A model generated the notes under the pieces. It did no database searches. It worked only from the letters and a program-made list of their open reading frames with translations, and was not told where the DNA came from. Positions 1 through 64,000 of a DNA stretch of 64,000 nucleotides are shown one piece after another. Numbering within the stretch: position 1 is the first letter of the stretch; each line of letters opens with the position of its first letter. The stretch covers positions 39,952 to 103,951 of the forward strand of contig JAFPWF010000006.1 of NCBI GenBank assembly GCA_017395085.1, in the 5' to 3' direction. This DNA is from Oscillospiraceae bacterium (GTDB taxonomy: Bacteria; Bacillota; Clostridia; Oscillospirales; Oscillospiraceae). A program made the position numbers and the translations under genes.

Positions 1-264
1 TCACTCCGAAAAATCAGAGGCAATCAGTGCGGAAAGCGTTTCGATCGCTTCTTCTTCATCCACACCATCGGCAATGATCTTTACTGCCGTGCCTTTGACA
101 ATGCCCAGGGAAAGCACGCCCAGAAGACTCTTTGCGTTGACTCTTCTCTCTTCCTTCTCGACCCAGATGCTGCTCTTGAACTCATTGGCTTTCTGAATGA
201 AGAATGTTGCGGGTCTGGCATGCAGGCCGACCTGATTGTCAATAACTACTTCTTTGCTGAACAT
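1..264 (-). CDS. ptsH: HPr phosphocarrier protein of the PTS
   Basis: Small cytoplasmic phosphocarrier that takes phosphate from enzyme I and passes it to sugar-specific EIIA domains. At 87 residues it has the normal family length. The active-site His15 lies in GLHARPA, which separates it from the catabolite protein Crh (Gln at this position). Ser46, the HPr kinase target in Firmicutes, lies in NAKSLLG, so the CcpA co-repressor role is probably kept. The stop codon sits on the first bases of the window, so the gene is complete. The start has a strong AAGGAGAG site. It is the last gene of the long minus-strand housekeeping run; no enzyme I gene is visible here. Confidence 0.95.
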   Translation of the reverse strand: MFSKEVVIDNQVGLHARPATFFIQKANEFKSSIWVEKEERRVNAKSLLGVLSLGIVKGTAVKIIADGVDEEEAIETLSALIASDFSE

Positions 265-415
265 ACTTGCCTCTCCTTGATTCCAGTCAGAATAATCACA
301 AAATCACGCAAAATCCTTGTGCTGTTCGCTACTTTATCAAATTTATGGCCATACGTCAACAGATTTTCATGCTTTCGTTGTTTTGCCTATTTTCGGGACA
401 GGCTGGATCTGAAAT

Positions 416-2782
416 TTATTTCAGTTCGACCACGGTTACCCCGGCCTCACCCTCACCGTAAAGGCCCTGCCGCCAGCTTTTCACCAGTTTGTTGGTTTTC
501 AGCATTTTCCGGACTGCATCGCGCAGGGCACCGGTTCCTTTTCCGTGGATGATGGTGACAGTTTTCAGCTTTGCCATGGCTGCGCTGTCAAGGTAACGCT
601 CGGCCGCCAGCACCGCCTCAATCGATTCCATCCCGCGCAGGTCGATCTCCGTCGGGACGTGCATCAGGCGGGATCCGGTTCCCTGGACAGGGGCAGTTTC
701 CTGTTTCAAAGGCTTTGCCTCTTCCAGCAGCAGGAGTTCGTCCTCTTTCGCCGTAACGGTCATGATGCCCGCTTTCAGGCTGACGGTCCCGTCCTTGGAA
801 ACGGACAGCACCTGCGCGCGGACGCTCATGGTTTTGATCTGCACGGTATCTCCGGCGCGCAGCGGACGCGCAGATTTCTTTTCTTCCTGCGGCAGCGTTT
901 CTTCGGGGGACCGCAGCCTGGCTTCGTGTTCGTTCAGGCGCCGCCGAAGCTCCGTACGGGCACGGTTGATTTCCTCCGTTTCCTGTTCGTCGTTGATGCG
1001 CCGGCGCATCTCGTCCAGTTCGGCATAGACGCAGTCGGCTGTTTCACGCGCCTCGTCGAGAATCCGCTGCGCATCGCGGCGGGCTTTGACTTCGGCCTTC
1101 TCCAGGCGTACGGAGAGCTCCGCGCGCAGCATGGAAGCTTTCTTCTCTTCTTCCTCGGCTTTTTTGCGCAGGCGTTCCGCTTCGGTTCGGTCGCGCTCCA
1201 TGGCGAGGCGGGTCTGCTCCAGCTTCTCGATGGTTGCTTCAAAACTCCGGCTCTCGGTTCCGATGCGTCCTTCCGCATCCCGGATGATGCTTTCCGGCAG
1301 GCCCAGCCTGCCGGAGATGGCGAAGGCGTTGGATTTACCGGGAACCCCAACCAGGAGCCGGTAGGTCGGCCGCAGCGTTTCCACATCAAACTCGCACGAA
1401 GCGTTCTGAACACCGGGTTCATTGGTGGCGTAGATCTTCAGTTCTGCATAGTGTGTGGTGGCTGCTGTAATCGCCCCGCAGCGGCGGACATACTCGATGA
1501 TCGAGATGGCCAGAGCCGCACCTTCGGTCGGATCGGTCCCGGCGCCGAGTTCATCGAAGAGCACCAGCGACCGGTCTTCGCACGCATCCAGGATCTGCAC
1601 GATATTCTTCATATGAGCGGAGAATGTGGACAGGCTCTGCTCAATGCTCTGCTCATCGCCGATATCCGCTAGAATATGGTTGAATACCGGCAGTGCGCTC
1701 CCGTCCGCAGCGGGAATGTGAAGTCCGCACTGGTTCATCGCAGCGAGCAGGCCGATAGTCTTCAGCGCCACGGTCTTGCCGCCGGTGTTCGGGCCTGTGA
1801 TGACCAGGGTGTCAAAATCCTCTCCGAGCGTCAGGTCGATCGGGACCGCCTTTGCCGGATCCAGCAGCGGGTGGCGCGCTCTGCGCAGCACGATCCCGCG
1901 TTCCGTACTCCCGGCGGGAACGGCATCCATTTTAAAGGACAGGCGTGCCTTGGCAAAGATCAGATCCAGGCGAACCAGCAGCACACAGTCTTCGGCGAAA
2001 TCATCAGCATACTCCGCACAGGCTGCGGACAGTTCCCCGAGGATGCGTTCGATCTCCAACTTTTCTCTGGCGGCAAGTTCCCGCAGCTCGTTGTTTGCCT
2101 TCACGGCGGCCATTGGCTCGATAAACAGCGTCATGCCGGAGGCGGAGATGTCATGCACAAGCCCGGGCACGGCGGATTTGTGATCGGCACGTACCGGAAG
2201 CACATAGCGGTCGGAGCGCATCGTGATAATGGGCTCCTGCAGCGCCTTGGCATAGGACGGTGACGAAAGAATTTTGTTCAGGGCTTCCCTGGCGCGCGCC
2301 GAAGCGGCTCTCATTTTCCTGCGGATATCCGCCAGATCCGGGGAAGCACTGTCCGCGACCTCGTCTTCTGCCGGAAGCGCGGTTGTGATCCGCTCCTCCA
2401 GGAACTTGTTGGCACGCAGTGCATGAAACAGATTGTCGATGCTGGTTTTTTCGGTCTTGTCCTCGGCGATGTACGCCTTGCAGAGCCTTGCGCAGCGTGC
2501 AACGCCTGCGATATCCAGCAGTTCCCTGCCGTTCAGAACACCGCCCAGCCGGGCACGATCCAGAGACGGCCGGATGTCCCGAACACCTGAAAATGAAGGG
2601 CTGCCGCGCAATGTCATCAGGCGGGCAGCATCATTCGTCTCCTGCAGACGGCGGCGAACCTCCTCGGCATTGACGGAAGGCTGCAGTGCAAGGGCCGCTT
2701 CCCTCCCCATTCCGGATTCCGTCTGGGCCGCCAGCATCTGCAGAATGGCGGGCAGTTCCAAAATGCTGTATGACTTTTCCAT
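416..2782 (-). CDS. mutS2: MutS2 family endonuclease/ATPase
   Basis: MutS2 is a MutS paralogue without the mismatch-recognition domain. It acts in suppression of recombination and, in Bacillus, in rescue of collided ribosomes. Visible parts are a clamp/lever N-terminal half, a Walker A motif GPNTGGKT near residue 330, Walker B with DELGAGTDP, a long charged coiled coil (about residues 510-630), and a C-terminal Smr nuclease domain with IDLRG and HGKGTGALR motifs. The 788-residue length is normal. The start was set at MEKSYS, which has a GGGGGAAGGAAT site; a 19-residue upstream extension would overlap recO and looks unlike the family. It follows recO directly. Confidence 0.95.
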   Translation of the reverse strand: MEKSYSILELPAILQMLAAQTESGMGREAALALQPSVNAEEVRRRLQETNDAARLMTLRGSPSFSGVRDIRPSLDRARLGGVLNGRELLDIAGVARCARLCKAYIAEDKTEKTSIDNLFHALRANKFLEERITTALPAEDEVADSASPDLADIRRKMRAASARAREALNKILSSPSYAKALQEPIITMRSDRYVLPVRADHKSAVPGLVHDISASGMTLFIEPMAAVKANNELRELAAREKLEIERILGELSAACAEYADDFAEDCVLLVRLDLIFAKARLSFKMDAVPAGSTERGIVLRRARHPLLDPAKAVPIDLTLGEDFDTLVITGPNTGGKTVALKTIGLLAAMNQCGLHIPAADGSALPVFNHILADIGDEQSIEQSLSTFSAHMKNIVQILDACEDRSLVLFDELGAGTDPTEGAALAISIIEYVRRCGAITAATTHYAELKIYATNEPGVQNASCEFDVETLRPTYRLLVGVPGKSNAFAISGRLGLPESIIRDAEGRIGTESRSFEATIEKLEQTRLAMERDRTEAERLRKKAEEEEKKASMLRAELSVRLEKAEVKARRDAQRILDEARETADCVYAELDEMRRRINDEQETEEINRARTELRRRLNEHEARLRSPEETLPQEEKKSARPLRAGDTVQIKTMSVRAQVLSVSKDGTVSLKAGIMTVTAKEDELLLLEEAKPLKQETAPVQGTGSRLMHVPTEIDLRGMESIEAVLAAERYLDSAAMAKLKTVTIIHGKGTGALRDAVRKMLKTNKLVKSWRQGLYGEGEAGVTVVELK

Positions 2783-2783
2783 G

Positions 2784-3578
2784 TTATTCCTTCCCCCGTG
2801 GGATCTCCTCCGGTCCCTCCGTATCGCGGCTGAGCACACCGCCGATCAGATTCCGGTAATACTGCAGGGATGAGATTTCCCGGCCGGTGCAGTGCAGCAG
2901 CCAGTTTTCCGAAACTTTCGCCAGCAGGTCAAGATCTGCATCCTCTAGGCTGAACGAGAGCATTTTCTTCGGCGCGGCATTCAGAATATGCCGCATGGCT
3001 GTCAGCGCGGCATCGGAGAGAGGCAGGCTTCGCCGGTCCTTCCGGCACTTCCTGCATACTGTCATTCCGTCGTCCGGAAGAAAAACCGGTTCCTGAATAT
3101 CCGCTCTGCCGCAGACAGCACAGGAATCGGTTGCCGGGGCATAGCCCTCCAGGCCGGCAAGACGAAGCTCAAACGCAGCCTTGACTTTTTTCAGCCCGCC
3201 GATTCCCTCGCTGACGGCATACAGGCTGTTCAGGCCGAGCTGCAGCAGGTCAGGCTCCGGCTGGCCTTCGGAGGCAAAGAGTTCCAGACATTCCGCCAGA
3301 TAGGTACCGAGCGCAAAACGCTCCAGTTCCGAGCGCAGGCCGGCGAAAGCTTCCCGGGTAACGGCCTCGCGCACGCTGTAGCGTCCGTCCTTCGCAAAGA
3401 GGGTCAGTTCCGCATAGGTCAGCTGCTGCGTTGCGGCAGCGATTCTGCTTTTTTTGCTCAGCGCCCCGTGGGCGGCGAGGGTAACCTTGCCGAGGTCTGC
3501 CGTCAGTGCGGTCAGAATGCGGTCGGACTCGCGAAAGCGGACCTCGCGCAGAATCAGCGCGTTTTCCGTCAGGTACAT
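2784..3578 (-). CDS. recO: DNA repair protein RecO
   Basis: RecO helps RecR load RecA on SSB-coated single strands in the RecF pathway. The protein has the N-terminal OB-fold (about residues 1-80, opening with LTENALILREVRFRESD) and a helical domain carrying a zinc site made by CAVCGR and CRKCRK near residues 153-182, as in Gram-positive RecO. The length of 264 residues is typical (about 240-260). It lies between era and mutS2 with only a few bases on each side, the usual Firmicute order era-recO, so co-transcription is very likely. Confidence 0.93.
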   Translation of the reverse strand: MYLTENALILREVRFRESDRILTALTADLGKVTLAAHGALSKKSRIAAATQQLTYAELTLFAKDGRYSVREAVTREAFAGLRSELERFALGTYLAECLELFASEGQPEPDLLQLGLNSLYAVSEGIGGLKKVKAAFELRLAGLEGYAPATDSCAVCGRADIQEPVFLPDDGMTVCRKCRKDRRSLPLSDAALTAMRHILNAAPKKMLSFSLEDADLDLLAKVSENWLLHCTGREISSLQYYRNLIGGVLSRDTEGPEEIPRGKE

Positions 3579-3583
3579 CCGTG

Positions 3584-4480
3584 TTACTCCGTGTAACCGA
3601 AGTTTCGCAGCTGGGCAAGAGAATCACGCCAGCTCTCCTTCACCTTGACCCAGGTCTGGAGATTCACGCGGGCATCCAGAAACTCTTCCATATCCTTTCG
3701 GGCAAGCTCGCCCACTTTGCGGAGCATTGCGCCCTTCTTTCCAATGATAATGCCCTTGTGGCTGTCCTTCTCACAGAAGATCGTGGCCTCAATGTCGAGC
3801 AGGCCGTTGTCACGCTCGGAGAACTTTGTGATCTCGACGGCTGTTCCGTGGGGGATTTCCTTTTCCAGGCACAGCAGCAGCTTCTCGCGGATCAGTTCCG
3901 CGCAGATCACCCGTTCCGGCTGGTCGGTAATCATGTCGTCCGGGAAGAGGTGGGGACCTTCTGCGGCATATTTTTCCATTTCCGCCTGCAGATCTTCCAG
4001 CCCCTCGCCGGTACGGGCGGAAATGGGGATAATGGCATCAAACGTATGGCGCGCGGAATAAACCGCCATCACCTCGAGCAGGCGCTCTTTTTCCACGGTA
4101 TCGATTTTGTTGATCACCAGGATGGCGGGCAGATCCTGTTCCTCGATACGGGAGATCAAAGCCTCTTCCTGCGGGCCGATGGATGCGATCGGCTCGACCA
4201 GGAGCAGCACGCAATCCACGTCGGCAACGCTCTCACGCACCACATTGACCATATAATCTCCGAGCCGGGTCCGCGGTTTGTGGAATCCCGGCGTGTCAAT
4301 CAGAACCAGCTGCGTATCGCCGCGGCTCACAATGCCGATAATACGGCTTCGGGTGGTCTGCGGCTTGTTGGAAACAATGGCGATCTTTTCGCCGACGAGC
4401 GCGTTTGTCAGGGTCGACTTACCGACATTCGGACGGCCGCATACGGTAATCATCGCCGCTTTTGCTGTGTTCTCTTTCAT
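3584..4480 (-). CDS. era: GTPase Era (16S rRNA maturation)
   Basis: Era is a GTPase that binds the 3' end of 16S rRNA and helps assemble the 30S subunit at the membrane. The G domain shows G1 GRPNVGKST (residues 15-23), G3 DTPGFHKPR and G4 NKID. The C-terminal KH domain has IIIGKKGAMLRK, the GxxG RNA-binding loop. The chosen ATG gives the normal family N-terminus (MKENTAKAAMITVCGRPN) and lies 10-12 bases after GAGGAAGG. Another in-frame ATG ten codons upstream (4510) overlaps nothing but has a poorer ribosome site. It sits between ybeY and recO, the classic arrangement. Confidence 0.95.
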   Translation of the reverse strand: MKENTAKAAMITVCGRPNVGKSTLTNALVGEKIAIVSNKPQTTRSRIIGIVSRGDTQLVLIDTPGFHKPRTRLGDYMVNVVRESVADVDCVLLLVEPIASIGPQEEALISRIEEQDLPAILVINKIDTVEKERLLEVMAVYSARHTFDAIIPISARTGEGLEDLQAEMEKYAAEGPHLFPDDMITDQPERVICAELIREKLLLCLEKEIPHGTAVEITKFSERDNGLLDIEATIFCEKDSHKGIIIGKKGAMLRKVGELARKDMEEFLDARVNLQTWVKVKESWRDSLAQLRNFGYTE

Positions 4481-4513
4481 GGATTTTCTGTCCTTCCTCG
4501 GTTCTTTCATCCG

Positions 4514-4993
4514 TTATTCCGGTTCGCCCAGGATCGCCTTTTCCCGCGCACGCATCCGGCGCTTCTGCTCACCCTCGTCCAGATGGTCGTAACCCAGCAG
4601 GTGCAGAATGGAGTGCACCGTAAGATACTGGATCTCGCGGTCAAAGCCGTGCCCGAATTCTTCCCCCTGTTTTTCGCAGGCAGGAATGGAAATCATCATA
4701 TCGCCGAGCATCAGGACACTGGCATCCGGATCAGCTTCGCACAGTTCCGGGTCAAAAGCACCCGGCGTGAGTTCGTTTAAGGGGAAGGAGAGCACATCGG
4801 TGGCACGGTCCACACCGCGAAACTCCCGGTTCACCAGCCGGATTCCTTCCTCATCCGTCAGCATCACGCTGACGAGACAGGGCATCGTGATTCCTTCCGC
4901 CAGAAGGGCAGCTTCGGCAGCTTTGCGAACCAGCGCCGCGGCGTTCCGGTGCCCAAGATTGGTTTTTTCCCGGCTGACTTCTATTTCATGCAT
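4514..4993 (-). CDS. ybeY: rRNA maturation endoribonuclease YbeY
   Basis: YbeY is a zinc-dependent endoribonuclease needed for 16S rRNA 3' processing and ribosome quality control. The metal site is H127-x3-H131-x5-H137 in HSILHLLGYDH, and DVLSFPLNE is the second family motif. From the ATG at 4993 it is 159 residues, the usual length; GAGGGCAGAGAA precedes this start. The gene overlaps the end of phoH by 8 bases, so translation is probably coupled. The frame stays open upstream inside phoH, but that part does not resemble YbeY and was left out. Confidence 0.93.
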   Translation of the reverse strand: MHEIEVSREKTNLGHRNAAALVRKAAEAALLAEGITMPCLVSVMLTDEEGIRLVNREFRGVDRATDVLSFPLNELTPGAFDPELCEADPDASVLMLGDMMISIPACEKQGEEFGHGFDREIQYLTVHSILHLLGYDHLDEGEQKRRMRAREKAILGEPE

Positions 4994-6101
4994 TTCTCTG
5001 CCCTCTGTTCTGGCGGCCGCGGGAATTCTGCGGCCTGTCTCGACCGGTTTCGCCGCGGCTTCTCCCGGAGCGCTGCGCAGTTCTCCCGCTGCGTGCGGCA
5101 GAGCCGGCAGCCCGTCCGCTTCGGCCGCTTTCCTTTTCGTCAGACGGAAGGCGTTTCTCATAGTCCTCGTACGCTTCGATGATCTTCTGCACCAGGCGGT
5201 GACGCACCACATCGGCGCCAGTCAGGGTGCAGATGGCGATGTCATCGATGCCTTCCAGAACCTTCATGGCCACTTTCAGGCCGCTGACCTTGTCCGAAGG
5301 AAGGTCGATCTGAGTGATGTCGCCGGTGATGACCACACGGGAGCCGAACCCAATACGGGTCAGGAACATCTTCATCTGCTCGCGCGAGGTATTCTGCGCC
5401 TCGTCCAGGATGATGAAGCTGTCGTCCAGCGTGCGGCCGCGCATATAGGCAAGCGGCGCAACCTCGATGTTGCCGCGCTCCAGATATTTCTGGTAGGTGT
5501 CGGGTCCCAGCATGTCGAACAAGGCGTCATACAGCGGGCGCAGGTACGGGTCTACCTTGCTCTGCAGGTCTCCGGGCAGAAAGCCCAGGCGTTCGCCGGC
5601 TTCCACGGCAGGGCGCGTCAGGATAATGCGGTTCACCTTTTCCGCGCGAAACGCTGCCACCGCAGCCGCCACCGCCAGATAGGTCTTGCCGGTACCCGCC
5701 GGGCCGATGCCCAGGGTTACGGTGTTGTTCGCAATCGCTTCGCAGTATTCGCGCTGCCCGAGCGTCTTGGGCTTAATAGGTTTTCCTTTTGCGGTAATGC
5801 AGATCACATCGCCTGCAAGCTTGGAAATCTCGCTCTCCTGGCCATTGCGCACGAGTTTGAGGATATAGCGGACGTTCTGTGCATCGATAGCCTCGCCGCG
5901 GGCTGCCAGGGCCAGCAGACCGTTGATGGCCTTTTCCGCCAGCATGACGCCTTCTTCCTCGCCGGTGATGTGAATCAGGTTGTCACGATCCAGAATTTTC
6001 ACGTTCAGATCGGATTCAATCAGGCGGAGGTTCTGGTCAAAGGAACCGAACACGCTGATCACGTGCTCCATCCGTTCGACTTCTACAGTTCTGTCAATCA
6101 T
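4986..6101 (-). CDS. phoH: PhoH family ATPase with Arg/Gly/Ser-rich tail
   Basis: PhoH proteins are cytoplasmic RecA-fold ATPases of uncertain role, often linked to RNA metabolism and found next to ybeY and era. The N-terminal part (residues 1-105) resembles the KH-like region of PhoH-L proteins. Walker A is GPAGTGKT (133-140), and Walker B lies in IILDEAQN. The conserved fold ends near residue 320. Residues 325-371 form an unusual basic tail rich in R, G, S and Q, with repeated SGR/RGR units, resembling RNA-binding RGG-type tails. Family members usually stop near 320-330. It is coupled to ybeY downstream. Confidence 0.92.
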   Translation of the reverse strand: MIDRTVEVERMEHVISVFGSFDQNLRLIESDLNVKILDRDNLIHITGEEEGVMLAEKAINGLLALAARGEAIDAQNVRYILKLVRNGQESEISKLAGDVICITAKGKPIKPKTLGQREYCEAIANNTVTLGIGPAGTGKTYLAVAAAVAAFRAEKVNRIILTRPAVEAGERLGFLPGDLQSKVDPYLRPLYDALFDMLGPDTYQKYLERGNIEVAPLAYMRGRTLDDSFIILDEAQNTSREQMKMFLTRIGFGSRVVITGDITQIDLPSDKVSGLKVAMKVLEGIDDIAICTLTGADVVRHRLVQKIIEAYEDYEKRLPSDEKESGRSGRAAGSAARSGRTAQRSGRSRGETGRDRPQNSRGRQNRGQRNA

Positions 6102-6126
6102 AGTACAACAATCCTTACCATGCGAT

Positions 6127-6696
6127 TCAAAATGCGAACACTATCCCCACCACGGCCGAAGCGGCGATAAAGACCACCGGGTGAAGCTTTTTGAGCGGTT
6201 TGATGCGGCGCGTCAGCACCAGGAGCACTGCCCCCAGCAGCACGGCCTTCCAGTTCAGAAGCCCTGCTATTCCTGCGCCGGCAGAGTCGGAATTCAGGAA
6301 AGTCAGCTTTGCCACCATCAGCCCTGCCGCGGCAATCAGTGCGATGGAACAGGGACGCAGCCCGTAAAACACCGCGTCCACGGTTTGATTGCTGCGAAAC
6401 TGCTTCAGCACACGGGCAATCAGCAGAATGATGATGATGGATGGGCAAATGAGCCCCAGGGTCGCGACCACCGCGCCGGGTACTCCTGCGGTCTCAAAGC
6501 CGACATATGTCGCCATGTTGACGCCGATCGGGCCGGGCGTAGATTCTGAAACCGCAATCATATCGGCAAGCTTCTGCTGGGTAAACCACCCTGTCCGTAT
6601 CCCGATATCCCGGAGGAACGGAAGCGTTGCCATACCGCCCCCGACGGCAAAAAGGCCGGTTTTGAAAAACTCCCAAAACAGTCTGAGCAGAATCAT
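6127..6696 (-). CDS. Chromate transporter half-protein (CHR family)
   Basis: Integral membrane protein of 189 residues with about five or six hydrophobic segments. The CHR-domain signatures GGGMATLPF near residue 20 and STPGPIGVNMATYVGF near residue 50 are clear. In long-chain ChrA two such domains are fused; here they are two adjacent genes (this one and 6698-7237), the short-chain pair common in Firmicutes. The natural substrate in anaerobes is unknown, chromate or another oxyanion. It starts one base after the end of its partner in the direction of transcription, so the two are likely made together and form a heterodimer. Confidence 0.88.
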   Translation of the reverse strand: MILLRLFWEFFKTGLFAVGGGMATLPFLRDIGIRTGWFTQQKLADMIAVSESTPGPIGVNMATYVGFETAGVPGAVVATLGLICPSIIIILLIARVLKQFRSNQTVDAVFYGLRPCSIALIAAAGLMVAKLTFLNSDSAGAGIAGLLNWKAVLLGAVLLVLTRRIKPLKKLHPVVFIAASAVVGIVFAF

Positions 6697-6697
6697 T

Positions 6698-7237
6698 TCA
6701 CTTTCCCCTCAGACCCAGTCGTGTCAGGGCAATTCCCGCCGCCCCGCAGAACAGCACAAATACCACCGGCGAGATGTTAAAGAACATGGATAGCCCAAGT
6801 ACCAGTATAAAGATCACCAGCGCCGGTCTGTCTTTTACGGCGCTCTTCCAGAGCTTCAGAACCGCGTTGAAGATCAGGACACAGACGCAGACGCGGATCG
6901 CCGAAAAGGCGCTTTTCACTGCAGGAATGTCGGCAAAATTCGTGAGGATACCGGCGATCAGGGTGATAATCACAAGAGACGGGAAGACGACGCCAAGGGT
7001 CGCCGCAACGCCGCCGAGGTTTCCCGCAACCTTATAACCGATAAAAGTCGCGGTATTGACGGCAATTACGCCGGGGGTACACTGACCCACGGCGTAATAG
7101 TCCATCAGTTCCTCACTGCTTGCCCATCCCTGTCTGTCGACGATTTCGCGTTCCAGGATCGGAATCATCGCATAACCGCCTCCGAAGGTCAGTACGCCGA
7201 CCCTCGCAAAACTGAGAAACAGGGACAGAAGCTTCAT
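6698..7237 (-). CDS. Chromate transporter half-protein (CHR family), partner
   Basis: Second half of the short-chain CHR pair, 179 residues. The domain motif appears as FGGGYAMIPILERE near residue 20 and CTPGVIAVNTATFIGY near residue 55. It has several hydrophobic helices, the last ending in a short basic tail LTRLGLRGK. The start codon overlaps the stop of the phosphoglucomutase gene (ATGA-type overlap), so it probably belongs to the same transcript. What the pair moves cannot be told from sequence; sulfate or chromate export is the usual annotation for characterised relatives. Confidence 0.88.
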   Translation of the reverse strand: MKLLSLFLSFARVGVLTFGGGYAMIPILEREIVDRQGWASSEELMDYYAVGQCTPGVIAVNTATFIGYKVAGNLGGVAATLGVVFPSLVIITLIAGILTNFADIPAVKSAFSAIRVCVCVLIFNAVLKLWKSAVKDRPALVIFILVLGLSMFFNISPVVFVLFCGAAGIALTRLGLRGK

Positions 7238-8964
7238 TTTCCGAGTTTCTCCGCAAACTGCACGCAGCGCTCAATTTTCCCGTCGCAGGCTTCCCTGTTC
7301 TCGCCGCGAACCAGAATATACACTTTGATTTTCGGTTCGGTGCCGGAGGGACGCACGATGAAGATACTACCGTCGGCGAGCTCAAAGAACAGCACGTTGG
7401 AGCCGAAATAAGGCGTTTTGTCAACCTTGCCCAGGCCCATCACATTGATGGTGCCGTCCAGATAGTCGCGCAGGCGGATCACTTCTTCCCCGCCGATATT
7501 CTGGGGAGGATTCTCACGCAGATCCTTCATCAGGGCACGCATCTTCTCCAGACCGTCAACGCCCGGCATCACCAGGTTCAGCGTCTTCTCCATATACCAG
7601 CCGTACTTTTCATACAGGGCATTCAGAGCATCCAGCAGGGTCATTCCCTTGGCGTGGTACCAGGCCGCCATTTCGGCAATCAGCATTGAGATGGTGACGG
7701 CGTCCTTGTCGCGCACATAGTCGCCGACCATGTAGCCGTAGCTTTCTTCAAACGCGAAGATGTACTGGTAACTGTTTGCCGCTTCCCAGGTTGCAACGCG
7801 CTCAGCCATGAACTTGAAACCGGTAAAGGTATCTTCAAAATGAACGCCGTTCTTTTCCGCAACGGTACGCGCCATGGGGGTCGAAACCAGGCTGCACATC
7901 GTGCCCGGAGAGGGCGGCATACTGCCGGCCGTCTTGCGGGCCTGGATGATGTAGTCCAGCAGGAGAACGCCCATCTGGTTGCCGGTAATGGTGACATACT
8001 CGCCGTCAGCGTTGCGAACCATGGTACCCACGCGGTCCGAGTCGGGGTCGGTTCCGATAATCAGGTCGCTGTCGACTTTCTTTGCCAGCGCCACGGCCAG
8101 ATAGAAGCCTTCGGGATTCTCGGGGTTCGGGCTGACCACAGTGGGGAAGTTCCCATCAATTACCATTTGTTCCGGCACCGGGAAAACGTGCTTCATACCC
8201 AGACGCTTCAGGGCTTCCGGCACCAGCTTGTATCCGCAGCCGTGGAAGGGGGTGTAGACGATCCGGAACTCATCGGCAACGGCTGCGACCGCACCGGGGT
8301 TGATCGCCTGCTTCATCACTTCACCGAGGAAGGCCTCGTCGGTTTCTTCGCCGATAACTGCGATGGCGCCGTTCTTTACGGCTTCTTTGTAGTCACATGT
8401 CTTATAGCAGGTGAAGAGGTCGGTCTCGGCCATGCGCTGGGCAATGTGATCGGCATGCTGAGGCGGCAGCTGTGCGCCGTCTGACCAGTAGACCTTGTAG
8501 CCGTTATATTCTTTCGGATTGTGGCTGGCGGTCACATTCAGGCCGGCAGTCGCCCCGTAATAACGGACGGCAAAACTGAGTTCGGGAGTAGGCCGAAGCT
8601 CGTCAAAGATCCTGACATAAATGCCGTTCGCCGCCATGACCGCAGCTGCCTCTTCGGCAAACTGACGCCCGTTCAGGCGGCAGTCGTGCGCAATGACGAT
8701 TCCCTTCTTCATTGCCGCTTCGCCTTCTGCACAGATGACATCGGCGAATGCCTGGGTCGCATGACGGATAATATGGATGTTCATGTTGTGCAGACCGGTC
8801 TTCATAGTGCCGCGGAGACCGGCAGTGCCGAATTCTAGCGGAGCGAAGAAGCGCTCGCGAATCTCTTTTTCATCCTCACGGATGGCATTGAGTTCACCCC
8901 ACTCCTCTTCGCTGAGGGCGGGGCTGTCCAGCCAACGCTGATACTCTTCCATATAGTTGCGCAT
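7234..8964 (-). CDS. pgcA: Phospho-sugar mutase (phosphoglucomutase/phosphomannomutase type)
   Basis: Cytoplasmic alpha-D-phosphohexomutase that interconverts hexose 1- and 6-phosphates through a phosphoserine. The four family signatures are present in order: catalytic TASHNPKEYNGYK (near residue 145), metal-binding GTDPDSDR, sugar-binding FEESYGYMVGD, and phosphate-binding RPSGTEPKIKVY close to the C-terminus. The 576-residue length matches the long PgcA-type enzymes of Firmicutes rather than the 450-residue GlmM. The start at MRNYMEEY has a GAGGAGG site. It lies between rlmH and the CHR transporter genes. Symbol given by similarity to Bacillus PgcA; true sugar preference is not shown. Confidence 0.9.
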   Translation of the reverse strand: MRNYMEEYQRWLDSPALSEEEWGELNAIREDEKEIRERFFAPLEFGTAGLRGTMKTGLHNMNIHIIRHATQAFADVICAEGEAAMKKGIVIAHDCRLNGRQFAEEAAAVMAANGIYVRIFDELRPTPELSFAVRYYGATAGLNVTASHNPKEYNGYKVYWSDGAQLPPQHADHIAQRMAETDLFTCYKTCDYKEAVKNGAIAVIGEETDEAFLGEVMKQAINPGAVAAVADEFRIVYTPFHGCGYKLVPEALKRLGMKHVFPVPEQMVIDGNFPTVVSPNPENPEGFYLAVALAKKVDSDLIIGTDPDSDRVGTMVRNADGEYVTITGNQMGVLLLDYIIQARKTAGSMPPSPGTMCSLVSTPMARTVAEKNGVHFEDTFTGFKFMAERVATWEAANSYQYIFAFEESYGYMVGDYVRDKDAVTISMLIAEMAAWYHAKGMTLLDALNALYEKYGWYMEKTLNLVMPGVDGLEKMRALMKDLRENPPQNIGGEEVIRLRDYLDGTINVMGLGKVDKTPYFGSNVLFFELADGSIFIVRPSGTEPKIKVYILVRGENREACDGKIERCVQFAEKLGK

Positions 8965-8989
8965 GTTAGCCTCCTCAAGTCTTCTCTTT

Positions 8990-9472
8990 TTATTTGTGGT
9001 ATTTTGTCCCTTCCCGGATCTGGAAGCCCCGGTACAGCTGCTCCAGCAGCATCACACGGGCAAGGTGATGGGGAAAGGTCATTTTCGACATACTCAGACG
9101 CAGGTCAGCCTTTCGCTTCAGGCCGGCATCCAGACCGTAAGATCCGCCGATCACAAAGCAGATCCGAGGTTGGGCGTCCATCTCCGACCCGGTCAGGAAT
9201 TCGGAAAGATCTTCGCTGCTGTACGCTTCTCCCTCGACACACAGGCAGACAAGCTTTGAATCCTTCAGCAGGTTTTTTTCAATTTCAGACGCTTCTTTTC
9301 GCAGGGCAGCATCAATTTCAGCCTGTGAAGGCTTCGCGCTCAGGCGTTCTTCCTGCAGTTCCACCGGTTCCAGCCGGCAGAAGGCACTCAGGCGCTTCTG
9401 GTACTCTGCAACGGCCTCGGTATAAAAACGCTCCTTGAGCTTGCCGACGCAGATGAGCCGGATTCTCAGCAT
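8990..9472 (-). CDS. rlmH: 23S rRNA pseudouridine1915 N3-methyltransferase RlmH
   Basis: RlmH is a SPOUT-fold methyltransferase that modifies pseudouridine 1915 in helix 69 of 23S rRNA, working as a homodimer on 70S ribosomes. The SAM-binding knot is visible as FVIGGSYGLD, and the C-terminal signature FPHHLARVMLLEQLYRGF followed by KYHK is intact. The length of 160 residues is normal. The start MLRIRLICVGKLKE fits the family exactly. It begins about ten bases after the murA stop codon, so it probably depends on the murA transcript. Confidence 0.95.
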   Translation of the reverse strand: MLRIRLICVGKLKERFYTEAVAEYQKRLSAFCRLEPVELQEERLSAKPSQAEIDAALRKEASEIEKNLLKDSKLVCLCVEGEAYSSEDLSEFLTGSEMDAQPRICFVIGGSYGLDAGLKRKADLRLSMSKMTFPHHLARVMLLEQLYRGFQIREGTKYHK

Positions 9473-9482
9473 CCTTCAGGAT

Positions 9483-10784
9483 TCAGGACACAGAATACAG
9501 GCCGATGCGCTCGGGATCGTCATCGTCATACCGGACCGTGATGTCCGCGCCCAGAGCGTTCAGCTTTTCCACAAAGCGCTCATAACCGCGTTCGATGTAA
9601 TGCACGTCGTCAATCACCGTCGTTCCGTCGGCAATCATGCCGGCAATGACCATTGCCGCACCTGCACGCAGATCGCAGGCGTGCACCGGTGCGCCGCTCA
9701 GCCTGCGTCCGCCATCGATCACACAGACCCTTCCGTCCACCTGAATCTCCGCGCCCATCTTGCGGAGTTCATTGACATACTTGAAGCGGTTATCGTAGAT
9801 CCCTTCAGTGATGACGGAGGTCCCATTCGCCTGGCACAGCAGTACTCCGAACTGAGGCTGCATGTCGGTCGGGAAGCCGGGATAAGGCATGGTCTTCAGG
9901 TTGATGCGGCGCAGCTTCTCCGCCCCCCTGACCAGAATAGCTTCTTCATACTCTTCGATAAAGGTCCCTGTCTCACGCAGCTTTGCGCTGATGCCCTCCA
10001 AATGCTTCGGGATGATATTCGTAATCAGAACCTCGCCGCCGGTGGCAGCCGCAGCGACCATGTAGGTTCCCGCCTCAATCTGATCCGGGATAATGGAATA
10101 ACTGCCGCCATGGAGCTCATCCACGCCGTTGATCCTGATGCTGTCGGTACCTGCCCCGCGGACGTCGGCGCCCATTGAGTTCAAAAAGTTTGCAAGATCG
10201 ACAATGTGGGGCTCTCGCGCAGCGTTTTCAATCACTGTTCTGCCCTCGGCAAGCACGGCTGCAATCATGATATTCATCGTGGCGCCGACAGAAACCTTGT
10301 CCAGGTAGATGCGGGAACCGTGCAGCCTGCCGTCAAGCGCATCGGCATATACAAAACCGCCCTCGACATTGACATCGGCACCTAGGGCACGCATGCCCTT
10401 GATGTGCTGGTCGATGGGGCGAACGCCGAAATTGCAGCCGCCGGGCATTGTTGTCTTGGCGCTGCCGAAGCGGCCCAGCATGGAACCGATCAGGTAATAG
10501 GAAGCACGGATTTTGCGCATCAGCTCAAAGGGAGCATCCTGGCAGCGCGCATTCGAACAGTCGATTTCGATGGTATTTTTATTGATATAACTGACTCTGG
10601 CGCCCAGTTCGACCAGGATGGTCAACAGGGTGTCGGTATCGCTGATCTGAGGAATATTTTCAATGCGGCAGACGCCTTTTACCAAGAGCGCTGCGGGAAT
10701 GATGGCAACCGCAGCGTTTTTGGCGCCGCTGATTTCCACCTCACCACGCAGAGTCGTACCGCCGTGTATGATATACTGATCCAT
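9483..10784 (-). CDS. murA: UDP-N-acetylglucosamine 1-carboxyvinyltransferase MurA
   Basis: Catalyses the first committed step of peptidoglycan synthesis, adding enolpyruvate from PEP to UDP-GlcNAc in the cytoplasm. The EPSP-synthase-like fold shows SGAKNAA near the N-terminus (catalytic Lys) and MPGGCNFGVRPIDQHI, whose Cys matches the fosfomycin-target Cys115 of E. coli. So the enzyme looks fosfomycin-sensitive by this criterion. The chosen ATG at 10784 lies seven bases after GGGAAGG and gives 433 residues; an ATG five codons upstream is an alternative. It heads the minus-strand housekeeping run, facing the importer operon across a 459-bp gap. Confidence 0.95.
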   Translation of the reverse strand: MDQYIIHGGTTLRGEVEISGAKNAAVAIIPAALLVKGVCRIENIPQISDTDTLLTILVELGARVSYINKNTIEIDCSNARCQDAPFELMRKIRASYYLIGSMLGRFGSAKTTMPGGCNFGVRPIDQHIKGMRALGADVNVEGGFVYADALDGRLHGSRIYLDKVSVGATMNIMIAAVLAEGRTVIENAAREPHIVDLANFLNSMGADVRGAGTDSIRINGVDELHGGSYSIIPDQIEAGTYMVAAAATGGEVLITNIIPKHLEGISAKLRETGTFIEEYEEAILVRGAEKLRRINLKTMPYPGFPTDMQPQFGVLLCQANGTSVITEGIYDNRFKYVNELRKMGAEIQVDGRVCVIDGGRRLSGAPVHACDLRAGAAMVIAGMIADGTTVIDDVHYIERGYERFVEKLNALGADITVRYDDDDPERIGLYSVS

Positions 10785-11243
10785 GGAACACCTTCCCATA
10801 CTCGCTTGTGCAACACAGCACTAAATGGAAATATTACCATATAAGTGAGTTCTTGGCAAGCTATTTCCGCTTTCCGCCCATTTGCAGTTCAGTTTTCTCC
10901 CCGCTTTAGGCTAAACAAAGCGTATAAAGATACTTATATAGTATATCATATTCCTTTGTATATTTCCACAAAAAACTTCATGCAAGCGCACGGGATTCTG
11001 CTTTTATTCTTGGAAATGCCGCATTTTTCATGCAAAAAAGTTGTGAAGCACTATCATTTGTTGACATTTCAGCTTCAGATCTGCCCTCCTGCGGAACAAT
11101 CCTGCAAGACATTTCCTTTCTGCTGTTGTGTTGACAGTGTGGTGCAAATGGAGTATACTTCAAATGTTAAAAGATTGTTACAGGATTCTCCGGTTTCGGG
11201 TGTTACCGGGCCGCTGAAATAATAGAAAGATGGAGGAAATATC
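10785..11243. other. Divergent intergenic region, murA / ABC importer
   Basis: This 459-bp AT-rich gap separates the two divergent operons. The strong plus-strand promoter at 11131-11159 serves the importer. The murA side holds several A/T-rich stretches (10915-10975) that may contain its promoter, but I could not pick one pair of boxes with confidence. Short open frames here look non-coding: no ribosome sites, skewed composition. No RNA fold or repeat was recognised. Confidence 0.6.
11131..11159 (+). promoter_or_regulatory. Sigma-A promoter of the ABC importer operon
   Basis: Full-consensus TTGACA (11131-11136), 17-bp spacer, TATACT (11154-11159). Transcription should start near 11166, leaving an untranslated leader of about 80 bases before the lipoprotein gene at 11244. 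Confidence 0.8.
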
Positions 11244-12515
11244 ATGAAAAAGTATCTTGCATTGCTTCTGGCTCTCTGCATGATTGTTGCCCTGGCTGCC
11301 TGCGGCCAGTCCGCAGCGCCTGCTCAGGTCGAAGCCGCACCTGCGGAAGCCGATGCAGAACCCACGGAAGAAGAAGTGGATTACTCCGGGTATACCATCC
11401 GGATTTATTCCAACTCAAATTCCACCGAGCGCACCACCTGGCTTATCCAGGAAGCCAAGGAAGCCGGCTTTACCATCAGCATTGACGACAACAGCGTCAT
11501 CTCCGGTGATACTGCCGCCGTTCAGGCCGCCAATGAGAACAAAGACGGTGACCTGATCTTCGGTCTGAATGAGACCCGCTGGGGCCAGCTTATCAACGGT
11601 GAATATGAAAATCTGCGCATTATCGACTGGACTCCTTCCTGGGCCGGTGACGTCGGCGAGTTTGTCTATACCGGCAAGGCCTACGGCATTGTCATTCAGA
11701 ACGTCCTGATGCTCTACCGTAACGATGAGTTTGGCACTAACGGTGAAGAACTGCACTTTGACCATTGGGCCGATGTCATCAACAGCGGTTATACCTGGTA
11801 CCGTCAGAACAAAATCGGCGGCACCACCAACGCCAACATCAACTCTGCTATGCTGTATGCCTTTACTGATCCGACCTCTCCTGCCGGCGGCATTTCCATC
11901 GATGGCTGGAAGGCCCTTTGGAAATTCTGCGCAGACGGCAAGTCCGGCGGCGATGACTACAAGTACGGCTTTGACCCGCTGAACAAGGGTGATGTCGCTG
12001 TCTCCGAATTCTATTCCTCTGCCCTCTACGGCAAGATTGACGCTGCAGCTGACGGATCCGAGCATCCTCTGGTTGGTGCTCTTGAGCCGGAGAACTGGGC
12101 TCTGGTTGACATTGCCGACGGTACCTACTACATTGCCGAGTACATTGGCATCCTTGACAAAGCCGGCCGCACCGAGGAAGAGACTGCTGCTGTCAAGGCC
12201 TTTGCTGACTGGTTCGGTTCTGCCGAGGTACAGGCTGACTGGGCAGAAGAGTTCGACAGCTTCCCCTGCAACACCGAAGCTGCTGCTCTGGTTTACGGCA
12301 ATGACATCCCCTCGATCTACCAGATCCCGAACTTCGCGCTGAACACCGTGGAAGGCACTGACATGACCTATGCCGCTTATGTCGCCGCCCACAGTGCCGA
12401 ATGGACCAACATCATGACCAACCTGGGCTTCTACTGGGCTGATGCCTCCGACGCAAAGCCCGAGCCTGATTGGGACAGTCTCGACTGGGCGACTCTGACC
12501 CAGAAAGCCGAGTAA
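11244..12515 (+). CDS. ABC transporter substrate-binding lipoprotein
   Basis: Secreted binding protein of an ABC importer. The N-terminus is a lipoprotein signal peptide ending in the lipobox LAAC with Cys20, followed by an acidic Ala/Glu/Pro linker (residues 22-48). The remaining 370 residues look like a periplasmic-binding-protein fold of the spermidine/putrescine, iron(III) or 2-aminoethylphosphonate type, judged from the partner ATPase and fused permease rather than from a specific motif. A GGAGG site precedes the ATG. The gene is separated from the ATPase by a perfect hairpin, typical where the binding protein is made in excess. The substrate is not determined. Confidence 0.85.
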   Translation: MKKYLALLLALCMIVALAACGQSAAPAQVEAAPAEADAEPTEEEVDYSGYTIRIYSNSNSTERTTWLIQEAKEAGFTISIDDNSVISGDTAAVQAANENKDGDLIFGLNETRWGQLINGEYENLRIIDWTPSWAGDVGEFVYTGKAYGIVIQNVLMLYRNDEFGTNGEELHFDHWADVINSGYTWYRQNKIGGTTNANINSAMLYAFTDPTSPAGGISIDGWKALWKFCADGKSGGDDYKYGFDPLNKGDVAVSEFYSSALYGKIDAAADGSEHPLVGALEPENWALVDIADGTYYIAEYIGILDKAGRTEEETAAVKAFADWFGSAEVQADWAEEFDSFPCNTEAAALVYGNDIPSIYQIPNFALNTVEGTDMTYAAYVAAHSAEWTNIMTNLGFYWADASDAKPEPDWDSLDWATLTQKAE

Positions 12516-12534
12516 ACAAGTGTTAATTCTCATC

Positions 12535-12565
12535 AATGGCGAGTTGGAACCTCCAACTCGCCATT
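12535..12565 (+). terminator. Perfect hairpin between binding protein and ATPase genes
   Basis: A 14-bp perfect stem (12535-12548 with 12552-12565) and a 3-base loop. It is not followed by a T tract, so it is more likely a 3' mRNA-stabilising or partial terminator element that raises binding-protein yield over the downstream genes. Confidence 0.6.
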
Positions 12566-12634
12566 GTGCATCCGCTCTGCAGCGGCGTATGATTTAATAC
12601 GTAACCCCACTGAAAAGTCACAAGGAGTTCCGCC

Positions 12635-13672
12635 ATGATTCAGCTTAATGACATCGTCGTCAAATTCGGCGATTTTACTGCCCTTCACAACATCAACGTG
12701 CATGTGAAAGAGGGAGAGTTTTTCACCTTCCTCGGCCCATCCGGCTGCGGTAAAACCACCACGCTGCGTACCGTCACCGGCTTTATTGAACCGGTTTCCG
12801 GCTCCGTCGTCGTTAAGGGCAGGGACATCACCCATGTTCCCATTGAGGACCGCAATATTGGCATTGTCTTCCAGAGCTATGCGCTTTTCCCCACTATGAC
12901 CGTATATGACAACATTGCCTTCGGTCTGAAGATCAAGAAGTTCAAGAAGAATGAGATTGACAGAAAAGTCCGCGAGATTGCAAGAAAGGTGGATCTTTCG
13001 GATGAGCAATTGATGAAAGCAGTATCTCAGCTTTCTGGCGGCCAGCAGCAGCGTGTGGCCATCGCCCGTGCCCTGGTTACCGGGCCCGCCATCATCTGCA
13101 TGGATGAACCTCTTTCCAACCTCGACGCCAAGCTCCGCGTCCAGCTTCGCAACGAACTGAAGCAGATGCAGAAGGACTTCGGCATCACCACCATCTACGT
13201 CACGCACGACCAGGAAGAAGCCCTGACGCTTTCCGACCGGATTGCGGTCTTCAACAAGGGCTACATTGAACAGATCGGTACGCCGAACGAGGTCTACAAC
13301 TTCTCTAAGACTGAGTTCGTGTGCAACTTCATCGGCGATATCAACCGTCTTTCGGACGAGGTGGTGCAGAAAGCAGCTGATGTCGGCGCCACTCTGAAGG
13401 TCAGCGACCACAACTACATCCGACTGGAGCGCCTGCACGTCAACACGGATGCATCGGAAGGCCAGGTCTCGCTGCCGGGCATTGTCACCAGCCGCGAATA
13501 CTACGGACTGTACATCAAGTACTACATCGACCTGGGTTATCAGACTGTCAAGGTCATTGAGAAGAACGACGGCGTTCGAATCTATGAAGAAGGCCAGGAG
13601 GTCAACGTAGTTTTCGACCCGCGCGACGTAATGGCATATCCCCCTGAGGATGAAACCGAGGTGGCCAAATGA
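12635..13672 (+). CDS. ABC transporter ATP-binding protein (PotA/FbpC/MalK type)
   Basis: Nucleotide-binding subunit of the importer. Walker A GPSGCGKT (34-41), Q-loop Gln80, signature LSGGQQQR (133-140) and Walker B ICMDEP (about 154-159) are all intact, followed by the switch His in VTHDQEEA. Residues from about 240 to the end form the extra C-terminal (TOBE-like) domain that marks the PotA/FbpC/MalK branch. An AAGGAG site precedes the ATG. The stop overlaps the permease start by four bases, so the two are translationally coupled. It energises the permease encoded next. Confidence 0.92.
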
Positions 13673-15579
13673 GTCTCAACCAGGAACGGAAGCTCCAGCC
13701 CGAGCTGATTCTGAGGATTTTCGGGGTTGCCTTCTTTGCCTACCTTTTCTTCGGCTTCATGCTTCTCCCCTGTCTGAACACCTTAACCAGCATCTTCAAC
13801 ACCAAGAACGCCGCAGGAGAACGTGATGCTTTCGCGGTCATCCGCTTCTTCCTGGCGGGCAGCATGGGCAAATACGTCTGGAACTCTCTGAAGCTGGCAG
13901 TCCTGCTTGTGATCACGGTCAACGTGGTCGGCATCTCAATTGTCCTGCTGACCGAGTATTTTGACATCAAGGGTGCAAAGATTCTCCGAATGGGCTATAT
14001 GACCACCATGATTTATAGCGGTGTCGCGCTTGTCACAGGTTATATGTTTCTCTACGCCAGCGACGGCATCCTGACCACCGCACTGAAGAACTCCTTCCCG
14101 AATGTAAACCCGACGTGGTTCTCCGGTTTCAACGCGGTACTGTTCACCATGACCTTTGCCTGCACTTCAAACCACATGCTGTTTCTGCGCAACGCCATCC
14201 GCGGCCTTGATTACAACACAGTGGAAGCTGCCCGCAACATGGGTGCCAAGCCATTCAAGGTGCTGTGGAAGGTGGTTTTCCCCACGCTGATCCCGACGAT
14301 GTTCTCTCTCACCGTTATGACCTTTATTACCGGTCTTTGTGCCATGTCGGCCCCGACCCTGCTGGGCTACGACTCCATCAACCCCGAGATCGTCCGTCTG
14401 GCCGGTTCTTCGTCTGCTGACGAAGCCTTCCCGCAGGCGCGTGCTGCTCTTCTCAGCATTATTCTGGCGATGTTCACCATCGTCCTGCTGACGGTGCTGT
14501 CTGCCTACGAGCGCAAGGGTCACTATCTGTCGGTTTCCAAAACGAAGGCTAAGCTGCAAAAGCAGAAAATCACAAATCCGGTCTGGAACGTGCTGGCGCA
14601 CATCTACGCCTATGTTCTGTTTATCATCTACATGACACCGGTGGTCATGATCATCATCTTCTCCTTCCAGACTTACAGCGCCATCCGCCTGAAAAAACTG
14701 GATCTGTCGCATTGGACTCTCGTCAACTACTTCGGTCAGGAGGATTACCAGTACCTGACCAGCCGCGGCAAATACAAAACCCGTGTGGGATCGATATCGG
14801 GCGTATTTGCAAACGAGGCCACCTTGGGCGGCATCAAGCTCAGCTTCATCCTTTCCGCACTTGCTGCTGCGCTGGCCTGTGTTGTGGTGGTGGTAGCCTG
14901 CAACTACATTTTCAAGAAGCGCAACAAAAAGACCGGCATTGTCCTGGAATATGCGCTGTTGTTTCCCTGGCTGCTGCCCACCATCCTGATCTGCTACTCC
15001 TATCGGACCTACTTCAACAGCAATGATGTTTGGTATGTCGGGAACCAGAATCTCTACTACGCGCAAAATGTCCGATTCCTGATTGTAATGGCATATATGG
15101 TGACAAAGCTTCCCTTCTCGCTGCGTATGATCAAAGCATCGTTCTATTCGATTGACGAGGAACTGGAGGACGCTGCGCGGAATCTCGGCGCCGGAGGGCT
15201 GAGGACTTTCCTGAAGGTAAAACTCCCTATCATCCTCCCGAGCGTTCTGGCCGTCTTCGCGTTGAACTTCAATGCTCTCTTCACCGAGTACGATATGTCC
15301 GCTACGTTTGCCAGCACCTACGGCACCAGCTATGCCATGGTTATTCAGGCCATGTGCGCCGATGAGGGTCTGTACGGCTACAATGTGAATGCTTCGGGCC
15401 GCCGCTGTGCCTCGACTGTATTCATCATGATTGTTTCGGGTATCATCCTGTACCTGGTATACGGTGTCGGCGCACGCGATCTGGGCGAGCGTCTCGAGGC
15501 ACGCGACCGCCGCCGCAAACGGCGTGAGAAGATCGCATCGGTCTTTGGCGGCAAAAAGAACGCCGTAAAATCCGCATGA
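13669..15579 (+). CDS. ABC transporter permease, two fused domains
   Basis: A 636-residue membrane protein containing two binding-protein-dependent permease domains in tandem. The first spans about residues 20-290, the second about 305-620, with a charged linker rich in Lys around 285-300. Each half carries an EAA-like loop (VEAARNMGAKPFKVLWKVVFP in the first, LEDAARNLGAGG in the second) that contacts the ATPase. This fused layout is characteristic of iron(III) FbpB/SfuB, thiamine ThiP and aminoethylphosphonate permeases, though this one is longer than usual. The tail is strongly basic. It overlaps the ATPase gene upstream and the HAD gene downstream by four bases each. Confidence 0.9.
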   Translation: MSLNQERKLQPELILRIFGVAFFAYLFFGFMLLPCLNTLTSIFNTKNAAGERDAFAVIRFFLAGSMGKYVWNSLKLAVLLVITVNVVGISIVLLTEYFDIKGAKILRMGYMTTMIYSGVALVTGYMFLYASDGILTTALKNSFPNVNPTWFSGFNAVLFTMTFACTSNHMLFLRNAIRGLDYNTVEAARNMGAKPFKVLWKVVFPTLIPTMFSLTVMTFITGLCAMSAPTLLGYDSINPEIVRLAGSSSADEAFPQARAALLSIILAMFTIVLLTVLSAYERKGHYLSVSKTKAKLQKQKITNPVWNVLAHIYAYVLFIIYMTPVVMIIIFSFQTYSAIRLKKLDLSHWTLVNYFGQEDYQYLTSRGKYKTRVGSISGVFANEATLGGIKLSFILSALAAALACVVVVVACNYIFKKRNKKTGIVLEYALLFPWLLPTILICYSYRTYFNSNDVWYVGNQNLYYAQNVRFLIVMAYMVTKLPFSLRMIKASFYSIDEELEDAARNLGAGGLRTFLKVKLPIILPSVLAVFALNFNALFTEYDMSATFASTYGTSYAMVIQAMCADEGLYGYNVNASGRRCASTVFIMIVSGIILYLVYGVGARDLGERLEARDRRRKRREKIASVFGGKKNAVKSA

Positions 15580-16199
15580 CAAAAAACATCATTTTCGATA
15601 TGGGCGGCGTCCTGATCTACTGGGACCCCAAAAAGATTGTCGCCTCATGCGGGCTGGACAAGGCAGACAGTGCCATGCTGCTGCGTGAAGTTTTCTACGG
15701 CTTCGAATGGGCAGCCATGGACCACGGCCTGATGACCCAGCCGGAAGGCTACGCGCGCATCTGCCGCCGTCTGCCCGAGCGTCTGCATACAGCCGCTTCT
15801 TTCTGTGTGTTCGACTGGTGGAAGCCGCCGCTGGACCCGGTAAACGGGATGGCAGACCTTGTGCGGGAACTCAAGGCCTTGGAATACGGTATTTACCTGC
15901 TTTCCAACGCCACTTCTCCGCTGCATGAGTACTTTCACCGCATCCCGGGGTCCGAGTGCTTTGACGGGAAACTCGTCTCTGCCGATGTGAAGTTGCTGAA
16001 ACCGCAGCATGAGATTTACGAAGCGTTGTTTGATACCTTCTCTCTGCGGCCGGAAGAAAGCTTTTTCATTGACGACAGCCCGCTGAACCTTGACGGGGCT
16101 TATGCGGTGGGGCTGCCCGGCACAGTCTTTTTCAATAATATGTCACGTCTGCGTGCCGAACTGCGCGAAGCCGGTATTCCGGTGAAGTCACGATCCTGA
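15576..16199 (+). CDS. HAD-superfamily hydrolase (subfamily IA, YihX-like)
   Basis: Cytoplasmic phosphatase-like protein, 207 residues. The nucleophile motif is FDMGGVL with Asp8; the second Asp of the usual DxD is Gly, as in YihX-type relatives. Motif II is SNAT, motif III Lys lies in KLLKPQHEIYE, and motif IV is FFIDDSPLN. YihX itself hydrolyses glucose 1-phosphate. Four-base overlap with the permease gene suggests that it acts on something derived from the imported compound, for example a phosphorylated product, but this is inference. Confidence 0.85.
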   Translation: MTKNIIFDMGGVLIYWDPKKIVASCGLDKADSAMLLREVFYGFEWAAMDHGLMTQPEGYARICRRLPERLHTAASFCVFDWWKPPLDPVNGMADLVRELKALEYGIYLLSNATSPLHEYFHRIPGSECFDGKLVSADVKLLKPQHEIYEALFDTFSLRPEESFFIDDSPLNLDGAYAVGLPGTVFFNNMSRLRAELREAGIPVKSRS

Positions 16200-16203
16200 T
16201 CCC

Positions 16204-16737
16204 ATGATAACTTCTCTTTCCAACAAAACACCGTCGGATGGTTTCTCCTCCGACGGTTACATTACCGACCAGGACTGCTTTTCCACCGTCCGGTACCGCA
16301 CCATGTCTGCCAGCAACAACGGCTGCGGGTTTATTGCGGCCTACAATGTCCGTCATGCTCTCGGTCATACAGTAAACTGGGACGAGGTCCGTGCGGAACT
16401 GGACACAATGCATACGCTGCGGATCCCGGGGCCGACTCTGATGCGCGTGATGCGGGATTATCTGAACAAGTATGTTCCCGGTTGGATCGAAACAGTCGGG
16501 CGGGAAGGGGCAATTGCCGCCGCCGCAAAAAGCCGGGCCGGCATGTTCCGCTACCAAGAAGGGTATACTCCCCATTTTGTCAGCTTTGTGAGGCAGGGTG
16601 ACGGCAGATTTCGCTTTTTTAATGTGGACGACGGTCTGGAAGACTTCACCGCGACCATGGAACAGTTTGGCCGGGGGCACTTACTCCGCGGCACGGTGAT
16701 TGCAATGACTGTTCCGTACACATCTGCCGAACCGTAG
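16204..16737 (+). CDS. Putative C39-like papain-fold cysteine protease
   Basis: I do not recognise a named family with certainty. The 177-residue protein has features of a small papain-like fold: Cys41 in NNGCGFIAAYNVRHALG at the start of a helix, His124 in YTPHFVSF followed by a beta-strand pattern, and Asn140 in FFNVDDG. These match the Cys-His-Asn/Asp order of C39/BtrH-like proteins. No signal peptide is seen, so it would act in the cytoplasm, perhaps as an acyltransferase or peptidase. It follows the HAD gene after four bases and closes the importer operon. Its ribosome site is weak, which fits coupled translation. Confidence 0.6.
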   Translation: MITSLSNKTPSDGFSSDGYITDQDCFSTVRYRTMSASNNGCGFIAAYNVRHALGHTVNWDEVRAELDTMHTLRIPGPTLMRVMRDYLNKYVPGWIETVGREGAIAAAAKSRAGMFRYQEGYTPHFVSFVRQGDGRFRFFNVDDGLEDFTATMEQFGRGHLLRGTVIAMTVPYTSAEP

Positions 16738-16806
16738 AAAAATGATTCAGCTGAGGGCGCGGAGCCAAGCGACCACATTCCCGTTTAATTACGCATTTTA
16801 TGCAGA

Positions 16807-16846
16807 AACACAGAGGCAAAGCGGATAACCGCTCTGCCTCTGTGTT
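16807..16846. terminator. Terminator between convergent genes
   Basis: Long hairpin (stem 16807-16824 with 16829-16846, one side-loop), loop ATAA, followed on the plus strand by CTTTTACAGTTTTATT. It ends the importer operon and probably also the minus-strand surface-protein gene whose stop codon lies at 16872. Confidence 0.8.
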
Positions 16847-16871
16847 CTTTTACAGTTTTATTGAACTGGTT

Positions 16872-19505
16872 TTATTTTTTGCGTTTTTTGAGCAGGTAAT
16901 ATGCGATGCCTGCCACGCCGACTGCCGAGATGACGCCAACAGTTACCCACAGGGCAACATTGCTGTCATCACCTGTTTTGGGACTGGAACTAACCCAGAA
17001 GAACCCTCTCGCAGTCCCAAGATCTGTTTTTATTGATATTGCGTATTTCCCTACCGGCAACTGGCGGATATATGCGCGGTCCAGTTCGACAACCGTGCTT
17101 GTTCCGTTTTTCGGTGAAAAGACCTTATACTGCTCTGAGTTTAGTGTTTTTCCGTCAACCTTTACTCCCACTGAGCCTTTTACATAGCGGTAATAAGTGT
17201 TAACCGTCATAGGGAAATAGCTGCCGTAATGAGCTGTTTTTCCATTCCCTCTCACAATCTCCGCAGTGAAATCCAGATCTATCACGTCCACGGTAAAACT
17301 GTGATCTGCTTCCCAGCAATACGGGCATATTCCCTTTCCTTCAAGAGCATCCTTTTTGTCATGAGGATAATCATGTGTCCATTTGGCATATAGCGTGGTA
17401 TCAGCAGTGATAGCATCTGTGCCTGCTTTGAACGGCGTTTTGTAATCCTTATCTTTATACCAACCTTTGAACACATGATGCTTTGCAGAGTCCTCCGGCT
17501 CCGGCATGTCGCTTGCAGCAATTGTGTCGCCATCCTGAGCCTTTTTATCTGCCGGTTTTGTAACAGTGGAAATCGGAAGGACTGTGTCAAAGCTTACCTT
17601 GAATTCTTTTACAAATTCGGCTGTCACTGTCACATCGGCGGCTGGCATCGTAAACTGGTTATTTGTTACAGTAATGCTGGTACCACCACTGTCTTTAACT
17701 GTGAGGGAGGCATTCTTCAGAACATATCCATCGGAAGGTTTAATCGTTAGTCTAACAGTTTCTCCGGCGACGGGTGTGCTCTTGTCTACTGTAATCGTTC
17801 CATTCGAGATACTGCCAATTTTTACGTTATAAGTTGTTGGCTCCTCTTCAACAACGAGTTCGGCTTCTACAGTCTCATCGCCAATCTTGATTGTGACCTT
17901 ATATTTTCCCGGATCTAGCTTCTTTAATGCATCACCATTAATGGTAAACACCGTGCTACCTCGGGAAACATCGATGTATTCTTTGGATATCGTTTCTCCG
18001 CCGATGGTAATACTCCAATTCCGGGCCATAGTTGTGTCAAAATCCGCATCAACCCGAATCACCAGTTCTTCCCCCGAAGTGATATTCAGATCCGAATCCT
18101 TAAGCGTCGGGCCTTTATAATCAGGATCTTCCGCTCTGCAAACCTGGCAGACACCCCCGTCGAATTTGTGCTCGGTTTTATTAATAACCGTATCTGCCAG
18201 TTGAATCTCTTTTGTGCCTTCTGCATCAGAGAACAGCTTCCCACAATTCTCGCGCTTACAGCCCCAGTATTGAATATTCCCCTCTTCCGAACAGGTCGCT
18301 GCTTTTGCTTCCGTTTTCTCTAGCTGATGGCCGTGTGGAATAACCGTATCTGCCTGCTGTATTGCGGTGGTTGCCGCAGCATCTGAGAAAACTTTTTTGC
18401 ATTCGCTACAGGTCCAGAATTGAATGTTCCCGTCTTCTGTACAGGTTGCTGCTTTTGCTTCCGTTTCTTCCATCTGATGGGACAAAGCGGGAATCGTAAT
18501 TGCTACTGCGTTCGTTTCAGCCTGTCCGTCCGCATCGGAGAAGAGTCTGCTACAGACGTCGCATTTCCAGTATTCTGTATTGCCAGCTTCCTCACAGGAT
18601 GCCTCTTTTGCATTGACCTTAGTTAGCGGATGGGAAACAGTCGTATTATAAACAACAACTTCAGCGGGATCAATCGGAATGCTGCCATCCTCATCTTCAA
18701 AAAATGCGCCGCATCCATCACGCAAACACACCCAGTACTCAGCATTTCCATTCTCAGCACAGGTCGGTTCCTTTGCATCAACTTTAACCAGACTATGACC
18801 GAGTGCCTGAAGCACAGTACTTCCAGTAATCTCCTCTGTAGCGGTTTCATCTGCAAAAAGCTTCCCGCACACGCTGCAGCTGTAATACTCAATATTGCCC
18901 TCTGCCGTGCATGTGGGAGCAACAGCTTCAACATGCGTCAAACTATGGCCTTTGGGGATTACAATGTTGGATAGATTAACAGAGTATTCCGCCTGCTCAT
19001 TCCAGTAAAGATTCCCGCATCGGTCACAGCTGTAATACGTATAGTTGCCATCTGTCGTGCATGTCTGTTCAACATATGGATGTATCGTAAGCTGGTGTCC
19101 GAGCTTCTTTTGATACTCCGTTACATCATCGCCGCAGATTGCACACTTAAACTTGACCTGTCCTTTTTCTGTACATGTTGCAGGGATTATCTTGATCAGC
19201 TTTCCATCCGCCGGCTTTATATGTTTCGGTAAAAGCTGAGTACTCTCAGCAGAGATTTCTTCATCGCCATATGCGTCAGAAAACAGCTTTCCGCAATCGC
19301 TGCATTTGTAATAATCAGTATGACCACCTTTACAGTCCGGTTCTACTTTTGAAACATACATTATGTTTTCGTGAATACACTGCTGTTCGCCTTCGTCTCC
19401 TTCATCGTTTTCGATGACGATGTCAGCATCCTCTGCGAAGGCAGCAATCGGCAGCATGGACACACACATCAACAGGCACAGCAGGACTGCAAAAAATCGT
19501 TTCAT
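16872..19505 (-). CDS. Cell-surface protein with Cys-rich repeats and sortase-like anchor
   Basis: Large secreted protein (877 residues from the ATG at 19505; GGAAGG lies about 11 bases before it). It has a signal peptide ending in AFA. Next come eight tandem repeats of about 45-55 residues, each with a Cys followed about 10 residues later by a CxxC or CxxxxC pair, often ending GH-L. Then come Ig-like and InlB-type beta repeats (GWYKDKDYKTPF and YAKW motifs). The C-terminus has SPKTGDDSN, a hydrophobic helix and KKRKK, which is a sortase signal with Ser in place of the usual leading Leu. The repeats probably bind metal or form disulfides. The role is unknown, likely adhesion or host/cell contact. 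Confidence 0.75.
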   Translation of the reverse strand: MKRFFAVLLCLLMCVSMLPIAAFAEDADIVIENDEGDEGEQQCIHENIMYVSKVEPDCKGGHTDYYKCSDCGKLFSDAYGDEEISAESTQLLPKHIKPADGKLIKIIPATCTEKGQVKFKCAICGDDVTEYQKKLGHQLTIHPYVEQTCTTDGNYTYYSCDRCGNLYWNEQAEYSVNLSNIVIPKGHSLTHVEAVAPTCTAEGNIEYYSCSVCGKLFADETATEEITGSTVLQALGHSLVKVDAKEPTCAENGNAEYWVCLRDGCGAFFEDEDGSIPIDPAEVVVYNTTVSHPLTKVNAKEASCEEAGNTEYWKCDVCSRLFSDADGQAETNAVAITIPALSHQMEETEAKAATCTEDGNIQFWTCSECKKVFSDAAATTAIQQADTVIPHGHQLEKTEAKAATCSEEGNIQYWGCKRENCGKLFSDAEGTKEIQLADTVINKTEHKFDGGVCQVCRAEDPDYKGPTLKDSDLNITSGEELVIRVDADFDTTMARNWSITIGGETISKEYIDVSRGSTVFTINGDALKKLDPGKYKVTIKIGDETVEAELVVEEEPTTYNVKIGSISNGTITVDKSTPVAGETVRLTIKPSDGYVLKNASLTVKDSGGTSITVTNNQFTMPAADVTVTAEFVKEFKVSFDTVLPISTVTKPADKKAQDGDTIAASDMPEPEDSAKHHVFKGWYKDKDYKTPFKAGTDAITADTTLYAKWTHDYPHDKKDALEGKGICPYCWEADHSFTVDVIDLDFTAEIVRGNGKTAHYGSYFPMTVNTYYRYVKGSVGVKVDGKTLNSEQYKVFSPKNGTSTVVELDRAYIRQLPVGKYAISIKTDLGTARGFFWVSSSPKTGDDSNVALWVTVGVISAVGVAGIAYYLLKKRKK

Positions 19506-19805
19506 TATTCTATCAGCCTTCCTTTCGTACGGCATGTTATTCAACAGCTTTATTTGATTGTACTATAGCACAGGCAACGCTGAAAAACCACTTAGGAATT
19601 CTTAAATTCACTCGATTTGTTTCAAAAGCAGCAGTTTTTATGCCATTTTAGTTTCAGTTTGGTTAACGAATTATCTCATTTTGGTTTCTGCGATTAATCT
19701 TACGAATTTCGAAGCCGCGTTATCATCAGAAAAGCCAACTTGTTTTTCCCAAGGAAAGAGGATATACTCTATTCCACATATCGAGTTTAACCGGAGAATT
19801 AGTAT
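19506..19805. other. Divergent intergenic region upstream of surface protein and proX-like gene
   Basis: Three hundred AT-rich bases. On the minus side a possible extended -10 (CTATAGTACAAT in reverse complement, near 19560-19571) could serve the surface protein. On the plus side the promoter at 19740-19768 serves the deacylase gene. Nothing else was recognised. Confidence 0.5.
19740..19768 (+). promoter_or_regulatory. Probable sigma-A promoter of the proX-like gene
   Basis: TTGTTT (19740-19745), 17-bp spacer, TATACT (19763-19768), about 37 bases before the start codon at 19806. The -35 box is a moderate match. Confidence 0.55.
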
Positions 19806-20360
19806 ATGAACATTATCGAAACACTGTTTTCAGGTCGGCCTGCGGATACCCGTTCACCGCGGGAAGAACGGTGCTATGATCTGCTGGACTCTCTCGGAGT
19901 GGAATACTACCGGGTTGACCATGAACATGCGGATACCATCCAGGACTGTGAACTTGTGGAGAACCTTCTCGGCGCAAAAATCTGCAAGAACCTTTTTCTC
20001 ACCAACCGGCAGCAGACGGACTTTTATCTGCTGATTTTACCCGGAGAGAAGCCGTTTAAAACAAAGCTGCTGTCGAAGCAGATCAATACAGCCCGCCTGA
20101 GCTTCGGCACACCGGAGCAGATGGAGAAGTATCTGGATACCCTGCCGGGTTCCGCCAGTGTGCTGAGTCTCATAAACGATCGGGAAAACAAGGTTCGGCT
20201 GCTGGTAGACAAAGACCTGCTGGGTGAAGAAATGTTCGGCTGTCACCCGTGCCAGAATACGAGCAGTCTGCGCTTTCGGACCGCTGAGCTGTTTGAGCGG
20301 ATCCTGCCGGCCATGCATCATGAACCGACCTTTGTGGAACTGCCCTGGAATCCGGAATGA
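19806..20360 (+). CDS. ProX-type Cys/Ala-tRNA(Pro) deacylase (YbaK superfamily)
   Basis: Trans-editing enzyme of the prolyl-tRNA synthetase-associated domain family; characterised ProX hydrolyses Ala-tRNA(Pro) in the cytoplasm. The 184-residue protein shows the family pattern: YYRVDHEHADTI near residue 38, KNLFLTNRQ with the conserved Lys near 62, and GCHPCQNTSSL near 140. Length and layout fit the free-standing ProX type rather than YbaK/EbsC. A CGGAGAA site precedes the ATG. It lies eight bases from the acetyltransferase gene, so the two probably form an operon. Confidence 0.88.
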   Translation: MNIIETLFSGRPADTRSPREERCYDLLDSLGVEYYRVDHEHADTIQDCELVENLLGAKICKNLFLTNRQQTDFYLLILPGEKPFKTKLLSKQINTARLSFGTPEQMEKYLDTLPGSASVLSLINDRENKVRLLVDKDLLGEEMFGCHPCQNTSSLRFRTAELFERILPAMHHEPTFVELPWNPE

Positions 20361-20368
20361 GGTAAGAG

Positions 20369-20812
20369 ATGGACCTGCATGTAAAACAATTCAGCGAACT
20401 GACCACTGAGGAGCTCTACCGGCTGCTTCGGCTGAGAGTGTCCGTGTTTGTGGTGGAGCAGAACTGCCCCTATATGGAACTGGATTACCGCGATCAGGAT
20501 GCACTTCATGTCTGGTTTGAAGATCAGGATGGCATCCGGGCGTATCTGCGGATTCTGGATGCGGGCGCGGTCAGCGAATATGTGACGATCGGCCGCGTGA
20601 TCGCCGTGAAGCGCCGCTACGGCATGGGCAGCCGCATTCTGTCAGAGGGAATCCGCATTGCGAAGGAAGCTCTCGGTGCAGAAAAAATCTATGTGGAAGC
20701 GCAGGTATACGCCAAAGGCATGTACGAAAAACAGGGCTTTCGTCAGATTTCAGAAGAGTTTCTGGAAGACGGTATCCCACATGTCAAAATGCTTTTAGAC
20801 TGTACGCTTTGA
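20369..20812 (+). CDS. ElaA-like GNAT N-acetyltransferase
   Basis: GNAT-fold acetyltransferase of 147 residues with the ElaA opening: a ...LRLRVSVFVVEQNCPYMELD... strand-helix pattern (residues 22-45) and the acetyl-CoA loop VIAVKRRYGMGSRIL (about 76-90, R/QxxGxG/A type). The C-terminal KQGFRQIS element is the usual late GNAT strand. The substrate is unknown for most ElaA proteins. GAGGTAAGAG precedes the ATG. It is co-transcribed with the ProX-like gene and is followed at once by a strong terminator. Confidence 0.87.
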   Translation: MDLHVKQFSELTTEELYRLLRLRVSVFVVEQNCPYMELDYRDQDALHVWFEDQDGIRAYLRILDAGAVSEYVTIGRVIAVKRRYGMGSRILSEGIRIAKEALGAEKIYVEAQVYAKGMYEKQGFRQISEEFLEDGIPHVKMLLDCTL

Positions 20813-20846
20813 TACCATATCCGGTGGAAGCCGACAGAATAATCAG

Positions 20847-20873
20847 CGCCCGGGACTGTTGAAGTCCCGGGCG
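20847..20873 (+). terminator. Intrinsic terminator after the ElaA-like gene
   Basis: Perfect 11-bp GC-rich stem (20847-20857 with 20863-20873), loop GTTGA, followed by TTTGCCTTT. It sits 34 bases past the stop codon and just before the converging minus-strand gene. Confidence 0.8.
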
Positions 20874-20900
20874 TTTGCCTTTGAGTTCTCTATATGCGTT

Positions 20901-21371
20901 TTACTCATCGTTAAAAAATGCGTCGATCTCTGCCGCAAAGAAATCGAGATCTCCCATTCGGCTGCGGGCATCTTCCATATCGGCTTTACAGCGCTCTGCT
21001 GCCAACGCGAGCTCCGCGCCCCGAACGGGATCAGCCCCTGAATCCGCATTTGTATACGCCTTCAGCAGAGATGCAGCCTCATAGTATTCCAGGATCGCAT
21101 ACGGGGCGGTGTACTCCGCGTTTTTTTCCGGAGTTTCACCCTGTGCAATATTGTCGTACATAGAGGTAAGCGCATCGGGATAGTTCCCGTTCCGGATCGT
21201 CCAGAGGAGTTCGTTGGGCTTGGAATAATAACGGTAGGATTCTCTGTTGATTTTCGTTCCGGTAATCATCAGGATCACAACCAGAACCAGCGACAAAAGG
21301 ATCAGAAGGACTCTAAACAGTCTGTCGCCCGGCTGGCCTGTTTTGTTAATGATCTTACGCTTCGTTCCCAT
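20901..21371 (-). CDS. Small single-span membrane protein, unknown function
   Basis: Not a recognised family. From the ATG at 21371 (GGAGG just before it) the protein has 156 residues: a basic cytoplasmic N-terminus (KRKIINKTGQPGDR), one transmembrane helix (LLILLSLVLVVILMITG, about 20-38), and an outside domain of about 115 residues that is predicted helical and rich in Tyr, Ala and Glu. This domain resembles in composition the C-terminal parts of the two zinc-ribbon proteins encoded just upstream in the same transcript. The start overlaps the preceding gene by 17 bases, so translation is coupled. Confidence 0.75.
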   Translation of the reverse strand: MGTKRKIINKTGQPGDRLFRVLLILLSLVLVVILMITGTKINRESYRYYSKPNELLWTIRNGNYPDALTSMYDNIAQGETPEKNAEYTAPYAILEYYEAASLLKAYTNADSGADPVRGAELALAAERCKADMEDARSRMGDLDFFAAEIDAFFNDE

Positions 21372-22110
21372 AGTGGTCCTCCAGCAGCACATTGATCCTT
21401 GCCACCGTCATTCCGCGCGTTGCCAGCGTCTCTTCCCTGCTCAAGCCGAAGTAGCTTTCCATCATGGTTTCGACGCGGTCACGCACACTTTCCATATAAG
21501 CGATCTTCTCTGCCGTATAGGCCACTTCGTTATAGGTCTGCGGCTTCAGGCACTCGTTGATTCTGTAGATCTCCTTTGAAGTATTCTCCAGAAGTTCCTC
21601 TCTGCTGTAGTACCGGAAAGCTTCCGGGTCATTCTTCTTGCCCTGCAGCATCATCAGGTTCTCATAGAACTGTCTGTACTGAGAAGAACTGTCGCAGACC
21701 GCATCGTATTCTCTGAAAGCATCCGTATACCGGATGTCATTTTTGGAAAGATAGGAATAAAGCCCCAGATAGTTCCGACTGTCCATCAGTTCGCTGATCG
21801 CTGCCCTGTGTTCGGCAGCCCTGGATTCGGCGCGTTTTTTCATGCGCCACCAGCGGATATCGTCCGCTTTGATCAGGAGGACGGCCGCCACGGCAATCAA
21901 AGCGATAAGCACCGCAAGAATCGTGACCCGCACCGTATGCCGGTTAAACCGCGTGGACTGCTCCAGCACGCCCTTCTTGGTACGCTCGTAGTCTTTTTCA
22001 AAACGCCGCATCGCTTCCTGGTGTTTTACGGCAAAAGGATTCGGCTGCCCGCAGTAGGGACAGAAATTTTCTTCAATATTCAGGTTGTTTCCGCAATGCT
22101 GACACTTCAT
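21355..22110 (-). CDS. Zinc-ribbon single-span membrane protein, unknown function
   Basis: From the ATG at 22110 the protein has 251 residues. The N-terminus is a zinc ribbon made of CQHCG and CPYCG (residues 3-21). A charged linker leads to one transmembrane helix (about 62-80), and then about 170 extracytoplasmic residues, predicted helical, with many Tyr, Asn and Arg. It belongs to the broad group of zinc-ribbon membrane proteins of unknown role in Clostridia. It is coupled to the genes on both sides: a four-base overlap with the upstream zinc-ribbon gene and a 17-base overlap downstream. The three may form one membrane assembly. Confidence 0.75.
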   Translation of the reverse strand: MKCQHCGNNLNIEENFCPYCGQPNPFAVKHQEAMRRFEKDYERTKKGVLEQSTRFNRHTVRVTILAVLIALIAVAAVLLIKADDIRWWRMKKRAESRAAEHRAAISELMDSRNYLGLYSYLSKNDIRYTDAFREYDAVCDSSSQYRQFYENLMMLQGKKNDPEAFRYYSREELLENTSKEIYRINECLKPQTYNEVAYTAEKIAYMESVRDRVETMMESYFGLSREETLATRGMTVARINVLLEDHYGNEA

Positions 22111-22592
22111 TGCCCGTCCCCCCAAAGGCTGTCCGCGATCTCCGTGAACTCTTCATAGTGTTCCCAGTTCCAGACATCGTGGGTTTCCCCGTCCTCGGCA
22201 ATCCGCTCGAGCAGCATATCATAATCGCCCGACTCAAGCAGAATGTCATATTCCGGGAAGTGCTCATGCTCCCAGACCAGCTCTGCTGCATAGTCATCCC
22301 GGTCATTATTGAACAGTTTGTTTTCTGAGATGAACCAGGCTCCGACGAGAATTGCCAATACCAAGGCCGTAATCAGCACAATTTTCAGGGCTGTCCGGGT
22401 TCCCTTCCGGATCTCACCCCTGTATTCCGACCTTACCCGGTCGTCCACAGAGTCCAGTTCCCGCCGTCTGTTCTCCAGATCCCTCAGATACTTTGCTTCG
22501 GCACCTTCGGGATTAATATAAGTACAGTATGGGCACCTGGTTTCCTTTGCATCAAAGACTGCACCGCAGTTCGGGCACTCAATCTGCTTCAT
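22107..22592 (-). CDS. Zinc-ribbon single-span membrane protein, unknown function
   Basis: Starting at the ATG at 22592 (AGGTGAG upstream) the protein has 161 residues: a zinc ribbon of CPNCG and CPYCT (residues 5-23), a charged helical linker, a transmembrane helix (IVLITALVLAILVGAWFI, about 69-87), and an acidic, Trp/Glu/Asp-rich external tail of about 70 residues. A longer frame to 22679 is open but has no ribosome site and would bury the ribbon. It is the first gene of the three-gene set reading down to 20901. Confidence 0.72.
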   Translation of the reverse strand: MKQIECPNCGAVFDAKETRCPYCTYINPEGAEAKYLRDLENRRRELDSVDDRVRSEYRGEIRKGTRTALKIVLITALVLAILVGAWFISENKLFNNDRDDYAAELVWEHEHFPEYDILLESGDYDMLLERIAEDGETHDVWNWEHYEEFTEIADSLWGDGQ

Positions 22593-22740
22593 CTGATTAT
22601 GCTCACCTGCTCTCCAGCCGGTATCGGGAGATGCTGCAACCGGCATTTTCGAAATGAATGCTGCATTGTAGTTTATCACAAATGAGATGCAGGGGCAACA
22701 AGGTTTTCCGGTTTACATAACATATCAGCTGTGTAAAAAT

Positions 22741-22763
22741 CACCCCCGCAAAGAGCGGGGGTG
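22741..22763 (-). terminator. Intrinsic terminator of the hydrogenase operon
   Basis: Perfect 9-bp stem of CACCCCCGC type with loop AAAGA. On the minus strand it is followed by ATTTTTAC, a good U tract. It lies 57 bases after the stop of the last hydrogenase gene at 22820. Confidence 0.85.
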
Positions 22764-22819
22764 AAATGCATTGGATTTTTTCTATTCTTCTCCGAAAGGG
22801 TATGAAATGCGTTTTAAGA

Positions 22820-23653
22820 TTAGAGGATAATGGCGTCCTTGGGGCAGGCGGTGGCGCAGGTGCCGCAGCCGATGCAGGCTTCCTCGTTCAGCTCCCAGGT
22901 CTTGGCCTTACGGTCAACCGTGAGGGCTTCCATCGGGCAGTTCCTGGCACAGAGTGTGCAGTACACGCACTTGGCAGGATCCTGTACCGGCTTGCCGTCG
23001 TCGCGCGGCTGGGGAGCTGCCGCTTTTTCGACCGCTTCTTTGACGTCAGCCGCGGCTTCCTTGACGGCTTCGACCACGGGAGCCGCAGCAGCGGCTGCCG
23101 CCGCTTTCACATCGGCCTTTGCATCCGCAACAGCCTCTTTGACGGCCTCTTTCACTTCGGCTTTCGCTTCCTTGACCGCTTCCTTCACGTCGGCTTTCGC
23201 ATCCGCAACGACCGCTTTTACCTCAGCCTTGGGGGCTGCAGGAGGCGCCTTCTTGACGGGGGCCTTTTTAAAGACCGTTCCCTTTACGATCAGTGCCTCT
23301 TCCCCTTCTTCAAAGGAGGGCGCATGGTAGTAATCGGCGACCATGTGGTAATCGTCGCTCATCTCGATGGCGCCGTGGTTGCAGAAAGCAACGCAGTGCG
23401 CGCAGAAGGTGCAGGAGCCGAGATAGAACTGACGGGTGACCATCTCACCGCCCTCGCAGGGCTCGGAAGTGTGGCTGATGGCCTGGCCGGCGCAGACGCG
23501 CTCGCACATGTTGCAGTTGATGCACTTATCCGGGTGGAAGACGATGCGGCCGCGGTAATTGGGTTTGGCCGGAGCGGGCGCAAAGGGATAGGGGTTGGTG
23601 CTCGGCTTCGAGAAGAGCTTGGTCAGGGCTTCTTTGACATACGGGAAATCCAT
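22820..23653 (-). CDS. Hydrogenase ferredoxin-like subunit (NuoI/MbhN type) with two extra [4Fe-4S] clusters
   Basis: Peripheral electron-transfer subunit of the membrane-bound [NiFe] hydrogenase. The first half is a normal NuoI/EchF/MbhN-like domain with Cys at 44, 47, 50, 54 and 81, 84, 87, 91, giving two [4Fe-4S] clusters. A linker of about 95 residues (125-220), made almost only of Ala, Lys, Glu, Val and Asp with KADVKEAVKEA-like units, is probably one long helix. Then comes a second two-cluster ferredoxin domain (Cys 229, 232, 235, 239 and 260, 263, 266, 270). Ordinary MbhN/EchF proteins lack this second half. It may replace the CooF-type or free ferredoxin partner. Last gene of the operon. 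Confidence 0.85.
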   Translation of the reverse strand: MDFPYVKEALTKLFSKPSTNPYPFAPAPAKPNYRGRIVFHPDKCINCNMCERVCAGQAISHTSEPCEGGEMVTRQFYLGSCTFCAHCVAFCNHGAIEMSDDYHMVADYYHAPSFEEGEEALIVKGTVFKKAPVKKAPPAAPKAEVKAVVADAKADVKEAVKEAKAEVKEAVKEAVADAKADVKAAAAAAAAPVVEAVKEAAADVKEAVEKAAAPQPRDDGKPVQDPAKCVYCTLCARNCPMEALTVDRKAKTWELNEEACIGCGTCATACPKDAIIL

Positions 23654-24237
23654 TACTGCTCTCCTCCTTCCTGAGCCGCCGCAACTTCCTCCACAGGAGG
23701 ATCGGCCGGTGCGGCTTCTTCAACAGCTTCTGCGGCCGGTTCCGCCTGAACTTCTTTCGGTTCTTCCGCGGGAGCCGCTTTAGCTTCGACTTTGCCATTC
23801 ATGGCGGCGCGCTTCTCGGAGAGAATCTTCATGGCGAGAGCCAGGCCGTCGATGATAGCCTCGGGCTTCGGGGCGCAGCCGGCGATGTCGACGTCGACGT
23901 CCACATACTTGCTGAGGGGGCCGGCTACGGAGTAGCTGCCTCTGAACACGTTGCCCGACTGCGGGCAGGAGCCCATGGTGACGATGACGCGCGGTTCGGG
24001 AACCTGCGAGATCGCGCGGAGCACACGCGGGAGGACCTGCTTGGTGACAGGGCCGGTGACAACGACGACGTCGGCGTGGCGGGGAGTGCCCGTCAGCTTG
24101 AAGCCGAGACGCTCGGCATCATACCGGGGAGTCAGCACGGCGACCAGTTCGATGTCGCAGCCGTTGCAGGAGCCGGCATTGATGTGGAAGAGCCAGGGGC
24201 TCTTGGACATGGATTCGGTAATCAGGTTTTTAAACAT
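23653..24237 (-). CDS. [NiFe] hydrogenase small subunit (NuoB/EchC/MbhJ type) with acidic tail
   Basis: Carries the proximal [4Fe-4S] cluster next to the NiFe site. Ligands are visible as SCNGCD (about 22-27), GSCPQSG and AGCAPKPEA, the complex-I NuoB pattern. The core ends near residue 145. The last 50 residues are an Ala/Glu/Pro-rich acidic extension absent from most relatives, similar in composition to the linker of the neighbouring ferredoxin-like subunit. It starts 15 bases after the NuoH-like gene with a good AAGGAG site and ends one base into the next gene. Confidence 0.9.
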   Translation of the reverse strand: MFKNLITESMSKSPWLFHINAGSCNGCDIELVAVLTPRYDAERLGFKLTGTPRHADVVVVTGPVTKQVLPRVLRAISQVPEPRVIVTMGSCPQSGNVFRGSYSVAGPLSKYVDVDVDIAGCAPKPEAIIDGLALAMKILSEKRAAMNGKVEAKAAPAEEPKEVQAEPAAEAVEEAAPADPPVEEVAAAQEGGEQ

Positions 24238-24252
24238 TTGCCCACTCCTTTC

Positions 24253-25272
24253 TTACAGCCCGTACCAGGCGAGGACGACGCTGATGAGAGCGAGGCCCGC
24301 AACCACGGTCCAGTAGTACTTGAAGAGCTGCTCAATGCGCAGGCGCGCCGTGACGGCGTGGACCAGGGAGCAGCAGAGTGCAACCAGTACGATGCAGAGC
24401 AGGAAGAGGATGATGATCTCAATGACGATAGCAAGGCCGCCGGCAATTGCCGGAGCAAGACCCACCAGGAGATGCTCCACAGCTCCGCCGATTCCGCCGA
24501 GGAACAGGGCCACAAACAGGGAGGTCATGGTGAGAAGCTTCACGGCATGAGAGAGCTTGTAGACCGCGAGAGGGGCGCCGGAGTACTCGGCGAGCATGCC
24601 TTCGCAGATTTCGGTCTCTGCCTCGGCTGCATCAAAGGGGTGGTTCCCGGTCTCACCAGGAATGATGAGCAGCATCGCCGCTACTGCAGGGAGCATGGAA
24701 AGGCGGGTGATGAGACTGCCGTTCGCCGCCTGGTACTCCGCGATCTGGGAGAGGCTGAAGCAGAGACCGGTGCCCATGGCGTTCCCGACCGTCTTGGCGA
24801 CTGCAAGCAGAACCAGGACGAGAGGCAGCTCAACCGCGAGGATGGTCACCATCTCACGGCTCAGGCCGACGCCAGCATAGGGGGAGCCGCTGGAGGCCGC
24901 ACCGAGAATCACCGAGAGTGCAGGAATCAGGAGGAGGTACAGCACCACGATGACGTCGGCCACGCCGCGGAAGGCGCTGAACGAGAACACCGGGATGAAG
25001 AGCTGCAGGACCACCTGCGCCGCGAGACCTACGAGCGGGGCCGCGAGGAAGACGACGCGGTTTGCCGCCGCGGGGACGATGGTCTCCTTGCCCAGGAGCT
25101 TAAAGAAATCGTAGAAGGGCTGGAGAACCGGGGGGCCGATGCGCTTCTGCATCCGGGCCACCAGTTTGCGGTCGATACCGCAGAGGAGCATGCCGGTCAG
25201 GAAGCAGAAGAGGAAGCCCGGGAAAATCAGAATGTACGCAAGGTAACGGAGGGAGTCTAATACAATTGTCAT
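24253..25272 (-). CDS. Hydrogenase membrane subunit (NuoH/EchB/MbhM type)
   Basis: Integral membrane subunit, 339 residues with about eight hydrophobic segments, homologous to complex I subunit NuoH, which anchors the soluble arm and forms part of the ion path. The Q-site-like region shows GIDRKLVARMQKRIGPP (near residue 33) and the acidic loop PFDAAEAETEICEG (near 205), both hallmarks of this family. GGGAGGCC precedes the ATG. It sits between the antiporter-like NuoL/M/N gene and the small-subunit gene, and works with both. Confidence 0.92.
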   Translation of the reverse strand: MTIVLDSLRYLAYILIFPGFLFCFLTGMLLCGIDRKLVARMQKRIGPPVLQPFYDFFKLLGKETIVPAAANRVVFLAAPLVGLAAQVVLQLFIPVFSFSAFRGVADVIVVLYLLLIPALSVILGAASSGSPYAGVGLSREMVTILAVELPLVLVLLAVAKTVGNAMGTGLCFSLSQIAEYQAANGSLITRLSMLPAVAAMLLIIPGETGNHPFDAAEAETEICEGMLAEYSGAPLAVYKLSHAVKLLTMTSLFVALFLGGIGGAVEHLLVGLAPAIAGGLAIVIEIIILFLLCIVLVALCCSLVHAVTARLRIEQLFKYYWTVVAGLALISVVLAWYGL

Positions 25273-25286
25273 AATGTCGGCCTCCC

Positions 25287-27284
25287 TTACAGAATGATCA
25301 TGGCGTAGAGCATGGCAAGTGCCAATGCCACCACGGCCCAGAGGGAATAGTCGTTGACAATGCCGCTGTGGAGCTCATGCATGAACTTGAAGTAGTGCCG
25401 CCAGTTGTGCTTGAAGCCCCAGAAGAGGTCGTCGCCGCCCACCTGGGAGAAGACGCTTTCCTCACCGCCGAAGAAGAGCTCGTACTTGCCGGAAGCCGCA
25501 TGGCCCGTCGCATAGCGCGGGGCGGGATTCGCGGGAGCAGTCGGCAGATAAGCAGCCGTTGCGGATTCGAGAGCCTCGAGGGTCAGAGGATCAGTCTGCT
25601 TCGCAGCTTTAGAGACAGCATCATACTTGGAGGTGATGGCAACGATTGCCACCGCAAGGAGCATGATGGCCAGCAGGCAGAGCCAGGAGATCGGGCTCCA
25701 GACGCCGACGGAAGTGAAGGAAACCGGGAGGGTATCCGCCAGGCCAAACTTGTCCGCATAACCGGCGCCCATCATAGCGTCGATATAGCCGTTTGCCTGG
25801 AAGACCGCGCGGGCTGCGGGGCCGGTCAGCCAGTTCTGCACGAAGCCCGGGAAAATACCCGTCAGGATGCAGAGAGCCGCGAGGATGCCCATGCCGAGAC
25901 GCATACCGAAGGGAACTTCCTTCACGTGCTCATACTCCTTCGGGAGCTGCCCGAAGAAGACGGACTGCGTCACCTTGACGAAGGATGCGAGCGTCAGCGT
26001 AGAGGTCACAAGGCAGCAGACGGTGACCAGCATGAAACCGATGTTGCCGGATTCCACAGCTTTCTGATAAGTTGCCTGGTAGATGAGCCACTTGGAGGCG
26101 AAGCCGTTGAATGGCGGGATGCCGCTGATGGAGAACGCGCCGACAAGGAAGAGGACGGTCGTAACAGGCATCTTCTTCGAGAGACCGCCGAGACGGTCCA
26201 GGTCGGTGGTGCCGGTCTCGTGCAGGACGGCGCCCGCGCAAAGGAACAGGAGGCCTTTGAACAGGGTGTGGTTCATCGCGTGATACAGACCGGAGGAGAC
26301 ACCCAGCGCTGTCGCGAGGCCCGCGGCCGTCAGGACGTAACCGATCTGGGAGATGGAGTGGAAGGCCAGCAGACGCTTAAAGTCGTGCTGAGCCAGAGCC
26401 ATCGTAACGCAGAGGAACATGCTGACCGAGCCGAGGAACACGAGCCAGAACTGGACCGTGCCGAGATTCATTGTGCGGAAGAGGATATAGGTCAGACGGA
26501 TGATACCGTAAAGACCGCTCTTCGTCAGGACGCCGGAGATGAGCACCGAAACCGGAGCGGGAGCCGCGCCGTGGGCGTCAGCCGCCAGCGGATGGAACGG
26601 CACCAGGAAAGCTTTGGTGCAGAAGCCGATGAACAGGAGCGCATAGGCGATGATCGTCGCAATGTTCAGGTTTCCCGGCAGGAAGGCCGCCAGCTGTGCG
26701 AAGTTCAGCGTGTGCGCCTGAGCGTACAGCATGATCGTGCCCGCGAGGATGCAGGTGGAGCCGATGCAGCCGACCACCAGGTACTTGAACGCAGCCTCGA
26801 GCGCGCCGAAGACCGTGTTGCGGAAGGCTGTCAGGGCTACCGCCGCGAAGGTCAGAATCTCCACCATGATGAACATGTTGAAGAGGTCGCCTGAGAGGAC
26901 CAGGCCCATAACGCCGCCGCAGAGCATCAGGAACAGGGTGTAATACTGCGGCTCGTTGTCATCGTGGGACATGTAGCTGAAGGAGTAGATCATGGCCACG
27001 AAAACCGCGGTCGCGATCAGAAGGCCGAAGAAGAGGCCGAAGGCATCGACTTCGAGCGCGATGCCGATGGCGTAGCCGCCGGCGGGAACGCGGTTGCCCA
27101 TCCAGTAGGCGATGATCTCGCCGTTTGCGAGGATCGGCTTTGCCAGCATGATCAGCAGGCAGAGGGGGACGGCCGTGCCGAGGAAGCCCAGCGTGTTGCG
27201 TACAGCGCGGTTCCGGCCGAAGATGACGATCAGGAAGGCGCCGAGGAAGTACGCCATGATCGCGAGAATCGGATAATGTGTCAT
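25287..27284 (-). CDS. Proton/sodium antiporter-like subunit (MrpD/MbhH, NuoL/M/N family)
   Basis: A 665-residue polytopic membrane protein of the proton-conducting antiporter family. Residues 1-500 hold some 13-14 hydrophobic segments. The half-channel Lys/His-bearing helices include a GFCTKAFLVPFHPLAADAHGAAPAP stretch (about 225) and the ANLxG/LFNMFIMVEILTF stretch (about 130). The C-terminal part has a further membrane helix, a soluble stretch with Ala/Thr/Pro (about 560-600) and a last helix at the end, longer than MrpD (about 500). It pumps ions in response to ferredoxin oxidation in Mbh-like complexes. The ATG overlaps the stop of the MrpC-like gene. Confidence 0.9.
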   Translation of the reverse strand: MTHYPILAIMAYFLGAFLIVIFGRNRAVRNTLGFLGTAVPLCLLIMLAKPILANGEIIAYWMGNRVPAGGYAIGIALEVDAFGLFFGLLIATAVFVAMIYSFSYMSHDDNEPQYYTLFLMLCGGVMGLVLSGDLFNMFIMVEILTFAAVALTAFRNTVFGALEAAFKYLVVGCIGSTCILAGTIMLYAQAHTLNFAQLAAFLPGNLNIATIIAYALLFIGFCTKAFLVPFHPLAADAHGAAPAPVSVLISGVLTKSGLYGIIRLTYILFRTMNLGTVQFWLVFLGSVSMFLCVTMALAQHDFKRLLAFHSISQIGYVLTAAGLATALGVSSGLYHAMNHTLFKGLLFLCAGAVLHETGTTDLDRLGGLSKKMPVTTVLFLVGAFSISGIPPFNGFASKWLIYQATYQKAVESGNIGFMLVTVCCLVTSTLTLASFVKVTQSVFFGQLPKEYEHVKEVPFGMRLGMGILAALCILTGIFPGFVQNWLTGPAARAVFQANGYIDAMMGAGYADKFGLADTLPVSFTSVGVWSPISWLCLLAIMLLAVAIVAITSKYDAVSKAAKQTDPLTLEALESATAAYLPTAPANPAPRYATGHAASGKYELFFGGEESVFSQVGGDDLFWGFKHNWRHYFKFMHELHSGIVNDYSLWAVVALALAMLYAMIIL

Positions 27285-27631
27285 CCTCTCAGCCTCCTTA
27301 TCTCATGGGTGTCGGTTGTGCCGTACATCTCTTTGAGCTTGATGACCAGAGACAGGCTCATGGCCGTCACGCAGGCGCCGATAACGATGCTCGTCAGCGT
27401 TAGGGCCTGGGGAATCGGATCCACGAAGAAGCTGTCGGGATTCAGCTCGCCGAAGGTGAAGATCGGCGCCGTACCGCCGGGGTTGAAGCCGACCGTGATG
27501 ATCAGCAGGTTCACACCGTAATCCATGATGCTCAGGCCGATAACCGACTTCATCAGGTCATACTTCGTGACGATGCAGTAAAGGCCCAGAGTGATCAGGA
27601 AGAAGGAAGCAATGTAGTTCAGAAGAATCAT
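27281..27631 (-). CDS. MrpC/NuoK-like antiporter subunit (MbhG type)
   Basis: Small membrane protein of 116 residues with three hydrophobic helices, the NuoK/MrpC fold. Family marks are GLYCIVTKYDLMKSVIGL in helix 1-2 and DPIPQALTLTSIVIGA in helix 3, the latter being near-invariant in MrpC. A good GAGGCG site precedes the ATG. It overlaps both neighbours by four bases, so all three are coupled. In Mbh complexes the MrpC-like subunit is part of the Na+/H+ translocation module. Confidence 0.92.
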   Translation of the reverse strand: MILLNYIASFFLITLGLYCIVTKYDLMKSVIGLSIMDYGVNLLIITVGFNPGGTAPIFTFGELNPDSFFVDPIPQALTLTSIVIGACVTAMSLSLVIKLKEMYGTTDTHEIRRLRG

Positions 27632-28083
27632 TTCAGTTCGCCTCCTTGTCTGTCGGCGACGAGCGCCAGCATCATGAGCGTGATGGAGCCGATGCCCGTC
27701 ACGACCTTGAGGCCGACCGTCAGGTTCATCCAGAAGATGGTGCCGCTGGAGTACAGGTCGCCGATGTTGCCGTGGGTGTACAGAATGTTCTGGCAGAACT
27801 GCGCGCCGGCTGCAACGCCCATCAGGGCAAGCGCCACATAAATGACGGACGCAAGGCCTTCGGTTTCGTGCAGGAGGTTGAAGCTGATGGCCTTCGCCGT
27901 CACTTCATAGCCGTGCCCGAAGTACAGGAACAGCACCGCGGCCACAAACAGCACGCCGCCCTGGAAGCCGCCGCCCGGGCTCAGATGCCCGTGCAGAATG
28001 ATGTAGAGCATGAACACCAGGCTGAAAGGCAGGAGCGAATCGCCGCCGGAGCGGAGAATTACATCGTAGTTCTTAGTCTTCAT
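27628..28083 (-). CDS. MrpB-like antiporter subunit (MbhF type)
   Basis: Membrane protein of 151 residues with four hydrophobic helices and the MnhB-domain signature LHGHLSPGGGFQGGVLFVAA (about residues 30-50). This domain is specific to Mrp antiporters and to Mbh/Mbs-type complexes; it is absent from complex I and Ech. It therefore places this enzyme in the Mrp-linked group. It overlaps the next gene by four bases. Confidence 0.92.
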   Translation of the reverse strand: MKTKNYDVILRSGGDSLLPFSLVFMLYIILHGHLSPGGGFQGGVLFVAAVLFLYFGHGYEVTAKAISFNLLHETEGLASVIYVALALMGVAAGAQFCQNILYTHGNIGDLYSSGTIFWMNLTVGLKVVTGIGSITLMMLALVADRQGGELK

Positions 28084-28439
28084 TCGTTCCCGTCCTCCTT
28101 TCCGGATTCCTTTTTGGTAAAGAGGATGACTGCTGAGCCCGCTACCGCGGTAATCAGGATAAAGGCCTCGCCCATGGTATCATAGCCACGGAAGTCAAAC
28201 ACGACGGAGGTGACGTCGTTGACTGCGTGCGCTTCTGCCAGGTTCTCCTGCACAATGGCCGCCGCAGCGCCGTCCGCTTCACGGACATCGTAGCTTTCGG
28301 GGGTCTGCTGCAGGACCACAACAGGAACGGAGGCGTTCTTTCCGTCATAGGTGCGGGGCATCGCGGACATGCGGACCGCTGCGGTGAAGCATGCGAAGAG
28401 GATGACCGCGAGGGATACAAACGTCAGAAACTTCTTCAT
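28080..28439 (-). CDS. MbhE-like subunit (MrpA C-terminal-type membrane protein)
   Basis: A 119-residue protein with an N-terminal hydrophobic helix, an external middle part, and a second helix after the family mark VNDVTSVVFDFRGYDTMGEAFIL (about residues 75-97). This motif is the one seen in MbhE and in the C-terminus of MrpA, where it precedes the last helix. The N-terminal helix might be read as a signal peptide but is better taken as a membrane anchor. Coupled to both neighbours. Confidence 0.88.
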   Translation of the reverse strand: MKKFLTFVSLAVILFACFTAAVRMSAMPRTYDGKNASVPVVVLQQTPESYDVREADGAAAAIVQENLAEAHAVNDVTSVVFDFRGYDTMGEAFILITAVAGSAVILFTKKESGKEDGNE

Positions 28440-28690
28440 TTGTCATCGCCTCCCCGGATCTTTTTCAGAGCCACAATAAAGATCAGCGGGCTCAGAGCCG
28501 CACCGACCGCGGCTTCGGAGATGGCAACGTCCGGGGCATGCATGATCAGAAATGCCGCCGCCGCGAAGATGCCGGACACCGAGAGCGCAATAACGGCGCT
28601 CAGGAGCTTTTCAAAGTGGACCGCCAGAATGGCCGAAACCACCAGCCCCAGGATCACGAATACATCGAGGATGATCATCAGACTACTCAT
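28436..28690 (-). CDS. MbhD-like subunit (DUF4040 membrane protein)
   Basis: From the ATG at 28690, which follows GGGGAGGG, the protein has 84 residues and three hydrophobic helices. The motif HAPDVAISEAAVGAALSPLIFIVAL is the MrpA-like DUF4040 signature found in MbhD. A longer open frame up to 28765 adds residues out of character and lies inside the upstream mrpG-like gene, so it was rejected. The start overlaps that gene's stop by eight bases. Confidence 0.88.
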   Translation of the reverse strand: MSSLMIILDVFVILGLVVSAILAVHFEKLLSAVIALSVSGIFAAAAFLIMHAPDVAISEAAVGAALSPLIFIVALKKIRGGDDK

Positions 28691-29027
28691 CGAAATCCCT
28701 CCCCAGATCATCTGTTTCCATGGGCTTGTCCGGGCGGATGCCTGCCTTGTATGCGCCGCGCGCAAGAACGTGGGAGCCGATGGGGTTCGTAACCATAATC
28801 ATCAGGCCGATCACGCCAATCTTGATGGCAGCGGAAGCAGAGTGCATGGCGATTGCGGCATAGAGGATGCCGCCGATCACAACACCCAGCACGCCCAGGG
28901 TCGAGACGCAGGTCGAGGCCTGCATGCGGGAGAAGGTGTCGGGCATCTTGATGATGCCTTTCGTGCCGGCCAGTGCGAACACCAGGCTCACGAGGAAGAA
29001 CACATCACATACGATACGAAGTACCAT
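28683..29027 (-). CDS. MrpG-like antiporter subunit (MbhC type)
   Basis: Small membrane protein of 114 residues with three hydrophobic helices and the MnhG motif GIIKMPDTFSRMQASTCVSTLG (residues 24-45). The C-terminal 25 residues are polar and acidic. It forms part of the small-subunit set E-F-G of Mrp antiporters; in Mbh complexes the equivalents (MbhA, B, C) are at one end of the membrane arm. GAGGGGG precedes the ATG. Confidence 0.92.
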   Translation of the reverse strand: MVLRIVCDVFFLVSLVFALAGTKGIIKMPDTFSRMQASTCVSTLGVLGVVIGGILYAAIAMHSASAAIKIGVIGLMIMVTNPIGSHVLARGAYKAGIRPDKPMETDDLGRDFDE

Positions 29028-29029
29028 TG

Positions 29030-29296
29030 TTACAGCCCCCTCCCCTTCTCAAGATATCTGCCGACCAGAATCGTGTCGACAATGCCGAACAGCGCCGCCA
29101 GGAGTGCGATGTCCAGATAAACGCCTCTGCCGCTGTAGAGCGAGAAGAGAATCATCGCACAGCAGATCGTGTTGTCCATCGCGTCGCCGGCAACCATGCG
29201 GTCAGCAGCGTTCGGGCCTTTGGCAAGACGGTAGAGGTTCATGGCAGCCAACACGGCAAAGAAAATTGCGAAAAGCAGCAAGTCTGTCATTCCCAT
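29030..29296 (-). CDS. MrpF-like antiporter subunit (MbhB type)
   Basis: An 88-residue membrane protein with three helices and the MnhF signature LAKGPNAADRMVAGDAMDN (about 24-42), in which the GP-xxADR core is nearly invariant. It lies between the E- and G-type genes in the same order as in Mrp and Mbh operons. It overlaps the mrpE-like gene by ten bases and is two bases from the mrpG-like gene. Confidence 0.93.
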   Translation of the reverse strand: MGMTDLLLFAIFFAVLAAMNLYRLAKGPNAADRMVAGDAMDNTICCAMILFSLYSGRGVYLDIALLAALFGIVDTILVGRYLEKGRGL

Positions 29297-29814
29297 ACCC
29301 TCCTTAAACCTTTTTCCAGCGTGCCTTTGATCGCCTCTCCGGCCTTCTGAGGATCCGTCTCTTCCACATTGATCCAGTGGACATAGAGATAATTCCGCTG
29401 CTCATTGGGGTCTTCGGCCACTTCCATGGTGATGGTGCCCGGCGTCAGCGTAATGGAGTTGGATACCGCCGCAAGGCCGTAGTCCGACTTCATCGCCGTG
29501 GGAACCTTCACAATGCCGGGGTTGATGGCTTTGCAGCCGCCGAAGCAGATCTTCGCCATGTTGACGTTGGCTTTGATGAGCTCCACCGGGAATGTGAAGA
29601 GCCAGAAGCCCAGGCAGGCAAAGAACTTTGCGGGGTTGGCAAGCCAGCCAGCCTTCGCATGGATGAAGAAGCGCGCAGCAAACAGCGCAACCAGCAGGCT
29701 CACAACCGCTCCGACGATGAGTTCCTGTGCCGCGAAGGACCAGGTCAGCAGGATCCAGAAGGCATAGCAGACGACAAAGGTTGCCACTACGGCAGGTGTT
29801 TTTGTCTTTTGCAA
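29287..29814 (-). CDS. MrpE-like antiporter subunit (MbhA type)
   Basis: A 175-residue protein with two or three N-terminal hydrophobic helices and a soluble C-terminal domain; MnhE marks are SNSITLTPGTITMEV (about 117-131) and the YVHWINVEE strand. The start is a TTG codon following AAGGAAG; no ATG fits as well. It begins the Mrp-type block (E-F-G-D'-E'-B-C-D) that follows hypA. This block as a whole should give the hydrogenase a Na+/H+ exchange module. Confidence 0.9.
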   Translation of the reverse strand: MQKTKTPAVVATFVVCYAFWILLTWSFAAQELIVGAVVSLLVALFAARFFIHAKAGWLANPAKFFACLGFWLFTFPVELIKANVNMAKICFGGCKAINPGIVKVPTAMKSDYGLAAVSNSITLTPGTITMEVAEDPNEQRNYLYVHWINVEETDPQKAGEAIKGTLEKGLRRVWE

Positions 29815-29829
29815 GGTTACACTTCCTTC

Positions 29830-30171
29830 CTATTCAACTACAAGGTTTTCTACATAGAATTCTCTTCCGGCGATCATCCGTACCTGCGTGCCGCCGCATT
29901 GCGGGCAGCTGGCAGTGTGCTTCGGAAGCGGGCCGTGAAAGCCGCAGGCGGAGCACTCAAACTCTGCCGGGACCATCTGCATCACGAGCTTCGCGCCTTC
30001 CGCCGGCGTATCCTTTGCCACAAGAGGAAAGAACTCCTCAATGCAGCTCGGGATGATCCCGGAATACTCCCCGATCTTCAGGTCGATCTCCAGGACGCGG
30101 ACAAAGGCGTTTTTCTTCTGCTCGGACGAGACGATTTTGAGAATCCCTTCGGTCAGCGCCAGTTCGTGCAT
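29830..30171 (-). CDS. hypA: Hydrogenase nickel metallochaperone HypA
   Basis: HypA delivers nickel to the hydrogenase large subunit. The conserved N-terminal MHELAL has His2 as nickel ligand, and the zinc site is CSACG...CPQCGG (about 75-97). The length of 113 residues is normal. It is placed inside the structural operon, directly after the large-subunit stop (the ATG follows the TAA with no gap), so it is made together with its client. A hypB GTPase gene, its usual partner, is not in the window. Confidence 0.95.
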   Translation of the reverse strand: MHELALTEGILKIVSSEQKKNAFVRVLEIDLKIGEYSGIIPSCIEEFFPLVAKDTPAEGAKLVMQMVPAEFECSACGFHGPLPKHTASCPQCGGTQVRMIAGREFYVENLVVE

Positions 30172-31254
30172 TTAGCGGTCCAGGCAGCTGAAGCAGGGGT
30201 CGATGCTGGCGATAATCAGGCCGGCGTCCGCCACGGTGTTATTACGCAGCATGTGCGGTACCGTGGGGGTGTTCTTATAGCTCGGCACATGGATACTGAC
30301 GCGGTAGTTGTTGAAGCTTCCGTCGCCCGCCACCATGTAACTCAGCTGGCCGCGCGGCGCCTCATGCCGCTTGACGGTAACACCTTCCTTGATCTTCGGA
30401 AGCTTGGTACCCAGGTTGATGGGGCCTTCCGGCAGATTCTCGAGGGCCTGGCGGAGGATCTTGATGCTCTCGTAGCATTCCAGTGCACGCACCACCACAC
30501 GGGCGAAAACGTCGCAGCTGTCGACCACGGGAATGTCGAATTCGAAGTCGCCGTATGCGCTGTAGGGAGCGTCACGGCGGACGTCGATGTCCACCCCCGA
30601 CGCACGGGCATGGGGGCCGACCGCGCCGAGGCGGATCGCATCTTCGGTGGTCAGAACGCCGACGCCCTTGGTACGGAGCGCGACGGTCTTGTCGGTCAGG
30701 ACGATTTCGGTGATGCGGTCGAGCGGGCCTTTCAGTACGTCACAGGCTTCCAGAAGTCTGCGGCGCAGATCGTCGGAGATGTCGCGCCGGGCGCCGCCGA
30801 CCGTGCACATGGCGTAGTTGACGCGGTTGCCGGTGAGCTCTTCCAGCAGATCCATGACGAGTTCGCGCTCATCCCAGATGTGCATGAACATGCTGTCGTG
30901 GCCGATGATGTGGCAGGCAATACCGAACCACAGGAAGTGCGAGTGCAGGCGCTCAAGCTCAGCCGTGATGACACGGATGTAGTCGCCGCGTTTCGGCACT
31001 TCAAGACCGTTCAGTTCTTCCACTGCGAGAGCATACGTGAAGGCATGGGAGTGTGAGCAGATGCCGCAGACACGCTCGACCAGAACCAGAGTCTGAATGG
31101 CGTTGCGCTCGGTGGCAAGCTTCTCAATGCCGCGGTGGTTGTAACCGACGAACACTTCGGCGTCCTTGATGACTTCGCCCTCGGTAAAGAGCCTTGCATG
31201 AACAGGCTCCTCCAACGCGGGATGGTACGGACCGATCGGGATAATGTAGCTCAT
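30172..31254 (-). CDS. [NiFe] hydrogenase large (catalytic) subunit, group 4 / Mbh-Ech type
   Basis: Holds the NiFe(CN)2CO centre and makes H2 from protons with electrons passed by the small subunit. L1 is RVCGICSHSH with Cys63 and Cys66; L2 is DPCFSCLDR with Cys354 and Cys357. The 360-residue length and sequence fit the NuoD-like group 4 enzymes (EchE, MbhL, CooH). The protein stops at Arg360, right after L2, so it has no C-terminal tail for a maturation protease to remove. It overlaps the NuoC-like gene upstream by four bases and abuts hypA downstream. Confidence 0.94.
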   Translation of the reverse strand: MSYIIPIGPYHPALEEPVHARLFTEGEVIKDAEVFVGYNHRGIEKLATERNAIQTLVLVERVCGICSHSHAFTYALAVEELNGLEVPKRGDYIRVITAELERLHSHFLWFGIACHIIGHDSMFMHIWDERELVMDLLEELTGNRVNYAMCTVGGARRDISDDLRRRLLEACDVLKGPLDRITEIVLTDKTVALRTKGVGVLTTEDAIRLGAVGPHARASGVDIDVRRDAPYSAYGDFEFDIPVVDSCDVFARVVVRALECYESIKILRQALENLPEGPINLGTKLPKIKEGVTVKRHEAPRGQLSYMVAGDGSFNNYRVSIHVPSYKNTPTVPHMLRNNTVADAGLIIASIDPCFSCLDR

Positions 31255-31676
31255 GCTTTCACCTCCCCTTCCGCTGTCGCAGCGCCCACTGCATTCTTTT
31301 CAACCAGTTCCTTCAGGGGCGTTACCATGATTTGACCCTTGCCTTGCGTCTCGAGCATGTCCTCGGGCAGGAAGAGCCGCTTGGATACATCCAGGCCTTC
31401 GAACGTGATGCCGAACAGCTCGTTTACTTCACGCTCCGGCCAGGTTGCCGCCTCACAGTAGATCTCGCCGATGGAGGGGACAGTCGTCTCGCCGACCACA
31501 TGGTAGCTTTCCACGACCGGGTCGACGGCATACTCCCATGAAATATCCGGCTGCCCGTCTTTGTTGATCATGGCATGGATCATCACGAGATATCTGCCCT
31601 CCTTCCTCATTCTCTCTGCGAGGGGCAGGATTTCATCTTTTCCGATGTCAATCCTCTTGTACTCCTGCAAGTTCAT
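31251..31676 (-). CDS. Hydrogenase NuoC-like subunit (EchD/MbhK type)
   Basis: Peripheral 30-kDa-type subunit that packs against the large subunit in group 4 hydrogenases and complex I. The family motif is TWPEREVNELFGITFEG (about residues 76-92). The length of 141 residues is normal for EchD/MbhK. The ATG at 31676 is assumed; a GTG three bases upstream and a TTG two codons downstream are possible because GAGAGGTG lies very close. It is the first structural gene of the complex, 75 bases after hypE. Confidence 0.88.
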   Translation of the reverse strand: MNLQEYKRIDIGKDEILPLAERMRKEGRYLVMIHAMINKDGQPDISWEYAVDPVVESYHVVGETTVPSIGEIYCEAATWPEREVNELFGITFEGLDVSKRLFLPEDMLETQGKGQIMVTPLKELVEKNAVGAATAEGEVKA

Positions 31677-31750
31677 CACCTCTCAATATATATTGCTTAC
31701 AAAAGTAAATGTATGAGAACAGGGTTGCCCCTGGATTCTCCAAAATCACA

Positions 31751-32749
31751 TCAGCAGATGCGCGGAAGCTGCGCGCCTGCAAGCTTCTGCAGGATCCTTC
31801 TGCCGCCGAGTCCGGTGCGGAGCGCCACGCGACCATGTGCATCGTCGGTGACCCGGCCGATGAGGGCGGCATCCCGCCCTTCGGGGAACGCCCGCATGGT
31901 CTCCAGCAGAGCTTCCGCGTCTTCGGAAGCGCAGATGCAGATGAGTTTTCCCTCGTTGGCACAGTACATGGGATCCAGGCCCAGCATGTCGCAGGCTGCA
32001 CGGACTTCCGGCCTGACGGGCACGGCGCTTTCCTCGAGTTCAATGCCGAAGGAACGGCCTTCGGTAAACTCATTCAGTGTCGTCGCGAGACCGCCGCGCG
32101 TCGGGTCACGCAGGATGCGGATACCCGCGCCGGAGGAAAGCATAGCATCGGTCAGGCGGTTCAGCGCCGTACAGTCTGAGCGGAGTTCTCCATCCATCAT
32201 CCCGCTGCGCGCCAGCATCACGGCAGTGCCGTGATCGCCGACCGTACCGGACACCAGAACCGCATCGCCCGGCCGGACCGCAGCCAGCCCCGGCAGGCGG
32301 TATTTCCGGAAACCGATACCGGATGTATTGATGTAGAGCCCGTCGCCCCGGCCTTTTTCCACCACTTTCGTGTCGCCGGTAACAATCTGCACACCGGCGT
32401 CACTCGCCGCCCGGCGCATGGACTGCAGGACGCGTTCCAGGGTTTCAACCGGGAGACCCTCTTCCAGGATTAGGGCGCAACTCAAAAACTTCGGTTCCGC
32501 GCCGCACATGGCAACGTCGTTTACCGTGCCGCACACGGCCAGCTTGCCGATATCCCCGCCCGGAAAGAACAGCGGACTCACCACAAAACTGTCGGTAGAG
32601 AAAGCCAGTTCGTCCGCCCCGGGCAGCAGGGCGCCGTCACCAAGCTCGCTGAGTGCAGAATTATCAAACGCGGGTACGATGTACTGTTCAATCAGCCGCG
32701 AGGTCTTTTTCCCGCCGCTGCCGTAATCCAAAGTGATGATTTCTTCCAT
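31751..32749 (-). CDS. hypE: Hydrogenase maturation protein HypE
   Basis: HypE makes the cyanide ligands of the NiFe site by dehydrating a C-terminal Cys-thiocarboxamide produced with HypF. It belongs to the PurM/AIR synthase-like fold: DYGSGGKKTSRLI near the N-terminus, TGDTKVVEKG in the middle, DPTRGGLATTLNE near residue 210. The protein ends in ...GAQLPRIC, with the essential terminal Cys preserved. The length of 332 is normal. It follows hypD after two bases. Confidence 0.95.
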   Translation of the reverse strand: MEEIITLDYGSGGKKTSRLIEQYIVPAFDNSALSELGDGALLPGADELAFSTDSFVVSPLFFPGGDIGKLAVCGTVNDVAMCGAEPKFLSCALILEEGLPVETLERVLQSMRRAASDAGVQIVTGDTKVVEKGRGDGLYINTSGIGFRKYRLPGLAAVRPGDAVLVSGTVGDHGTAVMLARSGMMDGELRSDCTALNRLTDAMLSSGAGIRILRDPTRGGLATTLNEFTEGRSFGIELEESAVPVRPEVRAACDMLGLDPMYCANEGKLICICASEDAEALLETMRAFPEGRDAALIGRVTDDAHGRVALRTGLGGRRILQKLAGAQLPRIC

Positions 32750-32751
32750 AA

Positions 32752-33822
32752 CTATTCCTGGTATTTGTACGCCGCCGCGCAGGCGCCCTCGGAGGACACC
32801 ATGCAGGGTCCGATCGGATCCTCAGGCGTGCAGGCTTTGCCAAACAGAGGGCATCCCTGCGGCCGGAGCAGGCCGGTAATCACATCGCCGCAGCGGCAGC
32901 CGTTCTGAGGCGTAGCCGCCTTCGGCCGGATTGCAAAGCGCTTTGCGGCATCAAAGTCCGAGAGATCCGGCTTCAGGACAAAGCCGCTTTCCGGGATCTC
33001 CCCCAGGCCGCGCCAGCGGGCAGCGGAAAGTTCAAACGCGCTGTACAGCATCTGCTGCGCCAGCGGGTTTCCATCCGGTTTTACAGCACGGGGATAGGCA
33101 TTCTGAATTTCAGCTTTACCTGAACTGATCTGCTTCAGAAGCAGATACACCGCAAGCAGAACCTCTTCCGGTTCAAAGCCGCCGATGACGCCGGGCAGGC
33201 CGTACTCCTCCGACAGGAAGCGGAAGCCATTTTCCCCCGTCACTGTCGCCACATGGCCCGGACAGAGGAAGCCGTCGATTGCAAAATCTTCCATCGCGAG
33301 CAGCGCACGCAGGGCGGGCTCCACGGATTTTAGCATGGAGAGCAGCGTGAAGTTCTTCAGCCCGCGTTCCTTTGCCGCCAAAACCGCCGCGGCCGTGCCG
33401 GGTGCGGTAGTCTCAAACCCGATGCCGAGGAAGACCACCTGCTTCCCCGGTTCCTCTTCGGCAATGGCAAGGGCGTCCATCGGGGAATACACGATGCGGA
33501 CGTCAGCGCCCAGAGCGCGGCGCCGGAGCAGGCTGTCGCCCCTGCGGCTGCCGGGAACCCGAAGCATGTCGCCGTATCCGGTCAGGATGAGGTTCGGTTC
33601 CATGGCGAGCTCCAGTACGGCGTCGAGGTCTTCCTGTACTGTGACGCAGACAGGGCAGCCCGGCCCGGAAAGCAGGTGAATGTACGGGGGCAGCAGACTG
33701 CGGATGCCGGATTTGGCAATCGCCATCGTGTGGGTGCCGCAAACCTCCATAATCCTGGTCTCACCCAGAGGAAGCGCTGCTATGGCGTCCAGGAGTTTCC
33801 GGCTTTTCTCATCCGAGGGCAT
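32752..33822 (-). CDS. hypD: Hydrogenase maturation protein HypD
   Basis: HypD is the [4Fe-4S] scaffold on which Fe(CN)2CO is built together with HypC. Conserved Cys motifs are MEVCGTHTMAI (near residue 25), SGPGCPVC (near 55), FLCPGHVATVTG, and in the last third NGCRCGDVITG plus the CxxF/C cluster ligands around PLFGKACTPEDPIGPC. The ATG at 33822 follows GGGAGGAAC and gives 356 residues, the normal size; a 25-residue longer form overlapping hypC was rejected. It overlaps the end of hypC by 14 bases. Confidence 0.95.
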   Translation of the reverse strand: MPSDEKSRKLLDAIAALPLGETRIMEVCGTHTMAIAKSGIRSLLPPYIHLLSGPGCPVCVTVQEDLDAVLELAMEPNLILTGYGDMLRVPGSRRGDSLLRRRALGADVRIVYSPMDALAIAEEEPGKQVVFLGIGFETTAPGTAAAVLAAKERGLKNFTLLSMLKSVEPALRALLAMEDFAIDGFLCPGHVATVTGENGFRFLSEEYGLPGVIGGFEPEEVLLAVYLLLKQISSGKAEIQNAYPRAVKPDGNPLAQQMLYSAFELSAARWRGLGEIPESGFVLKPDLSDFDAAKRFAIRPKAATPQNGCRCGDVITGLLRPQGCPLFGKACTPEDPIGPCMVSSEGACAAAYKYQE

Positions 33823-34030
33823 GCTGCAGTTCCTCCCAGGCTTCCAGGTCGTCCTGAGCCTGTTCTTCCGGCAGGCGCTCGATGGCAAAGCCCGCATGCA
33901 CCATCACATAATCGCCGACCTTCGGGTCGGGAATAAAGTCAACACGAATGGGCCGGCGCATTCCCAGAGCTTCGCCGACCGCATCTTTTCCGTTTACTTC
34001 AATCAGTTTTAGAGGAACCGCCAGGCACAT
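33809..34030 (-). CDS. hypC: Hydrogenase maturation chaperone HypC
   Basis: Small chaperone (73 residues) that carries the Fe(CN)2CO unit from HypD to the large-subunit precursor. The essential N-terminal MCLAVPLKL with Cys2 is intact, and the beta-barrel motif GDYVMVHAGFAIERL is present. It is the first gene of the long operon hypC-hypD-hypE-NuoC-large-hypA-Mrp set-NuoL-NuoH-NuoB-NuoI, driven by the promoter at 34070-34098. Confidence 0.95.
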   Translation of the reverse strand: MCLAVPLKLIEVNGKDAVGEALGMRRPIRVDFIPDPKVGDYVMVHAGFAIERLPEEQAQDDLEAWEELQHALG

Positions 34031-34069
34031 GATCTTGTATCCCGTCAGAATATTATCAAGATAGACTAC

Positions 34070-34098
34070 ATTATATACCGCAAGGTCTTTTTTATCAA
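34070..34098 (-). promoter_or_regulatory. Sigma-A promoter of the hyp-hydrogenase operon
   Basis: On the minus strand TTGATA (34098-34093), 17-bp spacer, TATAAT (34075-34070). Transcription should start near 34063, about 33 bases before the hypC start codon. Confidence 0.8.
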
Positions 34099-34148
34099 TA
34101 GCAAGACCTGAAAAACTACAGCTTTTTTAATCGTTCATTTGCTTTTCA

Positions 34149-34166
34149 ACATGCAGCTTTGCATGT
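34149..34166. repeat. Short perfect inverted repeat upstream of the hypC promoter
   Basis: Seven-base arms ACATGCA and TGCATGT around GCTT. It lies about 50 bases upstream of the hypC -35 box, a place suited to an activator site, but no regulator is known. Confidence 0.45.
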
Positions 34167-34251
34167 AGTCTTCAGAGGAAGCTCGATGAAAAACCAATGC
34201 GTTTCTTTTGATAAAAGCGTTGCCATTCGGAACAGTGCAACACGAAAGCAT

Positions 34252-34291
34252 GGTCCTCTGCAGCCGAAGCGTAAGCTCCCTGCAGAGGACC
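34252..34291. terminator. Inverted repeat downstream of cooS, putative terminator
   Basis: Twelve-base perfect arms (34252-34263 with 34280-34291) around a 16-base centre that itself can pair AGC with GCT. It lies 70 bases past the cooS stop codon. The minus-strand sequence after it is not T-rich, so termination there is uncertain. Confidence 0.5.
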
Positions 34292-34359
34292 TGCTGTTTC
34301 AGTTATCCATACCTGTTACGGCAGGACCAGTGTTGTAATATAAGCGCTGACAGGAGGAA

Positions 34360-36384
34360 TCAATCCCAGCCAAGCTCTTTCCGTTTCGCTTCGAAGTCGG
34401 AAACGATGCGGTTGCCCAGAATCTGAGGATCGGTGTTGACGATCATGACGCCGAGGCCCATCTTGCCGGTATCTTCCTTGAGGAAGCGGGTAACCTTCTC
34501 CGAACCGAAGGTCTGCGGCTCAACACAGTGATAGGAATTCAGGCCAAGCAGACGGAAGGCCAATGCCGCGCCGACTCCTTTTTCATTGGCCCATTCCGGA
34601 CTGGACTGGGCATAAGGCATCTCGCAAAGCTTCTTGCCGAGCAGACTGCAGGCGCCGACCAGGATGCCGGTGGAGCGGGTATTGTCCACGCACTCACCCA
34701 CATGCCACACCGGCGGCACATTATACTGCTTGCAGAAGGCCCTCAGACCCTCGCCACACTTGGCCTCCACGGCATCCATGTTGCAGAAGCCCAACTTCAG
34801 CAGCGGGAAAGAAGCACAGCCATTGGTGAGGATGAGGATATCGTTCTTCAGGAGGATATCCGCCACGTCGACAATACAACGCTCGTAGACCGTCTTCGGG
34901 TTGGTGCAGCCGACCAGATTGACAATACCGCGGATCTGGCCGCTCTTCAGGGCGTCCGCCAGGGGCTGGAAGGAGCCGCCCAGGTCCTTGGTCACGCTCT
35001 CGACACTGAAGCCCAGTTCGGCTTCGACCTCGTACGGCGGGATGAACTTGGGAATGCCCTTGCGCGCCTGATAGCTCTCAATGGCACGGTCCACAATCTT
35101 CCGGGCAATCTCGGTTGTTTCACCGATGTTGGAGTGGGTGTGGTCATAAGCGATGTGCTCGGCGCCGGGCAACTTGGTGGAATCCTCGGTGGTGACGACG
35201 GTGGTTTTGAAGCAGTTCGCCGCGTTCATGATGGACGGGTAGATGTCCTGCACGTCGGCAACCCAGAGATCCAGCGCGCCGGTGGACAGAACCAACTCTG
35301 CTCCGGGAGGATTGCACAGAGGAATCACGTTGTTGTAGCGGTACATGGCGGAAAGCCCCGTGCAGCAAATACCGTAGAACTGGATGCCGTCCGCACCGAC
35401 CGCTTTTGCCTTTTCAAGATATTCCTCGGACTGGCCGAGACGGACGATTTCGCTGACGAGGGTGGGCATGTGGCCGTGTACGGCGATGTTGACACTATTC
35501 TTTTTCAGCGCGCCGATGTTGACCATGGTCTTCCTGCGCTGGCCGACACCGAAGAGCGAGTCGGTCGCAATGTTGGTGTCAACAACCGTACCGAAGACGA
35601 ATGTCAGACCAGTGCGCAGGAACTGCTTCATGATGTTCTGCCAGTCACCGTCGGTGGCTTCGCCGGAGTTGTGCATGGACTCGAAGACTTCGTGATAGGT
35701 TGAAATGGGCATGATGTCCAGATCCTTCCAGACCTTCTGCCTCTCTGGCGGGGCGCCGTACTTGATGGTCTGGTACTCTTCGGTGGCCTCGGGGCGGGAG
35801 AGGTCAGCCAGCATCACGTTTGCAAAGTCGATGGCAACCTCGTTCACCGTGCGGCCTTCGGTCTGGATACCCCAGGCGGCGGCAGTGGCGAGCATCTTCT
35901 CCTCACCGAGAATGGGCAAAGGCAGTTTGCCTTCCGCGGCCCACTTCAGGGAGAGGATGACTTCACGCGCGTGCATGCCGTGCTGTGCCGTACCGGCGGC
36001 CACGGCGCGCAGCAGATTTCTGGCTACGATCAGATCGGCGTCTGCGCCGCAGACGCCGCGCGGGCTCTTCTTGGTGATGCGGCAGGGGCCCATGTGGCAG
36101 ATGCGGCAGCAAATGCCCGCCAGGCCGAAGTTGCACTGGGGCTGCTGTTTGTCAAAACGATCAAATGCATTGTCGATGCCCAACTGCTCCATGCGAAGGA
36201 GCATGGCCTTGACAGCGGGGTCCGGGGTTTCGTCGATCACTCTCTGCTTGTTGGGGAAGGTTTTGCGGTAGGCGTTTACCGCTTCGTTGTAGTCGGTGAT
36301 GTCGTTCACGTCATGGTGGTGATCATGGCAATGCTCGATGACGTTGCCGTGTTCATCCACGTGGGTATGCAGATGCTCGCTCAT
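34360..36384 (-). CDS. cooS: CooS-type carbon monoxide dehydrogenase homologue with altered C-cluster ligand
   Basis: Homologue of the Ni-Fe CODH catalytic subunit (CO + H2O to CO2 + 2e-), 674 residues. The D- and B-cluster cysteines lie in PQCNFGLAGICCRICHMGPCRI-like order with a further GVCGA. C-cluster residues found are the His of VAVHGHMP, Cys of GICCTG, GCTNPK, NGCASF and GECVDN. The position matching Cys333 of C. hydrogenoformans CODH-II (in DYQC) is Asp380 here (DVQD, codon GAC). The first 25 residues hold nine His and one Cys. It has its own promoter upstream of the hydrogenase operon. No cooC, cooF or cooJ is nearby, so activity on CO is unproven. Confidence 0.85.
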   Translation of the reverse strand: MSEHLHTHVDEHGNVIEHCHDHHHDVNDITDYNEAVNAYRKTFPNKQRVIDETPDPAVKAMLLRMEQLGIDNAFDRFDKQQPQCNFGLAGICCRICHMGPCRITKKSPRGVCGADADLIVARNLLRAVAAGTAQHGMHAREVILSLKWAAEGKLPLPILGEEKMLATAAAWGIQTEGRTVNEVAIDFANVMLADLSRPEATEEYQTIKYGAPPERQKVWKDLDIMPISTYHEVFESMHNSGEATDGDWQNIMKQFLRTGLTFVFGTVVDTNIATDSLFGVGQRRKTMVNIGALKKNSVNIAVHGHMPTLVSEIVRLGQSEEYLEKAKAVGADGIQFYGICCTGLSAMYRYNNVIPLCNPPGAELVLSTGALDLWVADVQDIYPSIMNAANCFKTTVVTTEDSTKLPGAEHIAYDHTHSNIGETTEIARKIVDRAIESYQARKGIPKFIPPYEVEAELGFSVESVTKDLGGSFQPLADALKSGQIRGIVNLVGCTNPKTVYERCIVDVADILLKNDILILTNGCASFPLLKLGFCNMDAVEAKCGEGLRAFCKQYNVPPVWHVGECVDNTRSTGILVGACSLLGKKLCEMPYAQSSPEWANEKGVGAALAFRLLGLNSYHCVEPQTFGSEKVTRFLKEDTGKMGLGVMIVNTDPQILGNRIVSDFEAKRKELGWD

Positions 36385-36425
36385 AGTTATCCCTCCGTTT
36401 TTTATAGTTTTGTTTGGTCGTATCC

Positions 36426-36454
36426 ATTATCGCATGCTCCGATCAGAGGGTCAA
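36426..36454 (-). promoter_or_regulatory. Probable sigma-A promoter of cooS
   Basis: On the minus strand TTGACC (36454-36449), 17-bp spacer, GATAAT (36431-36426), about 40 bases before the cooS ATG and its GGAGGG site. Confidence 0.7.
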
Positions 36455-36475
36455 ATTCGATCTGCGAATACAGTT

Positions 36476-36490
36476 ATCAGGAATACTGAT
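36476..36490. promoter_or_regulatory. Small palindrome between cooS and the TDT transporter gene
   Basis: ATCAG and CTGAT arms around GAATA. It lies just upstream of the cooS -35 box on one side and about 25 bases upstream of a TATACT (36514-36519) on the other side, so one regulator could act on both genes. No regulator family is assigned. Confidence 0.4.
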
Positions 36491-36541
36491 GTGCAATTCT
36501 ACGGTCAATCAGTTATACTCGGGATGGAGGTGATTGTTCCG

Positions 36542-37453
36542 ATGAAAGTGCTTCTGACGCGCCTTCCGGTTCCTGTCGGCTGTGTCGCGCTGGGGCTGAT
36601 CGGGCTTGCCGTGCTGCTTAGTGGATACAGTACTCTGTTCCTGTGGATATTCGGGCTGTGCTCTATCCTTCTGCAACTGCTGCTTGTATTGAAATGCTGC
36701 CTGCCCGGGCAACTGCGCACCGCATGCGGCGACTGCGTGACACTCAGCACCCTGGCCGGATACAGCATGGCGCTGATGCTGACCTCCGTCCAGCTGAAGA
36801 CCTTCCTCCCCTACGCCGCAGCCTTTGTTCTCTGGTGCTGCGGGCTTCTGCTGCATCTTATCATTATCGTTCTCTTCAGCCGGAAACTGCTGCGGGAGCG
36901 CCCGTCAGCATTTGCTGCAAGGGGCAGCTGGCTGCTGGTATATGTCGGTATTGCAGCCGCTTCCATTTCCGCGTCGGCATTCGGAGCGAATGCAATCGGC
37001 CGGATTCTGCTGATTCCCGCCGCGCTGGGTGCGCTGATTCTGGTTCCTCTGATCCTCCGGGCGGAACTCAAGAGCAGTGACATTCCCGTAGCACAGAAAC
37101 CCCTGTTCTGCATCATTGCAGCGCCTGTCAGCATCTGGATCTGCGGATACTTCGGTTCCGTCCCGGAATGCTCCAGAACTCTGGTAGCCGTACTGCTTCC
37201 GCTTTCCCAGCTGTTTTATCTGCTCGGCCTGTGGTGTTTGATCAAAACCTGCCGACAGCCATTTTCACCGGCGTTCGCAGCATTTACTTTTCCGTTTGTC
37301 ATCAGCGCCACCGCACTGAAGAAGTCCTGCGTCTTTCTCGGCTGCTCCGGGGCATTCCGGGTACTGATCCCTCTGGAAATCCTGATTGCCCTTGCAGGAT
37401 GCCTTTTTGCTTTTTTCGGGTACTTCCGGTTTCTGCTGATGAAACGCGCCTGA
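36542..37453 (+). CDS. TDT-family (TehA/SLAC1-like) membrane transporter
   Basis: Polytopic membrane protein, 303 residues with about ten hydrophobic helices, like the tellurite-resistance/dicarboxylate transporter family that includes TehA and the SLAC1 anion channel. The opening KVLLTRLPVPVGCVALGLIGLA is typical of the Firmicute branch. The ATG at 36542 has a near-perfect GGAGGTGA site eight bases away; upstream in-frame starts reaching into cooS were rejected. The transported ion cannot be told from sequence. It is divergent from cooS and ends at a bidirectional terminator. Confidence 0.82.
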   Translation: MKVLLTRLPVPVGCVALGLIGLAVLLSGYSTLFLWIFGLCSILLQLLLVLKCCLPGQLRTACGDCVTLSTLAGYSMALMLTSVQLKTFLPYAAAFVLWCCGLLLHLIIIVLFSRKLLRERPSAFAARGSWLLVYVGIAAASISASAFGANAIGRILLIPAALGALILVPLILRAELKSSDIPVAQKPLFCIIAAPVSIWICGYFGSVPECSRTLVAVLLPLSQLFYLLGLWCLIKTCRQPFSPAFAAFTFPFVISATALKKSCVFLGCSGAFRVLIPLEILIALAGCLFAFFGYFRFLLMKRA

Positions 37454-37481
37454 CGCCGCATTCATTCGCTTTATCAACAAA

Positions 37482-37521
37482 ACACCGCCGCCGGCTGTGA
37501 ATCCACAGTCAGCGGCGGTGT
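37482..37521. terminator. Bidirectional terminator between convergent genes
   Basis: Strong stem: 10-bp outer arms ACACCGCCGC/GCGGCGGTGT and an inner CTGTG/CACAG hairpin. It is followed by AGTATTTTATT on the plus strand and TTTTGTTGATAAAG on the minus strand. It serves the TDT gene and the LysR gene. Confidence 0.85.
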
Positions 37522-37533
37522 AGTATTTTATTC

Positions 37534-38481
37534 TTATGATCGGCCGCCCATATAGTTCAGGAAAGTGCGGATGAACCGTTCCTGGATGTCCGTCGGCTCT
37601 TCATCGCGCCGGAGAACCAGATAGAAGTCCCGGTGCTCCCACTGCGTCCTGAGCCGGTAATACAGCATTTTGGAGTCCGCCGGCACGGAGAAGTGCCCGA
37701 CTACCGTAGCGCCATAACCCCGCTCCGCCATCTCAAGTGCCATTGCCGGAGTGGATACCGTGAGTTTTGCCCTGGGCTTAAATTTGGATTCACTGAAGAT
37801 TTTCCTGGTCTGCTCATAGAATTCCGTTCCCTCTGAGAGTTCGACAAACGGTGTCCCGGAAAAAACAGAAATCGGCACCTGCAGGCACTGTCTGGACTTG
37901 TGTTTCCCAGCCACCACATCCTGCGCAGTAAGGGCAAAATCACTGAGCCGCTTGTTGACCGGTGCACCCGGAGGAACGGCAAGCAGATAATGGACCGCAA
38001 AAGCCGGAAGATAGGAAAAGTCCGTAAAATCGACTTCAGAAATGGTGTTGACTGCAATGTCGATTTTGTATTCCCGGAGGCACCTGTTCATCTCCTCGGG
38101 GAACTCGTTGATCACCAGAATTTCAGCTTCCGGTTCAATCTCCCGAAACCGGGAAAGCGCTTCCGGCATTACATAAATCGCATGCATCGGAGTGCAGCCG
38201 ATACGCAGCCTGGCATGCTCAGTCCCATTTGTTTTTTCCAGTTCGCTGAGAAGCGCTTTTTCCGAATCACGAACTCTCTCAATGTGCTGAATGAACAGCT
38301 CTCCCTGGGCAGTCAGCTGAAGCGGTTTTGTCTGCCGGTCAAAAATTTGGTATCCGAGCTCTTCCTCCGTCCGCTGAACCGCCATGCTGACAGCCGGCTG
38401 TGACGCATACAGGAATTTTGCCGCCTGTGAAAAGCTGCCGGTTTTGTACACTGCATAGGTGAATTCCAAATCTCTCTGCAT
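37534..38481 (-). CDS. LysR-family transcriptional regulator
   Basis: DNA-binding regulator of 315 residues. The N-terminal winged helix-turn-helix (residues 1-60) shows the LysR pattern GSFSQAAKFLYASQPAVSMAVQRTEEELG, followed by a linker helix and a two-lobe effector domain. It starts 12-16 bases after the hypF stop codon, so it is probably co-transcribed with hypF and the hydrolase gene. What it senses is unknown; the TDT gene converging on it or the hypF transcript could be targets. A GTG one codon upstream is an alternative start. Confidence 0.88.
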   Translation of the reverse strand: MQRDLEFTYAVYKTGSFSQAAKFLYASQPAVSMAVQRTEEELGYQIFDRQTKPLQLTAQGELFIQHIERVRDSEKALLSELEKTNGTEHARLRIGCTPMHAIYVMPEALSRFREIEPEAEILVINEFPEEMNRCLREYKIDIAVNTISEVDFTDFSYLPAFAVHYLLAVPPGAPVNKRLSDFALTAQDVVAGKHKSRQCLQVPISVFSGTPFVELSEGTEFYEQTRKIFSESKFKPRAKLTVSTPAMALEMAERGYGATVVGHFSVPADSKMLYYRLRTQWEHRDFYLVLRRDEEPTDIQERFIRTFLNYMGGRS

Positions 38482-38496
38482 CACGTTCCCCCTGCG

Positions 38497-40776
38497 CTAA
38501 AAGCGCTCCGATCGGTCGTTTTTCAGCCTTGCAGATGCTATCTTCAGTTGGCCGAGGCTCAGGCCTTCATCGTTACAGGAAACCCGCCTGTGGCAGAAGA
38601 CTTCCAATCCGGCCGCACGCAGGCGCTGCGGAAGGCGCTGCATGAAATAGATGTTCTGAAAACTGCCGCCGGAAAGGACAGTCTGCCGGATTCCGGTCTC
38701 TTTTGAGGCAGCCACCGCGATCTCCACCGCCATTTCAACCATGGTGTTCATGAACATGGATGCGAGAAGCGGAACCGGAACGCCGCTATCGCGCTGCCGG
38801 ATGAGCTCACGGATCATGGGGCGCCAGTCGAAACGTAGCAGCTTCGTATGCGGCGCTTCGGGCGCCGGCTCTTCACAGAATATCACTGGCAGACAGGCAT
38901 CGCTCTCTCCCGCTGCAGCTTCCAGCAGAATAGCCGCCTGACCTTCATAGCTGCAGGTTTCCCGAATGCCCAGGATGGCGGAAACGCCATCAAAGAGACG
39001 GCCCATGCCCGAAGACAAAGGGCAGTTGAACCCGGCAGAAAGCTGCTTTTCCAGAAGCGGAGCATTGGGAAGAGACTCCGTGCTGCATCCGGCTTCTTTC
39101 AGCAGAGAAAAAGCCACGCGGGCTGCCTCTTTCACAGCCCGGTCCCCGCCGATAAGCGGAATCGGCCGGATGCTGCCGAAGCGGGAAAAGCCGGAGTAAT
39201 CGCCAATCAGACACTCGGCGCCCCAGACAGTGCCGTCAGTACCGAGACCGGTGCCGTCCCAAACGAGCCCGATGCACGGCCCGGTAAGCCCGTTGTCCGC
39301 CATGCAGGCAGCCATATGGGCGTGATGGTGCTGCACCTGCAGCAGCGGGATGCTCTCTTTCTCCGCCCGCTCGGAAGCATAGGCCGTAGAAAGGTAGTCC
39401 GGATGCAGATCGCAGGCCAGCGCTTTCGGATGCACATCAAAGAGGCGTTCAAAGTACCGCACCTGCAGTTCATAGTGTTCAAGCGTTTCCAAATTCTTCA
39501 GGTCGCCGATATGCTGGCTGAGGAAAGCGTGTTCTCCTTTTCCGAGACAGAAGCTGGCCTTCTGCTCGGCCCCGCAGGCAAGGATCTGCGCGTGGAGCGG
39601 CAGCACCGTCACAGGCTGCGGTACATAGCCGCGGGAGCGCCGTGCAAAATACTCTTTGCCGCTCAGCACCCAGCAGAGGGAGTCGTCACAGCGTGTCTGG
39701 ATGAAGCGGTTATGCAGCAGGAATCCGTCCGCGATTCCCCGCAACTTTTCGACAGCCGCCTCATTGTCTTTCAGGATAGGCGTATCGGAAAGGTTTGCAC
39801 TGGTCATGACCAGCATATCAAAAGTGCCGTCAAAGAGAAGCACATGCAGGGGCGTATACGGCAGCATCACGCCCAGCCAGTTGTTTTCGCTGAGGTGCGT
39901 AAGCTCCGGGCGGGCATCCAGCTTTTTCTCCAGCAACACAATAGGCTTTCTGGCTCCGTTCAGGATGCGTGCTTCGTCCTCCGAAACCCGGCAGAAGCGC
40001 CGTGCGGCTTCCAGATTGCGGCACATGACGGCGAAGGGCTTCTCATCCCGCTGTTTGCGGCGGCGAAGTTCCCTGGTGATGGCAGGGTCGTCACTCCGGC
40101 AGGCCAGATGGAAACCTCCGAGGCCCTTGACGGCAACGATCTTCCCTTCCCGCAGAGCCTGTTGGGCAAGAGCAACCGGGTCGCCGGATGCCGGATTGCC
40201 GTCGGCATCCAGGAAATTCAGCGAAGGCCCGCAGACCGGACAGCAGTCCGGCTGGGCATGATAGCGTCGGTTTTCAATGTCGTGATACTCGCGGTCGCAG
40301 TCCGGGCACATGGGAAAAGCTTTCATGGAGGTCTTCGGCCGGTCATAGGGCACATCCTCGATGATGGTCAGCCGCGGGCCGCAGTTTGTGCAGTTGATGA
40401 AGGGATAGCGGTAACGCCGGTCCTTCGGGTCCAGCAGTTCCCGCAGGCAGTCCGGGCAGATGGCGATGTCCGGGGAAATAAGCGTGTTGCGTTCAGCCTG
40501 GCGCTCGCTCTGAATAATGGTAAAGTCCGTAAAACCCCGCGCAGGAATCCCGCGCCAGGAAATGTCTTCGATGACTGCTAAAGGAGGCGCTTCGCGGGGC
40601 AATTCCTCCAGGAAACGCCGGAGCTCCTCTCCGTCTCCCTCCAGTTCAACGGTGACGCCGGAGGAGGTGTTCCGGATATTGCCTTTCAGCCCATGCCGCC
40701 GCACCAGGCGGTGCATAAACGGGCGAAAGCCCACCCCCTGGACAATTCCTTTGATTTTTATCTCAATCGTCCGCAT
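38497..40776 (-). CDS. hypF: Carbamoyltransferase HypF (hydrogenase maturation)
   Basis: HypF turns carbamoyl phosphate into carbamoyl-AMP and passes the group to the C-terminal Cys of HypE, the source of CN ligands. Domains in order: acylphosphatase-like (KIKGIVQGVGFRPF, residues 8-21), two zinc fingers (CPDCLRE...CTNCG and CPDCDRE...CPVCG, about 107-185), a YrdC-like domain, and a Kae1-like C-terminal half with LQVQHHHAH and LSGGSFQN. The ATG at 40776 gives 759 residues, the normal size; upstream codons in the same frame lie inside the hydrolase gene. It overlaps that gene by 14 bases. It serves the [NiFe] enzyme encoded 7-18 kb away. Confidence 0.95.
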   Translation of the reverse strand: MRTIEIKIKGIVQGVGFRPFMHRLVRRHGLKGNIRNTSSGVTVELEGDGEELRRFLEELPREAPPLAVIEDISWRGIPARGFTDFTIIQSERQAERNTLISPDIAICPDCLRELLDPKDRRYRYPFINCTNCGPRLTIIEDVPYDRPKTSMKAFPMCPDCDREYHDIENRRYHAQPDCCPVCGPSLNFLDADGNPASGDPVALAQQALREGKIVAVKGLGGFHLACRSDDPAITRELRRRKQRDEKPFAVMCRNLEAARRFCRVSEDEARILNGARKPIVLLEKKLDARPELTHLSENNWLGVMLPYTPLHVLLFDGTFDMLVMTSANLSDTPILKDNEAAVEKLRGIADGFLLHNRFIQTRCDDSLCWVLSGKEYFARRSRGYVPQPVTVLPLHAQILACGAEQKASFCLGKGEHAFLSQHIGDLKNLETLEHYELQVRYFERLFDVHPKALACDLHPDYLSTAYASERAEKESIPLLQVQHHHAHMAACMADNGLTGPCIGLVWDGTGLGTDGTVWGAECLIGDYSGFSRFGSIRPIPLIGGDRAVKEAARVAFSLLKEAGCSTESLPNAPLLEKQLSAGFNCPLSSGMGRLFDGVSAILGIRETCSYEGQAAILLEAAAGESDACLPVIFCEEPAPEAPHTKLLRFDWRPMIRELIRQRDSGVPVPLLASMFMNTMVEMAVEIAVAASKETGIRQTVLSGGSFQNIYFMQRLPQRLRAAGLEVFCHRRVSCNDEGLSLGQLKIASARLKNDRSERF

Positions 40777-41542
40777 CGTAGAAAGCAATGGCAAGTTCCG
40801 CCACCCGGTCAGCCGTGCCGGGGTGATCGGACAGTGAATGCCCCTCGTTTTCAAAGAAGGAAATCGGAATCTGAAACTGCGCGGCAAATCGTTCCGCAGC
40901 CCGCGGGTCAATGACGGCGTCCTCCGCACCATGAGCCATTTTCACGGCTGTACCGCCGAATGCGGACGGATCAAAGGTCCGGAACAGGTCATTCATTTCA
41001 AAATCATGGTACATCTCCCGGGTGATGCGCACCGGCTTGCTGGTTTCAATATTCGCATCGAAGTAACCCTTTTCTTCCAGCGCTGCCAGGTTCTTTCGGT
41101 CCTGTTCCGTTGGGTTTTTCTTCACAAAAAGCTCCGGCATGTTGACCGCCGCGCTTCTGAAAAAAGCTTTTCGCCCAAGGTGCGGCCGCGTGCTGACGTA
41201 CAGTCCCGTCAGGTACGCGCCGAAGCTTGACGCAAAGTAAAACAAGGGCAGACCAAGGTATTGCCCGGCAGCGTACTGTTCCGCCGCTTCGATGCTGTTT
41301 TTGCCGCCTTCGATGCTCAGGGTTTCCTGCTGGGACTCTTCAAAACCGTGCCCGGGAAGATCAATCCCGATGACTCCGTATCCGGCCGCCGGCATTTTCC
41401 GGAACAGCGTCTGATAGGTCGCACATTCCTTGCTGCTGGAAAAACCGTGGATCGCAATTACGATTCCTCTGGGGTTTTCCGGGATTTCCTTCAGGCAGGA
41501 AATGATGTGCTGATCCGGCTTTGTTATTTTCAAGGATTCCAT
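40763..41542 (-). CDS. Alpha/beta hydrolase (lysophospholipase-like)
   Basis: Cytoplasmic alpha/beta-hydrolase of 259 residues. The oxyanion loop is HGFSSSKE (about 32-39). The nucleophile elbow is FASSFGAY, with the first small residue replaced (A-S-S-F-G instead of G-x-S-x-G). The acid is probably Asp in GAEDAVIDP, and the base His in NEGHSLSDHPG. The substrate is unknown. The gene leads a short run with hypF and lysR, overlapping hypF by 14 bases; a functional link to hydrogenase maturation is not evident. Confidence 0.82.
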   Translation of the reverse strand: MESLKITKPDQHIISCLKEIPENPRGIVIAIHGFSSSKECATYQTLFRKMPAAGYGVIGIDLPGHGFEESQQETLSIEGGKNSIEAAEQYAAGQYLGLPLFYFASSFGAYLTGLYVSTRPHLGRKAFFRSAAVNMPELFVKKNPTEQDRKNLAALEEKGYFDANIETSKPVRITREMYHDFEMNDLFRTFDPSAFGGTAVKMAHGAEDAVIDPRAAERFAAQFQIPISFFENEGHSLSDHPGTADRVAELAIAFYDADD

Positions 41543-41639
41543 GGCAAGACCTCCTCCAAACCGTCAGATACAGGACGGCATACCAATCTGCAGTCATTGT
41601 AGCAGAAGCCCGGTTGATCCGCAAGATGATTCAAAAAAC

Positions 41640-41662
41640 GCCCGCGGCTGTTGGCCGCGGGC
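41640..41662 (-). terminator. Intrinsic terminator of the hydCBA operon
   Basis: Perfect 9-bp stem GCCCGCGGC/GCCGCGGGC with a 5-base loop, followed on the minus strand by GTTTTTTGA. It lies 27 bases past the hydA stop codon. Confidence 0.88.
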
Positions 41663-41689
41663 TCAGGATTTGATGCTTTTCCGTTCGGA

Positions 41690-43381
41690 TTAATGATGAC
41701 CGTGCAGTGGGTAGTGGATGTGCAGAAGATCGTGGGCACGGCCCTTCAAAAGCTCGTCGTAGACATAGTCCAGCGCCGGGTTCTGCTGCGGAATCTTGAG
41801 CTCGCACGCTTCATCCGCCTTGAAGATGGCTTCCACACGCTCTCTCTTGCGTGCGTTGGAGGCGGGCGGCTGGCCGCCGCCGCCGATGCAGCCGTTCGGG
41901 CAGGCCATGACTTCGATGAAGTCAAAGTACTCCTCGCCGCTTTCGACCTTCTCAATCAGTTTGTCGGCGTTGCCGAGACCGTTCGCCACGGCAATCTTGA
42001 TGGTGAGGTCGCCCGCCGTGACGCTGAAGGCTTTGATCCCGTCCAGACCGCGCACGCCGCACTCGGCAATTGTCTTCAGGGTGTCCGGCGATGCGCTGTC
42101 CAGCACGCGGCGGATGACTGCTTCGGTCACGCCGCCCGTGACGCCGAAGATGACTCCGGCGCCGGTGTAGTCGCCGAGAGGGCTGTCGGGCTCGGAATCG
42201 GGCAGGTTCTTAAAGTCGATGCCGGCCGCTTTAATGAGCTTGCCGAGCTCATCGGTGGTCAGGACCAGGTCTATGAGGCGCTTGCCGTCCTTTTCAAGTT
42301 CAGGACGTTTGGCTTCGAACTTCTTCGCCGTGCAGGGCATGATGGCAACAGAGTAGACATCCTCATCCGCAAACTGCTGGCGGATCAGCGCACCGAACAT
42401 TTCCATTGGGCTTCCGCAGGTGGAAACCTGGGGCATCAGATTCGGGTGCGCCTTCTCGACATGCTGGATCCATCCCGGGCAGCAGGAGGTGAACATTGGA
42501 AGCTTCGCGCCGGACTTGACTTTCTCCAGAAACTCGGCGCTCTCTTCCATGATTGTAAGGTCGGCGGTGAGGTTGGTGTCGTAAACCACGTCGAAGCCCA
42601 GCCTTCTGAGCGCGGTGACCAGCTTGCCGGTAACAGGCTCATCGGCTGGCATGCCGAACTGCTCCGCCAGGCCGACACGGACGCTGGGTGCGTACTGAAC
42701 CACAACCCGTTTGTTCGGGTCATTCAACATATCCCACATTTCGGGGATCTGGCGGTTGATGGTGATGGCGCCGGTGGGGCAGACCGCCGCGCACTGCCCG
42801 CAGCCGACGCAGCCGGTTTCACTGAGCATCTTGCCGAAGCCCGGGGCGACAACCGCTCTCTTGCCGCGCTTGGTGAAATCAATGGCGCCGATATTCTGGA
42901 CTTCCGCGCACATGCGGACGCAGAGGCCGCACAGAATGCACTTGGAGGGATCCCGGGTAATGCAGGGGGAGGAGACATCCAGCGGAAGCCTGGCATAGGT
43001 GTTTTCCGTAAAGCGCGGTTCCACCACATTATAGCGGTGGGCATACTCCTGCAGTTTGCAGCTGCCGCTCTGGTCGCAGGTCAGGCACTCCGCACGGTGG
43101 CTGCTCATCAGGAGCTGCAGCGTAGTATGGCGGCTCTCCAGAACCTTCTTGGTGTGGGTGTTGACAATCATGCCGTTGCGGGGCTGCATGGAGCAGGCCG
43201 CATCCATCGCGCCACGGTCGTTTTCCACCAGGCAGAGACGGCAGCCGCCGTAGATTGAAAGGTTCTCACAGTAGCACAGGGAAGGAATGTCAATCCCGTT
43301 GTTCCGGGCAACTTCGAGAACGTTGCGCTCATTGGTAAAGGGACACTCGATCCCGTCGATGATCATTTTCTTCTCAGCCAT
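41690..43381 (-). CDS. hydA: [FeFe] hydrogenase catalytic subunit (bifurcating type)
   Basis: Cytoplasmic H-cluster enzyme, 563 residues. N-terminal [2Fe-2S] domain (Cys around 36-50), a His-Cys3 [4Fe-4S] site (HRAECLTCDQSGSCKLQ), two ferredoxin clusters (CILCGLCVRMC and CVGCGQCAAVC), then the H domain with L1 TSCCPGW, L2 MPCTAKKFE and L3 EVMACPNGCIGGGGQP. All H-cluster cysteines are present, including the proton-transfer Cys. With HydB and HydC it should couple ferredoxin and NAD(H) to H2. The C-terminus (LLHIHYPLHGHH) is His-rich. It is the last gene of the operon. HydEFG maturases are not in the window. Confidence 0.95.
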   Translation of the reverse strand: MAEKKMIIDGIECPFTNERNVLEVARNNGIDIPSLCYCENLSIYGGCRLCLVENDRGAMDAACSMQPRNGMIVNTHTKKVLESRHTTLQLLMSSHRAECLTCDQSGSCKLQEYAHRYNVVEPRFTENTYARLPLDVSSPCITRDPSKCILCGLCVRMCAEVQNIGAIDFTKRGKRAVVAPGFGKMLSETGCVGCGQCAAVCPTGAITINRQIPEMWDMLNDPNKRVVVQYAPSVRVGLAEQFGMPADEPVTGKLVTALRRLGFDVVYDTNLTADLTIMEESAEFLEKVKSGAKLPMFTSCCPGWIQHVEKAHPNLMPQVSTCGSPMEMFGALIRQQFADEDVYSVAIMPCTAKKFEAKRPELEKDGKRLIDLVLTTDELGKLIKAAGIDFKNLPDSEPDSPLGDYTGAGVIFGVTGGVTEAVIRRVLDSASPDTLKTIAECGVRGLDGIKAFSVTAGDLTIKIAVANGLGNADKLIEKVESGEEYFDFIEVMACPNGCIGGGGQPPASNARKRERVEAIFKADEACELKIPQQNPALDYVYDELLKGRAHDLLHIHYPLHGHH

Positions 43382-43384
43382 GAC

Positions 43385-45271
43385 TTATCCCTCCTTGATG
43401 GCGCCGACCGGGCAGTTGGCTTTGCAGGTGCCGCATTTGATGCACTTGATCGGGTCAATGACATGCTGATGGCGAACCGTGCCGGTAATCGCTTCCACCG
43501 GGCAGTTGCGGGCGCACTTGGTGCAGCCGATGCACTTGTCGGTGATCACATACTGCGACAGCGCCTTACAGGTACCGCAGTGGCAGCGTTTGTCACGGAT
43601 GTGCTCGATGTACTCCTCTTCGAAGTTCTGCAGGGTGGAAAGCACCGGGTTCGGCGCCGTTTTGCCCAGGCCGCAGAGCGAAGAAGTCTGTACCATTTTT
43701 CCCAGGCTCTTGAGTTCGTCGATGTCGCTCATTTTGCCGTTGCCCTGGGTGATGCGGGTCAGAATCTCGTTCATGCGGGTGGTGCCTTCGCGGCAGGGTG
43801 TGCACTTGCCGCAGGATTCCTCGCAGATAAAGTTCATGAAGAACTGCGCGATGTTGACCATGCAGCTGTCTTCATCCATGACGACCAGACCGCCGGAGCC
43901 GATGATCGCGCCGACCTTTTTGAGGGAGTCGAAGTCCATCGGCAGGTCAAGGTGGGCTTCGGTCAGGCAGCCGCCGGAGGGGCCGCCGATCTGCACCGCC
44001 TTGAACTTCTTGCCGTTCTTGATGCCGCCGCCGATGTCATAGACGACCTCGCGGAGCGTGGTGCCCATCGGGACCTCGATGAGGCCGGTGTTCACGACGT
44101 TACCGGTCAGGGCAAAGGCCTTGGTGCCGGAGCTGCCATCGGTACCGACGGAACGGAACCACGCCGCGCCCTTCTTGATGATGTCGGGGACGTTTGCGAA
44201 GGTTTCGACGTTGTTGAGGCAGGTGGGCCTGCCGAAGAGGCCTTTATCCACGCTTCTGGGCGGTTTGGTGCGCGGCATGCCGCGGTTGCCTTCAATGGAC
44301 GCCGTCATGGCGGAGCCTTCGCCGCAGACAAAGGCGCCCGCGCCGCGGTTGATGTGCATGTGGAAGCTCTTGCCGCTGCCGAGAATGTTGTCACCGATCA
44401 GGCCGAGTTCTTCCGCCTGCTCAATGGCGATAGTCAGGCGGTGCACCGCCAGCGGGTATTCCGCACGGACATAGATGTAGCCCTCGGTGGAATCCGTCGC
44501 CACACCGGCTATGATCATGCCTTCGAGAATCTTGTGCGGGTCGCCTTCCATGCAGGAACGGTCCATGAAGGCGCCGGGGTCGCCCTCGTCGCCGTTGCAG
44601 ACGATGTACTTGACCGGCTCTTCCTTGTGTGCCGCAACCTGGGCCCACTTTTTACCGGTCGGGAAGCCGGCGCCGCCGCGCCCGCGCAGGCCGGAGTCGG
44701 ACACTTCCTGAATGATCTCTTCCCCGCTCAGTTCAAACAGGCACTTGGCAAGAGCGGAATAACCCCCGATGGAAAGATACTCTTCGATGCTTTCGGCGTC
44801 GATGTGACCGCAGTGCTCCAGCACGCGGCGGGTCTGCTTCTTATAGAAAGGGATGTCCTCCTGGCGCTTGTAAAGCTCACCGTTCTGGTGATAGCCGAGG
44901 CGTTCGATAAACTCGCCGCCGATCAGGGTCTTTTCAACGATCTCCTGCACATCCGCAACTTTTACCTTGGTGTACAGCCAGCCTTCCGGCTCGATGCGCA
45001 CCAGCGGGCCCATTTCGCAGAAGCCGTGGCAGCCGGATTTTTTGAGGCCGGTCACGGAGCCGCCGCATTCGGTGAGGTTGAGGGCGATTTCACAGGGAAC
45101 GCCCTGCGCATCCATCTGGGCCTTCAGTTCGTCAAAGACCTTGAGGTTCCCGCCTGCCGCGCAGCCGGTACCGCAGCAGACCAGCACTTTGCGCTTCTCG
45201 TTTTCACGGGCGCGGATGCATGCTTCCTGCAGGGTTTTGAATTCTTCGAGGTTGCTGATTCTCTGTCTCAT
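43385..45271 (-). CDS. hydB: Bifurcating hydrogenase NADH-binding subunit (NuoF-like)
   Basis: Flavin and NAD(H)-binding subunit, 628 residues. N-terminal thioredoxin-like [2Fe-2S] domain (CCGTGC ... GCHGFCE, about 32-83), NuoF core with FMN/NAD loop GRGGAGFPTGKKW (about 198-210) and ALTGNVVNTG, a [4Fe-4S] site ESCGKCTPCREG (about 480), and a C-terminal two-cluster ferredoxin domain (CIGCTKCARNC, CIKCGTCKANC). This layout matches HydB of the Thermotoga and Moorella bifurcating hydrogenases, where the FMN splits electrons. It sits between hydC and hydA with three-base gaps, as a clear operon. Confidence 0.95.
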   Translation of the reverse strand: MRQRISNLEEFKTLQEACIRARENEKRKVLVCCGTGCAAGGNLKVFDELKAQMDAQGVPCEIALNLTECGGSVTGLKKSGCHGFCEMGPLVRIEPEGWLYTKVKVADVQEIVEKTLIGGEFIERLGYHQNGELYKRQEDIPFYKKQTRRVLEHCGHIDAESIEEYLSIGGYSALAKCLFELSGEEIIQEVSDSGLRGRGGAGFPTGKKWAQVAAHKEEPVKYIVCNGDEGDPGAFMDRSCMEGDPHKILEGMIIAGVATDSTEGYIYVRAEYPLAVHRLTIAIEQAEELGLIGDNILGSGKSFHMHINRGAGAFVCGEGSAMTASIEGNRGMPRTKPPRSVDKGLFGRPTCLNNVETFANVPDIIKKGAAWFRSVGTDGSSGTKAFALTGNVVNTGLIEVPMGTTLREVVYDIGGGIKNGKKFKAVQIGGPSGGCLTEAHLDLPMDFDSLKKVGAIIGSGGLVVMDEDSCMVNIAQFFMNFICEESCGKCTPCREGTTRMNEILTRITQGNGKMSDIDELKSLGKMVQTSSLCGLGKTAPNPVLSTLQNFEEEYIEHIRDKRCHCGTCKALSQYVITDKCIGCTKCARNCPVEAITGTVRHQHVIDPIKCIKCGTCKANCPVGAIKEG

Positions 45272-45274
45272 CCG

Positions 45275-45748
45275 TCAGGCCTCCCCTCTCAGCTCCGCCA
45301 CCAGCGCTCTGGCCTTTTCAGGCGTCATCGCAGGATGAACGGTTTCATTCACCATGACGACCGGACTCAGCCCGCAGGCACCGAGGCAGGAGACGATCTC
45401 CAGGGTGAACAGGCCGTCGTCCGAGGTGGGTTTGTGTTCATCAGTTCCTGTGGCATCATAGAGTGCCTGCAGCACCGTGCTGCTCTTGCGGACATGGCAT
45501 GCCGTGCCGCGGCAGACTTTCAGGACATACTTGCCCTTTGCATCCAGGGAAAAGTTCCCGTAAAAAGTTGCCACGCCATAGAGTTTTGATTCGCTCATGC
45601 CGACCTTTTTGGCAATATACTCCAGCGCCTCCTGTGGAAGATAACGGTATTGCTCCTGGACGTCCTGCATGATTGCGATGATCCGCGCCTTGTCGTTGTC
45701 ATATTTTTCCAGAACGGAATCTATGAACTTCTGATCAACGGTTTCCAA
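45275..45748 (-). CDS. hydC: Bifurcating hydrogenase NuoE-like [2Fe-2S] subunit
   Basis: Thioredoxin-fold [2Fe-2S] subunit, 157 residues, as NuoE/HydC. Cluster ligands are CRGTAC (about 79-84) and CLGACG (about 119-124); the N-terminal helical part has YRYLPQEALEYIA. The start is a TTG codon preceded by AGGAAAGGAAG; no ATG fits. It is the first gene of hydC-hydB-hydA and is expressed from the promoter at 45831-45859. Confidence 0.93.
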   Translation of the reverse strand: METVDQKFIDSVLEKYDNDKARIIAIMQDVQEQYRYLPQEALEYIAKKVGMSESKLYGVATFYGNFSLDAKGKYVLKVCRGTACHVRKSSTVLQALYDATGTDEHKPTSDDGLFTLEIVSCLGACGLSPVVMVNETVHPAMTPEKARALVAELRGEA

Positions 45749-45830
45749 GGTAATCGCTTCCTTTCCTTCAGATTTATTATGCGTTTCCTGCCCCTATATC
45801 CGGTCAGTTCCGCAGATCTGTCTAAATTTT

Positions 45831-45859
45831 ATCATACACTATAGTTAAAAAAATGACAA
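45831..45859 (-). promoter_or_regulatory. Sigma-A promoter of hydCBA
   Basis: On the minus strand TTGTCA (45859-45854), 17-bp spacer, TATGAT (45836-45831). The -35 box lies within the palindrome at 45855-45871. Transcript start should be near 45824, about 75 bases before the hydC start. Confidence 0.7.
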
Positions 45860-45871
45860 GTAAAACTTGTC
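45855..45871. promoter_or_regulatory. Operator-like palindrome overlapping the hydCBA -35 box
   Basis: GACAAGT AAA ACTTGTC, a perfect 7-bp inverted repeat with T/A runs on both sides. By shape it could be an intrinsic terminator on either strand, but no gene ends here: both neighbours diverge. An operator is the better reading. Confidence 0.55.
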
Positions 45872-45915
45872 GTTTTTCCATATTTTGTGAATAATCACGG
45901 TTTTCACCCGGTTCA

Positions 45916-45944
45916 TTGACAGGATTTGCTTTTCGAAGTACAAT
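45916..45944 (+). promoter_or_regulatory. Sigma-A promoter of the TM1266-like/ABC importer operon
   Basis: TTGACA (45916-45921), 17-bp spacer, TACAAT (45939-45944). Start of transcription near 45951 gives a structured leader of about 160 bases before the first gene. Confidence 0.8.
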
Positions 45945-45950
45945 ATTGCC

Positions 45951-46089
45951 AGACTCCCGGCTGCGAGCGCCGCTTTCAGCAGGGATACCGTTCAATACTG
46001 ACGCCGAAATGTTATTGAGGCGGAAGGATGATTACAGCGAAACAGCCCTTTGGGGCTTAAGTTGCCATGCCTTCCGGCATGGCTTTTTT
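45951..46089 (+). ncRNA. Structured mRNA leader, candidate riboswitch/attenuator
   Basis: The leader can form: a 5' stem-loop (TCCC/GGGA and GCTG/CAGC, 45953-45984); a helix CCG-TTCAATA with TATTGAG-CGG (45988-46023); a small stem AGCCC/GGGCT with loop TTTG (about 46044-46057); and an intrinsic terminator (46064-46089). Bases 46021-46030 can instead pair with 46066-46076 over ten base pairs with one bulge. That would break both the second helix and the terminator, a classic anti-terminator. I do not recognise a known riboswitch class (TPP, cobalamin, SAM, ZTP and guanidine patterns are absent). Confidence 0.65.
46064..46089 (+). terminator. Leader terminator before the TM1266-like gene
   Basis: Perfect 8-bp stem GCCATGCC/GGCATGGC with tetraloop TTCC, followed at once by six T. 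It ends 21 bases before the start codon, so it must be regulated for the operon to be expressed. Confidence 0.85.
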
Positions 46090-46110
46090 GGTGAGAAAGG
46101 AGATTTCCAC

Positions 46111-46377
46111 ATGGCTGAAGACCGCCGCATTGCCGCTGTTTCCATTCTGGTTGAAAATCAGGATTCTGTCGAAGCTCTTAACGCCATCCTGCACGAATAT
46201 GCGCCGTACATTCTCGGCAGAATGGGTATCCCCTACCGCGAACGCAGCATCAGCATCATCTGTCTTGCCGTAGACGCCCCCATGGATGTGATCAACACCA
46301 TGACCGGCCGGCTCGGCCGCCTCCCCGGCATCAGCGCGAAAGCTGCTGTTTCCAAACGCAGCGGCACCGAAGAATAA
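46111..46377 (+). CDS. TM1266-like putative iron-only hydrogenase system regulator
   Basis: Small cytoplasmic protein of 88 residues with the ACT/NikR-C-like ferredoxin-type fold expected for the TM1266 family: RIAAVSILVENQDSVEALNAIL, then the YILGRMGIPY motif (about 33-43) and the SIICLAVDAP strand, then a helix with TGRLGRLPGISAKAAVSK. Family members occur with [FeFe] hydrogenase or HydEFG genes; the biochemical role is unproven. Here it is the first gene after the structured leader, divergent from hydCBA. AAAGGAG precedes the ATG. It could bind a metabolite or metal and act on hyd expression. Confidence 0.85.
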   Translation: MAEDRRIAAVSILVENQDSVEALNAILHEYAPYILGRMGIPYRERSISIICLAVDAPMDVINTMTGRLGRLPGISAKAAVSKRSGTEE

Positions 46378-46418
46378 GCAAACTTCATAAAAACAGTGAT
46401 AGAAAGAAGGTATCCCTG

Positions 46419-47558
46419 ATGAAAACATCCCGTATTACAGCTGCAGCCCTGCTGCTTCTCTTCTGCCTTTTCCTCACCGCCTGCGGAGGGAAAACATCCG
46501 GATCTCCGGCCCCTTCCCCTGCCGCTTCAGAGGCGCCCGCTGCAGAGGCCGCCCCTTCCGCCGCGCCGGAAGAAGCAGTCGCTCAGGAAGAACCCGCTCA
46601 GGAAGAACCCGCCGCCCCGGAAGCTGTGGGGGAATCCGCTGAGGAACCCGGAGTTGTTGCCGAGCCTGACGCTTCGATGCCCGTCCGCGTCATGACCCTG
46701 AACGGAACCACCGGCTTTGGGCTGGCTGGCCTCATTGCGGAGAGCAACGCGGGAAACACCGCACAGAATTACAGCTTTACCGTGGAAACCGATGCTTCAA
46801 ATATCACCGCCGCGCTTGTCAACGGCAGCTGCGACATCGCCGCACTCCCGACCAACGCTGCCTCCGCGCTGTACAACAAAACAGAAGGCGGAGTTCAGGT
46901 TCTGGCCCTGAACACCCGCGGCGTGCTGTATGTGCTCTCTGACGGCACGGTTCCCGTAGAAAGCTTTGCGGATCTCAACGGGCAGACTGTCTATGTTCCG
47001 GCACAGAACCCGAGCTTCATTTTCGGTTTTCTGTGCAGCGCGAACGACATCAGTGTCAGCATCGACAACACCTATGCCCAGCCTGCGGAACTGAACGCCG
47101 CAGTCGCCACCGGGCAGGTGCATCTGGCGGTTTTGCCTGAACCGATGGTCACCGTTGCCTGCAGTCAGAACAGCGACCTGCAGATCGTCCTGGACCTGAC
47201 GGAAGAGTGGGACCGCGTTGCAGAACCGGGCAGCCTGGTACAGGGCTGCGTCGTCGTCCGCACCGAGTTTGCCAAAGAGCATCCGGAAGAGGTTCTGGCA
47301 TTCCTGAAGGACTATGAGGCGTCCGTCGCCCTGCTGACAGACGACCCCGCCGCTGCAGCACAGAAGATTGAAGAAACCGGTATCTTTGCCAAGGCCGCGG
47401 TTGCACAAAAGGCTATCCCGCACTGCAACATCTGCTTTGTCACCGGTGCAGAGATGCAGGCACAGCTCTCCACCTTTCTGGAGATCATGGCTGAAACCGT
47501 TCCGCAGTCCATCGGCGGCGCGGTTCCCGGGCCTGATTTCTACTGCATCCTGCAATGA
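46419..47558 (+). CDS. ABC transporter substrate-binding lipoprotein (SsuA/NMT1-like)
   Basis: Secreted lipoprotein, 379 residues. The signal peptide ends in the lipobox LTAC with Cys22. Residues 24-88 form a Pro/Ala/Glu-rich spacer with repeated AQEEPA units. The rest fits the nitrate/sulfonate/thiamine-precursor binding family: RVMTLNGTTGFGLAGL, a CDIAALPTNAASALY segment like the DIAxxP region of MetQ/NMT1-type proteins, and VHLAVLPEPM. The ligand is unknown. AGAAGG precedes the ATG. It overlaps the permease gene by four bases. Confidence 0.82.
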   Translation: MKTSRITAAALLLLFCLFLTACGGKTSGSPAPSPAASEAPAAEAAPSAAPEEAVAQEEPAQEEPAAPEAVGESAEEPGVVAEPDASMPVRVMTLNGTTGFGLAGLIAESNAGNTAQNYSFTVETDASNITAALVNGSCDIAALPTNAASALYNKTEGGVQVLALNTRGVLYVLSDGTVPVESFADLNGQTVYVPAQNPSFIFGFLCSANDISVSIDNTYAQPAELNAAVATGQVHLAVLPEPMVTVACSQNSDLQIVLDLTEEWDRVAEPGSLVQGCVVVRTEFAKEHPEEVLAFLKDYEASVALLTDDPAAAAQKIEETGIFAKAAVAQKAIPHCNICFVTGAEMQAQLSTFLEIMAETVPQSIGGAVPGPDFYCILQ

Positions 47559-48391
47559 AGCCTTCCGCAGAGAAGAAAAACAAGTCTGCCGGCAGATGGC
47601 AGCGCTTTTCCGGCAGCAGGCTTTCGCATCCGGCCGTGTGGCTCTTCTGGATTGCAGTATGGTTCCTGCTTTCCCTGCTGGTCCACCGTGAACTGCTGCT
47701 GCCCGGCCCGCTTCAGGTGCTTCAGAAGCTTGGTTCCATGATGCTGACCGGGGCATTCTGGTCCAGCGTTGCGCTGAGCCTGCTGCGGATTCTCGGCGGG
47801 ATTCTGGCTGCGCTGATTCTGGGTGTGCTGTTGGCTATCCTGACGGAATACAGCAGTCTTGCCAAAGCGCTGTTCTCCCCGCTTATGCTGCTGGTGCGCA
47901 GCACCCCTGTTGTATCCTTCATCATTCTGGCACTGATCTGGCTGGGAAGGGATATCCTGCCGCTGTTCATCTCGGCCCTGATGGTGCTACCGGTTGTCTG
48001 GGCAAACGTCTCCGCCGGCATTGCCGGAAGGGATCCGCAGCTGATGGAAATGGCAAGGGTCTACAGGCTCCCCCGCGGGCGGGTTTTCCGGCGGATCACA
48101 GTGCCGTCGGTCCTGCCGCACTTTCGGGCGGCGCTTCGCTCCGCCCTCGGTCTCGGCTGGAAAGCAGGCATCGCCGCCGAAGTGCTGACGGTGCCGAAAC
48201 AGGCGATCGGGCGGATGATCTACGAGTCCAAGCTCTATCTGGAAACCACAGAACTCTTTGCCTGGACTCTGACGGTGATCCTGCTCAGCTATGTCATCGA
48301 GCGCCTGCTGCTCCGGCTGGTACTTCTGCCCGGCAGCGTGCCCAAAGCGAAGGATATCTCCGGGCAGAAGGAGGAGGTCGGCCGTGCTTGA
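47555..48391 (+). CDS. ABC transporter permease (SsuC/TauC type)
   Basis: Membrane subunit of 278 residues with about six hydrophobic helices. The EAA loop is visible as ELMEMARVYRLPRGRVFRRITVP-like sequence near residue 160, which contacts the ATPase. Layout and length match the sulfonate/nitrate/taurine/thiamine-precursor group. The C-terminal 25 residues are basic and polar. It overlaps the lipoprotein gene upstream and the ATPase gene downstream. Confidence 0.88.
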   Translation: MKPSAEKKNKSAGRWQRFSGSRLSHPAVWLFWIAVWFLLSLLVHRELLLPGPLQVLQKLGSMMLTGAFWSSVALSLLRILGGILAALILGVLLAILTEYSSLAKALFSPLMLLVRSTPVVSFIILALIWLGRDILPLFISALMVLPVVWANVSAGIAGRDPQLMEMARVYRLPRGRVFRRITVPSVLPHFRAALRSALGLGWKAGIAAEVLTVPKQAIGRMIYESKLYLETTELFAWTLTVILLSYVIERLLLRLVLLPGSVPKAKDISGQKEEVGRA

Positions 48392-48974
48392 GCTGAAAGA
48401 AATCTCCCTGTCCTTTTGGGGAAATGCGGTTCTGTCCAAATGCAGCCTGCATCTTGCCCCCGGTGACCGGATCGCCCTGATGGGCCCTTCGGGCTGCGGG
48501 AAAACTACTCTGCTCCGCACGGCTCTCTCTCTGCAGCAGCCCGACAGCGGGACTGTCATCTGCCGGGCACGAAAACCCGCCGCAGTTTTTCAGGAGCCGC
48601 GTCTGCTGCCATGGCTGACCACACTGGAGAACGTCAACCTGGTTCTTTCCGACACCCCCGAGACACTCCCCGCCGCCCAAGCATGGCTGGATTGTATGGA
48701 ACTCGGTGACTCCGCTCTGCTTTACCCTGCAGAGCTCTCCGGCGGCATGCAGCAGAGGGTTTCACTCGCCCGGGCGCTTGCCTGTAAACCCGACCTTCTG
48801 GTTCTGGATGAGCCTTTCAAAGGGCTGGATACTGCTCTGAATGACCGAATTCTCGAGGTATTGAAAAAAGCGTTGGATGGAGCTTCCCTTTTGCTTGCAA
48901 CCCACAGGGAGGAGGAAGCCCTCGCGCTCGGTTGCCGTATTGTCCGATATAATGCCGGGCAGTTTGTATCATAA
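48384..48974 (+). CDS. ABC transporter ATP-binding protein, short form
   Basis: Nucleotide-binding subunit of the same importer. Walker A GPSGCGKT (about residues 33-40), signature LSGGMQQR (about 113-120), Walker B DLLVLDEPFKGLD and the switch His in ATHREEEAL are all present. The protein has only 196 residues, 40-60 fewer than SsuB/TauB, with a shortened helical region and no C-terminal extension. The GTG at 48384 is the start, since GGAGGAGG lies just before it; it overlaps the permease stop by eight bases. Last gene of the operon. Confidence 0.9.
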   Translation: MLELKEISLSFWGNAVLSKCSLHLAPGDRIALMGPSGCGKTTLLRTALSLQQPDSGTVICRARKPAAVFQEPRLLPWLTTLENVNLVLSDTPETLPAAQAWLDCMELGDSALLYPAELSGGMQQRVSLARALACKPDLLVLDEPFKGLDTALNDRILEVLKKALDGASLLLATHREEEALALGCRIVRYNAGQFVS

Positions 48975-49087
48975 ATCATAAAATGCCAGTTTGCCTGCCG
49001 GCCTCATCTGCAGACCGACAGGGCAATAACATCTGCAATTCCCCGCCAAAAGATTTGTATCAGTATAAGTCAGTATAAGCAGAAAAA

Positions 49088-49113
49088 CGCCCGCGATCAG
49101 ATGACCGCGGGCG
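49088..49113 (-). terminator. Intrinsic terminator of the NSS symporter gene
   Basis: Eight-base GC-rich stem CGCCCGCG/CGCGGGCG with a 10-base loop, followed on the minus strand by TTTTTCTGC. It lies about 38 bases past the stop at 49151. Confidence 0.8.
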
Positions 49114-49150
49114 CCCTCTCAGGAGTGGATATGACGCATCTTGAAAGGTT

Positions 49151-50683
49151 TTATTCTGCTTTTTTTCCGGTGCCGGCAATGATCCAGAAGACGACCAGTG
49201 CAATCACGGAAACTGCATACCAGATCATCTGGTTGCCGCCGAAGAAGTCGATCATCTGACCGGCCAGAACGAAGGCCATCACAATGGGAACGACAAACTT
49301 CACGCAGAAGCGGAAGAACTTCTTGAAGCCTTCGGAAGGATCACCGTGGGCAACTTCGTCCAGAACCAGATCCGGACCAACTTCCCAGCCGATCATCAGG
49401 GCCATCAGCATGGCGCCGAGCGGCATCGCAATGCCTTCAGACCAGCAGTCGAAGAAGTCGAGGAAGCAGTCGAGGAAGGTCGGGACCGTAGAGATGCCGA
49501 GCAGGCTGGCCGGGCTGAAGTTGGAGCCCAGGCCGTCGGCAGCGACCAGTACAGCACCGATGAGGATGAGCAGGGACACGGTGAAGACGCGGGACTTACG
49601 GGTGTCATTTTCGCCCTTGGCAAGGTCTTTGTCAATCCAGTGAGCCGCGATGGTCTCCATCAGGGAGATGGCGGAGGAAATGGCAGCGATCAGAACCAGG
49701 ACATAGAAGATCACACCGAAGAGAGGTCCAAGCTTGCCCATGTTGGTGAACACGTCCTGCAGAGTGACAAACAGGAGGTTCGGGCCGCCGAGCTTGATCT
49801 GGCCGACCGGAGTACCCTGGGCAATGCCGTTTGCAACGGCTGCAGGGATAACGGCAATACCGGCCATCAGAGCGATGAGAGTATCGGAGAAGACGATGAT
49901 GACGGAGTTCTTGACCAGGTTCTCTTCCTTGCTCAGGTAGGAGCCGTAGGTCAGGATGGCGCCCATGGCCAGGGACAGGGAGAAGAACATCTGGCCGCCG
50001 GCGGTACCGAGAACGGAAACCAGGTTCGGCTGGGCCTCAATGAAGCCTGCCTTGACCGCATAGCCAGGAACAAACATGAACTTCAGGCCTTCTGCCGCAT
50101 GGGGCAGGGTCAGGGAGCGGACGATGATGATGAGCAGCATCACAAACAGCGCCGGCATACCGACCTTATTGAACTTTTCAATACCGCCGGAAACGCCGCC
50201 CTGCACGATGACCATGCAGATGATGATGAACAGAATCGTGAAGACCACGCAGCCGAGCGGGGTGGTCAGCATGGCGCCGAAGATGTCACCGCCGGTCATG
50301 TTGACGGCTTCATTACCAAAGCTCAGCTTTGTCATGTTCAGGGCAATGTACTGCAGGCAGTAGCCGCCGAGAACGGTGTAGAAGGTCATGATCAGGTACG
50401 GTGCGATGGTGGCAAGCCAGCCGATCCAGCTGAACTTCTTGGATACCTTCTGATAGGCATCAATCGGGCTGAGCTTGGTTTTGCGGCCGACCGCCAACTC
50501 GGAGACCATGATGATCATACCGACGAAAATGGCCAGCAGCAGGTAAACAATCAGGAATACGAAGCCGCCGCATTTACCCATCTTGTACGGGAAGCCCCAG
50601 ATGTTACCGAGACCGACGGCGGAACCGATGGCAGCAAGCAGGAAGCCTAAGTTGCTGCCCCAGGAACTGCGATTGTTCTCCAT
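49151..50683 (-). CDS. Sodium-dependent transporter of the NSS family
   Basis: Integral membrane symporter, 510 residues with 11-12 hydrophobic helices, of the neurotransmitter:sodium symporter family (LeuT/MhsT). TM1 shows the unwound Na+-site motif AIGSAVGLGNIWGFPY (about 17-32). Such bacterial proteins import amino acids such as Trp, Leu or Ala with Na+; the exact substrate cannot be told here. The ATG at 50683 follows GAGGAGAT; the frame is open further upstream but that part is not family-like. Divergent from the LysR gene at 50950, which may regulate it. Confidence 0.92.
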   Translation of the reverse strand: MENNRSSWGSNLGFLLAAIGSAVGLGNIWGFPYKMGKCGGFVFLIVYLLLAIFVGMIIMVSELAVGRKTKLSPIDAYQKVSKKFSWIGWLATIAPYLIMTFYTVLGGYCLQYIALNMTKLSFGNEAVNMTGGDIFGAMLTTPLGCVVFTILFIIICMVIVQGGVSGGIEKFNKVGMPALFVMLLIIIVRSLTLPHAAEGLKFMFVPGYAVKAGFIEAQPNLVSVLGTAGGQMFFSLSLAMGAILTYGSYLSKEENLVKNSVIIVFSDTLIALMAGIAVIPAAVANGIAQGTPVGQIKLGGPNLLFVTLQDVFTNMGKLGPLFGVIFYVLVLIAAISSAISLMETIAAHWIDKDLAKGENDTRKSRVFTVSLLILIGAVLVAADGLGSNFSPASLLGISTVPTFLDCFLDFFDCWSEGIAMPLGAMLMALMIGWEVGPDLVLDEVAHGDPSEGFKKFFRFCVKFVVPIVMAFVLAGQMIDFFGGNQMIWYAVSVIALVVFWIIAGTGKKAE

Positions 50684-50949
50684 AAACAATATCTCCTCTT
50701 TCCCACCGGATAAAATAAAATTGAAAAGCCAGCACACTGCCGAAGCCCCGGAGGCCACCATGTCGATGCGTCACTAACATGATGAGGCCGGATTCTCTTC
50801 CAACGAATATGGAGCTGAACTTTTCTCCCGGTGTATTTGTGAACAAATTATAACATTTCTATTGCTTTTTTACTAACACTATATTATTATACATGTAATA
50901 ACAAATTCTCATGGATAGACTCTGTCATAAGAAAGGCAAATAAATACCA

Positions 50950-51846
50950 ATGGACAGCAAAAAAATATCCGCCCTTCTGCTGGCGGTGGAAAAAGGCAGC
51001 CTGACCTCGGCCGCCGCCGAACTGGGGTATACTCAGTCCGGCCTGACACACATGATGAATGCACTGGAAGAGGAACTCGGCCTGAACCTGCTGGTACGCA
51101 GCAAAAACGGTGTGCGTCTCTCCCCCTCCGGCCTGGCCCTGAAGCCGAAGATGCAGGCCCTGCTGGCTTCCGCCCAGGCTTTGGAGGATGAAGCCGCCCA
51201 ACTGCGCCAGAGAAGCAGTTCCACGCTGCGGCTCGGAGCTTATTCAAGCGTAGCCAGCCGCTGGCTTCCGGCGATCGTGGCGTTTTTTCGCAACGCCGAT
51301 CCGAACACCGATGTCACCATCGACGTCGGCGGTGTTCCCGACATTTATGAAAAGCTGAAAAACGACCAGCTGGACTGCGCGATTGTGAGCTACCAGGAAT
51401 CGCTCTGCCAGGGTCTGAACTATACACATCTGGCTGACGATCCCCTGATTGCCGTCGTGCCGGAAACCGATGAACACGCGGAGTTCTTTCCGATCGCCGA
51501 CTTCGGATCTCAGGATTTCCTGATGCCGTCGGACGGCTTCGACATGGATGTCACGCCCCTCTTCAACCGTTACCTCGGGCGCGAGCATCCGCGCATCCGT
51601 TATACCAATCTGTCAGACAGCGCCATCGCCTCAATGGTCGAGCACAATCTGGGCGTGAGCCTGCTCTCGGAGCTCATCATGCAGGATATTCACGCCGCGG
51701 TGAGAACCCTGCCGCTTGACCCGCCGGTCTACCGCAAACTTGGCATTGCGGCAAATGAACGCCAGCAGAACGATAAAAACATCCGCCGCTTCATCCGCTG
51801 CGCGCAGACGGTCATCGGGCAGATGTACGAGCAAAAATCTCCTTGA
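50950..51846 (+). CDS. LysR-family transcriptional regulator
   Basis: Regulator of 298 residues: winged helix-turn-helix (residues 1-60, GSLTSAAAELGYTQSGLTHMMNALEEELG), linker helix, and a type 2 periplasmic-like effector domain (about 90-290, RLGAYSSVASRWLPAIVAFF opening). Divergent from the Na+ symporter gene; the 266-bp gap between them holds an AT-rich palindrome TACATGTA at 50890-50897 that could be part of a LysR box. The tRNA-Ser promoter begins inside its stop codon. Confidence 0.9.
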   Translation: MDSKKISALLLAVEKGSLTSAAAELGYTQSGLTHMMNALEEELGLNLLVRSKNGVRLSPSGLALKPKMQALLASAQALEDEAAQLRQRSSSTLRLGAYSSVASRWLPAIVAFFRNADPNTDVTIDVGGVPDIYEKLKNDQLDCAIVSYQESLCQGLNYTHLADDPLIAVVPETDEHAEFFPIADFGSQDFLMPSDGFDMDVTPLFNRYLGREHPRIRYTNLSDSAIASMVEHNLGVSLLSELIMQDIHAAVRTLPLDPPVYRKLGIAANERQQNDKNIRRFIRCAQTVIGQMYEQKSP

Positions 51847-51871
51847 CTTTCCCCTGCTTCTGCATTATAAT
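51843..51871 (+). promoter_or_regulatory. Sigma-A promoter of the tRNA-Ser gene
   Basis: TTGACT (51843-51848), 17-bp spacer, TATAAT (51866-51871). The -35 box overlaps the stop codon of the LysR gene. Confidence 0.8.
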
Positions 51872-51926
51872 GCAAAAGCTTTGTGACCAAAGCACAGTTG
51901 AATACATTATGTCTTTCGACAGGTAC

Positions 51927-52018
51927 GGAGAAGTCGCGTAGTTGGTCGAGCGCGCACGATTGGAAATCGTGTATACCCCATAAGGGTATCGAGGGTTCGA
52001 ATCCCTCCTTCTCCGCCA
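51927..52018 (+). tRNA. tRNA-Ser (anticodon GGA), CCA encoded
   Basis: A 92-base class II tRNA. Acceptor stem GGAGAAG/CTTCTCC with discriminator G and encoded CCA. The anticodon arm is CACGA-TTGGAAA-TCGTG, so the anticodon is GGA (reads UCC and UCU). The long variable arm TACCCC-ATAA-GGGTA is typical for serine. The T arm is GAGGG-TTCGAAT-CCCTC. Confidence 0.97.
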
Positions 52019-52020
52019 GC

Positions 52021-52059
52021 AGAATCCCCTGAAATGCATCATTTCAGGGGATTCTTTTT
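52021..52059 (+). terminator. Intrinsic terminator after tRNA-Ser
   Basis: Perfect 15-bp stem (52021-52035 with 52041-52055), loop GCATC, followed by four T. It begins two bases after the encoded CCA. Confidence 0.92.
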
Positions 52060-52227
52060 CGCACATGAACTACTTTTATCCCTTACCAGCTGTATCGCGG
52101 CCGCTTATCCGTACCGCACAGCTACTTGTTTTTTAACCGTTCTTTTGGTAGCATTCTCACTGCAGGGACACGACCTTGCTTTATTCGGCAAAATCAGGCT
52201 TCACCGGAGTCCGAAGAGGAGGAACAC

Positions 52228-53367
52228 ATGACACAAAACAACAATCAAACCGAAGTGTTAAGGGAAGGCATCGACATTCAGCAGTACCTCACCGAGGGCG
52301 TGGAGGCAATCGTGAAGGATGTTCTGCGTGCGACGCTGCGTGACCCGAAGGAGAGCCTTTTCATGGCGCGCTTTGCCGCCGCCTCCCGAAGAGCATCGGA
52401 ACGCCGGACCGAGAATGCAAAAGCGGGGCTCCATGTCCCGTCGTACCTGATTGCCAGCATCACCTCCAGCTGCAACCTGCACTGTGCGGGCTGTTACTCC
52501 CGGGCAAACCACGCGACCGAAGACTGTGCGCCGCAGCGCCAGCTCACGACGGAGCAATGGGAAAGCATCTTCCGGGAGGCCGAGGAGCTCGGAATCAGTT
52601 TTATTCTCCTCGCCGGAGGCGAGCCTCTTCTCCGGTATGACGTGGTTGAAGCCGCCGGAAAGCAGCCGGGTATTCTTTTTCCGATTTTTACCAACGGAAC
52701 CTTTTTGAACAAGCGTTACTTTCAGCTCCTGGACCGCTGCAGGAACCTGATCCCTGTCATCAGCATTGAGGGCGACCAGACTCTTACGGATGCCCGCCGC
52801 GGCGAAGGCATCTACGATAAAATCATGGGTAACCTGGAGCAGCTGCAGAAGCAGGGGCTCCTGTTCGGATGCTCGATCACTGTGACCACGGAGAACCTGG
52901 ACGAGGTGCTCTCTGATGGTTTCGTCCATTCTCTGGCTGAGCGCGGCTGCAAGGCTGTCTTCTATATAGAATTCGTGCCCGTGACGGACGAGGCAAAATA
53001 CCTGGCCCCGGGTGATGCGGAAAGAGAGTCCATCCGTACCGGGATCGACCGGCTGCGTGCGGAACACCCGGAAATGGTTTTTGTTTCCTTCCCGGGCGAT
53101 GAAAAGAGTTCCGGCGGCTGCCTGGCCGCAGGCAGAGGGTTCTTCCACATCAACTCCCACGGCGGAGCCGAACCCTGCCCATTCTCTCCCTATTCCGACA
53201 TCAATGTGGCCGAGACCTCTCTGAGAGACGCTGTTAATTCAGGTCTGTTCCGTGCCCTGCGCGACAACGGGCATCTGCTGGAAGACCACGTCGGCGGCTG
53301 CGTGCTCTATGAAAAGAAAGCCCTTGTGGAAGAACTGCTGCAGACCGGCAAAGATACGCAGGCATAA
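52228..53367 (+). CDS. Radical SAM protein of unknown substrate
   Basis: Cytoplasmic radical SAM enzyme, 379 residues. The [4Fe-4S]-SAM motif is CNLHCAGC (Cys82, 86, 89). The next strand has LLAGGEPLLR, the GGE motif that binds the SAM amino group. The C-terminal part has several further Cys (GGCLAAGRG, EPCPFSP, GGCVLYE), which may hold an auxiliary cluster of the twitch/SPASM kind. The N-terminal 70 residues are helical and charged. GAGGAGGAAC precedes the ATG; a longer frame upstream has no such site. It resembles MoaA/PqqE-like proteins, but no peptide substrate gene is visible. Confidence 0.85.
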   Translation: MTQNNNQTEVLREGIDIQQYLTEGVEAIVKDVLRATLRDPKESLFMARFAAASRRASERRTENAKAGLHVPSYLIASITSSCNLHCAGCYSRANHATEDCAPQRQLTTEQWESIFREAEELGISFILLAGGEPLLRYDVVEAAGKQPGILFPIFTNGTFLNKRYFQLLDRCRNLIPVISIEGDQTLTDARRGEGIYDKIMGNLEQLQKQGLLFGCSITVTTENLDEVLSDGFVHSLAERGCKAVFYIEFVPVTDEAKYLAPGDAERESIRTGIDRLRAEHPEMVFVSFPGDEKSSGGCLAAGRGFFHINSHGGAEPCPFSPYSDINVAETSLRDAVNSGLFRALRDNGHLLEDHVGGCVLYEKKALVEELLQTGKDTQA

Positions 53368-53475
53368 AACTGAGGATCTCCTCTGCGCGTTTGGGAGCCG
53401 CGTCCGCCTTTACAAAAGATTGCCGATCTGCTATCATTGCATTACAGAAAGCCTGTATAAAAAGGAGAACTTAAT

Positions 53476-53988
53476 ATGGAATTTAAAACTGTTGTACAGA
53501 ACCGCTTTTCCTGCAAGAAGTATTCTTCCCGCCAGGTAGAAAGTGAGAAGCTGGCTGCCATTCTGGAGGCCGGACGCCTGGCGCCGACGGCAAAGAACCT
53601 GCAGGAGCAGCACATCTATGTCGTCCAGAATCCGGACGTTCTGGCAAGGATCGACACCGTCACCCCCTGCCGCTACGGCGCGCCGACCGTCCTGGTGGTT
53701 GCCTATGACAGAAACAACGTGTTCACCTATCCCGGCGGAAAGCGTGACTCCGGCACGGAGGACGCGACCATCGTCGCCACCCACATGATCCTTGCCGCAG
53801 CAGATGAAGGCGTGGACAGCTGCTGGATCAACTATCTCGACCCGGACAAGCTGGCGGAAGCGCTCGGCCTTCCGGAGAATGAAGAAGTACTGATGGTGAT
53901 GGACCTCGGTTACGGCGCGGACGGCGCCGGCCCGCTGCCGAAGCATTTTGACAGAAAGCCTCTGTGCGAAACGGTCAGCTATCTGTAA
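53476..53988 (+). CDS. Nitroreductase family FMN protein
   Basis: FMN-binding oxidoreductase of 170 residues. The N-terminal RFSCKKYSSRQVESEKLAAILEAGRLAPTAKNLQ motif (residues 12-45) holds the Arg and Ser/Lys contacts to FMN phosphate, and the C-terminal LPENEEVLMVMDLGY is the usual dimer-forming part. This short form is common in Clostridia; the true electron acceptor is unknown, the name reflects the family only. AAAGGAG precedes the ATG. A terminator follows. Confidence 0.9.
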   Translation: MEFKTVVQNRFSCKKYSSRQVESEKLAAILEAGRLAPTAKNLQEQHIYVVQNPDVLARIDTVTPCRYGAPTVLVVAYDRNNVFTYPGGKRDSGTEDATIVATHMILAAADEGVDSCWINYLDPDKLAEALGLPENEEVLMVMDLGYGADGAGPLPKHFDRKPLCETVSYL

Positions 53989-54053
53989 GGCCGGCTCCGC
54001 GCGGGCGCGGCAGGGCCTGTCGCCCGCCCGTGCCGCATCACAAAAACACATCG

Positions 54054-54097
54054 AAAAGCAGGAAAGCAGACGCAGTCTCGTCTGCTTTCCTGCTTTT
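54054..54097. terminator. Bidirectional terminator between convergent genes
   Basis: Perfect 19-bp stem from AAAAGCAGGAAAGCAGACG to its complement, 6-base loop, A and T runs at the two ends. It serves the nitroreductase gene (plus) and the metallo-beta-lactamase-fold gene (minus). Confidence 0.9.
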
Positions 54098-54113
54098 TCA
54101 TTCCTTTAAACCG

Positions 54114-54995
54114 TTACTGCTTTCTTCTCCAGAGCATGCGGTTTTCTTCAAAGCTCACATCCAGTCTGCCCGTATCCTTCAGCCAGGCGAGGTACGAGCG
54201 CACCGTACTCCCCACCAGAACATACTGCTCGAAGTTCATAGTCAGCGCGTACACGTCGAATAGCTGCCGGAGGAGTTCCTCAAAGCAGCAGGGTGTTTCG
54301 CACAGGGCGAGGATCCTGCCCGCGATCTCATTCACCTGGTCGATATTGACCTGCGCCAGTTCCGCGATGCTGTCCGTCACCGCCGCGTGCGCGGGGATAA
54401 AGAGCTTCGCCTCCATAGACTTCACCATCTCAAGCGTCTGCAGATAGGCGGCGACGTCGTAGATGAACCCGATGCGATACTTCTCCAGCGTTTCCCGGCT
54501 GGAGAGGCAGTCCGCAAGATAGACCACGTCATCCGTGGTGCGGAAGCCGACCATGTCGAAAAAGTGACCAGGCAGCGGTATGGCCTCAAAACCTGCGGGC
54601 AGGGCTTCCCTCGTCAGGTACTCGGCGTCGCTCCCCTGCGCCATCAGAAATTTGTGCCGCAGGTCTTTGGGAGGATAGCCGCCGTAGAGAAAGGACGGCT
54701 CGAGAACGGGATTCCTGGTAAACTCGCAGTCGATCCCGGGCACGTAGATTTTGCAGCCTGTCTGCGCCTGCAGGTATTTGTTGCCGCCGATGTGGTCGGC
54801 GTTGGCGTGGGTGTTGTAGATTGCTTTCAGCTTCCATTTGTTGGCATCAAGAATCTGCCGCACCTTGCGTCCGGCGTCCTTGTCGTTGCCGCTGTCGATC
54901 AGGACCACGTCCTGATCATTTAGCTTTACCAGCCCGATTTTGGCGGGGCTTTGAATGTAAAAGCAGTTTTCGCTGACCTGAACAAGTTCGAACAC
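54114..54995 (-). CDS. Metallo-beta-lactamase-fold hydrolase
   Basis: MBL-fold protein of 293 residues. Metal ligands are H63-A-N-A-D67-H68 in NTHANADHIGG, where the second His of the usual HxHxDH is Asn. Later ligands are probably His in LPGHFFDMVG, Asp in VYLADCL and His in FIPAHAAV. This variant suggests one altered zinc site; similar HxNxDH proteins exist. The C-terminal 90 residues are helical. The substrate is unknown. The next gene upstream is the stand-alone ATP-cone gene, 15 bases away, and the two are likely co-transcribed. Confidence 0.85.
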   Translation of the reverse strand: MFELVQVSENCFYIQSPAKIGLVKLNDQDVVLIDSGNDKDAGRKVRQILDANKWKLKAIYNTHANADHIGGNKYLQAQTGCKIYVPGIDCEFTRNPVLEPSFLYGGYPPKDLRHKFLMAQGSDAEYLTREALPAGFEAIPLPGHFFDMVGFRTTDDVVYLADCLSSRETLEKYRIGFIYDVAAYLQTLEMVKSMEAKLFIPAHAAVTDSIAELAQVNIDQVNEIAGRILALCETPCCFEELLRQLFDVYALTMNFEQYVLVGSTVRSYLAWLKDTGRLDVSFEENRMLWRRKQ

Positions 54996-55010
54996 GGGGC
55001 ATCCTTCCCT

Positions 55011-55274
55011 TTACTTTTTGAAGTGCACGTAGTTCTCAGCGGTTTTGGGGTAGCCCTCCTCGCAGAGCGTGTCGTAGACGCAATCCTGAATCTCCTTGGT
55101 GGTGATGAGGTCTTTCTCACTGGTCAGGCGAAGGAATACCTGGTCGGCAATCCGCTGCGCCGTCTTGATGGTGAGAACCTCTCCGGAGGTACGGCCGTTT
55201 GCCCAAACAATACTGTTCGCGATCTTCTCATCGTCATAGAGCACGACGTTTCCGTTCCGTTTTGTGACTTTCAT
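55011..55274 (-). CDS. Stand-alone ATP-cone domain protein
   Basis: An 87-residue protein made of one ATP-cone, the nucleotide-sensing domain normally at the N-terminus of ribonucleotide reductases and in NrdR. It opens VTKRNGNVVLYDDEKIANSIVWAN, the usual K-R-x-G pattern, and has the ITTKEIQDCVYDTLCEEGY helix. As a separate protein it may act as an ATP/dATP sensor for another protein. No reductase gene is in the window. GGAGGTT precedes the ATG. Confidence 0.88.
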   Translation of the reverse strand: MKVTKRNGNVVLYDDEKIANSIVWANGRTSGEVLTIKTAQRIADQVFLRLTSEKDLITTKEIQDCVYDTLCEEGYPKTAENYVHFKK

Positions 55275-55306
55275 GTTGAACCTCCTATAGAATTATTATT
55301 GAATAC

Positions 55307-57412
55307 TCAAAGCGTCTGTTTTCCGTCCTCTGCTGGAGGCAAGGAAGCTTCCGCCAAAAACCGCCGGATGGCCGCGATATGCTCCGACTCCATCCCGGCA
55401 CGCTCCTGCGCGTCCAGGTCCAGAAGGACGTTCTGAATCTGCCCCTCGCCCAGCGAGGCGACCCAGCTGAGCAGTGCGTCGCAGTTGTCATAGAGGCCAC
55501 TGTAGAGGCAGGCATAGGCCAGGTTGATGTTCACCAGCACGTGGTTGGGCTGCAGTTCATAGCCGCTAAGCCCGGCCTTGAGTGCCGCCTGCGGGTCGCG
55601 ATTGTGGACAAGCTCATAATAGGAAAGCCACGCGTAATACTGCGCGGTATCCATACTCCCCAGCACCCGGCAGACGCCGCCGTAGGCCTGCAGGCCTTCC
55701 TCAAAGGCCTCGCGGGAATGGCTGTAGTCCCCGGCCTTGAAGGCGTTCTCCCCGATGTTCAGCATGGCGTTGGCATACACCGCCGTGTCCGAGGGTGAGC
55801 CGGTCCGCCCGCTGATCGTACGGTAGAGTTCCGCCGCCCTGGTGTAATAGATGTCCGCAGTTTTGTAGTCCTCCTGCATGTTCAGGAGAAGCCCGCGGTT
55901 GTTGTACAGATAGGCTAGGTTCCTGAGCGAATCCGTGTTCTCCGTATCTTGCGCCTGGTGCATTGCCGTCGCTATGCCCCGGGCATATAGACTGTCCGCC
56001 TCCTGAAAGCGGCCTTCATCCGTCAGGCATAGTGCCAGTGCTGAGACCGCCTGTACATAATCACGCGGATCCGTCAGTGACTGTGCGTTCTCCATAATCT
56101 CTGAATAGAGGTCGCAGGCTCGCTCCAGATACACCTCGGCGTCGGAATACGCACCGACCCGGTGCAGGATCAGACCATAATTGTAATTCACCTTTGCGGT
56201 CGAATTCACCGAAGCCCAGGTGTCCCCCGCGCTTTCCAAGAGCTTCAGGCTCTTTTCATAAAGGGTCGCCGCGCCTTCCAGATCCCCGATGTCCGCCCTG
56301 TTCGACCCGGCGTTGAAGGTGAAGGTCGCGAGATCCACCAGGTTGGGATTCTTCGCATCGGCATACAGAGAAATGGCTTCATCAAAAGCTTCTGCCGCCT
56401 CAGGAAAGCGTCCTGCAGAATTCAGAAGTCTGCCACGATTGTTGTAAGAGGAGGCCAGGGCTTCCAGTCCCCCATCTGCGCCGACATCGGTGAGGGTGCG
56501 GTAAATCCCAATGGCGGTCTCTTCAGTGCTCAGGGCTTCGTCATAACTGCCCAGCACGCCCTGTGCAGTAGCCAGCTTCTCATAGTTGGCCGCCGCCTCA
56601 AATTCTGCGGCCTCCCTGTTCCCGGACAGCCGCAGGATGGCATTGATCTCCTCGGTGTTTTCATGCAGGATACCTGAAAGATGACTGTAGGCGCCGGGAA
56701 CGTTGACCAGGCGGCTCGGCAGGGTATAGGTCAGCTCGTCGAGGATACTCAGGGAAGCCTGCTCGCGCCGGGCAGCGGTATCCCGGAAGTTCTGCGCCTG
56801 ATGCATGAGTCCCAGTGAAACGCCCGCAATGAACAGAAAAACCGCGGCGGTGCCTGCCGCCCAGATGATCAGCCGGCGGTTGCGGCGCAGCAGATGCTCC
56901 CGCTGGAGTTCTTCCGGATCACAGCCGGCAATGTCGGCAACTACCTTCAGCAGCGCATTCTCAGCCTTTGTCGTCATCTTCTTAACGGAGTTCCCTTCGG
57001 TGCGGACATCCATGATCCGGTCCATCACATCAGGCACCAGCTTCAGCGTCGGCGGGAAGGAGCGCTCCGGGTCGCCGGAGATCAGGAGCGGGTAGATGTG
57101 GTCTGCACGGCCGAGCTCGATAAACACGCCCACCTCTCGGTCAATCCACCGGGACTCCGGGGTATCCTCCGAACAGACTACCACCAGGCAGTTGGTGGAG
57201 CGCAGTGCGTTGTCGATGGACTCGGTCAGAATCCGGCTGACCGGCAGTTCTTCGGTATCGCGGAAAGCACGACGGATTTCCGGATAGCCCTGCTCACGAA
57301 TGGCTTTGGGGAGACGATAACTCTCCAGCAGATTGAATGCCTTCTGCGTGAGCTCGCTGTCCAGCGGGCGATGCCGGTAGCTGAAGAAAGCATCATAAGT
57401 AAACTCCTGCAT
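55307..57412 (-). CDS. TIR-domain membrane protein with TPR repeats
   Basis: A 701-residue protein in three parts. Residues 1-160 are TIR-like: YDAFFSYRHRPLDSELTQKAF at the start, FRDTEELPVSRILTESIDNALRSTNCLVVVCSEDTPESRWIDREVG in the core, with a possible catalytic Glu in REVGVFIELG. One transmembrane helix lies at about 183-203. The rest, about 470 residues, is a run of TPR-like helix pairs (YNNRGRLL, YNYGLILHRVG, YLYNNRGLLLNMQ, INLAYACLYSG). This layout is seen in clostridial TIR-TPR proteins of unknown role, possibly signalling or defence. It is two bases from the second TIR-like gene. Confidence 0.82.
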   Translation of the reverse strand: MQEFTYDAFFSYRHRPLDSELTQKAFNLLESYRLPKAIREQGYPEIRRAFRDTEELPVSRILTESIDNALRSTNCLVVVCSEDTPESRWIDREVGVFIELGRADHIYPLLISGDPERSFPPTLKLVPDVMDRIMDVRTEGNSVKKMTTKAENALLKVVADIAGCDPEELQREHLLRRNRRLIIWAAGTAAVFLFIAGVSLGLMHQAQNFRDTAARREQASLSILDELTYTLPSRLVNVPGAYSHLSGILHENTEEINAILRLSGNREAAEFEAAANYEKLATAQGVLGSYDEALSTEETAIGIYRTLTDVGADGGLEALASSYNNRGRLLNSAGRFPEAAEAFDEAISLYADAKNPNLVDLATFTFNAGSNRADIGDLEGAATLYEKSLKLLESAGDTWASVNSTAKVNYNYGLILHRVGAYSDAEVYLERACDLYSEIMENAQSLTDPRDYVQAVSALALCLTDEGRFQEADSLYARGIATAMHQAQDTENTDSLRNLAYLYNNRGLLLNMQEDYKTADIYYTRAAELYRTISGRTGSPSDTAVYANAMLNIGENAFKAGDYSHSREAFEEGLQAYGGVCRVLGSMDTAQYYAWLSYYELVHNRDPQAALKAGLSGYELQPNHVLVNINLAYACLYSGLYDNCDALLSWVASLGEGQIQNVLLDLDAQERAGMESEHIAAIRRFLAEASLPPAEDGKQTL

Positions 57413-57414
57413 GG

Positions 57415-58263
57415 TCAGCCCCCGTTCTCCGCTTCCGCAGGGGCAAGGAGCTCGCCGAGTTCCAACTGTTCCAGCTTGACCCGTGCGTTCTCTGTGGCCT
57501 CATTTACAAAGGCCAGCGCAAGGTCGTCACCGGCAAATTCCGCCGGCAGCTCTTCCATGGTACGCCGGGCGATTTCCACACTGAGGCGGGTCTGTTTCTC
57601 GGCGATGATGCCCTCGTTCCGGGCAATGAGGCCAAGGCGAAGAAAGATCCCCGCTGCCGCAAGGCTGACTGCTACCACTATGGCAACCGCTGCCGTCAAG
57701 GCCCGCTTTCTGCGCTGCCGCTGCCGCTGCTGCAGGTCGTCCGGACGTAAGCCGAGCATCAGGGCTACGATACGCACCGTCTCATAACGGAGCATCTGCT
57801 TCCGGCGGGAAGGGTCTGCCGCGCGGAGGTCAGCCGCCACCGGTTCGATAATATCAACCCGCTCGGTCACCGTCATATCAGGGAGAATCTGCTTCACCAC
57901 CCGCTGCTGGTAAAAACTCGCCGGGAAGATGTGGATCGGTTCCCCTTCGATCATAACGGGAATGATGCCTTCCCCATTATGAGCCTCACGGAAACAGGTA
58001 AGTTTGGACATAACATCGGGATTCTCACGGGTTCCGGGAGAACACAGCAGCGCCAGGAACCGGCTGTTTTCCAACCGGTCCCTGGCGTTTTCGTCAAATG
58101 CCGCTTCCTGATCGTCCACCAGGACGCGCCGGTAACTCAGTCCGGATTCCGGAAGGCTGAGCCGGGACGGAAGCTTATAGCTGCGGATGCTGTCGGCAAG
58201 GAGCTCGGCAACTGCCGCATCGTTTTTCAGGGAAAGGATACAGATGTCATAACCGTCTGTCAT
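57415..58263 (-). CDS. TIR-like membrane protein, partner of the TIR-TPR protein
   Basis: A 282-residue protein. Residues 1-150 look like a divergent TIR fold (YDICILSLKNDAAVAELLADSIRSYKLPSRLSLP; RLENSRFLALLCSPGTRENPDVMSKL), with the same general order as its neighbour. The usual catalytic Glu position is not clear. A basic stretch (QQRQRQRRKR) leads to one transmembrane helix (about 188-208) and a short outer helical tail. The ATG follows GGAGGCGG. It stops two bases before the TIR-TPR gene, so the two products are probably made together and may form a complex. Confidence 0.68.
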   Translation of the reverse strand: MTDGYDICILSLKNDAAVAELLADSIRSYKLPSRLSLPESGLSYRRVLVDDQEAAFDENARDRLENSRFLALLCSPGTRENPDVMSKLTCFREAHNGEGIIPVMIEGEPIHIFPASFYQQRVVKQILPDMTVTERVDIIEPVAADLRAADPSRRKQMLRYETVRIVALMLGLRPDDLQQRQRQRRKRALTAAVAIVVAVSLAAAGIFLRLGLIARNEGIIAEKQTRLSVEIARRTMEELPAEFAGDDLALAFVNEATENARVKLEQLELGELLAPAEAENGG

Positions 58264-58341
58264 TTTCCGCCTCCTTTTCCCGGGGAGAAGGGGCTGTAAA
58301 CACGCCCCGCGATGCCTGTTTTGCTTCTATAGAAGAGTTGC

Positions 58342-60930
58342 TCAGATCGCCTTGCCGCTGTGCAGGTCTACCAGATGCTTCACCGCATCCAGCTTCGCAA
58401 GTTCGTCGTAGAATCCCTTGGAGTACAGTTCACCCTGATAATCGAACTGAACGACCACGAACTCGCCCACCAGGCTGCTGTCGAAGACCAGCTCACCGGT
58501 AACTGTATTATATGTTGCGGGGAAAGCCTTCAGGCTCTTGCCGTCCTTGTCGATGAACACGACATAAATGTTCTTGGTGTCCCACTCGTCAGGCTTGTCG
58601 AACTTGAAGCGGGCACGGACGGTGGTAACGCCGAGGTCAAAGATCTGGGTGTCGCCGTACCAGACCGAGAGGGTCCATGTTCCGCGTCTCGGATTCTCAG
58701 TGACGATGACACGCCATAGAATCTTTTCTTCAATCTTAAGGATGGTTGTAGGTTTCCCTGTCGGTTTAAAACTTCCTTCTGAAGCAAGTATACCTGAGCT
58801 GGTGATGCCCAGATTATGGCCAGCAAGCCCCGCGCCTGTATAAGGACAACAGCCGAAGTGACTTCCCGGCTTGAAAGGCACTCTAACAAGTTCTCCGCTT
58901 TCGGTTGTAGAGTGGTCAGAATCAATTAATGTCTTGTTTCCGTCCTCGTCCAATATAATGAACGAAGGTTTTGCAAAGCTTACTCCGTACAATTCCTTAA
59001 AGATCTGAACCAGTTCAGCATAGGTGACTTCACTTTTACCCAGTTTTTCAATGAGTGTTTTCCCTGTGGTCTCGATCATTCCAGCCTTGCCGAGAGTTGT
59101 TGAAGCAAATTTGCCCTTAACAGTCAGTTTCCCGCCATTTTCGACCTGGATTTTGGGAGTCAGTTCTGTAAGCTTTGCCGTTTCTGGCCCGTCTATAGTA
59201 GCTACATATTCGGGAAAAAAACCTTCTTTTGAATTGGTCTCAATTACCGCACCGTTTTCAACTGTCAAGGATGCGCCTTTTGATATGGTCAATGCAGAAG
59301 AGTTTTCTTTTATCTCTTTCTCTCCCTCTGCTTTTGAAACACTGTCCATGATTATTTTTGTCCCGCTGGGCATAACCAGGTTAATTCCTTCAGGAATCGT
59401 ATACTTCTCATCCAAGAGTCCCGGGACACTGCCATTAATCAGGTTATAAGTATTTCCTGCCGCATTCTTGTCCTTCAGGAACACAGCGACACTGCCGGTA
59501 GTACCGTTAATCGTGGTCTGAGCAAGCTGTACTTCGCCGGATTCTTTCAGGTCCACGTCATCCAACAGCATAATTCCCGTTCCGATGATATTCACGACAT
59601 TATTGGAAACAAGCTTGTTAATACGATTCAAACCTGTCGCCTGAATTGTTAAATCTCCTTCTTTGACAGTAAGCTCTTTCAATGTTTCATTTGTAATTGT
59701 AAGGGTGCCATCCTCAGCAGACCAACCGATTCCCTTCAGCATTGGATCGCCATTTGAATCATCCACTTCCTCCGGGGAATAAGGAACATCTTTATCATTG
59801 GAATACTTAGTCCCATCTACTTCGATAACGGTCTTGGCATCTTTGGAGGCAGTATCGGTTGAAGCGGCAGAAGTGGTGCTGCTGTCGGTTTCTGCTCCTG
59901 TTGTTCTCGCGCCATCAGGAATATCTGCCCCAGCTTTCGCAAACGGGCTAGCTTTGGGTGTTACGGTGTCGGCCGAACCGTCCGGTACTTCTGTTGCCCC
60001 GGTTTCGATCTCTTCGGCTCCCTTTGTGAGGCTGACGGCGTCATTTATCAGCAGGGAAACGCCGTCATCTTTTGGAGCATCACGCAGGAACATACTCTTA
60101 GGCGCAAAATTCAGGGACGGCTTTGCGGTAGCAATGTCGGATTTCTCAACTTCTTCGGGTTCTGTCTGTTCAACATCCTTGGCGTTTTGCCCATCTTCAT
60201 CAGGCTGTGTGTTCTCTGCAGGCTGCGTGTTTTCAGCTGGCTTGTCGGTCTTGACAGTCTCTTCCTGCTGCAAGGGGGGGAGCGCTCCGGTGGGCTTATC
60301 AGCCTTCGCTGTGACCTCAGTCTTGAGCGTATTTCCGGCTTTAGAGACAGCTTCACCCTGTAGGGTATTCTCATCCTCCACAGGTTTCTGTTCCTGCTCG
60401 GTCTCTTCCTTTACTACGACCGATTCCTCATTGTTCTCATTCTGACTCTGCTGCTCCTTGGGCTCTTCGGCAGGCACGTCGGAGGCAGGAACAACCTTTA
60501 AAGGTTCCTCCGTGGGAGCAGTACCTTTGTCGGGGGCAGCTTCTTTTACTTCCTTGACTTCCTCCACGGGGACAGCTTCCTTCGCAGGGGCCGCCTCTAC
60601 TTCCTTTACCGGGGCTGACTCTTTACCAGGCGCAGCTTTTACCGGGGTTTCTGCCACTGGCGCAGCTTTCTCTGTCGTTTCTTGTGCAGCTTTTGCGGGG
60701 GCTTCCTGCGCGGCAGCATCTTCCTGCTGCCGTCTCAGCTCTTCTTCCAGTCTCTTTTTCTCCAGCTCCTCAAGTCGGATTCTCTCAAGTTCGTCCAGTT
60801 CCGCTTGGGTGAACTCCTGGCCGACTTCCTGCGTTTCTTCCTCATCTCCCGCAAAAGCGGTAACGCCGAAAGACATGACCAGCGTCAGGCACATGAGTAT
60901 GCTGATGAGTTTCTGCATCCAGAGTTTCAT
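58342..60930 (-). CDS. Secreted low-complexity surface protein, unknown function
   Basis: An 862-residue exported protein. The signal peptide ends in TAFAGD. Residues 30-270 are a long E/A/P/K/V-rich region with loosely repeated KEAAPVEEVKE-like and NTQPAE-like units, probably extended and elastic. From about 360 to 660 are beta-helix-like stretches in which polar strands repeat (NRINKLVSNNVVNIIGTGIML and later GASLTVENGAVIETNS), typical of right-handed beta-solenoids. The last 180 residues form a globular beta domain with no sortase motif or transmembrane anchor. Function unknown, possibly an adhesin or cell-wall associated protein. The AAGGAGG site precedes the ATG. Confidence 0.7.
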   Translation of the reverse strand: MKLWMQKLISILMCLTLVMSFGVTAFAGDEEETQEVGQEFTQAELDELERIRLEELEKKRLEEELRRQQEDAAAQEAPAKAAQETTEKAAPVAETPVKAAPGKESAPVKEVEAAPAKEAVPVEEVKEVKEAAPDKGTAPTEEPLKVVPASDVPAEEPKEQQSQNENNEESVVVKEETEQEQKPVEDENTLQGEAVSKAGNTLKTEVTAKADKPTGALPPLQQEETVKTDKPAENTQPAENTQPDEDGQNAKDVEQTEPEEVEKSDIATAKPSLNFAPKSMFLRDAPKDDGVSLLINDAVSLTKGAEEIETGATEVPDGSADTVTPKASPFAKAGADIPDGARTTGAETDSSTTSAASTDTASKDAKTVIEVDGTKYSNDKDVPYSPEEVDDSNGDPMLKGIGWSAEDGTLTITNETLKELTVKEGDLTIQATGLNRINKLVSNNVVNIIGTGIMLLDDVDLKESGEVQLAQTTINGTTGSVAVFLKDKNAAGNTYNLINGSVPGLLDEKYTIPEGINLVMPSGTKIIMDSVSKAEGEKEIKENSSALTISKGASLTVENGAVIETNSKEGFFPEYVATIDGPETAKLTELTPKIQVENGGKLTVKGKFASTTLGKAGMIETTGKTLIEKLGKSEVTYAELVQIFKELYGVSFAKPSFIILDEDGNKTLIDSDHSTTESGELVRVPFKPGSHFGCCPYTGAGLAGHNLGITSSGILASEGSFKPTGKPTTILKIEEKILWRVIVTENPRRGTWTLSVWYGDTQIFDLGVTTVRARFKFDKPDEWDTKNIYVVFIDKDGKSLKAFPATYNTVTGELVFDSSLVGEFVVVQFDYQGELYSKGFYDELAKLDAVKHLVDLHSGKAI

Positions 60931-61207
60931 AAAGCTGCCTCCTTGCGCGTTACTCTCCGCGACTCTTTTTGTGACAGTCAGAGTTTATACATTTTCACTA
61001 TTTTATCTTAACATAGTATCTCGCTGTGATACAACAAAAATATGTAACCATTTCGGCATATTTTGAGTTTTTGCGAAGAGGTATTCACATTCCGGCATGC
61101 CGTCTCCACAGGTAGCTGAAGAAGCACCGCAGCTGCCCGTGTGAGGCGGCCGCGGTGAAAACAGGCTTGTTTTATTCAGGTACAATAACTGTCAGGTGAT
61201 TTAGCTG

Positions 61208-62392
61208 TTATTTCTTCACTTTCCGCCGCCTGCGGCGGCCGCCAGCTTCGGCAGCCAAGCCAACAACAAACATGATCAGCCCCGTCAGCCCTACTGCCGT
61301 AATAATCCGCAGTATAGGATCAGCATCCGCTGTATTTCCCGTCACCGCATTTGCACTTTGTACATTGCCCGGCAAAGCCTGTGTTATTTCCTCTCCGGCT
61401 GGAACTTCACTTTCGATGTCAGCTTCACTACCAGCCGGCTGTACTACCACAGCATCGTTTTCCATTTCCGTCAGTGCAACTGCCTGCTCCAAATCTTCCT
61501 GTTCAAGTGCAGCCTGCTTTTCGTCCAATTGCAGGGCATAGTCAGCCAGATAAGAGCCCACCTCAGCTATTCTGCGCTGGTAGTTCCCCACGTTGCGCGT
61601 CATGACGACCACTATAATCGGTGTCGGGGTATAAATGATAGCTGCGCAATGGTTATTATTGTTGCCGTTCTGCTCTACAAAGGCGCCGTACTTTTGCGCA
61701 ATGGCGTAAGAGCTCTTTAGGGTAGGGTCGGACTTGTAGTATTCCTCAGGCTGTGCATCCAGCAGGTACTCAATGACATGTGGAAATGCCTCTTTCCCTC
61801 CATCATACAGGGTCTTCATCACATATGTCATGTAGCGTGCAGTGTAGTAGCTCAGATCATAAAAGTCATCAGAAGTGAAATAACTCTCCAGCAAAGGTGT
61901 ATACTTGATTGTCTGGTCGGAGCATTTGCCGTTGTAACTCCCACCCATGTATTCCACCAAGACATGTCCGCTGTCGTTACTCGACAAGGTCAGAGCTGTT
62001 GACTCTAGTTTAGCCAGAGTGCCTCTTCCATACTGGTTGGCAATCACAGTATCCTGGGTCAGTTCGCCGTCGGCCTCTTTTTCTGCCAGAAGCATGGAAA
62101 CCGGGACTTTATACAGGCTTGCCGAGTACATCCACTGGTCCGCATTCCAGAACCAAAAGTCGCCCGTGCCGGTATAGCAGAAGCCTACCGAGAAGACCTG
62201 GTACTCACCGTTCAGGCCGTTCTGCGCAACATATTCTTCCATCCAGCTGTCCAGGACAGCAGCATCAATGAGGCCGCTATCGTCCGTGCTGACCGCCGAT
62301 GGGGGTTCTTCGGCAAACGCCTCGGGAACACAGCCAAGCAGCAGAAGTAACGCGAGAAAGAGAGAGAAGCAGGTTTTAGAAGATCGTTTCAT
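61208..62392 (-). CDS. Membrane-anchored serine hydrolase, class A beta-lactamase/PBP-like
   Basis: A 394-residue exported protein. The signal peptide runs to about residue 27 (AFA), with a LLGC that could be a lipobox (Cys21). The catalytic tetrad motif is S92-L-Y-K95 in MYSASLYKVPVSMLL. A SSND (about 139) may correspond to the SDN motif, and KYGAF (about 235) to KTG. These changes make true beta-lactamase activity doubtful; serine peptidase or PBP-like function is possible. A C-terminal acidic spacer leads to one transmembrane helix and a strongly basic tail (RRRRRKVKK), as a sortase-free anchor. Confidence 0.68.
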   Translation of the reverse strand: MKRSSKTCFSLFLALLLLLGCVPEAFAEEPPSAVSTDDSGLIDAAVLDSWMEEYVAQNGLNGEYQVFSVGFCYTGTGDFWFWNADQWMYSASLYKVPVSMLLAEKEADGELTQDTVIANQYGRGTLAKLESTALTLSSNDSGHVLVEYMGGSYNGKCSDQTIKYTPLLESYFTSDDFYDLSYYTARYMTYVMKTLYDGGKEAFPHVIEYLLDAQPEEYYKSDPTLKSSYAIAQKYGAFVEQNGNNNNHCAAIIYTPTPIIVVVMTRNVGNYQRRIAEVGSYLADYALQLDEKQAALEQEDLEQAVALTEMENDAVVVQPAGSEADIESEVPAGEEITQALPGNVQSANAVTGNTADADPILRIITAVGLTGLIMFVVGLAAEAGGRRRRRKVKK

Positions 62393-62510
62393 ATCTTTCG
62401 CCTCATTGGAAGAATCAATTCTATATAAAATATATTATACCACGGCCTCGGCAGTGTGTCGAGTATGGTTTTTGCTCTATATATTTTGTTTTTTGATTTA
62501 TATATTTCTA

Positions 62511-62539
62511 TTGACAAAATTTAAAAGCTGATCTATAAT
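62511..62539 (+). promoter_or_regulatory. Consensus sigma-A promoter of the RHH-clpB genes
   Basis: TTGACA (62511-62516), 17-bp spacer, TATAAT (62534-62539), both boxes perfect, 33 bases before the TTG start at 62572. AT-rich UP-like sequence lies upstream. Confidence 0.9.
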
Positions 62540-62571
62540 AAACTCAGTATTGAAAGAAGGGATTGATCTTT

Positions 62572-63219
62572 TTGAAAAAGACTCTATATAGCCTGATGCT
62601 GAACGACGAGGTCGTACGCGAAGTCGACCTGCTGGCGCACCGGCTGGGCACCAACCGCTCAGCGCTCATCAACCAGATCCTTGCCGAATATGTGAATTAC
62701 ACCACGCCGGAACGCCGCATCAACGACGTTCTCTCAACGATCGAACGGCTCATCGGCCCGGGGAGCGACCTGGTTCCGTTCTTTGCACCGAACACCTATT
62801 CGATGTCGCTGAAAAGCTCGCTGGAGTACAAGTACCGCCCGACGGTGAAGTATGAGGTGGAACTGTTCCGTGGAGAAGATGAAAACATCGGCGAACTCTC
62901 GGTCGTCTTCCGGACCCAGTCCGATGCACTGATTTCCGTCATGACGGAGTTCTTCCGCCTGTGGAAGAGCATTGAAGATGCGCATCTTGCACCGCTGACC
63001 GGTGCGCGGCATCGCTACGCGCTGTATGACGGGCGCTTTACCCGCAGCATTGCCGCCCCGGACCATGACTGCACGACAGAGCAGCTGGCCAATGCACTTT
63101 CAGAATACATCAAGCTCTTCGACAAGCTGATGAAGGCTTACATCAGCGGGCGGCTGAGTGCACATGAGGTGGAGGCCGCCTATTACTCCCAGATGCTGAA
63201 CAGCCCGGTTCACACCTGA
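62572..63219 (+). CDS. Ribbon-helix-helix protein upstream of clpB
   Basis: A 215-residue protein with a likely N-terminal ribbon-helix-helix DNA-binding domain: YSLMLNDEVVREVDLLAHRLGTNRSALINQILAEYV (residues 5-40). The following 170 residues form an alpha/beta domain with no family I recognise (YRPTVKYEVELFRGEDE strands, helices rich in charged residues). The start is taken as TTG at 62572, 11 bases after AAGG; an earlier TTG at 62563 is too close to that site. It has a perfect promoter and lies 78 bases before clpB. An autoregulator of the pair is one possibility. Confidence 0.72.
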   Translation: MKKTLYSLMLNDEVVREVDLLAHRLGTNRSALINQILAEYVNYTTPERRINDVLSTIERLIGPGSDLVPFFAPNTYSMSLKSSLEYKYRPTVKYEVELFRGEDENIGELSVVFRTQSDALISVMTEFFRLWKSIEDAHLAPLTGARHRYALYDGRFTRSIAAPDHDCTTEQLANALSEYIKLFDKLMKAYISGRLSAHEVEAAYYSQMLNSPVHT

Positions 63220-63297
63220 CGTCCACACAAGTTCCGTATTTATTCGCTTCCGTATAACCAAAAAACGCTGACTCTTTTCGAAGGAGGTTTACATAAC

Positions 63298-64000
<703 letters not shown>

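Follow-up and report, generated by a model that had tools for sequence, protein, structure and literature searches.

The product of the cooS homologue analysed here carries an aspartate, Asp380, where CODH-II of C. hydrogenoformans has the C-cluster ligand Cys333, and this ligand swap is real and clade-wide. The gene lies in a 64,000-nucleotide stretch of an Oscillospiraceae genome (contig JAFPWF010000006.1), referred to as the window. CODHs are nickel enzymes that convert CO to CO2 and back. An acid occupied the 333 column in 58/58 rows of the branch to which the window protein belongs (55 Asp, 3 Glu), and a cysteine did so in all 57 other CODHs of our set. A sequence-only reading had drawn attention to the residue and supposed that the cluster may differ from the usual one; a ligand change found throughout one clade is in line with such a difference.

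An acid replaces a C-cluster cysteine throughout one clade

The features on which the analysis centres are the following:

34360..36384, minus strand: cooS homologue of 674 aa with the residue signature of clade B; frame open and full-length
36313..36384, minus strand: N-terminal His-rich stretch of the cooS product, 9 His in the first 24 residues; a group B-1 hallmark according to the available part of PMC6344411
35245..35247, minus strand: Asp380 codon (GAC), aligned with the C-cluster ligand Cys333 of C. hydrogenoformans CODH-II
34693..34695, minus strand: Glu564 codon, replacing Ser525 of CODH-II; adjoins Cys565 (the Cys526 equivalent) and is co-fixed with the acid at 380
36401..37453, plus strand: SLAC1/TehA-type membrane protein, divergent neighbour of cooS (PF03595, 37.6 bits, cut-off 27.9); start codon uncertain
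37534..38484, minus strand: LysR-type regulator, upstream of cooS

The cooS product passed the NCBIfam model for anaerobic CODHs (TIGR01702; 519 bits, cut-off 478) as well as Pfam Prismane. The codon, read from 35247 to 35245, encodes residue 380, and an alignment of 95 rows that included CODH-II placed Asp380 at Cys333, as the sequence-only reading had it. The same alignment bore out its statement that the remaining C-cluster ligands and all B- and D-cluster cysteines are present: the window protein has His305 (His261 in CODH-II), Cys341 (Cys295), Cys493 (Cys446), Cys523 (Cys476) and Cys565 (Cys526), six B/D-cluster cysteines, a type II D-cluster (Cys84-X7-Cys92-Cys93) and the acid-base pair His135 (His93) and Lys602 (Lys563). 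The canonical C-cluster set of clades E and F, five cysteines and one histidine, is thus incomplete in the window protein, its second cysteine being Asp. No other cysteine had shifted into the ligand position, and the surrounding motif reads ADVQDIYPSIM in the window, L003 and L005 and ADVQDIYPAIM in L004. Since these relatives (96% identity for L003, 94% for L005 and 81% for L004) share the Asp and no cysteine is displaced, a sequencing error or misalignment is very unlikely.

The first 95 rows comprised 38 with an acid, the window included (35 Asp, 3 Glu), and 57 with Cys. Another 20 loci, selected by similarity to the window protein and added after the pattern had been noticed, all had the acid (20/20). 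Duplicates of the window or of longer loci, frames shorter than 540 aa and frames without a clear CODH-II match, HCPs among them, were removed before counting. In a quick tree that retained the 333 column itself, the 38 acid rows formed one clade (SH-aLRT 100), with three Cys333 rows, termed B-4-like here, as its sister (support 99, a grouping flagged as long branches meeting) and all other CODHs outside. The three Glu rows formed one subclade, so what is conserved is the charge, beyond the residue alone. His93, Lys563, His261, Cys295 and Cys526 were kept in every readable acid row, the His93 position being unreadable in 2 of the 20 later ones.

The acid at 333 is accompanied by a second one. 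Glu filled the 525 column in 58/58 acid rows and in 0/57 others, where T, S, P, G or A was found. When we scanned for residues that were fixed in the 38 acid rows of the first set and differed from 19 clade E/F-type rows, 16 positions emerged, and 11 of them are no more than 8 residues away from a cluster ligand or an acid-base residue (p = 5.6e-5). Among the readable acid rows, the 567 column was Ala and the 561 column Asn in 57/57. CODH-II (clade F) belongs to the same family and has the same acid-base residues and otherwise the same cluster ligands; the window protein has Asp380, Glu564 and Ala606 in place of its Cys333, Ser525 and Ile567. Of these CODH-II residues, Cys333 binds a cubane iron and Ile567 lines the site, where nickel is bound by Cys526. 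We found no mention of residue 525 in the available text of CODH papers, figures and supplements aside.

Clade B and its transporter partners

As far as the available text of Inoue et al. 2019 (PMC6344411) describes them, clade B enzymes fall into group B-1, with Asp or Glu and a His-rich N-terminus, groups B-2 and B-3 with Asp, and group B-4 with Cys. By this published residue signature the window protein is of the B-1 type within clade B; the assignment is based on the signature, as our tree contains no named clade B reference. Compared by description with group B-1 (representative WP_026514536), it shares the Asp/Glu at the second C-cluster cysteine and the type II D-cluster, and also the His-rich N-terminus and the His/Lys acid-base pair (PMC6344411, available part). 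It differs in having no NitT/TauT ABC genes directly beside cooS, where SLAC1-type and LysR genes are found instead. The three B-4-like loci (L052, L097 and L098; labelled by signature only) group as sister to the acid clade, with the long-branch reservation given above, and have the same ABC genes, and differ in having Cys at 333 and Gly at 525; a cysteine synthase gene lies directly upstream of their cooS.

The swap itself is already in print in the part of PMC6344411 available to us, and is therefore an ordinary finding for a CODH specialist. The same source had already reported the association of clade B with NitT/TauT ABC genes. According to the accessible text of a 2026 eLife survey (PMC13056359), ABC genes occur in 64% of clade B operons, 24% have no neighbour, and the function of the clade could not be deduced, biochemical characterisation being awaited. 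Clade B genes are nonetheless counted as putative CO dehydrogenases, though by that survey no member has been characterised; in a human-gut survey, they made up 493 of 1,380 such genes (PMC11338639, as far as available). In the CODH literature, to the extent that its text was accessible, we found neither the cluster composition nor an activity of any clade B protein, nor an earlier report of the two-acid pairing, the one-to-one transporter or its replacement by SLAC1.

The ABC binding protein was present at 38/58 acid loci and 3/3 B-4-like loci, compared with 0/9 clade E/F-type loci and 0/40 other stretches of these genomes (16 kb each, two from each of 20 genomes, at arbitrarily picked places). 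Across 392 genomes of the class, it was found in 24 (E <= 1e-40), in each case clustered with a cooS gene of this group or with what remains of one: 22 had an intact acid-type gene, one (G331) a B-4-like gene and one (G231) a remnant whose fragment retains the GEC motif. Eight incomplete CODH matches were inspected before genomes were grouped; two (G231 and G373) were acid-type remnants and six were other CODH types. With these assignments, the binding protein occurred in 24/27 genomes with a group cooS or remnant and in 0/365 others (p = 2e-35). The three cooS genomes without it were that of the window, one with a SLAC1-type gene (G459) and the one with the broken acid-type remnant G373. In that last genome (locus L176, 1291-2472, on G373:C82), the frame of an ABC ATPase is joined to the middle part of an acid-type cooS, beyond which the sequence is unrelated.

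In the window, a search of 8-10 kb to each side of cooS did not find the NitT/TauT ABC partner. Among 99 related genomes, a SLAC1 homologue was present in 3/3 with an acid-type cooS and in 0/96 others, and a SLAC1-family gene lay beside cooS at 7/58 acid loci by clustering (6 by a stricter search). Neither an ABC nor a SLAC1 gene was seen in the stretch fetched for 13/58 acid loci, some of which are on short contigs. The LysR cluster touched 10/58 acid loci, not always adjoining cooS, and LysR is a large family. Taken together, the fixed two-acid signature and the dedicated transporter argue against reading clade B genes alone as evidence of CO use.

Two further observations concern transporters. 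Compared with the window (34360-37453), the genomes G010 and G028 have a cooS that is 94-97% identical and a SLAC1-type neighbour that is only 52% identical. A second NitT/TauT-like ABC set lies ∼10 kb from the window cooS (46419-48974, plus strand) and consists of a binding protein, a permease and an ATPase, the latter named by eye; its binding protein scored 51.7 bits to SsuA_fam and belongs to a subfamily other than that of the usual cooS partner.

A candidate redox enzyme and the alternatives

Some ferredoxins and the dark-operative protochlorophyllide reductase have [4Fe-4S] clusters with an Asp ligand, which alters the potential or the lability of the metal. The reading that we prefer, and to which we give an even chance, is that the window protein would be a transporter-coupled redox enzyme with a carboxylate-ligated Ni-Fe cluster, and would not serve CO oxidation in a CO-dependent energy pathway or the Wood-Ljungdahl pathway. 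The carboxylate at 380 would take the place of Cys333 of CODH-II as an iron ligand. One iron of the cubane would then be coordinated by oxygen, and the nickel and pendant-iron sites of this Ni-Fe-S cluster would be as in CODH-II. The enzyme would be wired through its B and D clusters, and its substrate, probably a small molecule or an anion, would be one that the transporter handles. The transporter would be a NitT/TauT-type ABC importer in most hosts and a SLAC1-type channel in the lineage of the window. We infer iron ligation by Asp380, the presence of nickel and redox turnover of a transported small molecule. The CODH-II variants C295A and C295E were without nickel and did not oxidise CO (PMC9311411, available part), so that the changed ligand may cost the window protein its metal too. 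In the host genome (2.52 Mb in 86 contigs, 84.5% complete), we found no match to CdhC. The structure of the cluster and the ligand of the binding protein offer two handles on function.

A different assignment, which we regard as unlikely though worth serious attention, is a Ni-CODH that still oxidises CO or reduces CO2 despite its altered ligand, the ABC transporter and the His-rich tail serving to supply nickel, as Inoue et al. 2019 would have it. The rest of the ligands and both acid-base residues are indeed kept, and the N-terminus is rich in His. The binding protein can be read either way. Inoue et al. relate it to a metal-binding protein of solved structure, 3UN6 (PMC6344411, available part), which was also its best match by phmmer (222.8 bits), in favour of metal supply. 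Against it, the profile match was SsuA-like (TIGR01728, 155 bits, just below the cut-off of 163.5), a family named for sulfonate import. SLAC1 and SsuA are both families of anion carriers, and a gene of the anion-channel family stands in the place of the binding protein in the window's lineage, which further argues against nickel supply.

The accessory genes bear on the same question. A CooC-like ATPase gene adjoined cooS at only 2/58 acid loci (named by eye, the best profiles being MinD-type), which weakens the case for nickel, yet hypD, hypE and hypF lie near the window cooS. The rows of the two loci concerned, L094 and L096, diverge earliest among the acid rows of the 95-row tree, and this early presence favours an enzyme that still works as a CODH. 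The host has a distant CooC-like ATPase (31% identity) on a contig other than that of cooS; the gene next to it resembles a 2-hydroxyacyl-CoA dehydratase-type protein by eye and gave no profile match. A CooF-like cluster was found at 6/9 clade E/F-type control loci and 0/58 acid loci, a difference that speaks against CO oxidation; it was also present at 1/3 B-4-like loci.

It is improbable, in our estimate, that the protein is CODH-V-like or HCP-like, with an Fe/S/O hybrid cluster that lacks nickel and reduces hydroxylamine or NO. A parallel to CODH-V had been suggested by the sequence-only reading, and the two do share the CODH scaffold, in the same Prismane family, and the replacement of one cluster cysteine by a carboxylate. 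The parallel breaks down at the level of the ligands. In CODH-V of C. hydrogenoformans (CooS-V; group D-1, 7b7q), by the available part of PMC9311411, only Cys295 of the six cluster ligands is replaced, by Glu, and Glu556 additionally coordinates an iron. In line with this, a Glu295 relative aligned by sequence with the 7b7q chain had Cys at the 333 position, and the Glu295 rows of our set had Tyr at 93. Clade B shows the reverse arrangement and keeps His93: the window protein has Cys341, not Glu, at the 295 position, and Asp380, His135 and Asn600 where the D-1 type has Cys333, Tyr93 and Glu556 (aligned here with the 561 column of CODH-II), with Asn at this last column in 57/57 readable acid rows. 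Moreover, the host already has an HCP-like protein, which together with the cooS product makes up its only two Prismane-family proteins and whose gene is preceded by a ferredoxin-like gene. On ligand grounds, we set a CODH-V- or HCP-like cluster aside as first choice.

Decay of the enzyme, with loss of its cluster or of its activity, as the broken remnants in two genomes of the class (G231 and G373) and a match in only 6/99 related genomes (acid type in 3 of the 6) might suggest, is very improbable, given an acid that is invariant in 58/58 rows, including 20/20 of the later set, and an open, full-length frame in the window.

Sulfur genes and other neighbours of cooS

Genes of sulfur metabolism recur near cooS, which we regard as a lead, not as proof. 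Cysteine synthase, cystathionine gamma-synthase-type, MalY-type or LarE genes were found at 19/61 acid or B-4-like loci and in 0/40 of the comparison stretches (p = 2e-5, an optimistic value because the families were selected after the first loci had been inspected, with related species counted separately). CysK and LarE were named by profile, the rest by eye. Among the later loci, 4/20 had such genes, all in one host family (p = 0.01). Besides the B-4-like loci, L090 and L091 have a cysteine synthase gene directly upstream of cooS. In the CODH literature, as far as its text was available, we found no statement of a sulfur link beyond a cysteine synthase context reported mainly for Megasphaera (PMC11338639).

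These genes allow the preferred reading, a transporter-coupled redox enzyme, to be extended, albeit tentatively and with rather less than an even chance. Those clade B CooS proteins that have an acid at 333 might be a class of Ni-Fe-S redox enzymes in their own right and not CO dehydrogenases. A carboxylate would ligate their cluster, a paired Glu would lie next to the nickel ligand, and the substrate would be a small imported anion, which may bear sulfur so that the product feeds cysteine synthesis. Carbonyl sulfide can be acted on by CODHs. A role as a substitute for sulfite reductase was also considered and is unsupported, as NIR_SIR (PF01077) was commoner in genomes with an acid-type cooS (24/35) than in controls (14/31; two-sided p = 0.08), the wrong direction for a substitute; the three B-4-like genomes, two of them positive, were in neither group.

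The window also holds hydrogenase-related genes on the minus strand. Downstream of cooS (24253-33897) are antiporter-like genes, NiFe-hydrogenase-like NuoC/NuoD genes and genes for a HypA-like protein, HypE and HypD (antiporter and HypA by eye). HypF is encoded upstream (38497-40932), and a NuoF-like gene (by eye) and an [FeFe] hydrogenase near group A6 (689 bits, cut-off 765) follow at 41690-45271. A CODH/hydrogenase unit formed with the NiFe-hydrogenase-like and Hyp genes found no support, as the relatives L004 and L086 have other genes beside cooS and an inverted repeat separates cooS from hypD in the window. This repeat, just after cooS (34252-34291), is perfect over 12 bp and has a 16-nt loop with no clear T-run.
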